From assembly GCA_902728285.1 (NCBI GenBank), contig CACVBU010000784.1, positions 1,742,293 to 1,806,292 of the forward strand: DNA of 64,000 bases, given 5' to 3'. This DNA comes from Clytia hemisphaerica. Its lineage: Eukaryota; Cnidaria; Hydrozoa; Leptothecata; Clytiidae. Of this stretch, positions 1 through 64,000 are shown one piece after another. Made by a program: the position numbers and the translations under genes. The first letter of the stretch is position 1, and each line of letters starts with the position of its first letter. A model generated the notes under the pieces. That model searched no databases. It was not told the DNA's origin and saw only the letters and a list, made by a program, of their open reading frames with translations.

Positions 1-1012
1 AACAGACTAAATGCAAAAAGGGGCGAGGGAAAAAAAGGGATATGGGCGCACTAACTTGAATAACAAACTAATCAATGAGGCAGCAACTATCAACGCCCTC
101 TTAGCCACTAAGTCTGGATGTTTATTTACGGAAGGCCCGCAATCAAGCCAAGTGCCAGTGTAAAGTAATAAAAACCAGGCTTTATTACGTAACGTTTCAA
201 AATGAGCACGCTCGTACACAGACTTCTTTTATATTTTCGTGTGCTTTGGAAAATCAAAACATCTCATTACTTTTTATGATGCTTTCTACTGTTGTCTTTA
301 TACTTGTGAGATGCAATAAAAAATGTTTTGTTATAAGAAACAATGAGGGTATTTGGTTCAAGGCTCAGTATCAAATCGCGCAGGTTTGGTGAATTTGGTA
401 TCTCGGTTGCGTCACAGCGAAAGGTTTGTTATTAGTTGGGATCTTTGAAAACCCCATCAGATGAGGCAGGGGTGTGGGAGAACCCTCACGGTATGCTAGG
501 GGGAAACCACAACTCCCGCCCCCCCCCCAAAGAAGGGTCGTAAAAACAGCTAAATCAAATTTCTTCTTGACTCTTGAAAGCCTAATCCTAAAAAGCTTCC
601 CAAAATTTAAGAAAAGTTGGGTTTAGGGTCCCAACCTCAAAGTCGGAACTTTGGATTTTTTTTTTATAAGCACGTGGTTGCTTATAAAAGATGTGCCTCC
701 TCTTTGGCGATTCATATTTCGTTTTATGTTTTTTTTGACTCGTTGTCGGACAAAAGTGTTGTCGGAATATTGATGCGTTCGTCAAATCCAACGTCAGGCA
801 TTTTTACTGTCAGACTAGAAAGTGTCGGACTACTGACGACCTCCCATTAGACCATTCTTGAGCTTTTGGATCTGAGGATCCAAAGGTCTTAAATAATAAT
901 AATAATAATGTTATACAGATTTCCAGGCCACCGTGCATGCACATGGGCCTCTATAAATCGCTCATACATTGGTTTGGTTTATTACAAAGGTTACTAAACC
1001 GATCTTGTTTTA
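1..1012. other. intergenic, no gene seen
   Basis: No convincing coding exon or RNA gene is visible. The stretch contains a C-run near 520-530, a T-run near 657-665 and a short (AAT)n microsatellite at about 892-909. Confidence 0.6.
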
Positions 1013-2085
1013 CAAAATATCTTTTTTAAATATAATCCTCCTTGAGGACTTCCTCGCACTCTCCATTTGTAATTGCTCTGCGGCATTGCTCGATTTCTCT
1101 TGTTTGCTTTACTTCTCCATTCTTTTACTTGGTCTCTTTCCATTATTGTTAAATCGTCTGTGATGCTCATGTTGGCGTACTTGTCTTACTGCTTCAATTC
1201 CCTTAAGGTTCTCATAAATTTGTATTTTACATGCCCGCATTAAATACAACTTTGATTGGTCGTGTACGATTTGATTCTTTACCATACGGGAGTAAGTGGC
1301 TCTGTGGTTTTTTAACCGTGTTTAGGAGTTCGTTTACGAAATCATTTCATCTCTATGCCATTCTTCACTCCATGAGATGATGTTAGCTTCCCTTGAGGCT
1401 TTCTCTGTTCTTCCATTGTTCTTCGACCTTTTCGCTGCGAAGTATTTGTTTCATGCTGGATATATTAACTCGTCATTGGTTTTTCGTGATTTCGGCAAAA
1501 CTTTTCTTTGATTTGTTTTCGTTTTGTTATATGTAGGTTTCGCATTCATTGTATCTTCGATTTTAGTGGTAAGTTTAGTTTCCAGCGCTAAAAATTGAGC
1601 TTGAATTGTATCGGCAACATGGTTTCCTTCTTATAACGTATCCCTGACATCTAGCTTGTAATTCTTTAAACCGCAACATTCAACTTCCTTTCATTCTCGT
1701 TTTCACCTTGATAATATTTCGCACGGTTCAATTTCTTTACGGCTATGTGTGCAGCTTTTGATTTTCTCTGGATTGGTCCAAGATTTTTTTCGGTGTAGCT
1801 CTTGATCGATAGAACAGCAATTTATGCATTGGTATTTTCGATAGCCTTTATTCAGGAACATTTGTATTTAGTAAGATGGTAGTCCTGTGCATGCATAATG
1901 CAGTGTTCGTTGACATTTATGACATTCTAATCTCATTTTGTCGTCATCTTTTATGCAATTTTGTTCTGTACATCGATTTGCAACATTTTCGATTTCATCT
2001 CTTGTTGAAATTCTGCTAGGCGATACCGTTTTTTATTGAAATTTGGTCGTTTTTTTCATGTTTTTGTATTTTATTAAAAATTCTC
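1013..2085 (-). pseudogene. decayed ORF1 of a CR1-like non-LTR retrotransposon with a PHD-like finger
   Basis: Read on the minus strand, several broken frames line up in the order expected of a CR1/L2-group ORF1. Around 1820-1978 there is a cysteine/histidine finger: a C-x4-C pair, then CHKC, then HYAC, then CINC, resembling a PHD finger (one in-frame stop between HYAC and CINC). Further on, at about 1240-1320, comes RPIKVVFNAG. At about 1017-1165 comes an ITDDLT segment followed by KWRVRGSP and GGLYLKK, the usual end of this ORF1 type. The remnant at 16018-16440 ends in the same way (VTEDLT, KWKVRGSP). Frameshifts and stops show it is dead. PHD-containing ORF1 proteins are known in CR1-group elements; assigning this copy to that group is inference from the motif order. 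Confidence 0.7.
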
Positions 2086-2178
2086 CATTTAAAAAAAAAA
2101 ACGAAGAGCGCGACTGATCTGTTCTGACGTCAAATTTATTATGAGTTAAAACTCTACCTCTTGCCTTCTTAACCAACC

Positions 2179-2620
2179 TACCGTCAACTGCTCCAACTTG
2201 GGACTATCTTACGCAACATGGGACGGACATTCTAAAATACACGATTTCTCTTTCACACCGAGTAGGCTTTCAAATCGAAATATGAAAAAAATCCGTAGTG
2301 GCAAACACACGCGAATGTGAGCGTTTGACGTCACTCGCGCGGCAAGTTACACACTGGCTATTTGTTAATCTCATCGGGCGGTAGGCAGTTAGGCGGCGGG
2401 AATTCTCTTCATTTTAAATGAAAACGAAAGTTAAAAAGGGTGTGCTATCAGTGAAAGTTATCGTGACATGTTATGACAGAAAGTATGATTGATAAACTTG
2501 ATGGAGTTATCAAAACAAATTTTTTGTCAAAGATATTTAACAGTAAAGTGAAAATACAGACCAGATATCAACAAGTCCCATGTTGCGTACACGTGTCCCA
2601 AGTTGGAGCAGTTGACGGTA
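2179..2620. mobile_element. MITE, family with TACCGTCAACTGCTCC ends (copy 1)
   Basis: Perfect terminal inverted repeats of about 26 bp begin TACCGTCAACTGCTCCAACT and close with the reverse complement. The outermost TA on each side fits a TA target site. The 442-bp interior has no transposase. A second, diverged copy is at 17783-18342 with the same interior landmarks. Confidence 0.85.
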
Positions 2621-2628
2621 TGTTTAAA

Positions 2629-2875
2629 GAGGACCCTGCGGACGCACCGGACTGTCCGGTGTATTTGTCCAGTGGCAAAAAGTATCCTTTCGCTACACCG
2701 GATGTAATAAGTCCGGTGTCAGTCTGGTGTTGCATACAGGGAATTTTGGACGCCGGACATTTATGAAACAAAAAATTAAGAAACACCGGACGCACCGTAC
2801 TGGTCATGTCCGGTGTTTTGATTGTCCGTAGGAAAAAAATATCCTTCTCCGACACCCAGTCAGGACCTCTTTGGT
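2629..2875. mobile_element. small inverted-repeat element rich in CCGGTGT/ACACCGG (copy 1)
   Basis: The ends read AAAGAGGACCCTGCGGACGC and, from the other side, AAAGAGGTCCTGACTGGGTG, giving imperfect short inverted ends. The interior is dominated by ACACCGG and CCGGTGT heptamers in both orientations. A shorter copy in the opposite orientation is at 7454-7594. Confidence 0.65.
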
Positions 2876-3745
2876 CTTTTTTAACATTAGTTCGGATAGA
2901 ATAAAAACATACCTGATCAACACAACCAAACCTTCTGTCTTGCGTTTACTCTTTCCTTCCCAACAACTTTCGTTTTTGCTTATGTAGGTTTTAAAATACA
3001 CAAGTAATGAACCTCTTATAGCTTTATCTGAATAAATCTGGTTGAAACCTTCTGTCAGGTTTCATTCCGTACGTTTTTTATCCACGTGGTGAACCGGTTT
3101 CCTCGATTTCCCGATAATTAAAAATTGGAACTTTCCCGTGGGCGCGATTGGGCGTACCGCCATCGCAAAATATTTTTCGTGAAAATTTACCGTATTCTAA
3201 CGCTAATTTAATCTAGATAGGAAACAAATATTAAATTTGATCTTTTTTTGTTCGTATTTCTAAATTTCAAGATAAAAGGAACTATCTACGAATTATTTTC
3301 TTTAACGGGCGTTGAATCAACATTGACATATTTAATGATGTCATAATCAATGCCGTGCATATTTTGTCAGCCCCGTGCATATTTTGTCAACATCCTTTTC
3401 ATTGGATAAATACCACTAAAATATACAAGATAAGTAAACATAAATTTATCGCCCGCGAGCACGGCTTAGCTAAGCGCACCTCTCTTATTCATTATCTAAG
3501 AATTGAAGCGGGCAAAGATTACCGCGCGGCTGATAGCGGACGAAGGTTTTTTTGAAGATATTTTCAGTTATAATCCAAGGTAGATCAAACTAAACATAGA
3601 AAGGGGGTATTTTTTAGTGCTCTATACGATGATCGGCATTTTTTTTGAATTCTATGTTTAGATTTTTCTACCCAGCCCCGTTTCTATGTACGCGCGTCCT
3701 GTTGCTAAGACCTTTGCTTTGCTTGAAATGGAAAGCGAAACCAAG
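2876..3745. other. intergenic, no gene seen
   Basis: No gene-like signal. A 17-bp direct repeat (CCGTGCATATTTTGTCA) occurs twice at about 3353-3389. Confidence 0.6.
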
Positions 3746-4129
3746 ATTATTTAGGGGTTACGACACTTCTTGGATCCCCAAAATGGAACACCTTTATGGA
3801 CCCTATTATGGACCCCATTATGGACCCCATTATGGAACACCAAAATATACGGCAGCCGAGCCGATAATTACGGCAGCCGAAACGACGATTTGAATAGCCG
3901 TTTTTCCGATTTTCCGAGGGATAATCCAATACTAGAACAAAAGACGCTAGCAAATAAACTTGTTTCATTTTATCCAGCAAACTTAAAAACGATTCACGTA
4001 AAGTTTGTGCGGGAATTGCGAGAGAAATGAAGTTGAGATAGACTAGCACCAGAAGCTTCGAAGCTTTCAAAATGGAAGCGAAATAATTTGATCAGTGAAA
4101 TGCTTATATTTTTACCACTGATTAAATAT

Positions 4130-5660
4130 GTGACTCCCCAAGCGATTTGAAGTACACAAAAGTCCGATCGGCTAAAGCGAGTAAAAGACCGGTCTCATAG
4201 CGGGCAAAGTGAAATTTCAAGCGGCCTAACATTTTAGAAGATCGGCCATGAAGCGGCCGATGGAATTTTTCCAAGAACGGCCTCAAGGCCTCTATTAGAG
4301 GCTTTTTCTTGATCGAGAGACCGGCTAAGCGGCCAGCGGCCTATTTAGCGGCCAGCGGCCTATTTAGCGGCCAGCGTCCTATTTAGCGGCCAGCGTCCTA
4401 TTTAGCGGCTTTCTTTAGGGATCTTCTCAAAGATATAATCGATTTTCGTTTATGAAGTTTGATTAATGACTCGACTATTTATTCTCCTATATTCAATTAT
4501 TTTTAATCTCCCATATTCGATTATTTAATCCTTGTTGCATTCGATTAATTAATCCTTTTTCGCTTATATCTTAGGGATCTTCTCAAAAATATAACCGAAT
4601 TTCGGTAAAATAGTTTCGGTTAAATTCGGCTGTTTAACCGAATCGCTTCGGTAAAAAGTTTAACTAATTCGGTAAAAGTAATTATTGAATTTGGTTTAAG
4701 CTTGTGGAATTCGGTTAAAGTTTTATCGAATTTCGGCTATAAAAAATTTTACACTGTTTAGAATAATAATAGAGAATTCCACTGACTGAGACGGGGATAT
4801 TTACAAAAGGATCGTTCGTGGTGAGACAGGGTTGTCTTGAAAATTGTTCTTTTAACTACTTACATATTCTGAATTTGTTTATCTAGTATTTTTGAATAGC
4901 GAAATACTTTGCTCTCTTACATTTCTTTTCAAATCATAACAACGAACGAAGCAGAGTGCAGACTTTTACTAAATGTTTGTTTACATTGAGCTCCCTCTGC
5001 GTGCTTTCCTTCCTGTTATCACGTGAACTTTTACCAAAAATAGTGATGAAATACACTCCTTCTGAGTGTGTCTCTTTCTTTTCACGTGATTTTCACTTTT
5101 TCTCTCTCGCATTCTAAAAGTTGCATCAAGCATTCGAAACATCATAGATCAGGAGCTTGTGACAAATCAGGAGCTTATAAGAAAGCAAAGCCTGCAAGAT
5201 GCCCTTTTGGAAGCTTTCCCCCTTCTCTACTGGGGAAGCAATCATTTCATTTTATTTTACAACATTTGATGGCCTCTTAGGTCCTTCTTTATTTCGAGCG
5301 CCCTCCCTTTTATCTTTTTTTTTGTTTTGCCCTTTTTGATTTCTGATAAAATCTTTCTTTGTTCCAAATGTACCTGAAAATGTAAGTAAATTAAAAAACA
5401 AAGCTAAGGGCCACTCATGGCCGCTAAGGGTCGCTAATGGCCGCTATTGGCCGCTATGTCCGATAAGGGCCGCTGTTAGTGGCTTAAAACTTACTATGTG
5501 GCCGCTTCACTGTGGCCGCTTTTAATAAGCGGCCTCGCATCGGCTTTCTTCAATATCCAAGCGGCCTAAAAGGTAAAAAGACCGGTCAAGTAGAGGCCAA
5601 AGAAGATCGGTCTTTTTACCGATCGGACTTTTATGTACTTCAAATCGCTTGGGGAGTCAC
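4130..5660. mobile_element. 1.5-kb TIR element inserted within the 3755-7407 element
   Basis: Near-perfect terminal inverted repeats of about 65 bp begin GTGACTCCCCAAGCGATTTG and reappear reversed at the right end. Both ends are bordered by ATAT, possibly the target duplication or a TIR extension. Subterminal regions are full of GCGGCC/GGCCGC motifs: a 19-bp tandem array near the left and GGCCGCTAA/T units at about 5410-5535 near the right. The middle (about 4600-4745) is rich in TTCGGTTAAA motifs. No coding capacity is visible. Confidence 0.8.
4328..4410. repeat. 19-bp tandem array (AGCGGCCAGCGGCCTATTT)
   Basis: About 4.3 copies in tandem; the last two carry a G to T change (GCGTCC instead of GCGGCC). 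It is subterminal in the 4130-5660 element. Confidence 0.9.
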
Positions 5661-5910
5661 ATATGCTTTTAGGCGTCTATAACATGTTAATATTATCAAA
5701 ATCATAAAGTGTTTTTATTCAACTATCTTTGTGCAAAGTTTCAATGTTTATTTTTCTATGATGCTGAAGATACAAGAAGATATTTAATATCAAGGTTGAA
5801 TTCTTTTGCTAACCAATTTATACAGAACTATCTCTTCTCTTGCTTCTTTCAGTTAAATAACAATGTAGTCAATTTTGAACACTCAAGAGGAGAAAGAGAT
5901 TTCTATTTTC

Positions 5911-6050
5911 TCTCGAAAGTGTGCATATGGATCTGAGAAGTGAAATGAAACTCATCAACAAGACAAGAAAGACTTGTTCATCTCTCGAAAGTGTGCATAT
6001 ATGGATCTGAGAAGTGAATGAAACTCATCAAGACAAGAAAGCCTTGTTCA
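5911..6050. repeat. about 70-bp tandem duplication
   Basis: Two adjacent copies start TCTCGAAAGTGTGCATAT and end with a CTTGTTCA segment; they differ by a few small indels. It lies in the right part of the 3755-7407 element. Confidence 0.85.
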
Positions 6051-7453
6051 AAGAAGATTTTCATGGTTCGTACTTCAAAATATGGGACATTTTTGTTCAT
6101 CCAATGACTTGAAAAATCAACTCTGGAGACTGTAGTCTACATAACTTCAGAATACTTCGAAAGTATCATGGAACGCGGATATTATTTTCTCGATAAAAGC
6201 ACTGTATCATGAGATTTTGCACGAACCAAATAAAATGAAGTGAAAAGTAACTCTACGATGAACGAAAAACTCTGGTTCTGAGCATCATATTGTACTGATT
6301 TGGAATTTTATGAAATAATGTAGAGGAAGTAGCAGTAGGACACATTGATTTAATTAAATTTAAAATCCTGTGACTATCATTGAAAATTAAGATCAAACCA
6401 CTTTGTCTTCTTGTGCTTCTGGCATGGTTCGACTCTGAAGCTACATATCTCTGCACCCTTTTTGAAAGTCCTCATACATGCTATGATTTGGGAACAGTTG
6501 AACATATTTTTCATGTACCAGTTTGTTTCGTGATGGATGGACATAGCTGCATTTTTTACAGTGGTATGGATATGCTGCTGTAAGAAGAACTGTTTACATT
6601 TTATTTACGTTGTTAACTTGAGTGAATGTGGAACATTGTGACTGATGTTGTATGAAGTGACGACAAATACATATACTCAATGATAAAATTTTAAGATATT
6701 AAAAACATTTTCTGCTAAAAAAAGGAAGTATTTTTTACCAACAGTTTTGACAAAATTTTATTTACTAGGCAACTCCCTATGAAGTGCTACTGTGTGAAAA
6801 ATTCTGAGGGTGCTTTAATTGAGAATTTGTTTTGAATGGAAAGAAATATTTTGGAAGGCAACTTTAAAGAGGAGGTCATATTATTATTCAAATACTTTTG
6901 CATCACTCTTGATAAAAGTGAAGCCATAAAGAATTTGTAAATACTTTATATAGTTTTCAAAATCCAAATGTATATGCAGGAATTTTGTAATGTGATGTTA
7001 TTTTTTATATTTCCTATTTGTTATTTTGTTCATCTGCTCTTGATGAAACACAAAGAACACAGGAAAACAAAAAAGAACTGTTTATATCTTCTCATCTCAC
7101 AATCTCTTTGTGTATAGAAAAACTCTTGTGTAGTATTTACATTTGTGAATCAATTTTGGCATAGCAAAACAGAAAATTTCCTTCATATAAGTATGATACA
7201 AGACAGAAGAAATTACAGGAGAATTACACGAAAGATTTTTCATTCCCCTCCCAACTTCGAACTTTTTTTGGATTATCCCTTTAAATTTATTCTCGAATAC
7301 TTATTCCGTATAAAGAATTACATCATGTTTCTTGAATATTACGCAATCGTAACGGGTCCATAACGGGTCCATAATGGGGTCCATAATGGGGTCCAGTGTC
7401 GTAACCCATTATTTAGCGCACACTGCCGTTTTCGTAATATCGACAAAGTGAAA

Positions 7454-7594
7454 TGAGGTCCTGACTGACACCGGACATCCGACTTCCTTTAGTCCGGTGT
7501 AGAGATTGTCCGCTGGTAAAAAAAATTCTCATTTTACACCGGACTACTTTCGCGTGTCCGGTGTTCGTTAAGTCCGGTGCGTCGGCAGGGTCCT
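7454..7594. mobile_element. CCGGTGT-rich small element (copy 2, inverted)
   Basis: The reverse complement begins AGGACCCTGCCGACGCACCG and ends CAGTCAGGACCT, matching both ends of the element at 2629-2875 with a shorter, diverged middle full of ACACCGG/CCGGTGT. Confidence 0.65.
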
Positions 7595-8192
7595 GTTTAA
7601 AGCGCTTCCAAATTATTTGTGGAAATTCCCTGGAAATTCCCTTTTTTCTCAAATAACACCCCTTCTCACAGACCTAGTGGGAATTTTTTAAGCCAGGGGT
7701 AAAAATAACGGACTGAAACTTGTTGGGGGGGACCGGTTATTTGATATGGCTTTGCTTTGGTTTGGATTTAAATATACCTTTCCTGTAATTTGCAATGCAA
7801 TACGGCTAGTAGCATCTTGTGTTGGTCACGTGGTAGTGTCGACCCTACATGCTGCCAAAAATATTACTGAAGAAAATGTTTAACTCACCACAATAGGAAT
7901 TTCAGAAAAAACTTGAATGCAGCATGGATCATTTTTTTTCATCGCTGCAAGCGTCTACCATTTTGGTTTTTTGAATGTTGCTGACACTCTTATCCGCACT
8001 ATTAACTCTCCGCATTCTCATCTATTCTTGATGTGCGTAAGTCAAGATGACGTCATATTTTTTAACGAAGCACTCGAAAAAAGCCGGATTTTGTTACCCT
8101 TAGTATCGATAGCCAAGTTTTCAAAGAGAAAATATTATTTCGACCGCGAAAATTAATTCCCGCGAAAATTAGGCTGCATGCATCCCCAAATT

Positions 8193-8194
<2 letters not shown>
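7595..8194. other. intergenic, no gene seen
   Basis: No gene or clear repeat boundary was recognised. Confidence 0.5.
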
Positions 8195-8224
<30 letters not shown>

Positions 8225-8450
8225 CTATTTGGTTGAGTTGCAGGAGGCTTTAGAGGCCTATTCTCGCAACTATAGACGCTTACTAATGAGCGTCCCGTCA
8301 GCACCTTGAACTGACTACCCAATTCCCCTCACATGGCATGGGTTGACCCGGGCGAAGGAACGTTCACTTGCCAAGTGAACTGCCGTGAGTGGGAATCGAA
8401 CCCTGGCACCTGCACAGAAGCCAAGGTCGACTACCACTATACCATGGCAC
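8195..8450 (-). mobile_element. tRNA-derived SINE, full-length copy with 30-nt A-tail
   Basis: On the minus strand the element starts at 8450 with a tRNA-like head. An A-box-like TGGTATAGTGG lies at 8434-8444 and a B box GGTTCGATTCCC at 8391-8402, properly spaced for RNA polymerase III. A 160-bp unrelated body follows and the copy ends in an A-tail (the T30 tract at 8195-8224 on the plus strand). Two further copies of the head occur at 17446-17541 and 42128-42941. No clear target duplication was found. Confidence 0.85.
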
Positions 8451-8604
8451 TATATATATCAAAACTTCTCAGAGGGGATGTGTGCAGCCTAACGCGAAAA
8501 TTAGCTACTAGCTACTCCCGAAAAAAATTGTCTACCAATCAATGCTCATTCTTTCCAACCTCGTCCCCGTGTATCCAAGGCTTTATTTATGTTACTGATT
8601 GACG

Positions 8605-8811
8605 CCAGAGAATACCCTGGTGTTGGCTGATGCGAGTCCCCCCTCTTCACCAGATGGGGGACTTCTCAAAACAATACGTCATATCATAAAACAATCTGAC
8701 GTTACAAAGTTACACGGTTTCAAATCCAGGAACAAATGAAATCTGACGTTTTATTTCGAATTACGTAATCTTACGCGTTCGAAAACAAGCCAATGCCAGG
8801 GTATTATCTAG
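8605..8811. mobile_element. MITE with AATACCCTGG TIR
   Basis: Inverted ends AGAGAATACCCTGGTGTTGG and AGATAATACCCTGGCATTGG bound a 207-bp non-coding segment. Confidence 0.6.
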
Positions 8812-10867
8812 CACTATCAGTAAGCATCAAAAAAAGCTAGTAATACGCAGGGAGAACGAGATTGCATTCTTTCCTGAACCTATTGTTCTCGTATTTCTGA
8901 CAAATAGGAATTGAGAAGCGAATTCCATAACTGGAAGCCACATATATTCCAAACAGACATTTCACAGACAAGATTGTGAAATCAGACTAAAATTTTCCGC
9001 CAGATTTTTGAAAACACACGTGAGGTTTGTGTATTTTCTATAGAAGACCGTCATATTTGTTTATGTTAACATTGGCCAAACAGATTGCTTCTCATATCTA
9101 GTGTCTCCTTCGTTTATTGCTATGAATTGATCTGGTCAGCAATTTCAACAATGTTAGAGGAGTAAAACTACTCAGGTAGTCAAGCCGTAAACCTAGTTTT
9201 ACAAAGCGCAAACCCAAGTTTTAAAGCATAAACCCAGGTTTTTTTGGATTTCCAAAGTCCCACTAAGGGTCGGAAAACCAGAAAATCTAATTTCAGTTTC
9301 AATAAGGGTAGGAGAAATATGAATTTTCAACTTTTTATTGCTGGAAAGATCGAAACTTGGTCAAAGTTGGTCAAATTAGTCCCAATTGGTCGTAAAATTC
9401 ACAAAATGTTCATTTGTTTTCTCCTTTTTATTCCCGGTAAGGGTCCACAAAGGTCGAAAGTCAATAGCGGCACCCTCCCCCCGTCAGCTCGCAACCCTAG
9501 TACCCCCTCTGGGCCTACGAATAGGGAGGATGCACTTTATTCCGACCCTAAAGAGAACTCCGACTTAAGAGTAACCTAACAACGCAACACACTGAAGCTC
9601 TAATAAGTATATTTTCGTCCACGTCTTTAGAGCTTTAGCGTACTAGGCCAGAAAATACGCAATCTGTTATCAAGTCAATAATCAGGGGTGATCTGGCAAG
9701 GACATTTTGGATTTGACTTTGAACTACCAGAAAAATGTCTTTAGTAAATTTCAACATAACTATGGTTAAAAAAATTGTGATAAAAAATTAAAGGTAAAAA
9801 TTAAAAATATCCTATCAGCAACATATTTTATTACATAGTGTACCCAGAAAATGGATTCTTTAACTCGAAATTGAATTTGGGTCTCACTCAGGATTTGAAA
9901 GGATCATTTGGATGATGCTGAGAGTGAGAATGGAAAAATGATTCTTATCTAAATTGCAACACAATTCTGATTGGTTTTCGACAGTTAATCAAGAGCTCGT
10001 TCAGCTAGCTACTGTTGGAAAGAGTAGAATTTTGAGTAAGATTTGTGGCGTTGTACCCACTAAAACGATCAAAATATTTTGAATTTTTTCTTTCAAAAAG
10101 TGAATTTCTCTCGTCTGGAAAGATTTTTAAAAAATTTGGACGCCTTGTCATTCCAAGTGTAAAGTTATTTGAGATGGTATCAAAAAATAGAAGTTACGCT
10201 GAATAACGATGAATAAAAAGTTTAGATCTGGAACTGAACATGGAGCTATTATGAAATCCATGAAGTACTTGATTAAAATATCAAATAACAAAATGCAAAA
10301 GGAGCTTGATACAAGCTGTAAAATTTTAATCTAACATCAATCCATCATTATATTTGCTAATCAGAATTAACAATAACTTTTCACTGCCATTGAGATGATA
10401 TTTTTGATGCTTTTATATGCATTATGAATTGTGTTCACAAATAATTATAGAGTATTTATAGAGAATTTATGTGTTAGTGTTCGAACAATCGTCATACTTT
10501 TCAAAAAAACGATCACCATCACTTTCTGGCCATGTTGTTTGATTTGATCGTTCGTTCGGTCACGTGAAGATTGCGTGGTCAATTGAGCCGGCCGGTCAAT
10601 CGTCGAGCAGACTTTCACAAGGCTTTCTATGAAATAAAACCATGAAAATTAAGATTCGAAGCTACTATTTATTACTCTCGGAATAGATACCAGAGCTTAA
10701 GATAAGAGCCAGAATTACCTATCACGGATCAACCCTAAATCTTGATAACGCAATACGAGAGGACATTAATTGGAATAACTAGAATTGATGGTGTGTCATG
10801 CAAAGAGCTTGGGGTTCAACTAACATTACCGAGATTGTTAGTGGCCATTGAAAGCAAATCGTATCTT
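8812..10867. other. gene-free intergenic stretch
   Basis: No supported exon. Open frames at 9244-9579 and 9386-9568 are short, low in protein-like composition and were not accepted. Confidence 0.5.
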
Positions 10868-11227
10868 GTACTTTAATGGGATAAACTTTCGCTGGGATTA
10901 AATTTCGCGGATTTCGCGGATGAAAATACGCGAAATTAAGTCTCAATGGAAATTTGGAAGGACCTCATCCGCGAAATATTTCTAAACAAAACTCAAAATA
11001 TGTCAAATAAATACTATTTGTAATGGTTACTTGCATCAAAGAGGCGCTAATAATGTGTATTTTAACAACCAACATGTATGATTTGACAGTAAAAGCCACA
11101 AAATAGTGAAAATATTGCCACCCAATAGTGCCATCCGCAAAATTAAGTCCCCCCGAAATTTTTGAATTTCGCGGATAGCCCCGGCCGCGAAATTTAATCC
11201 CCGCGAAAGTTTATCCCATTAAAGTAC
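10868..11227. mobile_element. MITE with long TIR (GTACTTTAATGGGATAAACT)
   Basis: About 43-bp inverted ends read GTACTTTAATGGGATAAACT outward-in and continue into a TTTCGCG-rich part. The element is 360 bp and ends 129 bp downstream of the R3HCC1 stop codon. Related CGCGAAATTAAGTCCCC-type sequence without clear ends occurs at about 46390-46500. Confidence 0.85.
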
Positions 11228-11355
11228 TTAAAAAAGAACTGTTTGAAATTTATTTAGACTTATTTTAGATCCAGCTCTAGTTAAAAAAAGAGCCATGTCC
11301 TTCATCTACAAATGGATAATTTGATGATAGTTACCTTTTGAACATCATTCAGAGA

Positions 11356-14300
11356 TCATGGGTTTTCCCAAACATCTTTCTGATCTTGTTTCTTCTTTCG
11401 ACGCTTTTCTGAAAAAGGAATGTACATAATGTATAGCCTGGTCAAATAAACTAACTCATCTGGGAACATTGATTAGGGCTAGAATTAAGTCGGAGGAAAA
11501 GATATTCAGGGTAAAATTTGGTCACCTTAGGGAATTTAAATTTTGTCAATTTTCTGCGGCTGAGTTTACTAAGTTTAGAAATTTTCTACCCAGAAAAAAA
11601 ATTTGAATTTGAATAAATCTAGTGCTAAATACAATTCTAAAAGATTTGAAAAAAGGTGCACAACTTATACACATTGAGTAGGGGGAGTAGCGGGTTTGAG
11701 ATACCAAATTTCAGATCAATAATTCTGGTACTGGTCGAGTTTGAGAAACTTTTTATTCTCAAGCACAATGCATCATCGCTCACTCACCTCTTGCTTCTTT
11801 CAATATTTCTTTTTCTTTTTGTCTTTGTTCTTTAGAAACATTAGTTCGAATACCGAGTGCACCAGCAACCAGGTTACGTGCTACCATTCCGGTTGATTCT
11901 GGTCGTTTCTTGAAGGGAAGAAGTACCTCTAAAACAAGAAGTATATAAACAATCATTCATGTACTGTTATCATAAAAAGAGGTTTGGAGACAACCGTTAT
12001 GAGGATGGGCGTACACAGAAATACAAACGCGTTTTTCTTTGAACACCGTCAACGGGACCCACAGTATAACTTGCTAAAATATCCATTGTTCACAGCATGG
12101 CATGTTTGAAAAGGAAATAACGTTACTTTTTTCTTCAAAACACCGAAAGTGCCAATATCGTGACAACCTGTACGCCCCCTTTTAATTTGACGCTGTGAAG
12201 TTTTCGAGTAAAGTATCTTAGTTATATGTTATAGTAATAATAATAATTCATAGGTTCTAAAAACAACAACGGGGTACATTCCGTTCAGTTTCAGCAGAAA
12301 AATGGTTTTTAAATTGTCGTTTTTTCGATAGTGGAATCAAAATGTAATTATGTTAGAAAATGCCCAAAAATATGAAAATACATCCCAGTGGCATCTCATG
12401 TTTTGAATACTGATACATTTGAATATATGAAAAAATAATGAAATTTAGAATTATAAAGCACGTTTTTCCAAGTCTTAAAAAATCTCACATGCTCACCTTT
12501 TAAGTCTCTTGCTTTACTTTTGGACGCTCTAGAACCGTTGACAACTTGTCGCATTTGTAGAACAGGAACGTATTGTTTTATCGCTGAATGAGCTGAAAGA
12601 TGTTTCAAAAGTTTAGGTTACCTTACTAACGTTACTGTAGAATGCAACTTAGAACACTGACACTGAGTCATAGATTTGTTATTTTTTGAGAAGACGTTTT
12701 TACAGGCCAAAAATGGGAACTATTTGCGATTTCATTGTTATGTTATATGTATTAACTAGTTTAGGTATAAATTGATTTCTTTTTTTATGATTTTTGATGG
12801 CCAACAAAAATTATAAAAAAGAAATAAATTTATACCTCAACTATACATTAACAGCTCCTTCCCCAAGAAAAACTCTAAGGCAAAAATACATACCGGCAGA
12901 TTGGCTTCCAAAGACTGCAAGTGCGTGTGTATCGTCCACCCAAGTCAAGTTGTAATCTTTGATTCTATTTTAGAAAAGTAATTCATAATTGATGTTCATA
13001 AAACTTTAGCTAAAACTTTAGATACAATTGAAATAATTTCTCTGTTGTTAAAAAGCTCGAGATAAAAAAGTAAGGATTTCTATAGTGATTTTATAAGTAA
13101 ATTATTTTTCTAGAATGACATGAGAACCTATGAAATAGTCAATACCCAGCCGAATTCATTGCATTGAATATATCTTGGTTCTTCAAGTAGGGTGAAAAAT
13201 CGAAGATCTCTACAATATGACCAAACTCTAAAAGAGGAAATAGAAAATTGGAAAAGAAAAGTGTGGAAAAAGAGCAAGTTACAAGAAATAGAAATTCACT
13301 AAATTGTAAGTAAGTTTAGACCTTTCAGGATTGACAAAGTTGTCAAATTCATATGAAAATCTGCCATTAAGAACATTTTCGAATTAGAAAGGTGATTCTT
13401 CATGTAATTCGAATGTAGGTAATTTATTCAAACGGAGGTTTTTTTCTCGACGCTCAATATTTTTTAGACTGCCTTAAAACAAACCAAGCAAATTCTCAGC
13501 AAAGTTTCTATCTCATATGGAGAGACAATTCCGAAAAACTCTGTCTGCAGTAGAGTGTCCACTTTTATTATTCGTTGGTAAAGCTTACCTAAATTGACAT
13601 TACTTCAATTCAAAGGTACCTTTCATTTTTCACACTTAAGCACTCCTACACTTGTGTTTTTGATACTGTCGTTGAAAAGAATTTTACATGTACCTTATCG
13701 GGGAAAACTTCGTCGGGGAAAAGTGACGAAATTTTGGCCAAGTGAAGAATATTTTTCCCCGACGGAAATTTTCCCCAGCCTTAATCCGTTTACCAACTAC
13801 CAGCAAGTGACAAATATTTTTCCCCGACGAAAATTTTCCCCGATGAAGTTTTCCCCGATAAGGTATCACAGTTATCAGCCTGTTATTTATAATGAGAAAT
13901 TATATACAATAAATTGATCAAATCTCTATAAAACCGTTACCTCCTTGGTCTAATTCTATATTCTTGGTTGGCGTGAAGTTGAGGTAATCGATCCCTTCAG
14001 CATTCTCAATATTCGGTTTATCAATCCCTGTCAGCATGGATAGCTAGAAAAAAAATTCAAATAACAGGAAAATAATACCGACATTTTATCATGGTCTAGT
14101 GGATGAATCCACTAAAAGCCAATGATGGAATAAACCCCTAGTGGCTAGTTTTAGCCTGATGAAACAGAACACAAAAGACAATAGTGTTTAAGATACATTT
14201 TATAGACCTTACAGAACTTCACCTCTCAAAGAATTATATACGAATAGTGACAATATCTTGTAATAAAAAAAAAAGAATATGAAGAAAGAAGAAACAAAAA

Positions 14301-17300
14301 AGGAAAATTTGATAAATACAAAATTGAAGAGCCGAACCTCTTTTTTCATATCTTCGCTGAGACATTCTCCATCCTCAGTCCAATTGGCATCCCAATCATC
14401 CAAAGTATCATCTCCTTCTTGTTCCTCTGCTCCCTGGTCGTTGACAATCTCCTTCTTCCCAGGGAGAGATTTCTCATCTATACCATTAACTACTGGTTCG
14501 ATCTCCACAACTTTCTTGCTTTTGTCTGTATCTTTATTTTCCTTTTCATGATTATTTTGCTTTTTCAGTTTTTTACCTTTCTTTGATTTTGATTTTGAGG
14601 GTCTGACACTTTCATCTTTTTTCACCATATTTGACGTCTTTTTCTTTTTCGATGGTTTAGCATCAAGTTCTTTATCTATTGTGGTGATTTCACTACCGTG
14701 TGTCTCTTTCTTGGATTCTAAAATTTCAATTTCAGCTTCTTTCTTAGTCTCCATTACTGGTTTTTGCGTGGATTTAATTTCCTTTGTAACTTTGTCATCT
14801 AGATCTTCCACCTTATCATTGCAAGGAGCTTGCTCAACTTCAGTGGTAGGTTTATTATCAGTGTCTGGTTTAACTTCAGGCAGATTTTGTGATGCAACTT
14901 CAGTTTGAGTGGATTTCAAACTAGCAGCAGAATCAATGTTGAATTCCTTTTTTCGATCGTAGATTTTAATTGCTGTAATCATCTGCATTGCATTCTCGAT
15001 TGCTAGATTAACAATATTATTTGCAATTCCTGGCAGAACTCTTTCTTGTCTTACTATAACTTCTACTTTTGGAATTTTTCTTTTTGGCTTTTTATGCTGT
15101 GCGTTTTCTCTTAAATTCTGGTAGGTATCAGAGATGATACTCTGTGATAGCCTTTCTGCTAAACATTTTGCACAATCCAGAATTAATTTTGTATTTTTAA
15201 CATGTTCAGTGTTTATTGTATTTTCATTGGATATTTTTCTTTTGAGAGGTTCCTTTTCATTCAAATTGTGTTCCTTATTTGAGCTAGATAGTAACTCTTG
15301 TTCAGATGATTCAAATTTCTTGTCATTTTTCAGATCTTTCTGTTTTCGAACTTTCTTTTTTTGGTTGCTATCATCAGTTGGTTTATTGTGTTTGTTTTTA
15401 TCCTCCGCGATAGGAGATCCATTTCTTCGATGTCTTGGTACATAGATTGCTTGATCGGGCTTCTTTTTGACATTTCTAAAAAGATGAAAAATATTTTTGA
15501 TTTGTATTGGAATGCTCTCTGGTAAATTCATCTATAACTCTGCTTTTTACAATCAAATCAAAGTCCTACACTGATTTCATTGTAAATAATAATTTGTTGA
15601 AAAAGAAAGCATTATTATTTATATTTATTGTTATTATTGTGCAGCGTTAAAACAGTTTGGCACGTCCTTGAAATTGTATGAGCTTTCCAACGGTTTTTCC
15701 GTACCCTGCGTGAATGCGATAAGATTTCTTAGGTATAATGTGTTAATTTGACCTTTAAATCAAAATTTGTCTAAAGAGGAATCTGAACGACAACTTCATT
15801 TATTTACTTCAATAATCTTGAAATATGCAAGAAATAAATTACCAACAAAATTAGAATTTTATCTATCTAATTTTCTCAATGAAATACACAGGGTATTTAG
15901 TCACTAATTTAGTCACTTTAGTTTTCTAATTGGTCAGCCCCGGTGACCCTTCAAATCCCTTTCACGATTTTTTTCTTTGTTTAAGACTCAACTTATAATT
16001 TCGTTTTCGGACGAAATCAATCCATGGGATTGATGAATCGACAGATGAAACTGAAGAAACAAAAATCGAGGACGAAGAATTTCTCCATGACAAAATTATT
16101 GGTCGGCGGCTCCATCTGAGGAATATAAAGATTACAGAGACGCAGCGGATCGGGAAATTTACGAAAGAAAGAGAAGATAAAGCGAGATACCAACCAATTA
16201 ATGTCACATTTACGAACGAAGAGGACAAGAACACAGTATTGCAAGCAATATCAAAAGAAAAAGGCTTTCCTTACCAAGTGACAGAGGATTTGACCAAAAA
16301 TGAAAGACAGATAATTAAAGAATGGTGTAAGGAAGCCGAAAAATGAATGCTAAAATCAAGGAAGACAACACAAAATGGAAAGTCCGGGGGAGCCCGCGAA
16401 AAAAACTCTATTTCAAAAAGATCATTGTAAAAAGTACGAGCGGTTTATAGAGGCCCATGTGTCTTCACGGTGGCCTGCAAACCTGTAAAGCTTTATTATT
16501 ATGATTGAATTTTTTTTGTTTATTCAATAAATTGAAAGAAGCTATTGCATTGTAAATAAATAGAGAGTGTAAAAGAAAGTTTTTTATGATTGGTTTTGAA
16601 GCTTTCTTGTCTGGAACGGTCTGGAACGTCCAAGTGTGGCGTAACATAAACTTAGAATCGTCATAACTTTTGATTGAGTTATCGAAACTGGACGGAATTT
16701 CCTAAGCAGCTTCCTCAATATAAAATGCCCCTATTCATTCACATTATACTAGGTTCAACACTCCATTTAAATCAATCTGAATCAATTGACTATTCTTTTC
16801 AACTGATTACTAGACAGCTAACCGTGCCCCGGGAGAGGCACTTAGGCAAATTTGGGTACGGGACGTGCCGCTTGTCAGGGTTCCTTTATTTAGGATGTTC
16901 TGAAGATGTCTGACAGGTTCCCAAATTTACTAATTTTTAAGATGTGTATCTGACAGGGTCGATTTTTTATTATTTTGGACAATTTTCAGGGTGGAAAACA
17001 GAAAATCTTTCAAATTTTCGTCCACTTTAATTTTCAGGGCGAAAATGGGAAAAATTTTCAATTTTTTGTTCTGACAAGGGTCCCTATTTTGCCAAAAATT
17101 CATATCTGACAGAGTCCAGTTTTCAAACTCCAGCGGTACGTCCCCGTCTGCCGTCAAGGTCAATGCCCCCCGGAACCGTGCACACTCAACTATAAAGGAG
17201 GGGCGGCCTTGACTGGAGAAAAAAATAAATAAACTCCAAGGATGAAATAATCTATCACATCTCTGTTTGCTTTAAACAAATTCAACTTTGTGTTTAACTT

Positions 17301-20008
17301 TCTTTTTTGTCTGAAGTTCAACCAAAATGAGCTTTTCAACCTCTTTGGCTTTAATCGAATTAGGTTTCTTGATTGTACTTCCTTCTAATCGTTTTAAGCT
17401 TACTTGGCTGACCTTCCAGCGCAGCTGGTTTATTTTCCATTGTAAGGCGCTGTGGTATTTTGGTCATTAACCTTGGTTGCTGCACAGACGACTAAGGTTC
17501 GATTCTCACTCGCAACAGTTCACTTGGCAAGTGATCGAACCTGTAAAAACTTGACTGTAAAGTATCCCCTGGATATCCGGTTTATAGCTAGTGCTGTACT
17601 TACCTATGCTATACCATAACAATCCAAAATTTCTCTTAACAAACAAATGCTTATTTTGAGAAATGATTGGTTATTAAGGTCAATTACATCATTGATCATA
17701 ATTTCAAGTTTTAACAAATCAAATTGATTTGATTGTTAAGGGAATTTTTGGATTGTTATATATAGGTGGAGGGAAACTTGCATACTGTCAACTGCTCTAA
17801 CTTGGGACTATCTGACAAAACATGGAACGGCAATTCGGCCACCATTTCACTGAACCTCCAAAGTCATTTGATTTGAGTTAATGAACGGTGTATTAAAAAT
17901 ATACACGATTTCTCTTTCGCATCGAGTAGGCTTTTAAATCAAAATATGAGAAAAATCTGTAGTGGAACACACGCAAGTGTCTGGAACGAAGAAGAACAAA
18001 TTAATGGCAAAGCGATGGAGCGTTGAACATCACTTGCGTGGCAAGTTGCATGGCAAGTTGCACATTTGTTATTAGTTAATCCCATTGTGCGATAGGTAGT
18101 TAGGTGGCGGGCGTTCTCTAATTCTCCAATCGGCATCCGGTCATTTTGACTGAAAACAAAAAAGTTAAAAAGGGCTTGCTATCAGTGAAAGTTCTCGTGA
18201 CATGTTATGAGAGAAAGTATGATTGATAAACTTGGTGGACAATTTTTTTGTCAAACAGATTTAACAGTAAGTGAAAATACAGGCCAGATATCAACAGTCC
18301 AATGTTTAGACCAATCGCCCCAAGTTAGAGCAGTTGATGGTAGCCCTCAAATGAATGACATGCATAATTATGTTTGATATCATTATTAAACTTGAGGTTA
18401 CTGTAAATGTCCATGAGAAATGTCTGAATTCCCCCCTTCTTGAAATTTATGACCTTGCATGATTTTTATTATCCAACCCACCCTGTTTCATTTACCTGTG
18501 ATTCTGTCGGCGAGTAACTCGCCAAAATTACTCGCACAGCAAATATGAGATTCTAAAATGGTAGGGCAGTTAGTCACACTAGCGTCCTGCCGAAATGCGT
18601 ATATCAAAGATTAATGCGGGAAAGCGCTGTATTGTTTTCCGTGAGAGTGGGTAACTTGCATCAGTGGAGGCTAACATGCATAGCCCTCAAATGAATGACC
18701 CGTCTGGTCATTAAAATACAAAGTTAAATCAAAACAAAAATGGTAGACTAGAGCTGCGAGCGGAGCTGAATATAGTTTATTTCAATGACCAGCCAGGTCA
18801 TTCATTTTAGGGCTATGCATGTTAGCCTCCACTGATGCAAGTTACCCACTCTCACGGTACTTGACTCGCCGCAACCATAAAAACTACCGTAAGTTGGTCT
18901 AATCTCGACATCCGTCTTCTAACTTCGACACCCTTCTTTAGAGATAGGAATAATATGAAAATTAGAATCGGTGATTGAAAAATGATTTATCCTCCCTTAC
19001 CACTAAGGAAAGAAAAATGATTGCAACCTATTTTAATTTTCAGCAGTCGAATTTAGACAAGGGGTATCAACATTAGACCAATTGACGGTAATTTGAAGAT
19101 CAACTTCTCAAGAAAAAGATCTACGGGGGAGAAGAAACCCACCTAGGTCCGTTCCACGCACCGCCGGACAGGCTATTTCCCGGAAATTTTGTCAGACCTC
19201 AAACACTGACCCATTTACATGTGTGGAATTACTTTTACTTTAGCGTATAAACAAGGCCTTAGAAATCGAAGTGCTGTTGTCTCTGGAATTGAATGACAAT
19301 ATTTGGTTGGTTGATATTCTGGCTGCTGCACGTTTGCGATCAGTCATTTTGTCTCGATTTAAGTTTTAATTAATTGTCTTGGGAACTCGAACTTGATTCA
19401 GGTAAACTCTCATTCTTGTTGTTGCAAATACATCCTGTAGAAGACTGATATTGTTTTTTCTGAAAGCTTGATTTTCTAGTGTGACTAACTGTAGGGTAGA
19501 GCTGGAAGCGGAGCTGGGTAGTTCCTTTGTTTTGAAATTTTGCTGCTTTGATTGGTAAGTCATTTGATGGCTATGATGCAAGTTTCCCTCCACCGATGCA
19601 AGTTTATACCCGACTTCACGGCTTCACGGTAGTTATTCAATCAGGAATCAATCTTAAACAACTTTACCTTGGTGATGACATTGTTCTTTGAAAATGAGGT
19701 GAATGGATGGATTTTGTGTGTCCTCTTCTTCGTTTTATGCTGTTTTTGCTAAGTTTTCTGTTAGTAATGGTAAAAATCACAACTCTCCTTTGGAAAGATT
19801 TACCAATAGATACAGAGGTTAATTCTGGAATAGTTTCAATGCATTTATGTATGAGAAATCTTCCTCTCGGATTTGTTGGTAAAAATAATATTACAGTACT
19901 ATTCGGAGTAGAAAATGTTTTTATGCGAAAAAGAAATTGTTCACCAACACCAATGATTGTCTTGCAAAACTGCTCTTCCTGAAGAGTAAGAGCTCCAAAA
20001 TCACACAT
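11356..20008 (-). CDS. R3HCC1: R3HCC1-like protein (R3H domain, RRM-like fold, C-terminal coiled coil)
   Basis: Eight coding exons on the minus strand: 19668-20008, 14338-15475, 13941-14043, 13146-13227, 12894-12964, 12497-12592, 11788-11928, 11356-11408. Phases agree at every junction and give 674 aa. Exon 1 (start MCDFGALTL) encodes an R3H-type segment (RFLIHKCIE, RRVVIFTI). Exon 2 opens with the family signature KKPDQAIYVPRHRR, then a long Lys/Glu-rich, probably disordered region ending DDWDANWTEDGECL. Exons 4-6 give the RRM-like part (GHIVEIFDF, TWVDDTHALAVF) and exon 7 the ARNLVAGALGI segment; the protein ends KKQDQKDVWENP. Family members are linked to RNA binding and the exon-junction complex; that role is inferred here. 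A 3' splice site at 20084 suggests a 5'-UTR intron upstream. The ATG at 15531 inside the open frame is probably not used, because the splice acceptor at 15475 joins R3H exon 1 in frame. Intron 1 (4.2 kb) holds many mobile elements. Confidence 0.9.
13691..13865. mobile_element. MITE with TACCTTATCGGGGAAAACTT TIR, in an R3HCC1 intron
   Basis: Long inverted repeats (TACCTTATCGGGGAAAACTT and its reverse complement) plus internal GACGAAAATTTTCCCCGA repeats make the 175-bp element nearly palindromic. The terminal TA fits a TA target. Confidence 0.85.
16018..16440 (+). pseudogene. ORF1 remnant of a CR1-like retrotransposon, in R3HCC1 intron 1
   Basis: An open stretch to a stop at 16344-16346 contains PINVTFTNEEDKNTVLQAI and VTEDLTKNERQIIKEW. 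After a frameshift the next frame continues KWKVRGSP and LYFKKI. The same motif order is seen on the minus strand at 1013-2085. The reading frame is broken, and the copy is antisense to its host gene. Confidence 0.7.
17446..17541 (+). mobile_element. SINE head fragment (tRNA-like)
   Basis: TGTGGTATTTTGGTC (degenerate A box), GGTTCGATTCTC (B box) and GTTCACTTGGCAAGTGA match the head of the SINE at 8195-8450, in the opposite orientation. Confidence 0.75.
17783..18342. mobile_element. MITE, TACCGTCAACTGCTCC family (copy 2)
   Basis: Ends TACTGTCAACTGCTCTAACT and the reverse complement at 18320-18342. The interior aligns by eye with 2179-2620 (CACGATTTCTCTTTC, GTTAAAAAGG, CAGTGAAAGTT). The extra about 120 bp includes a CGGCAATTCGGCCACCAT string that also occurs at about 22036. 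Confidence 0.85.
18639..18859. mobile_element. MITE, TACCGTGAGA family (copy 1)
   Basis: About 90-bp inverted arms (CCGTGAGAGTGGGTAACTTG outward-in) flank a short centre. This is the same family as 28611-28832 and 29398-29619. Confidence 0.9.
18885..19090. mobile_element. 206-bp MITE with TACCGTAAGTTGGTCTAA / TTAGACCAATTGACGGTA ends
   Basis: Short imperfect inverted ends with terminal TA, resembling the ends of the TACCGTCAACTG family. The interior is unrelated. Confidence 0.65.
19495..19633. mobile_element. degenerate half of a TACCGTGAGA-family MITE
   Basis: Contains AGAGCTGGAAGCGGAGCTG, a TTTTGTTTTGA-like centre, GATGGCTATGATGCAAGTTT and a terminal CTTCACGGTA, matching the centre and right arm of the family with many changes. 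Confidence 0.55.
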
Positions 20009-20392
20009 CAATGGATGAAATGATGAAAACAGCTTCTTAAATATCACAAGCCATTGCTTTGTAATTTCCTTCTTCGATATTTTGCTGAAAAAAAAACAAT
20101 AATAGTTTATAATTTTACAAAAAATTAACAATTTTTTTTCAATAAAGCGACGCCATTTTGATTATAGATCAAAACAAATCTGGGAGGTAGTCGAGGAAAG
20201 AAAATCGTGGAATTTTGACTTGATGGCTCAATCACTTTCGTTTTCATGGAGACTAGAGGTCACTGGACCCTCGGCTCTGCGCGACTCCTGTCACTCGTGC
20301 TTATAATTATATCAGCCAAAAGGGAAAGAGGGAAGTGAAAGCCAGCCATTTCTGTTCCAAACGAATTTTCAGTACTCCTTAGATTTTTCATC
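20009..20392. promoter_or_regulatory. shared head-to-head start region of R3HCC1 (minus) and CD164-like (plus)
   Basis: The start codons of the two divergent genes are separated by 384 bp. This interval must contain both 5' ends (including the R3HCC1 5'-UTR splice acceptor at 20084/20085), unless longer upstream non-coding exons exist. No TATA box was recognised. Bidirectional promoter activity is inference. Confidence 0.5.
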
Positions 20393-35375
<14,983 letters not shown>

Positions 35376-36454
35376 ACCGATTAACATTCTCGTCATTAAG
35401 TTTTTACTGATGATGACGACACATAAACACTTACACTATTTTTATGCATTGATCTTTGGAGGTATAATTTTCTTTTCTCAGCTTGTATAATTGTAATACT
35501 TTTAGAAATAGATAACTTTTTGTTTTTTAACCGCATCTTAGGTGTAGGACTTATTTGGTTATGTTAAGTTTTTTTGTATGTTTTAAATATTGTTTTGTAT
35601 ATTTTATGTTTGAGGATTACGTATAATGCTAATCATTTTTATAGTGGATTTCATGACATTATAGAATATACACGAAGGTAGATCGTATCTGTAGGAAATA
35701 ATAAAAATGGTTTCAATGTAGGCCATAATATTTAACGTCCGGTCAATATTCAACTTGTTTTTAGCCTATTTTAGTTTTCAAGCCACAGTTTGGAGTTAAT
35801 TACATGGTTAATAAATTCTCTTTTGTTCCGCTCACCTGAACGAGGTAATGGAGCCATGGCCTTTGTATTTTAGATTTCTTTGTTTGTTTGTAAGAGACTA
35901 CGCTTAGGTTTTTTAATTTCTTTCTTTTATTATTAATTTGTGCACCCGCTCAATGATATGCATTTTTTATTTATTTGTTTATTTTTGGTTTTTGATAAGA
36001 TTCAGGTTTTTAGTTGCAAAAGGTAATTAATACATTCGTGTTAATGTCAAAAATTCGTTCTACGATTTCCTGTTCGCCAAACGTTTAATATACTCACTTT
36101 GCATCAGCAAATTTTATTATTGCTAAAATTAACTATTTCGGTCAATAGCTGAATGGTTATATTTTACATAAGTGTTCCTGTTTCATACCAGACACATATT
36201 TCATATCGGGACAGTGTCTGTCTATTGTTATATATATTAGTATAAGCGAAAAATGTTTTTCTTTTCCTCTTCCTGACCAATCTTGCTCAATTCCATATGA
36301 ACAAAGCCTGTGAATCAAAATTGATGATTAAGCAAACGATATTACTCTTATTTAAAAACCAAACCTTTAACTCTGGCCAGATTTAGAAATATTTAGCAGC
36401 CGAGAAAATTCTGTCAAATGTATCGAAATTGGCGTCGTTCGATTTAAAATTGCC
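35376..36454. other. CD164 3' UTR and intergenic
   Basis: The first about 330 bp is the likely 3' UTR, ending after AATAAA at 35700. Nothing else was recognised. Confidence 0.6.
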
Positions 36455-36751
36455 TACTCTTAGGTGCCAAATAAACGGCCCCCCCCCCCGCTTGTTAATT
36501 TTTTGATTTTTTTCCAACCCCCCCGGACGTTATTAGGACCCCCCCGTTTATTAATTTTTGAAAAAATTCCCAGCTCCCAAAAGGAAAGTTTCTTTTTTTA
36601 CTCTAAAAAGCCTAAATTTAGTCTATTTTGACCTTTTTAGGGTTTTTAAAACTCAATTTTCCAACCCCCCCTCCCCCCGGTAATTAGGTCCCCCCCGTTT
36701 ATTTGATTTGAAAAAATTTTCCAACCCCCCGTTTATTTGGACCTAAGAGTA
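36455..36751. mobile_element. C-rich MITE with TACTCTTAGGT ends
   Basis: Inverted ends TACTCTTAGGTGCCAAATAA and TACTCTTAGGTCCAAATAAA, terminal TA. The interior consists of several diverged units of the form CCCCCCGTTTATT followed by a TTTTTCCAA stretch. Confidence 0.8.
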
Positions 36752-37820
36752 TTTGTAAAATATCTTAGAATCCGTAAGTTGATAGCTCGAAAAATGATGA
36801 AATTTTAAGCCTTTTTTGAGAGGGGCCCGTGAGTTATGTCTACAAAATTTGCTGAAAGACTTACATCCAGGCAAAGCTTCTAACACTGTGTTAAAAATTG
36901 ACGAATTCAACAAAAATGATTGTTATCAACAATGAAATTCTGAGCAAAACAGTATACAATAACAAGTCCAGTATTCAAACACACAAAGAAATATAAGCAG
37001 CCATCGAACTAAAGTTTGAATTTCTTGCCAATAGTGTACGATTGACGAAACTTTTAGATTTTTACCTCGTTCGCCTATAATTAACATTTTTATGAGGCAG
37101 GTACACTGACATGGAAATTTTGAATTTATGATATAATAAATTCATAATACATGCAAGTAGAAATTTCCAGCGTTGATCACATGATCATCATCAACAATTA
37201 TAAAATTTTACATGATTTTAGCTGCGTAGTGAATTTGAATATCTTTTCATAGAAAAGGAGTTTCTTTAAAATAAAAGAATTTACAGTGAAATTAAGGAAT
37301 TTACTTTATAAAAATAAATACAAACTATTATGAACAATGTTTAAGGTTCTCACAATGGCATTTTAAATCCATCGGCTGAACGCATGCTAGGCCTAAAGAT
37401 TTAGAACGGCATGGTTCTCCCCTAAAAAGGAAATACCGCAATTCATAAAACACCAGAAAGTACACTTATACTTTAAAATACTATTAGTGTCATTTTCAAA
37501 CAACTACATTATACATTAGTAAGGCCAGCTAAATTTAATAAATACTATATGCAACATTTGCTCTTAGTTGTCCAAAAAACAGAATGTTTTAAATCTAAAT
37601 AGACGCCAAGGTCCTAACTTCCCGTGGGTTGAAGATTCTAAGATTTCTAAAAACCCAGATAACCGAATTCTTAGTTGAAACAGGGTATCATGAAAAAGCG
37701 GAGACTATAGTTCTGCCATTCTTTCCAGAAAAGTTATGACTATTCATACATCGAGTAGTCCAACCATAGGTTGTATCAACCGTCCAAAGCATGAGAATCT
37801 TCTATTCGATTGATTGGTCA
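36752..37820. other. intergenic between convergent CD164-like and PFN4, no gene seen
   Basis: AT-rich, no exon recognised. The right part should contain the PFN4 3' UTR. Confidence 0.5.
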
Positions 37821-40800
37821 TCACTTTCCCTTTTCGCGAAGATAGTCACCTAAAAAGTTCGAAAATTATTTCAAAAAAACTAAAAAAACTTTTTTTAATC
37901 TCGAAATTTCAGAAAATCATCAAAAGTGAATAAATTTTTGTGAGCAGATATTTTCGCGACACAATTTTTTTCAAAAGTAATATTTCAAAAGATATTTCAA
38001 GATTTTTCGATACCTCTTGAACAATATATACTCTCATGCACTCAAAAGGTTTTTTACTGATCCCCCTGTTAGGTTTAGTTAGGGTTAGCGTCTTAAAGTA
38101 CGAAACTATTGCCAAATATACAATAAACTAACTCAACTTACCTAACTTTTCAACAGCTTCTACGACAATGCTCGGGTACATATCAGCCGAGTATAACGCC
38201 AAAATGATCAAAATTGAAGTGCGAATCATTACAAGCCCTTCTTTTCCCTTAAAATAAAGTAAAATCATGTGATAAATTTGAAATTTCTAGGTAAAGATTC
38301 ATCATCTTATTTCCAAACTTTTTGGAAAAGTGTACCAACCAATATATTTTTTCGACCGTAGTCGCGTGGTCAGGCACGTGCCACTTTATTATTTAATTTG
38401 CCATCTTAAACTCGATCCAATCCTTTTTTTACACTCTTTTCTATTGTCTTCAGACGCGAAAAAAAGACTGGGGCGGTTTTAGGGTGGTAAAACGGACAAA
38501 AAATGCCCGCACACACAGCAATAGGTGGCTACGGTCGAAATAGTGTATAGAAGCTAGATTAATAATCACCTTAAAGGAAAAGGAATTTTGGCAGAAAGAG
38601 AATTTTTTTAGAGTTACCCGAGAGATTAGATTACTAATTTTCACCATTTGCTTTATTAAATTTCGGTAAAATTTGATTAAATTTTTTGTATTTCTCAAAT
38701 GTGTAAAGTGCTTGATTAATAAACATAGTTTACTTTTTGATGATTGCCAAGAATTCAAAGTCAGTAGTTACTAAAGAAACCATATCATTTATCAACATTC
38801 TTGACCACGCAAGGGCCTCGCAACCTTTTTATTTTGGAAAACTTATCAATGCGCTCACCTTTTTTCCATAGATAGAATATTTGTCGGCACGAATGACTTT
38901 GTAATTTGTGTCTTTCAAAAGTATTCCTCGGCTATGAGTTTCAGATAAGTTCGAGAATGTATTACTGAGATCTTCCATTTCTTGTATCGAGAGCTATAAA
39001 AAAATTTGAGGGGTAAAAAAGCAAGGATTTATCTTATTACGCTTTGTAAGAATAGTGTACTTTGGATGAGGGTCAAGTATTTTTAAGAAATCGCCAATAA
39101 AATTAAGGGTGAAATAATCTTAACGTATTCTTACATTTTTAGACTTGACTTTTATACAAACACGAGAAATGATCAATTTGAGAGTTTGAGACTTTTGAGT
39201 GCACATTGGGAGCTAAAATATAATGTCTCAAAGTTTCAAATTAAGTCTAACAATTTTCAATTTTCACCCTGATAATCTTATAGAAGATATTCTCATAAAA
39301 AGAAAAGCGTGTACTTCTACTTAGTCTTCCCAGAATTTCACCACTTTTACATGCTGTTAAAAAAGTAAAACCAATCGAAAAAATGCTTTTAGAAAGATTC
39401 ACTGACCTTTCTTAACCAAAATTCTGAACAGAAATGTAATGAACTCGATCAAATTGGGGTTACTTCGATTCATATACTTTTTTTTGGGGGGGGGGTTTAC
39501 GGTTAGTGAAAGAGGGGAATCGGCCCTTTTTCGTTCAAAAATTTCACGGAATTCCGATATTAGACAACAACCTTTTGTATTTCAGAGGAATTCTCAGAGG
39601 CGGAACATTGGTTCCTGTGAGGGAGGAACAGCTCGGTTTCTTTTTTTCTTTTTTTTATCACGTTTTCTTTCTAATTCTACTGTAGCGTCTAAGTATCCCA
39701 CAATACAAGTGAAGACTAAATTAGTCATCTTCTTGGTGCTCGAATCAACATTTTTGACGTTGAAACACTGATACACATTTCGTACACACTAAGTTATAAT
39801 CATTCTGAAAAAACGCATTGATTATCATCAATGAGATAGAAACAAGTACATCGCGATAAGAAAACATACCTGGAATAATTTTGTTTATATTTGAACCAAA
39901 ATAACCAAAAATAATAAAAACATCAAAGTGAAACCAATGTTTAATTTATACAACTTTCGAAACAGACTTTAGTAGCCTTTAGGTCAATGAATATGAGCAG
40001 TTACCACTGTGGGTGTAAGTCAGAGCTACAATAGACTAAATCAACAACATTTAAAACTTTGAACTTTCCTTTGAAAGCCACTGAGAATTTGTAGAAAATT
40101 AAAAAATTGACCAACACCAAAAGTAAATCCCAGGCGCCATTTTGAATTGGATTCTGAGTAAGGAAGTAATCAAGACCTGCTTCTTGAAGGTTAGTTATAA
40201 TAGAGTTATACCTTAAGTGTATATATTTTTGCGTGTACTTAATTTCGCGAGTTTTTTTGGCTAAGTTTCGCAATATTTATTAAGGTTTAAATTTTCGAAA
40301 AAAAATACACGCAAGTACTAGTTTTCTATCTTATACGTTATGTTTTAAGCAAATCAGTCTTTTTTTCCTTTTATAAAAAATCCAACTTTTTGAATCGCAA
40401 AATTTAATACGAAAAATTAAGTAACGATCGCGAAAATTAGTAGTACTCATGAAACACGGTTCTGGGTTAAAATTAACCGCGAAAATATACACTTTAAGGT
40501 AACCCCACACACCTTCCCCTTCAAAAAACAGAAGCAGTCGAAGAGCCTGTGTCCCTTTTCCAGGAGATGTAGCTTTTACTCGACAAATTGGATTTCTAGG
40601 AATACGATTTTTGAAACTTTTGGCCAACAAATTGAACTTTCCAGGAAGACTATGCCTGGGAAATAGATGTTTAAAAATTGCTGACCGCTGCATGCTTTCG
40701 AAAAAAAAATTGGTCAAATAAAAACGGGTCAAATAAAAAAAACGCGACAGAAAAAAAACAATGAAAACAGGTAAAAAAAGAAAATGCGACAATCACTGTA

Positions 40801-41597
40801 TTTTTCATATTCATGGTTACGCCCTATTTTTCATAATAACATCCAAAATTGCCTTCAAGTGTTCTTTTTATGAGTTTTATAAGCCTAAAAATGTTCTTTT
40901 TTATTAACATGTTCTTATTTTCACCATTTGGAGAGTGTTTTTGTCAGTTTTCCTAAGAAATAGGGTGTTTTAGAGTCCAAAAACTCTTAAAATGTTTCTA
41001 ACTTATTCTTAATATTTTAGCCAGTGACGCCTATATTGTGTTCTTATAAAAAATGTGTAACATAAAACACAAGCACAAGCGACAAGTAAAATTTATTTGA
41101 AGTCAAATAAACCCTCAGACGAAAATAAGGTCTTGAATGTGAATCCTGTTTTAAAAGATATCTACGCTACTATGATGGAACTAGTCTATCATATTCAAGA
41201 ATAACAGAATGCCATGGTTAAATGCAACAATGAACTTATCAGTTTATGGCATGGCTAGGCTAGGCTGCTGTCCCCAAGGAATTTTGGAAAATTGAAAACC
41301 CTCCCCTGAAATTGCCAAACTTGTTCAAAATACATTGAAAATATGGTAAAAGTTTGAGCTTTTCTGCCCCTCAGATTTAAATTTGATCGAAATCTGTCCT
41401 GTCCCTCAAAAAAGAGCACTGTCTGGTCTGGAGATGGGACTGTTTTCATTTTCATAATTTTAGCCAGCAGCACTTACTGTAAAGCCATTTGAGTTTGCAC
41501 GCAGTAGGATATCTTTTCTTCGAAAAATTGCACAGCACTCAACATGACCAGTACTAACTAAACATTCTTGAAGAAGAGTTTGAGTTTGATTATTCAT
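37821..41597 (-). CDS. PFN4: profilin-4
   Basis: Four exons on the minus strand: 41478-41597, 38859-38993, 38142-38247, 37821-37849. Phases are 0, 0 and 1, giving 129 aa, the same length as human PFN4. The protein starts MNNQTQTLLQECLVSTGH and shows the family landmarks RGILLKDTNYKVIRAD, YGKKGKEGLVMIRTSILI, SADMYPSIVVEAVEKLGDYL and ends REKGK. PFN4 is a divergent profilin expressed in testis of vertebrates, where acidic-lipid binding rather than classic actin/poly-proline binding has been reported. The N-terminal WQ-type poly-proline aromatic pair of classic profilins is absent here too. It is divergent from, and 5.8 kb from, the FAM228 gene, an arrangement also known in vertebrates. Intron 1 (2.5 kb) contains a MITE and a G-rich element fragment. 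Confidence 0.93.
39484..39620 (+). mobile_element. left-end fragment of the CGG-periodic G-run element family
   Basis: A G-run (39485-39494) followed by GGGGAATCGGCCCTTTTTCG and ACGGAATTCCG matches the left end of the element at 55277-55616. No right end was found. It lies in PFN4 intron 1. Confidence 0.6.
40209..40501. mobile_element. MITE with TACCTTAA(A)GTGTATAT ends, in PFN4 intron 1
   Basis: Inverted ends TACCTTAAGTGTATATATTT and TACCTTAAAGTGTATATTTT followed by CGCG-containing AT-rich sequence; 293 bp, terminal TA. Confidence 0.75.
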
Positions 41598-42127
41598 GCT
41601 ACCTCTCAATTACAAATGGAACAAATCGAAACATCAAAACTCTGAGAAAACGAAAGTGAATCTACCATATTTGTTTGGGTATTCTAAAGACTTGTAATTT
41701 GCTGACCACTAATATTGAATTAAATGTGTCTTAATTTTGCAAAAGATTATTGTCAGATGTTAACTTTTTTATTTCAAGTGGATTAAATTTGATTTAAATT
41801 AAAAAATTTTAATTTTTCTATGAATTTTCACTTTGAATTATTACTTTTAAAGGTAGATTAGTTAGGTTAAATTATCTCACGAAGCACTGATGGAAACGAA
41901 GTAAACAAACAAAATGGTAGCCGTAATAACGTCAAAAGCACATTCGGTCGGTTCGTTCACTGTTCCAATATCAATCACATCATCATTCATGTTTTTACAG
42001 ATGTTTAAATGACTAGAGGAAGATGTTACTTCATACTGGCATCAATATCCCAATTTCCAAAGCTTTTAAGTTATGTATTTCAGAAGTTGGTAAGTAGGTA
42101 GATCCATGATGGCAGTTAAGTATATTT
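41598..42127. other. PFN4 upstream region
   Basis: No further gene; it should contain the PFN4 promoter and 5' leader. No motif was recognised with confidence. Confidence 0.45.
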
Positions 42128-42941
42128 CTATTTCTATTTGGTTGAGTTGCAGGAGGCTTTAGAAGCCTATTCTCGAGACTATAGACGCTTACTAATGAGC
42201 GTCCCGTCAGCACCTTGAACTGACTACCCAATTCCCCTCACATGGTTTGGGTTGACCCGGGCGAAGGAACGTTCACTTGCCAAGAGGGAACTGTAGCCTG
42301 GGAATATCCAAGCGTTAAACTTTTTTCACAGTCTAGTTTATGATATTTCTGCTGCTGGTTTAACGCTTGGTGCAGGTAACTCGCCTGCAGGGACATTTTT
42401 CCCTGCAATGCAGGTTCGGTCTGATTGGCCAGCTTTTGGCGTATTACTTAGCAGTACTTTCGCGTGCATTTTCATAATTTCAATGCGCACGCATAATTTA
42501 TGGAAAAAGCTGACTCTGCAGAAAAAAGGAAAACAAATGAAAATGAAAACATAGATTCATTTCGAAACAAAATGGCTGTTGGCTGGAAGTCTAAATACAT
42601 GTGGCTGATGTTTTCATGTGGTTTTTAGTAGTTTTGAAAGTCTTTAGAGCTTGTGAAAGAGTTTTTATGGTAAGTTGATTATGTGTGTTTGCCTGGGTTT
42701 CCAAAGTTCAGCAAGCCTGTCAACAAGGGTTCACACACAGACTGTTTATAACATTCTGTGTCAGACTAATCTACCTGCACCAAGCTCTATAATTTTAGAA
42801 CTTTGTGAGGTGAGGTATTTTTTGTTTTTTCTAAGATTATGAGCTTGGATTCTCAGGCTAAGGGAACTGCCGTGGGAATCGAACCCTAGGCCGCCTGCAC
42901 AGAATCAGAAGCCAAGGTCGACTACCACTATACTACGGCAC
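42128..42941 (-). mobile_element. tRNA-derived SINE split by a TIR element
   Basis: The SINE body (42128-42293) and its tRNA-like head (42861-42941, with B box GGTTCGATTCCC on the minus strand) match the intact copy at 8195-8450. The two parts are separated by the 567-bp insertion 42294-42860. Confidence 0.88.
42294..42860. mobile_element. 567-bp TIR element with 9-bp target duplication inside the SINE (Mutator-like?)
   Basis: Ends TAGCCTGGGAATATCCAAGC and TAGCCTGAGAATCCAAGC are inverted repeats. The identical 9-mer AGGGAACTG flanks both sides (42285-42293 and 42861-42869). A second inverted repeat lies just inside the left end: AAGCGTTAAAC and GTTTAACGCTT. There is no coding capacity. Confidence 0.88.
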
Positions 42942-43845
42942 CTTTTAGTAAAGTAGAGGGGGGTAGAGCTGATCTGAGTAGGGAGGGCCTAGAAACTTTG
43001 AAAAATGGGTAGGTCGGTCGGTCGGTAGCTAAAATTGGAACCTTTTTTACATTTTCCCAACAAAAACCTTATTTTTGAAATTCCTCTAGCAATTCCAATT
43101 AAGTGCAATCCTGGAATCCATACGCGAATGTAAAGAAATAGCCTAAAGCCTGGATCCTCACAAAGGCACGCGCCGCGATTGTAAGATAACTTCTAGTTTG
43201 AGATCACGGCATGTGCTTAAAGGAATACAGCTGTGAGTCTCTGCTTTATTTTAGGTGGTTAATATTTGTTTTTAAGTACGGGTTACACTGGGACACTTTC
43301 TGTGCGCAAAGTGGATGTTGTTTATAGAAGAATCAAAGCAGTCAGTTAAAAAAGAACCGCAGAGATAGTATTATCATGTGAAAAGGAGGTAATTTTTTTT
43401 TGATTTTTCCGACTCAAAGTGAAACACTTTTTCTAAAAAATTTAGAGTCGGTCGGACGACACGAACCAAGCTATCAATTGGGCCTGGCCTAGTAGTCAGT
43501 TCACCAGTGCACGAACGGCCCCGTAGTGCACGATTGAACGTCTTTGAACTTGAAAAAAACAACCAAAAATAAACTTCTATAGAATTTCCTTTGCGCAGCA
43601 GAATCCTCAAACCATCTCTTGCAATCTCTCCAAAAATTAAAATAAACATAGCACTAGAACAACACCAAACCAATTTTGAACGAGGCCAAGTAAAAAAATC
43701 ACGGAATTCTTGATTTTTTTAAACATGTCTGATCGCGAGAGGAAATGTTTTTTATAAGAAAATTTGCGCAAGAACAGCTCTGAAAATGACTTTCCTCTTT
43801 TAAAAACCTGTTATCTTCCATCACTCATTAATTCAAAATCAATAG

Positions 43846-45078
43846 AAACATATCACCAGTAGTTGATATAAAAAGGTTCCAATCCGCGAACGATCCAAAC
43901 ACCATTATTCAAAATGAAGACATTACAACGTCAAAACATTTGAAAGCGCTGGGCATTCTCAATCAAAAAAGAAGACACTACATTGCCGCACTTTTCGATG
44001 AGCAAACTTGAAAAAGAAAACAAAAAAATGGACGACAAGAAGATATTTACAAAAATAAACATGTTAGTAAAGAGGTTGCGAGATTTGGGTTAGCGAGGCA
44101 AAAATTGCTAAAAAGCTGGTAAAATAGTAATCCTCAAAAATCAAAGTTCCAGCCTCACTGCCAGTGCGCGAACGATCTTTTGAAAGAAAAAATTAGAGCT
44201 CCGCTTGCAGGTAATACTTTAACTCTCTTCCGAGATGATACAGGGGTATTTGAACTTTTCAAAACCACGCGCTTTTTCACTAAAAAAGCGTCTTTTTTAT
44301 AAGAACTTAAGCGTTTTACTAACCTGTTTATTTTTGTAAATATTTTCTTGTCGTTCATTTTTTTGTTTTCTTTTTCAAGTTTTGCTCAACGAAAAGCCCG
44401 GCAATGTAGTGTCTTCTTTTTTAATTGAGATCACCCAGGGGGGGGGGGTCGGTACTAAAATCTAAAACATCATGACATTTAGTGACGTGGTGGTACTGCA
44501 AAAAAGCTCAAAAATAATTTTAGTACCATGTGTACTAAAATACTAAAAAGGGTGGTCCCTTAAAGAAATATTTGAAAAATCTTACAGTAGTATTTTGTTC
44601 TAAAATCAGCCAAAATGGAGCATTTTTTTAACAGTTTTTGATTTTTTTTTCAGGAATTTTCGAAAAAATCTTCAGAAATCTTTCAGAATTTTTTCCAATT
44701 TTTTAAATATTTTTTAAAAATATTTTTATGTACAGTTTAGCACAGTTTAGTAATAAAATTATATTATTTTGCAGATTGGTGCGCTAAATTCGACTAGGTT
44801 TGCAACAATGACCCCATTTTGGTAAATTTAAACCCGTAAAAGGGCAAAAAATGGGTGGTATCTATGTTAAATTGTTCAAAATAAGTACATGTGTACTAAA
44901 ATAACATTTTCGAAAAATAGGTGGTGGTATGCAAGAAATTCTTGAAAATCCTTTTAGTACTCATGTATGTCTGCCATTTTAGTACTGACCCCCTTGGATC
45001 ACCAGCGCTGTCGAATGTTTTGACGTTGCATCGTTCACGGACTGGAACCTTTTTTATATCAACTACTGGTGATATGTT
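43846..45078. mobile_element. foldback element with exon-like arms, interrupted by a second element
   Basis: The left arm (43846 to about 44065) and the right arm (about 44315 to 45078, minus the insert) are inverted copies: GAAACATATCACCAGTAGTT at the outside and GATATTTACAAAAATAAACA at the inside. Both arms encode the same short Lys/Glu-rich string, KKMDDKKIFTKIN on the left (plus) and MNDKKIFTKINR on the right (minus), followed by GTTAGTAA. The right arm is split by 44436-44996. Confidence 0.75.
44436..44996. mobile_element. hAT-like non-autonomous element, CAGGGGG..GTACTAAAAT family (copy 2)
   Basis: Ends CAGGGGGGGGGGTCGGTACT and CAAGGGGGTCAGTACTAAAA, flanked by GATCACC on both sides (44429-44435 and 44997-45003). 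CAGGG ends and a 7-8 bp duplication are hAT-like. The interior shares GACATTTAGTGACGTGGTGGTA with copy 1 at 26344. Confidence 0.82.
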
Positions 45079-45643
45079 TCCGGGGATTGGCGGGTCCAAC
45101 CAAAATATTTCTAGGTTTATGGGTAAGGGCTGTTGAACCCGACTGAGGATGCGGGACATCAAAGGCCGACTATCATTCCTCTCCGATGGGAAATTGGCCC
45201 GCTCCCTTTAGAGCTTTAGTGTGGGCGGCCGCCAACCCGCCATCGGAATATCAGATAAAATCTCACTATTCTGGTCTGTAAAATGCATAATTTAGAGAAA
45301 GAAAAAAAAAAAAACTTTATCTCAGGAACCTTCCTACCAAGTTTCAATGCTGTAGCATTAATAGAAATAAATTTATTAATAATTAATAAAAGTACATGTT
45401 TTTTGAGATAACCCCCGGATTTTTTGTTTTAACCATGTATTTTAATGAGATAAGAAATTTTAATCTCAAGAACGGCTTGACCAATTTTGATCAATGACCC
45501 CTCATTTTTTTTCTTTTTTGAAGCTCTTTCAAATGAGCATTCTCTCAATGGGTAAAAAAGAATTTGAAAAAATAATTGCGGTCCCTATCTAAAGAAACTT
45601 TTTTGGCCATCCGCCAAATTAGATTTCCACCAAAATTTCTTCC

Positions 45644-46226
45644 TTTAATGTAACCTTTTCTCAGCACCCATTCACACTATGTTAGAAAGTTATGCACTGT
45701 TGGAAAGATATTTCCACGGAGAATAATCTAAAGGATGACAGATTTTTGAAAAAAATGGAAAATGATGGAGAAAAATGAAGATTTCTAAGTGTTTTAAAAA
45801 TCATAACATCCAATATTTTTTAGAATATTTGAACCTTGCTGATTTCAAAGCTATGCTGATTTGTGTTCAGATTTTTTATATCTTTCTTGGATAAAAATGA
45901 CCAAAACAGCAAAAACTTCTCAGTGCTATAAATTTTTATCGAAGAAAATTACAAAAAATCTGAACATAATTGAAATCAGCAACGTTCAAATATTCTAAAA
46001 AAATCATGTCACGATTTTTAAAAAAGTAGAATAATATTCATTTTTCATTTTAATTTTAATTTTTCTTTTTCATCTTTCAATTTTTCTAATTTAAAAACTA
46101 TTTTTTTTCATTTTTCAAAAACCTTTTATCCTTTAGGGTATTTTCCTTGGAAATATCTAATTCCAACAGTATATAACTTTCTAATGTAGCGTGAACGGGT
46201 CCTGAGAAAATGTCACAAAACTAAAG
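45644..46226. mobile_element. near-complete foldback (about 580 bp)
   Basis: Almost the whole segment is one imperfect inverted repeat centred near 45935. TTCACACTATGTTAGAAAGT and GGAAAGATATTTCCACGGAG on the left have reversed partners at about 46150-46200, and ATCTGAAC/GTTCAGAT partners lie near the centre. Confidence 0.8.
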
Positions 46227-47442
46227 TGTCCACATACTTTTGAGACGGACCAGGTAAGTTAGTCACACTAGGAAATCAAGCTTAGTAAAACCAACATCAA
46301 TCATCTACATGATGTATTTGCAGCAAAGTGCAACAACCAGGTAAAATTTATCATTTTAATTCCCGCTTTGATTTGTTGATTACTAAATGGGATAAGATTT
46401 TTTGGGGATTTAAATTTCACAGATTTGGGTGTCATCCGCAAAATTAAGTCCCCATGGAAATTTGGAAAGGCCTTATCCGTAAAATATTTCCAATCAAACC
46501 TGAAAAATGTTAAAAAGTACTTTTTAAATGTTTCAACGTTCGTTCTTTACCAGCTTTTCTCCGGATTGGCTCATTGGATTTTTAGATTTTTGGCACAAAG
46601 ATGCAAAATATGACAAAGCCCGAATTTCGAAAAAAAAAAAATTTCAGACACTTGACCCGGAAATGTCCCAGAAAGAGTTTGGATGCAGAAAATGTTTTCA
46701 AACTGGCTTTAAGATTAAAAAAATGCGCAGGAATTCTGCAATTCTGCATGCAGCAGTGGAAATATTTTTTTCGGCTGGAAATTTGCGATTCTGCAGGTGG
46801 AAAAAAATGTAACAACATTGGCTACACGAAAATTATTTTTAGTGCAGAAAAATTATAAAGGTGTAGAGTAAATGCAAAACCTGTGCCCTAATAATGAATT
46901 CTACTGTGGAATGATAGAAAGATATATTGTACTACAGTTTGAATTCAGTCTTGATTAGCTTTAATGTACTTCATAACTATAAAATTGTTTCCTATTTAGA
47001 CATACACATAGTCATTTTATAGTTATTGTATATCATAGATATTCTATGTCGTTTTGTAGGGGAAAGTTATCTCAGTTTTCAATAGGTAGCTTGCTTGCTC
47101 CCAACTGGACTTTTATAGGAATTGGTCTATACATGACCAGGTATCTATAAATTACAAGAAAAGACATCAAACATCAGTGATGAGTGTTTTACATTATTGT
47201 AAAATTAATGATAGAGCTACGAAAAACAAAAAAGAGTACATTTTAAAGGTTTGAGTTTTTGATAACATTCTAATGAAGTTTTTTCCTTTTTTCTTTAATA
47301 CTTCACAAATTCATGGACACTGTTTTGCATAGTCAATTTCTTTAAGTAATTGTTTTAACTTTTAGCACAAAAATAAAAAAGAATTAAAAAAAGCACTACA
47401 CAGCACTTGTGCACCAACAATCACCTTCATACACCTCCCACG
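46227..47442. other. FAM228 upstream region
   Basis: 46390-46500 resembles the left half of the 10868-11227 element (AAATTAAGTCCCCATGG, GGAAATTTGGAAAGGCC). The remaining sequence up to the FAM228 start shows no gene. Confidence 0.5.
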
Positions 47443-50400
47443 ATGTTGGAACAAACCACTGGTCGCACTAAACTATTGACACGTTCGAAAACAGCTGGCA
47501 GTATCAAAGTTCATTCTTCAGATTTCACCAATGAACTTGTCCAAACTGACCCTATTCACAAGGTAAATGAAATGGGCTTTTACATTTTCTTAACCATACA
47601 GGGGTTGGACGAACTGGATACCCTCCTGGAAAAAAGCAAAATTTGCAAAAAGGAAGTTTTAGAATAACTTTAAGCGGAAAAAGAAAGGCGAGAGGAAAAA
47701 CGACAAAATCTTTCTTTAGATCCCCTGGAGATCTTTCAGAATCACTCCCTGTAAAAGTTCGTTCACCCCCTTTTGGATATAAAATGGTATGGCCAATGTA
47801 TTAAGAACGGCCTACGTATCCTTTTTTCATTTATTTACTCTTCTGTCATATAAGATCGAGCTTTAAAAAGTTAGAGCAATGGTAATGTTCTCCGAGTGAG
47901 TGTAGTGCAATGATTCACATAGACCGACTCTACAACTTTACATCCCTATTTCTTACGTAAAGCGACAATCTTTTGTCATTCATAGTACATTTCCAAAGAT
48001 GATTCCAACATTACACCGTTTCAACCAAATTACTCTTGTAGTAATGTGAACCTTCGGCGAAGTAATTCTTCAAATTATATTGGTTGTTGGCTCAGTGAAA
48101 AGTCAATCAGAAACCTCCAGGTATTCTTTCTTTGAGTAATCTGTCACAATAAGCCATTATGGTTTATTAGAGCTAAACGATGATTTAGAGGTGAATTCCA
48201 ATCTTTTCAAAGTAGTTTTCTAACCCCGTATCACTATTCGACTCTTTGTATAAGTTTTTCTTTCTTCTTATCTTTCAGAAAAAGACAGATTTCGAATCGA
48301 AAGAGATGGCCAACATGTATCACAGTTTACTCGATAGCGAAGAAAGACTTCAAAAGGTTAAGATTATGATTTGTAAAACTTACCACCAGATTATCATTCC
48401 TGAGCTGATTTTTTCACTGTTAACATTTTGCTGAAACTTGCTCTCGACTAATTTCAAGTTCGATGAGATGATAAACGACTAGTGATTTTCAAATTTTCTT
48501 CTTCTTCGTAGCAGCGACGATGAGTTGCCAACAAAATATTAGCTTATTTTTAAATTGTAAAGTAGCGCTGACTTTTATTAGCCTTTGTTGCTACCTTTTC
48601 GTCAACATCATTACATTACATTCTTCTTTAGGATTTAGATGATATTATAACATATGATCGAATACGGAAAGATCGCAAATTACAATGGCTCTTACAAAAG
48701 TGGTACGAGAAGACCTACATTCCACTTGATGTAAGAATAACTCTTGGCTTGATTTATTGTTTGTTGTTGTTTTCACGAATATTAGGCGTTTTTACATTCG
48801 CTGCCATCTACAGTTATACTCGTAATAGATGAGTGACCGGCAGTAGTTCAGAGGTCATAATTATGATACTTGTGCCTGCTTTTCTTTTGTATTCTATGCT
48901 TTCCGGAAACTTTGTGAAATTCGGTGAGCAAAATTGTGGCCACAAGGGAGCCTCTGAAAAGGGCACACCAGTAAACATGTTAATAAAAGGATCCAGAAAT
49001 CATAATATTTTTTATATTCCACGCATTCCGTTAGCCATTAGTCTTTTGATACATAATGGCGGTCCTTTAATATGATTATTCCAGAAAGTGAAACGATTTC
49101 TAATTTATTTCTAATTTTTTTTCTCTATAGAATAAGATATGCCAGGAAATGAACGGTTTTCAATGGCAGAAATTCGATCAAGAAAAAAGAAAACAATTCA
49201 TCAAATATCTTAAACATCGAAATGAAAAGGTAACGACATGTCATAAAGTCATGAAATCATGACTTGCTCGTGGAAACTCACAGTGATTCAATATTTATTG
49301 TGTGAGCTGCAAACAAAACTTTAGAAAAATATTTGTACGAAAACACTATTACTACACACTCATTAATTCAAGTTGAGAAATTTAAAGCCAATTGTAAGTA
49401 TTAATTTATAAATCGCATTTCGTGCTTTTCAATAATCTTTATTCCTTTTCCGTACAGGGACATATTTTCCTGGACATATATGAAGAAGCAGAATACGATC
49501 CAATGTCACTCAATAAGAAACGACCTGGACCAATAAAGGTATTCATTAATTTTTGAACAATTCAACGACTTAGACTCGCGTTGCGTTTGGTTTGGTTTTG
49601 TAAGCGTTTAATTGTTGTCTGATTAGTAATTTTTAGTAATTTCGGAGAGGCAGAAATGCCTGCGAAGGGAAATTCATCAAATAAATGTTGTTTAGTGGCA
49701 GATAAGATTGGAAGTTGGTTAAAGTTGGTCATTAAGATAATATAGTGATGGTCTTCGAAAACCCGAAAAATCAACTGTAAAGTGCTATGCATATGTTAGA
49801 TTTTGATTTTTACATTTCAGATATTTTGAGGAAGTTCTTCTTTAAACACTATTCCAGGGGAAACATGTAGTAAATCCATTAGACTTAGTAAGACTTCGAC
49901 CAAGAAAAGAGTGCAACTTTTGGTTTTTATATTATAAAGCGCATTTACGTAAGTAAAAGGATAGAGAGAAATAAAACGAAACTGTGTTTTTCAACACAAG
50001 GCGGTGACGGAGAAATTGGAAGATCCATTACTTCATCAACAATACAAAAGAAACGAAGAAGATCGTGTGGTGCATGCATGCGATAATGGTATCATGCTCA
50101 CGGAGAAACAGATCGAGGAGAAGAGATTACCTAAGAAACCGCTCGTCCCGCTTGGTAGACACGATACGGAGTGCAGTACATGGCTAGATATGAAACTCTA
50201 TGATATTCAAAGTGAAGTTCGACTTCGAAGCCAGTAAGTACAAAGTTCTTATGTCTGATCTGTTTTTTACTCTACAAAATTATCCTCGAATTAATCTAAA
50301 TACGAATTCGTCTTCTATCCCAATTTTTCATTGATGTCCACCCAATAGAACAGTAAGTCCTTATTTAAAAAATATATATACTATTAAATGGGCTATTCCA

Positions 50401-51133
50401 GAAATAGTCTATACCCCCTATGTTGTGGAGGTGATCAGGGTGCTCTGGAAAATAAAAAATCCAGGGTGGTCTGTTTTTTTGGTCAGTAAAATCGGGTTGA
50501 AATCCAGGGTGGTCCAAAGAAATGGGAGAAAAAATCCAAGGGGGTCCTGAAAAATTAGAAAAAATCCAGGGGTCACCTTTTTAAAAAAAGATCTCCTCAA
50601 CATAGGGGGTACAAATTTTTTCTGGAATAGCCCAATGGATGGGACTAAATATTCCACATATTAGATTTGCAGTGAGTTCTTTGTAGATTGTTCAGACCAA
50701 CCCTGATATGAGATGTCCTATGTGTGCTAGACAAGCGTTTTGGATTTTTATTTCCAAAAGAACTATAACCTTGAATATTTTCTGTTTTTATAAATTTCAA
50801 TTTCGTGTTCAATTTCTAATTAGGACTCTTGTGTCATTCTTAGGGACCGAATTTACGGCGTACGAAATATTTCAAATACCTGTTTACACGACATCAGTAT
50901 GGAAGAAAAAACTGCGGACTTCTCACAACAAAATCCGAATACTGGTAAATCCATCTGGAAAAAACGACGACAGTTTACTAGGAGACAAGACACTTTAAAA
51001 TTGGTCTAAAAACTCTTTCTAATTTTTTGGTTACGTTTTCAGCCCATTTAAAGCTGTGCCTGCACAATTTTCTACGATATGTAAGGTAGTTGAAATTGTT
51101 ATCCCTCTGATCATCAAGTTTTACTCAAGGTAG
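47443..51133 (+). CDS. FAM228: FAM228 family protein
   Basis: Seven exons: 47443-47562, 48279-48356, 48632-48730, 49131-49229, 49458-49538, 50001-50233, 51043-51133. The first five junctions are phase 0 and the last is phase 2, giving 266 aa. Recognition rests on the family core GHIFLDIYEEAEYDPMSLNK, then EDPLLHQQYKRNEEDR, ACDNGIMLTEKQIEEKRLP and WLDMKLYDIQSEVRLRS, which align in order and spacing with FAM228A/B. FAM228 proteins are found in ciliated or testis tissues; the molecular function is unknown. The C-terminal exon is the weakest part: it may stop at 51133, or use the GT at 51130 and continue into a hydrophobic exon at about 51525-51640. Its 5' end faces PFN4. Confidence 0.85.
50389..50634. 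mobile_element. MITE with TGGGCTATTCCAGAAA TIR, in the last FAM228 intron
   Basis: About 40-bp inverted ends (TGGGCTATTCCAGAAA, then ACCCCCTATGTTG). The interior has repeats of AAATCCAGGGTGGTC. Confidence 0.85.
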
Positions 51134-52491
51134 GACTTCGTTCCTAGATTATATAAATTCATTTTGTAAGGATTTTTAACATATTACTGATCATATTTAT
51201 TGGTAGTGAGACTTATAATCGACTAATAAGTGCGAGGTTTTATCCCAAAAGGCCGAAGCCTACGTAAAATCAGTTATATGACATCAAAATTAATAAAAAG
51301 TTCCAAACTCCAGAAACTTAGACCCTTAATAAAACCCAACGCTAAAACTGGTGTCTGGTCTGGTTTCTTCTAGCTTTAAAAGGGCTGATACGATAGTATT
51401 TATTTTTGATAAAGGATAATGATTTTTGTAGGTAATATTCATTTTTTTAAATACATTTTAAGTAAATTTTTAAGTGTAGTAATTTTTGTACAAAATCTAT
51501 TTTAAAAATATATTTCCTTTTTAGAACTTATATGTTCAGAAACTTGTTTTTTCTTGGAGCATTATTCTTGCTTTATCGAGCCGTTAACCTCCTGTACAGG
51601 TTTTTTTTGTTTCTGTATCTTACTCTGACCGAGTCCTAAGAAATAAAGGGTCGCATTTAACCGGGAAACAAAATAAGAAACCAACTTAGATTTTGAATGG
51701 CTATGTTTTGCCAAAATTGAGAAAATGGACTAATAAATCAAGCCACATCAAAAATTTCCAATGGCGCTCTTTTTGACCTAGGTTTTGGTAATAGAAGTCG
51801 AGTCAGCCAACTTTCTGCCCAATTTAACTGAGAATTGAAGCAAATGGTCTACATTTTTGATGAAACAAATAAATGTATTCTATTGCTTTTGCAGGATCAC
51901 CAAACAGCTTCATACAATAGATTGACTTTAACTAACAGTGTGTTTCTTACCATGTTTTTGAATAAAGTCAGTCAAGGTTTTGAGGCTTTTTGTACTACCT
52001 TTTCAAAAGTGGAAGTAGAAGTTTCGTTGCATTTGTGGTTTTCCAGTGAGATTCCTTCAATATTTTACAAATGTTTTGACGACATCGATTCATGTTTTGG
52101 ACTTCCCACCCACCCATGAATATTTGATCAGGAAAAGCAAATGCACGTTCACTTTCTTTTTCAATGAATAAAGATTCAATCTAATCTAAGTGAAAACAAT
52201 ATTTTTGCTTCCAAATTTTATTAGTTCAAAATATGACTTAAAATGAATCTATTCTTGAATGAGACCTACCCACCATTTCTATAAATGGAGACTTGCAATC
52301 GAAACTTACAAACTCAAACAAATTTTAAGTACATCAAACCTCTATATTCAACAGGCGCCTCCTTGAAAACAACTCAATAATACAAAAAGGGAGGGGTCGA
52401 TGAATTATTTTGGGTCCTCCTTGAGCACATATAAGTCCAGAAATTCCGTTTATATCTTTTTCATAAAGCTATAAATTTTCTTGGTTGCGCC
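51134..52491. other. intergenic between FAM228 and the LINE
   Basis: Nothing accepted apart from the possible hydrophobic FAM228 exon near 51525-51640. The open frame at 51835-52119 was not recognised. Confidence 0.45.
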
Positions 52492-52577
52492 TACGCTACT
52501 ACTAGAGATCCGGGGAAAATTCACGAATATGAGCCACAATATTCGTCAATTTTCCCCGGATCTCTAGTAGTAGCGTA
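52492..52577. repeat. 38-of-39-bp hairpin with 8-nt loop
   Basis: TACGCTACTACTAGAGATCC... (52492-52530) pairs with 52539-52577 with a single mismatch; the loop is GAGCCACA. No flanking duplication was recognised. Confidence 0.9.
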
Positions 52578-52821
52578 TAGTGGGTCCACTAAAATTCGGG
52601 TAAACTGGAGAGGCAATCTTAGAAGAATTTGATTTTGGCGCCCGTTATGAAAAATGAAGGGAGCACGAAACTTTTGGAGTATTATCTCTTTTTTAGGCCA
52701 AAAACCATATCTAAGGGGTAACAGGGAACGGAAATTAGTAATCAGAGGCGTCTTTTTGCGGCTTTTGTATTTCGGCACGCCCAAAATAATCAGCTCACCG
52801 CGCTATTGATCTCTAGACCTT

Positions 52822-55276
52822 ATTTTTACATCTTCCCAGGCTCTTGTTTTTGACTCCGGGGTTTTGCCTTCGCTCCATGCCCGTTGCCACCACCAGATAA
52901 CCTTTGTAAAACTTAATATTCAGGTTAAATTCCCTCCATCGTACAAACGAAAAATTTGGGATTTTACTAGGGCTGATGAGAGGGGAATCATGCTTGCTCT
53001 AAATGCCATTGAGTGGGATACTTCTTTTCGAGGTCTAAATGTGGATGAGCGTGTTGCCCTTCTTTCTGAATATATCTTAAACATTTTTTCCAATTTCGTT
53101 CCCAATAAAATAATTACAATCAGGGATAAGGATGCGTTGTGGATGACTCCTGAGCTTAAACAAATGCTCCTCGACAAAGCTAAAATTTATCGCCGGTGGA
53201 AAAAGCGGGGGGATCCCTTGGATAAACAGGCACTCGATGACATCTCCAGAAGATCTAGACTGGCTATCAAAGAAGCCAAGGAAAACTATTTTACTCGTCT
53301 TGGCAATTCTCTTAACGATCCGAACATTGGAAGTGAGAAATACTGGTCTACCCTTAAACAATTCTTAGGTATGCGCAAAACACCAAAAATCCCACCCACA
53401 CGTGATAACAGAGACATCCTCGTATCTGATGTTTCTGAGAAAGCCAGCATCCTTAATTCTTTTTTCGCCGAACAATGTTCTCTTATTGAAACTGGCAGTG
53501 TTCTGCCAGCTGAACAATTCCTTACTGACCTGAGGTTGGAAAACTTAGAATTTGACGAAGATAAGATTGAGTCTTTAATAAAATCTTTAAACATAAACAA
53601 GGCTCATGGATGGGACGATATTTCTACACGTATGGTTAGGATTTGCGGTAAATCTCTAGTCAAACCTTTGTGCAGTATTTTTAATCTTTCAATTCACTTA
53701 GGTATCTTCCCTTCCCAGTGGAAAAAAGGCAATGTTGTTCCTGTTTATAAAAAGGGGGACAAAAGCATTGCTAAAAACTACAGACCAGTGTCTCTTCTTC
53801 CAGTGTTTAGCAAATTATTTGAAAAGTGCATTTATGATGTACTTTACAATTATTTTGCAAGCAACAATCTTTTTACTTCGTGCCAGTCAGGTTTTCGGGA
53901 GGGTGATTCTTGTATCTCTCAGTTGTTGTCCATAACGCATGACATCTTTACAGGGTTTGACACTGATCCACCTTCGGACACGAGGGGAGTGTTTCTTGGT
54001 ATCTCAAAGGCATTTGATCGAGTCTGGCATGAGGGTTTAATTTACAAACTCCAATCCTACAGGGTAACTGGTCCCTTACTTTCCCTTTTGAGAAATTTTC
54101 TATCAGGTAGGTATCAGAGAGTTGTTTTGAATGGGAAAACCTCGGAGTGGAAACAAATTAAGGCAGGAGTTCCTCAAGGCTCAATTCTTGGTCCTTTGTT
54201 TTTTCTAATCTACATCAACGACCTTCCCAACAATCTCGAGACCAAGGCTAAAATCTTCGCTGATGACACGTCTTTATTTTCATTAGTGATTGACCAACTT
54301 TTGAGCAGTGAGGAACTAAACAGAGATCTTGCAAGAATAAGTGAGTGGGCTCGTCAATGGAAGATGTCTTTTAATCCTGATCCCACAAAACAAGCTGTGG
54401 AAGTTTACTTTTCCAAAAGGCTCTTACCAGCTAATGCTCCTGTTTTATATTTCAATAATACTGACATAAGAACTAGTGAATGTCAGAAGCACCTAGGTCT
54501 TATCTTGGATTCCAAACTCTCATTCAGTCACCATTTAGAAGAAAAAATAAAAAAGGCCAACAAAGGTATTGGCCTCATTAACAGACTTCGCAAACATGTA
54601 CCAAGAAAATCTCTGCTTACTTTATACAAATCTTACATTAGACCACATTTAGACTATGGGGATATTATATACGACCATCCTGGAAATTCGACTTTTGTTC
54701 GTAAGCTTGAATCCATCCAATATAATGCCTGCCTTGCTATAACTGGCTGCTTTCGTGGAACATCTCAAGAAAAACTTTATTCTGAACTTGCTCTCGAGAG
54801 TCTTGCTGATCGTCGATTTCGTAGAAGAATGATCTTCTTCTACAAAATTTTAAACAATTTAGCCCCCTCTTATTTACGTAACTACTTACCAGCAAGACTT
54901 GTGGCACCGGGTAATCTAAGAACAAGAAATCCTATTTATCAACTTAATATTCGAACTGAGCGTTTCCGGAATTCTTTTTATCCATACTGCATAACACAGT
55001 GGAATATTCTGGCTGGTCGTATAAGAGATATGCCTTCAGTATCTACCTTCAAAAAAGCAATCCTTGAGTTTCTAAGGCCCAAACCTTCTCCTGTTTTTGG
55101 AGCTCGTGACAACCAGGGTGAGATCCTTCTCAATCGTCTTCGAGTAGGATTTAGTCACCTCAATGAACATAAATTTAGACACGGTTTTCGTGACACCTTA
55201 GATCATTTTTTGCGTGTAGAACAAATTCCATCGAAAACTCTCAACACTTTCTCTTGCACTGCTCTATTTACTTTCA
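52822..55276 (+). pseudogene. LINE ORF2 (endonuclease end, reverse transcriptase), truncated and catalytically altered
   Basis: The frame opens with the last part of the apurinic-like endonuclease (FDSGVLPSLHARCHHQITF). It continues through the RT: NYRPVSLLPVFSKLFEK, then motif A, GVPQGSILGPLFFLIYINDL and the FADD box (54256-54267). The post-RT region LLTLYKSYIRPHLDYGDIIYD follows. Motif A reads FLGISKAFDRVW: the codon at 53998-54000 is GGT where the family has the metal-binding Asp (GAT), so this copy should lack polymerase activity. The reading frame enters the nested element after TALFTF. Downstream at 55617-55805 the rest of the C-terminus is recognisable (LLLYGDPELPF, FILDSERFSGALF). Confidence 0.88.
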
Positions 55277-55616
55277 GGGGGGGTTTCATGGTTGGCGGAG
55301 GAGCGGAATCGGCCCTTTTTTCGGACGGAGTGGCGGAATTTGGCAAAAATTTAGACGGAATTACGGAAATTGGGTTCTCTGACGGAGACGGAAAATTAGA
55401 CAATTTTAGTGCGGAAAAACGGAATCTAGCAAAAAAATTTGCGGAATTTCGGAATTGGTAAAAGATATTCAAAATTTGCGGAATTTTCGACAAAAATATC
55501 GAATTTCAAAGGAATTTTCGGTGACGGAATTTTGGTTCAATTTAAGACGGTTTGACGGAAATTGGAGAAAAAATTGGCGGAATTGCGGAATTGGGTACCC
55601 CCTGAAACCCCCCCTC
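55277..55616. mobile_element. 340-bp CGGAATT-periodic element nested in the LINE
   Basis: Short inverted ends GGGGGGGTTTCATGG and GGGGGGGTTTCAGGG (from the other side) interrupt the LINE frame between ACTTTC and AGGCAAGAC; TCAG repeats at both borders may be the duplication. The interior is a loose repeat of CGGAATT-type units on one strand, starting GGAATCGGCCCTTTTTTCGG. Confidence 0.78.
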
Positions 55617-56065
55617 TCAGGCAAGACATCTTTTGTTCAACAAACTTCTGAACCAAGACATAAATATTTATCTACTAAGCCCTCCTAAACTCTTCAACCT
55701 TTTGTTGTACGGTGATCCAGAATTACCTTTCAACATAAATAACATAATAATTAATCTTGTCATTGAATTTATTCTCGACTCTGAAAGGTTTAGTGGTGCC
55801 TTATTTTAGTTTAATGATCTTCTTACACAGCTCTAATATTTTTTAATATTTGTGTTTATCCTTTTAGTGATGATTTTCCCTTTAATTTTTTTTCTTTTAT
55901 TCAATAGCTTAGTACCCTTGGCGATATCACTTAGTGCCTTGCGGGGGGAGGAGCTATTTATTTTTTCTGTGTTTGTTTTTGTAAGTAGTATATGTTCGTA
56001 AGTGTAATGTAGCTTCTCAAATCATATATATATAAAAAAAAAAAAAAAAAAATAATCTCTAGACC

Positions 56066-57295
56066 CTTTCAATTTTGCGGGTCTTATCAATATACGTTTA
56101 TAAGAAAAGTTACCATGCCAAAAAAATTACTAATCTTTGTTAAATGTTGTTTAAGTAGCTCTCTCTTTCAAATTTTTACTGTACAGGTCCAGATGTGTCT
56201 TTTCGCTTGCAGTTTTGTGTTTGTTTTTGTTTACAGAAAATGTGAAATGGCTGTTTTTATTATGAAGGTGAGCCGGTTGGCACAGAATGTGTTATTTTAG
56301 CATTATTTGAATTTCGTTGGCATTGGAATGGAGTTTTTTGTCGGTTGAGTAACTCTTAATCCTCATAACGATCTTAAACAGTAGAGAGTTTGTTTGAGCC
56401 TTATTTGTTTTGTTTTTTCAAATCTGGATTTTTTTATATGACATTGTCATTGCTCTCTCTCGTAACAAGGGATCTAAACTATAATATTTCATGCGTGCTA
56501 AGAGTTGACAGTGTATGGGGGTCTCAAGTTTTTGATTTGATTTGATTCCATAAAGATGGTTTGATTGTAAATTGTTTTGATCATCAATCTTTAGTTTGAA
56601 ACTTTTTGAATATTCACTAGTTGGAATCGTCAACAGATTGTGGTTAGGTTTCCCCTTATTTTCTCAACTTTTTTTCATTTCCTTCATTGAAGTTACACGA
56701 AACCGCATAATCTGTTTCTTGGTGAGAATGTATTCCATATTATTTCACTTTTTTTTCACATCAATCTTCAAATCTATAAATAGAGTTTCTTCCACTTCAC
56801 TACGGCATGTCATTCATTTCTTCGTAGATCAAAATAAAGAGAAAACATTTAAAATAATACGGTTTTCTTCAAAGACAAAAAACAGCAGGGTTGAATTTTG
56901 TGGAATTTTAAAACTTTCTTGTCAAAATCTTTTTAACCACACTTCTTGAAGTTTTTCTCGAGAAAGAAGAAGAAAACGTTGGCTGGTGAAAGTATCCAGG
57001 GAAGTTTATTAATTTGGAAAAACAATAGACATATATTCAACGTTCTATCTTTTGCTTGTTTCTTGATAACCTCTTAAATACAACGTTCATAGCAACAGAA
57101 GTTCAAACGACTGGTCTACTTTGATTACTAAGATTCATTAAATAAAGAAAAAATAAACTTATTAAAAACCTAGGGGTGACCTAGAGACTTCATTCTATAC
57201 TAAAAAGTTGAAGAGGAAACAACAAACGTTAATAGTACCAGATCGTTTTCAGGTTAAAGTTACGGACTGTTTGCAAGAACAATATAAATATCACC
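56066..57295. other. GPCR upstream region
   Basis: No gene recognised. The open frame at 56596-56949 is low-complexity and unsupported. The right part should contain the GPCR 5' leader. Confidence 0.45.
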
Positions 57296-58402
57296 ATGGA
57301 TCCTTTGAACAACACTTTCACATTGGATAGCACCATCATCAACATGACGTGCAATCCAAATTCTACACTGAATACTACAAATAATACTATTGACTGCGAA
57401 ACAAAGATTGGATTAAATAGCACCACCATGTCCTGTTTTCACCGTGTAATCATATATCCTTGGTTTATCTTATCTCTTCTTGTTATTGTGGTCAATGTAG
57501 CAGTCTTAATACTCATCAAGGCTCAAAAAAGAAAGCTCCTCAAATGCCCATCCAACATCATCTTAACCAGTCTCGCCGTAAACGATCTATTCAATGGCTT
57601 CTTTAACATGGTTGTTGTTTGTATGAGAATCTACGAAACCAATAATACAAATTGCATGGTGATAAGCTCAAAATTCCTGACATTTTTCTACTATATGGAT
57701 AAAGTGCTACTTCTAAATTCAATCTTCCATCTGGTGCTTTTAGCAACAGAACGTATGATTTCATTTTGCAGTCCACTAAAACATCGAATCATTACCACAA
57801 GTTCCAGAACACTGATCTCTGTGTTTATTGTTTGGATATTAAGCGGCATTTTGGCACCTGTGGAGCATTTTTACGATAATACTTACCCAACTAAAGCGCT
57901 TATCTTTGGTATATTGCTTTTATGTCCAACAGCAATTATTGTTGTTCAATACCTCATCATGCTGGGCATCATCTTCAGGTATATGGCATCTAGACATGAA
58001 ATTGCCAATCAGCTTATTGTGAATCGTCAAAAACCATGTCTCATCTATTTTCTGATGTTCGTATCATTCTTAGCACTTGCTTTGCCAATGGTTGCGTTAG
58101 TGATATATGACTCTTTATTTGGCGATGATTCTTTTATGGGCAACTACTATCAAGTTCTGGAGGCATTGGTCTTAGTTCGTGTTCTACCTAGTCTGTTAAA
58201 CCCATTTATTTACGTGTTCACTAAAGAGGATTTTAGGAAAGAAATTAAGCGTTATACAAAGAGGTACCGTGGGCGTGGCACCGATATGACCACTTTGATA
58301 CGGAAACCGACGACCAATATTACCACAACTACTTCTGATACAGGTGGACGATTGGGTCTCAGTCGCTTGATCTCCAATGATCGTACACGGAAAAGTATTT
58401 AA
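57296..58402 (+). CDS. orphan class A (rhodopsin-like) GPCR
   Basis: Intronless frame of 368 aa with a strong start context (CACCATGG). The extracellular N-terminus (about 50 aa) carries six or more N-glycosylation sequons. Seven hydrophobic segments follow, with N67 in TM1 (IVVNVAVL), D97 in TM2 (SLAVNDL), E152-R153-M154 in place of DRY at the end of TM3, W180 in TM4, P264 in TM6 and NPFIY (302-306) in TM7. C120 sits where the TM3 disulfide cysteine is expected, but the second extracellular loop (about 188-200) has no cysteine, so the usual TM3-ECL2 bridge is missing. TM6 also lacks CWxP. The tail is basic and Ser/Thr-rich. The ligand is unknown; lineage-specific class A receptors of this kind are common in cnidarians. 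Confidence 0.85.
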   Translation: MDPLNNTFTLDSTIINMTCNPNSTLNTTNNTIDCETKIGLNSTTMSCFHRVIIYPWFILSLLVIVVNVAVLILIKAQKRKLLKCPSNIILTSLAVNDLFNGFFNMVVVCMRIYETNNTNCMVISSKFLTFFYYMDKVLLLNSIFHLVLLATERMISFCSPLKHRIITTSSRTLISVFIVWILSGILAPVEHFYDNTYPTKALIFGILLLCPTAIIVVQYLIMLGIIFRYMASRHEIANQLIVNRQKPCLIYFLMFVSFLALALPMVALVIYDSLFGDDSFMGNYYQVLEALVLVRVLPSLLNPFIYVFTKEDFRKEIKRYTKRYRGRGTDMTTLIRKPTTNITTTTSDTGGRLGLSRLISNDRTRKSI

Positions 58403-59430
58403 AAAAACAACAGACGCTTGCAGATCCCTTTGTCGAACTCTGAATAACGAAACTATGTAATGGAAGTTGACGGGGTTTTTGTTTTAAAATGTGATTTCTT
58501 TTTGAAAGTCTCTCTCTTACAATTATACTTTGAATATTCTAAATTATATAATATTGCAAAAAGTTATTGTCAAATTAATTTATAATTTTTAAAAACAATC
58601 GACGATCTTCAAACATTTTTCAAAGTTGACTACAAAGAAAATTCACAAATATTTCATTTTTGTCATATTTTCCCTTATCATAAGCAAAATATATGATAGA
58701 TCTGGAAAATAAGATCCCTATAAAGTTTGAAGAAATATGCTTCAAAAATATTAAATTTCTATAAAAAATATAACGACAACAAAGCTCTATTTTTACACAC
58801 ACATACCACATCGAAGAAATTCTGAGAAAAATTTATGTACTTTCCGATGTAGTTATCTTAAAGAAGGATTTTATCCGGGGGAGTTCTATGAATGGGTCTT
58901 CATGGAATTTTATGGGTGCAAAATCTAGGATAGGACAAAAGTCGAAGATTTTGGATTTTGGTGTATGAAGCCTACATATATTGAGCCAATCTGGTTTTCT
59001 CTTCTTTTTTGTAAACTGTATGGGGGGGACTGATTAATTAGATTTATAGTGTCCAAGGGTGGGTAAAAACGTACTCTCCTTCTTAGGTACCCGGGATATT
59101 TAAAAAATCTCCGAATATTGTAAGTCCTTGAAATCTCTTTCGATAAGGGTGGGCATGAACAGACTAACGACATTTCCAAATTGATCAATTTTTAAACTGG
59201 TTGATCTATATTTCCATTCTGTTCTTCATGGTGCAGTAAACCATTCCCATTGAGCATTTTTTTGTCTTGGTCTTTCTTGATGTTGGTTTCTTTGCTACCT
59301 CGGTAACTGACGTGATGACTCAAAATCACATCTCCTCTGCAAAACACTATAAAGAAAAAGAGAAAAAAACTTTTAAGAATTCATGAAGATTCACTAATTT
59401 TAAAGCTACCTTGGCAGAACTAATTATAGG
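58403..59430. other. GPCR 3' region and intergenic
   Basis: AT-rich 3' UTR-like sequence up to about 58620; nothing else recognised. Confidence 0.5.
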
Positions 59431-60538
59431 GGGGGGCGTACGGGTTTGTCGGTGTGTCGGTATTGACCCTTTTTTGCGTCGGTGTTTCGGTGTTTTAAGT
59501 AAAAAGTGTCGGTATTTCGGTGTTGGACATGCCTTGCGGTGACGGTAAAATTGATTTTTTGGGTCGGTATTTCGGTGATTCGAGAAATACTGGCGGTGAA
59601 TCTGCATATTTCAAACGATCTCATAAATTTTTTGAATCTGCATTTCAGCTATTGAATATCTTATCTATACAAGAATTGTAGCTATGACGAGTAGAATTGT
59701 AGCTATAATATGGCTATTTTTGGTAGCTACCCTGTCTCATCCTCTTTTTAAAATTGTGTGCATAATGGTGTTTCTTAACCACTTCTTTACGGGAAATGTG
59801 CACTTTATGAAAACAATCATAATAGTGGGTAACAGGTAAAGAAAGCTAAGTTAGCAGAATTTCTCGAGGTCTCGAATGCAGCACTCATCAAAAATCAACA
59901 ATCGTTAAATTCTTTCATTTTACGGAATAATCCATTAGCCTATGATTTAGATGCGTTTTTCAGCATTTCTGGCACCTTAAATTTCAAATTTTGGCTCCTC
60001 GGGCCAAACCATGGTTGGCCCTCGAATCATATCTCAATTGCCTTTCAATATAAAATACTTCCTGTGGTCCTCCCCTTGCAGAGCTCTCTTTGCAGGCTTT
60101 CAATACCAGTATAGTTTCAGCCTAAATCAAACGAACTATTTATCTGGATGGCGTAGTAAAATGACTAGTTTTGTGAAAAAGAGAGCATTTTTAGACAAAT
60201 GAGATTTCCTGAAATATTTTTCTGTCGGCGCAAACCATGCTTGTGCCTTCTTTTACCCGGCGTGGCTTTGTTCCAATCGGTTTGCGACCCTGTCTGGTTA
60301 AAGCGTTTTAAAGACAATGTAATGAGAAACATGCTGAATCGGCGATAGTTTTCTCCAAGAAAAACTAAACTAGTGCACTACTGCGCTCGTGATATTGAGC
60401 ATTCGTACTAAGAATAAAAATCTTAAGCTTGCTCTAAAAGACGTCGGTGTCGGTGTTTTAGGAAAATTTTGTCGGTAGTGCGGTGATTTAAGAAAAATCT
60501 GTCGGTATTTCGGTGATGGCAACCCTCGTACGCCCCCC
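59431..60538. mobile_element. 1.1-kb CGGTATT/CGGTGTT-periodic element
   Basis: Ends GGGGGGCGTACGGGTTTG and GGGGGGCGTACGAGGGTTG (from the other side) are inverted. Both subterminal zones (about 59440-59590 and 60440-60515) are loose arrays of GTCGGTATTTCGGTG on the same strand, so the arrays are in direct, not inverted, orientation. The left zone contains CGGTATTGACCCTTTTTTGCG, parallel to the left end of 55277-55616. ATTATA flanks both sides closely. The middle 850 bp has no recognised gene. Confidence 0.75.
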
Positions 60539-60588
60539 ACATTATAACTAATTCAGTGAGTTTTTTTCAAAATCAGTTCTCGCCAAAA

Positions 60589-60829
60589 TACATTAAGGGA
60601 ACCTTTTTTGGTTAGAACTAATTTTGGTGAATTTGGCGAGTTCGAAATTAAATATTTTAATCACTCGTTGTTCAGTTCTCGCCAATATTAGTTTTTTTTG
60701 CATTTTGCCAAAATAGCCCCCTAAAATTTATCTTGTCATTCGGCAAAATTAGTTCCCATCAAAATTAAAGATTTTCAAGATCTTTGCTGTTCGGAATTAG
60801 TTCTTGCAAAAATTAATTTCCTTAATGTA
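60589..60829. mobile_element. 241-bp MITE with TACATTAAGG ends
   Basis: Inverted ends TACATTAAGGGAACC and TACATTAAGGAAATT. The interior has TTCGCC/GGCGAA and AATTAGTTC repeats; terminal TA. Confidence 0.6.
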
Positions 60830-61017
60830 GATAAAAATGCTCGTCAAATACCAACTGTAGAAGAGTATATAGAAGATCTAGGTGTGAATTCTTTTTTACG
60901 TATACAAAACCGGGGAATATATTTGGAAACCTGTAAGACCTCCTTAACAGGGATTGGTTTGGATTTTAATCTGGTAAAGTGGGGAGTGGAATTTTACCCT
61001 AATTTAGTAAAGCAACG

Positions 61018-64000
61018 TTACTCACATTCTAAGTGGATTGGCAAGATGATCAAGCCATGCACTAAACCAAGGATGACAATTCCAAAAACCATTTTGAAAA
61101 ATATTTTGAAAATCTCGTTGACAGCAAATGCTTTTACCATCACTCCAATAAATGTCGATACTCCTAAATTAAAAAAGATGATTTTGATTTAAGTTTTAAA
61201 ATCCGTAGACAAAAGAGTCTTTTTACTGCAAAAATGGTTAAGTTGATTCTGGAAGTAATATGTGTTAGCTAAAAACCACAGGAAATTTCCGACGAGGTTG
61301 ATTGTTGCACGAGAAATGATAGTTTTTGAGATAATTTGCATCTTGGTTCAAAATTTGTGGGTCTTATTAACATTTTAAAGATGTTCAAAGGAGTAATAGA
61401 TCTCTTCAAATTATGGGTTTTAAGTTCGAATAAAGAGTTGTTTTAGAAAGGTTTTCCAAGGAAGGCGTCGATTGAAGTTTAGTTCGAACTATGAAAAGAT
61501 TCGAATGGAATTCCTAGTCCAATGATAATTACGTACCTCCCATGGCAACACTGGATCCCATCGTCTCTAAAGCTTCATAAACTCTTTCACGTGCTGTCCT
61601 CTTCTTCGACTTCACAAACGCATGCGCAATATGAGCAGAGTAATCTACGGAAAATCCGATTCCCATCACCAAAATAATCATACTGAGGGCGTTCAGTGAA
61701 ACGCCCCAAACATACATAATTCCAAATAACTCAAACATGAGACTGATAAAGCCGTAGAACACCAGTAAAGTCACTTTCGGATTCACTAAATATGGTAGCG
61801 TAATTACGAGGATGGCTGTCGCGCATATGGCGATGTTACGAATGGTGTTCTGTAGAATGACAGCGTATTGCTCGTAAAAAATGAAAGCGTATGATATTGC
61901 GTAAACCGGTAAATCATTTTTCTCCCGTAAATCGGAGCGTAACGTTAACATCGCTTTTTTCAGGAAATCCGAATCGGTATTATCTTTCAAATACATGATC
62001 ATACGACTGGCTTTGATATTTCCCCGATTATCAAAAATTACATCTGGGTAGAAAAACGGATTCATTTTAAGGAAACCATGTAAAGCAGGTATAAAATGCG
62101 GACCCGTGATGTTGGTCTGTGTTTTAGTTGACCAATCACGGAGAGCGGACATCCAATTCATTGAAGCATGTTTAACGTGTCTGTTCTCTTGGCAGACTTG
62201 ACTAAGTGACGAATACTGGTGTTGAATCTGAGGGTCACCATAATTTAATGGCGTATCCACAATAACACTGACTTCATCGCCGATCGGGAAAGCTCGATTG
62301 AAATAATTGTAAAACTCAACGTATGGAGATTCGGGAGCACATAAAACAACTTTATCGAAACTTTGATCGATATGCATAGCACCAATGACTCCAAGACCGG
62401 TCATGACCAAGGATAAAGTGAAGAGGGTGTACTTGACTGGTGTTTTCAACAAGAATCGCGAGTAAATCTTCATCAGCTGAAATAAAAAGAGACAGATTAT
62501 AAGAACTCAAAATGAAAGACAATCTTCTCTTATCATCAATATCCCCGTTGAAGAGTCAGAGCTAAGAGAAGACACACTTTAAAGACCTATGACTAGCTAC
62601 TACATTACGGATTTAGTGCATTTTGTAAAGCATGAATCAGAGCTTTAGCCTAAGTAAAACTTTATCGCTCTCGCCATTAATTTGCTTCGTAAAATTTACC
62701 TTTAATGAAACGCGATCTTTTGCTCTTTCCCATACATCTCCCTCCAGCTTCTCAGTGAAACAGAAAATGACGTCACGTCGTTTATTCTCAATCCGTCGTA
62801 CGTCAAAAGACAACAAGGATATGAAAACCGTCAGCACCTGTATGTAGCAAAACAAAATACTCAAACCAGCGTAAAAACAAAAATAACGAATAGCCGGGAA
62901 ATACGTGAACATGGAAACAAAAAAAGCGACAATTGTTGTCATAGTTGCCATAGTAATCGAAGCACCGATTTGACTCAAAGCTTTGGCGACTCTATATGGT
63001 CCACGGATCTCAGGATCCTGACGATCTATTGCATGAATGATGATGAAAATGTTATCGATACCGACTCCAAGAACAAGAAAGGGTAAGACACCAGCGAATG
63101 CGATATATGGTTGACCGAACATCATGATGAGTCCGAAAGCCGATCCAATACCAAGAAATAAACAAATAATTCCAGAGAAAGCCACCATGAAATGACCGCC
63201 AACTTGATTCTTGAAACGCAATAATGTGATTGCACAAAAGATGGTCATTAGGATAAAAGCGACAGGGATTAACATCACTTCTTGCATTGCTGATTCAGAT
63301 ATCGATGTCTCTATCCCCAAAGCTGACGTATACATCAAATCAAAACCCTTACTTTTCAACTCGGTTTTCGTTTTCTCCATATATTGAGTATAATATCGGT
63401 CGAATTTATCTAAATCGTTGTATATGTCTTCATCGATTGGGTCTTTGACAAGATATACGCTGTGGATTGATTCAGCTCCTGATATTAACCTTCGCTGATG
63501 GTCAAATTGAAATTGTCCGAAATAATACGGGAAACTTGTAAAAGCTTGGCGTCCATTACTCAATATGATTGATTTGTTATTGAAAACAATGTCTAAAGTT
63601 GGTTTAATGTGTATAAAGTTTGTAGCATCGTATTTAAAGATTTCTAAAGGTGACAGTACGGTGCAATGTTGAAAATGATTCTTAATGCATACTTGGTGAA
63701 AGTTTGGTAATCGAGTTATATTTTGATGGATTTGTAAAAGTATTCTAAAAGTATCTTGATGGAATATACGATCTCTATTATGAGGTTTCACAATAAATTG
63801 TTCTGCTTTGACTCGCACTGGGAAGAATTTCTCAGCTCGCCGTAGATCCTCAAATGCTTGACTTTTCTCTGGAATATATAAGTCCTCAGTTCTCTGTAAC
63901 ATTTTGAATCTGAAGAAACCACCTGTTAGAAAAAGTGGTACAATGACACCAAATATGACAGTCAATGTTGGATTCGATGCCAAAAGAAATCCAAGTTTGT
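61018..64000 (-). CDS. patched-domain protein, PTCHD3-like (5' end outside the window)
   Basis: Minus-strand exons: 62700-64000 (continues off the right edge, first residues KLGFLLASNPTLTV), 61537-62476, and 61018 or 61026 to 61163. Junction phases are 0 and 1. The order is: membrane helix 1, large extracellular loop, sterol-sensing-type five-helix block with GVGIDNIFIIIHAID, a link ERAKDRVSLK, a second helix (MKIYSRFLLKTPVKYTLF), a second large loop, then a second block with MGIGFSVDYSAHIAHAF and, in the last exon, GVSTFIGVMVKAFAVNEIFK and HGLIILPI. Both RND-type acidic positions (GID and SVD) are kept. Patched-related proteins move or sense lipids/sterols at the plasma membrane; substrate unknown. 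The C-terminus is uncertain: a TAA at 61018-61020 ends the frame, but GTGAGT at 61025 is a good donor and a further exon is possible. Confidence 0.9.

What the first reader, a model, noticed from the sequence alone, without database searches (positions are those of the whole stretch)
37821..51133. PFN4 and FAM228 are neighbours here as in vertebrates: possible very old microsynteny
Two small, little-studied gene families lie side by side and divergently transcribed. From memory, human PFN4 and FAM228A/B sit together on 2p23.3, PFN4 on the opposite strand to FAM228B. Both are linked to testis or ciliated cells in vertebrates. If this genome is a cnidarian or other early-branching animal, the pairing has survived over half a billion years, suggesting shared regulation rather than chance.
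Basis: partly seen in the sequence, partly recalled or inferred. Interest (0 to 1): 0.75.

Follow-up and report, generated by a model that had tools for sequence, protein, structure and literature searches.

The report
Ancient neighbours: PFN4 and FAM228 genes
In a hydrozoan (jellyfish-relative) genome, two genes whose mammalian versions serve sperm and their tails, PFN4 and FAM228, sit side by side as they do in mammals, so the pairing has probably lasted since early animals, although why it lasted is not shown.

Summary
A four-exon profilin-4 gene (minus strand, 37821-41597; 129 aa) lies head-to-head with a nine-exon FAM228 gene (plus strand, 47443-51009). FAM228 matches mouse FAM228B (PDB 9ijj, sperm central apparatus) at E 5e-16; its algal relative in the PDB is FAP239. 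The profilin lacks the polyproline-binding aromatic residues, as PFN4 does, and differs from canonical profilins elsewhere in the same genome. Strong FAM228 matches occur at this locus only. No Pfam domain was found in 4.9 of the 5.8 kb between the start codons; 567 bp of the gap are a high-copy repeat. A printed cattle gene list has FAM228A, FAM228B and PFN4 next to each other. The SF3B6 relative and the EH- and SEP-domain genes found lie on other contigs, so I see a shared pair, not a block. Inheritance from the cnidarian-bilaterian ancestor is the likeliest reading (about 0.85). Shared regulation is plausible but unshown: no short common promoter, no X-box excess. No third animal genome could be examined. 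Kind: one more ancient microsyntenic pair.

The parts
41478..41597 (-). PFN4 coding exon 1 (start codon at 41597)
   Evidence: spliced frame gives Pfam Profilin 1.2e-32
38859..38993 (-). PFN4 coding exon 2
   Evidence: tblastn with recalled human PFN4, E 0.001
38142..38247 (-). PFN4 coding exon 3 (holds the MYPS motif)
   Evidence: tblastn E 2e-7 with recalled human PFN4
37821..37849 (-). PFN4 coding exon 4 with stop codon
41598..47442 (.). gap between the two start codons; no Pfam family in six frames of 41650-46551
42294..42860 (.). dispersed repeat of about 567 bases in the gap, 95-97% identical to at least 40 other places
   Evidence: 40 of 11779 candidates scored
47443..47562 (+). FAM228 putative coding exon 1
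   Evidence: outside the part matched to mouse FAM228B
47637..47786 (+). FAM228 putative coding exon 2; its start is uncertain
   Evidence: weak acceptor
48279..48356 (+). FAM228 exon 3 (match to mouse FAM228B begins in it)
48632..48730 (+). FAM228 exon 4
49131..49229 (+). FAM228 exon 5
49458..49538 (+). FAM228 exon 6
49858..49887 (+). FAM228 exon 7
50001..50233 (+). FAM228 exon 8
50844..51009 (+). FAM228 exon 9 with stop codon

Best explanation
This is a head-to-head pair of orthologues of vertebrate PFN4 and FAM228 in a hydrozoan, and the pairing was inherited from the common ancestor of cnidarians and bilaterians. FAM228 most likely makes a protein of the outer surface of the C2 microtubule in the central apparatus of motile cilia and sperm flagella (as mouse FAM228B and Chlamydomonas FAP239). 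PFN4 most likely makes a profilin that no longer binds polyproline and probably binds actin little or not at all, and works while the sperm head and tail are built. Both would be needed in cells that make flagella, chiefly sperm. Shown here: identities, orientation, one strong FAM228 locus, cnidarian source. From papers: functions and places in mouse and alga, gene order in cattle. Inferred: inheritance of the pairing, expression in hydrozoan sperm, any regulatory reason for it.
For: Gene models with GT/AG introns. FAM228 to mouse FAM228B, 5.3e-16, and to FAP239 of Chlamydomonas: 9.2e-5 with a two-row profile, 1.9e-5 with the mouse segment alone. Passages place FAM228B and FAP239 on the C2 microtubule. 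The profilin is 38% identical to recalled human PFN4 and reciprocal best with it in a set of six profilins. It lacks the PFN2a aromatics Trp3, Tyr6, Trp31 and Phe139 but keeps Tyr122, the pattern given for PFN4. A nine-row tree groups the two at 100/100 against the seven other profilins, three of them from this same genome. Canonical profilins beginning MSW lie on contigs C360 (three) and C666 (one, in two pieces), so the window gene is not simply this animal's ordinary profilin. Mitochondrial contig of hydrozoan type. Cattle list, apparently in map order: ITSN2, FAM228A, FAM228B, PFN4, TP53I3, SF3B6; one dog interval holds FAM228B and PFN4, listed by alphabet. Chance adjacency in one window is small.
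Against: Only one non-mammalian genome was examined, so separate coming-together cannot be excluded. The best SF3B6 match and the EH-domain and SEP-domain genes lie on contigs other than C541, and the ORFs of 95 codons or more in 60 kb on each side, read by eye, showed no other 2p23.3 gene (short exons would be missed), so no larger block backs the pair. With the divergent profilin of C928 kept in, the tree does not resolve PFN4: the pair stands in 36% of 200 bootstrap trees; I dropped that row. Human PFN4 letters are recalled, not fetched. The highest single identity of the window profilin is to an Acanthamoeba profilin (39%), though its bit score is lower than that of PFN4.
Confidence: 0.85

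Rival explanations
1. Coincidence: the two genes shared an ancient linkage group and became neighbours separately in the hydrozoan and mammalian lines.
For: No third genome tested. No other 2p23.3 gene was found next to the pair. Genome-wide, 4 to 7 such pairs are expected by chance if 3000 to 5000 pairs all stayed in one linkage group each, an upper bound.
Against: For one window the chance is 0.0006 to 0.014 before orientation is counted, with assumed gene numbers. Orientation agrees with the recalled human orientation.
Confidence: 0.12
2. A finer version of the best explanation: the pairing is inherited and was kept by shared regulation, one enhancer or open-chromatin domain driving both genes in sperm or multiciliated cells.
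For: Divergent orientation; both products act in sperm or flagella in mouse. [quoted passage not shown]
Against: 5845 bases between start codons, partly repeat; no excess of X-box-like sites (4 found against 2.2 expected; 3 against 1.65). One of these sites lies 981 bases before the FAM228 start codon (46448-46461); none lies nearer to either start. No expression data.
Confidence: 0.4
3. The other finer version: the pairing is inherited but merely unbroken, by slow rearrangement and for no functional reason.
For: No positive regulatory evidence.
Against: Other genes in the window (polyubiquitin, CD164-like, receptor, patched-like) are not, as I recall, neighbours of PFN4 in human, so order around the pair has been broken.
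Confidence: 0.45
4. Misidentification: the profilin is an ordinary invertebrate profilin, or the second gene belongs to another family.
For: Acanthamoeba profilins score close to human PFN4 (82.8 against 90.1 bits).
Against: Missing polyproline aromatics and canonical paralogues in the same genome; FAM228B is the only PDB match for the second gene at E up to 1.
Confidence: 0.03

Closest known systems
Vertebrate PFN4-FAM228B/A locus (human 2p23.3, cattle chromosome 11)
   Same: The two families are neighbours; the cattle list has FAM228A, FAM228B, PFN4 in that order. Divergent orientation in human is recalled.
   Different: One strong FAM228 locus here against two FAM228 genes in cattle; no other 2p23.3 gene seen nearby; best SF3B6 match on another contig.
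Mouse FAM228B (PDB 9ijj) and Chlamydomonas FAP239 (PDB 7n61, 7som)
   Same: Sequence relatives over the conserved core.
   Different: 29% identity to the mouse segment; the hydrozoan model has a longer N-terminus of uncertain exon structure.
Mammalian PFN4
   Same: Polyproline aromatics missing except Tyr122; 129 residues and a MYPS motif shared with the recalled human sequence.
   Different: About 38% identity to recalled human PFN4; whether hydrozoan sperm have anything like a manchette or acroplaxome was not looked into, so its role there is open.
Ancient metazoan microsyntenic gene pairs (for example PDI-RhoGDI, PMC5722932, start of abstract seen in the listing)
   Same: A small group of genes kept adjacent over long spans of animal evolution.
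   Different: No paper listed or 101 was seen to describe PFN4-FAM228 as such a pair (one search listed 15 of 2,798; titles, abstract starts and a few passages were seen).

Membership tests
Profilin (Pfam PF00235) | profile match over the whole domain | tested here: met
   1.2e-32, residues 6-128 of 129
PFN4 | loss of the polyproline aromatics, Tyr122 kept | tested here: met
   residues read from the alignment against the description in PMC2694148
PFN4 | closest relative among profilins is vertebrate PFN4, apart from canonical profilins | tested here: met
   100/100 in a nine-row tree, with recalled human PFN4; unresolved when the long C928 row is kept
PFN4 | does not bind actin or polyproline; binds phosphoinositides | not testable with these tools
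   in vitro property in PMC2694148
FAM228 | sequence match to FAM228B over the core | tested here: met
   5.3e-16, query residues 103-293
FAM228 | sits on the C2 microtubule of the central apparatus | not testable with these tools
   mouse and algal structures only
Conserved PFN4-FAM228 microsynteny | adjacent and divergent here | tested here: met
Conserved PFN4-FAM228 microsynteny | adjacent in mammals | tested here: met
   printed cattle gene list, which looks to be in map order; no strands; not from a genome search
Conserved PFN4-FAM228 microsynteny | divergent in mammals | not tested
   recalled for human only
Conserved PFN4-FAM228 microsynteny | adjacent in intermediate lineages (anthozoans, protostomes, invertebrate deuterostomes) | not testable with these tools
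   no other animal genome is held; scans of the viral (PFN4, FAM228) and prokaryote (FAM228) collections found no relative

The most novel reading that the evidence does not exclude
PFN4-FAM228 is a head-to-head module of the flagellated cell, kept together since before cnidarians and bilaterians parted because one regulatory domain drives both. The actin-blind profilin would then be an ancient partner of the flagellum-building programme, older than the mammalian acroplaxome and manchette in which it is now studied.
Probability: 0.3. Interest if true: 0.65.

Novelty: new member of a known kind. Interest (0 to 1): 0.45.

Why it matters
Fine-scale gene order between cnidarians and mammals is mostly scrambled (general knowledge; the window's other genes fit this), so a surviving neighbour pair points to constraint. 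If adjacency recurs across animals, the pair gives a direct test of shared control in sperm or multiciliated cells. It also dates PFN4, a profilin reported to bind neither actin nor polyproline in vitro, to before the cnidarian-bilaterian split, and gives an animal outside the bilaterians in which to ask what it did first. The sequence link of FAM228 to the central apparatus in both alga and mouse makes it an axonemal gene, not merely a testis gene.

Tried and rejected
Looked for relatives of PFN4 and FAM228 in viral contigs and of FAM228 in prokaryote genomes, hoping for stray animal contigs: none. Looked for X-box sites: no excess. Looked for tRNAs and RNA families in the window: none. Looked for a wider 2p23.3 block: WDCP gave nothing, and the tool warned that this does not show absence; 6 EH-domain matches on C26, C397, C197, C154, a class that includes ITSN2 but also others; 1 SEP match on C412, which may be another UBX protein than UBXN2A; SF3B6: 3 matches, the best two on C473, a weak one on C711; long ORFs in 60 kb on each side read by eye. 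Considered a hidden third gene in the gap: no Pfam family in 41650-46551. A whole-genome search with the window profilin itself did not complete, so the count of profilins rests on the family search: 7 matches, 1 in this gene and 6 on C360 (3), C666 (2) and C928 (1). Structure prediction was not run, because sequence matches sufficed.
Full report
What was checked. The finding claims a PFN4 gene and a FAM228 gene side by side and divergent between 37821 and 51133. I rebuilt both genes from splice sites and open frames. The profilin gene has four coding exons on the minus strand (41478-41597, 38859-38993, 38142-38247, 37821-37849). They give one 129-residue protein with GT/AG at all three introns. 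It matches Pfam Profilin with E 1.2e-32. The second gene has nine putative coding exons on the plus strand, from 47443 to 51009, with GT/AG at all eight introns and 351 residues. The join of exons 1 and 2 is uncertain: that intron has 74 bases and a weak acceptor, so the N-terminus is provisional. 5845 bases separate the two start codons.

FAM228. The protein has no Pfam match above a curated cut-off (two weak ones below it). Among PDB sequences its only match at E up to 1 is 9ijj_q, 'Protein FAM228B', E 5.3e-16 over residues 103-293. PDB 9ijj is the mouse sperm central apparatus. Passages of that paper (PMC12297659) say that CFAP65 sits on a base made of KIF9, FAM228B, CFAP20 and SPAG16, and that FAM228B has a homologous protein in Chlamydomonas, not named in the passages I saw. 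A two-row profile of the hydrozoan and mouse proteins finds Chlamydomonas FAP239 (7n61, 7som), E 9.2e-5; the mouse segment alone finds it at 1.9e-5. FAP239 is described as a C2 microtubule outer-surface protein (PMC9113940, one passage). So FAM228 is a central-apparatus family shared by alga and mammal, and this gene belongs to it. A search of the whole host genome with the protein gave 10 matches at E up to 1: 8 are exons of this gene and 2 elsewhere are weak (E 0.19 and 0.57).

PFN4. PMC2694148 (abstract and passages) says that PFN4 has lost the polyproline site: of Trp3, Tyr6, Trp31, Tyr133 and Phe139 of PFN2a only the Tyr133 position (Tyr122 in PFN4) is kept. In the alignment the window protein shows the same pattern. 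An Acanthamoeba profilin reaches 39% identity but a lower score (82.8 against 90.1 bits). The Profilin family search of the host genome gave 7 matches: one in the window gene, three on C360, two on C666 (which I take as pieces of one gene), one on C928. The C360 and C666 copies begin MSW and are canonical; the C928 copy is very divergent. In a ten-row tree the C928 copy attracts the window gene and PFN4 is not resolved; the pair stands in 36% of 200 bootstrap trees. Without that row the window gene and human PFN4 form a group at 100/100, and the three C360 profilins fall with human PFN1 at 89/93. I take this as good but not final evidence of orthology, since the human PFN4 letters are recalled.

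The organism. The window lies at C541:1742293-1806292 of a 417-Mb assembly of 951 contigs. A 14,551-base contig, C900, carries COX1 with in-frame TGA and other mitochondrial genes. From the translations I read cox2, atp6, cox3, nad2, nad5, nad6, nad3, nad4L, nad1, nad4, cob and cox1 on one strand (gene names are mine); rns lies between nad5 and nad6 and rnl at the far end on the opposite strand. Under code 4 two tRNA genes are found, Met and Trp; the two tRNAs over the Rfam cut-off are at the same places; ARAGORN's looser mitochondrial setting listed six. tRNA-Trp follows cox2 and tRNA-Met lies between cox3 and nad2. PMC4655093 (passages) gives these two positions for hydroidolinans outside Aplanulata, and says that cnidarian mtDNA encodes one or two tRNAs (trnM, or trnM and trnW). 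The animal is therefore a cnidarian and almost certainly a hydrozoan. The paper says trachyline hydrozoans differ mainly by two extra genes; C900 breaks off inside cox1 and at the end of rnl, so a trachyline is not strictly excluded. Hydractinia symbiolongicarpus has an assembly of similar size (406 Mb, PMC11067881, passages), but I do not claim identity.

Adjacency elsewhere. A table in a cattle study lists, on chromosome 11, ITSN2, FAM228A, FAM228B, PFN4, TP53I3, SF3B6 in what looks like map order (PMC12075139, one passage). A dog study lists FAM228B and PFN4 in one interval, mostly by alphabet (PMC9897549, one passage). No other animal genome is held by the tools, so intermediate lineages are untested.

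Is it more than chance? With 22,000 genes, 15 linkage groups and 6 to 10 neighbour pairs assumed, some human-adjacent pair would arise by chance in the window with probability 0.0006-0.0009 under a full shuffle, or 0.008-0.014 if both genes stayed in one linkage group; a matching divergent orientation divides this by about four. Genome-wide, 4 to 7 such pairs could arise by chance under the second model taken to its limit, so one pair in one window is persuasive, not conclusive. No larger block backs it. The best SF3B6 match is on C473, EH-domain genes on C26, C397, C197 and C154, a SEP-domain gene on C412. The ORFs of 95 codons or more in 60 kb on each side, read by eye, include METTL18-like and CRCP-like proteins (recalled identities) and transposons, and I recognised none of the 2p23.3 genes; genes of short exons would be missed.

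How it may work. The best reading is an inherited pair of two genes used by the same kind of cell. FAM228 would be a fixed part of the central pair on the C2 microtubule. PFN4 would act while the sperm is being built; mice without PFN4 show manchette, acrosome and flagellar defects and reduced motility (PMC9481974, abstract). The start codons are 5.8 kb apart, a 567-bp repeat with at least 40 near-identical places elsewhere sits in between, and X-box-like sites are not in excess (4 against 2.2 expected, 21 of 100 shuffles reaching 4; 3 against 1.65, 18 of 100 reaching 3). One of them lies 981 bases before the FAM228 start codon; I give it no weight. Regulation at the level of a common domain would not be seen by these tests.

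Known or new. Ancient microsyntenic pairs are a known kind. Searches for papers holding PFN4 with FAM228 (2 papers, the cattle and dog lists), FAM228 with Chlamydomonas (1), FAM228 with cilia (8), profilin-4 and synteny terms (15 of 2,798 listed) and FAM228B with bidirectional (2) showed none that names this pair as conserved; I saw listings, abstract starts and passages only. The library holds only open-licence papers and supplements could not be read, so a supplementary list elsewhere may already include it.

Noticed in passing
window 42294-42860: Dispersed repeat of about 567 bases with at least 40 other places at 95-97% identity (only 40 of 11779 candidates were scored); a young, abundant short element.
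   Followed up: partly
window 43949-44438: Inverted repeats, arms 44004-44071 and 44315-44382 at 96% with 243 bases between: perhaps a foldback-type element inside the gap.
   Followed up: no
window 52810-55458: One open frame of 883 codons with a reverse transcriptase domain (RVT_1 1.7e-29), probably a non-LTR retrotransposon.
   Followed up: no
window 34815-35372: C-terminal exon of a CD164-like sialomucin (Pfam MGC-24 1.3e-10), ending NYSTLH.
   Followed up: no
window 32016-32972: Polyubiquitin gene of four identical repeats, with Asp24 in each.
   Followed up: no
window 57236-58399 and 61532-63998: Rhodopsin-family receptor in one open frame (+) and patched-like sterol-sensing protein sequence (-).
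   Followed up: no
L001, L002, L003 (C360:375495-383673): Three canonical profilins within 8.2 kb, each in a single open frame over the whole domain.
   Followed up: partly
L005 (C928:3086188-3086598): A very divergent profilin with an insertion; its place in the family is unresolved.
   Followed up: partly
C397:506056-508618 and C197:1468349-1470527: EH-domain exons with similar spacing on two contigs, possibly two haplotypes kept in the assembly or a duplicate.
   Followed up: no
L029 and L030 (C900): Hydrozoan-type mitochondrial contig ending inside cox1.
   Followed up: yes
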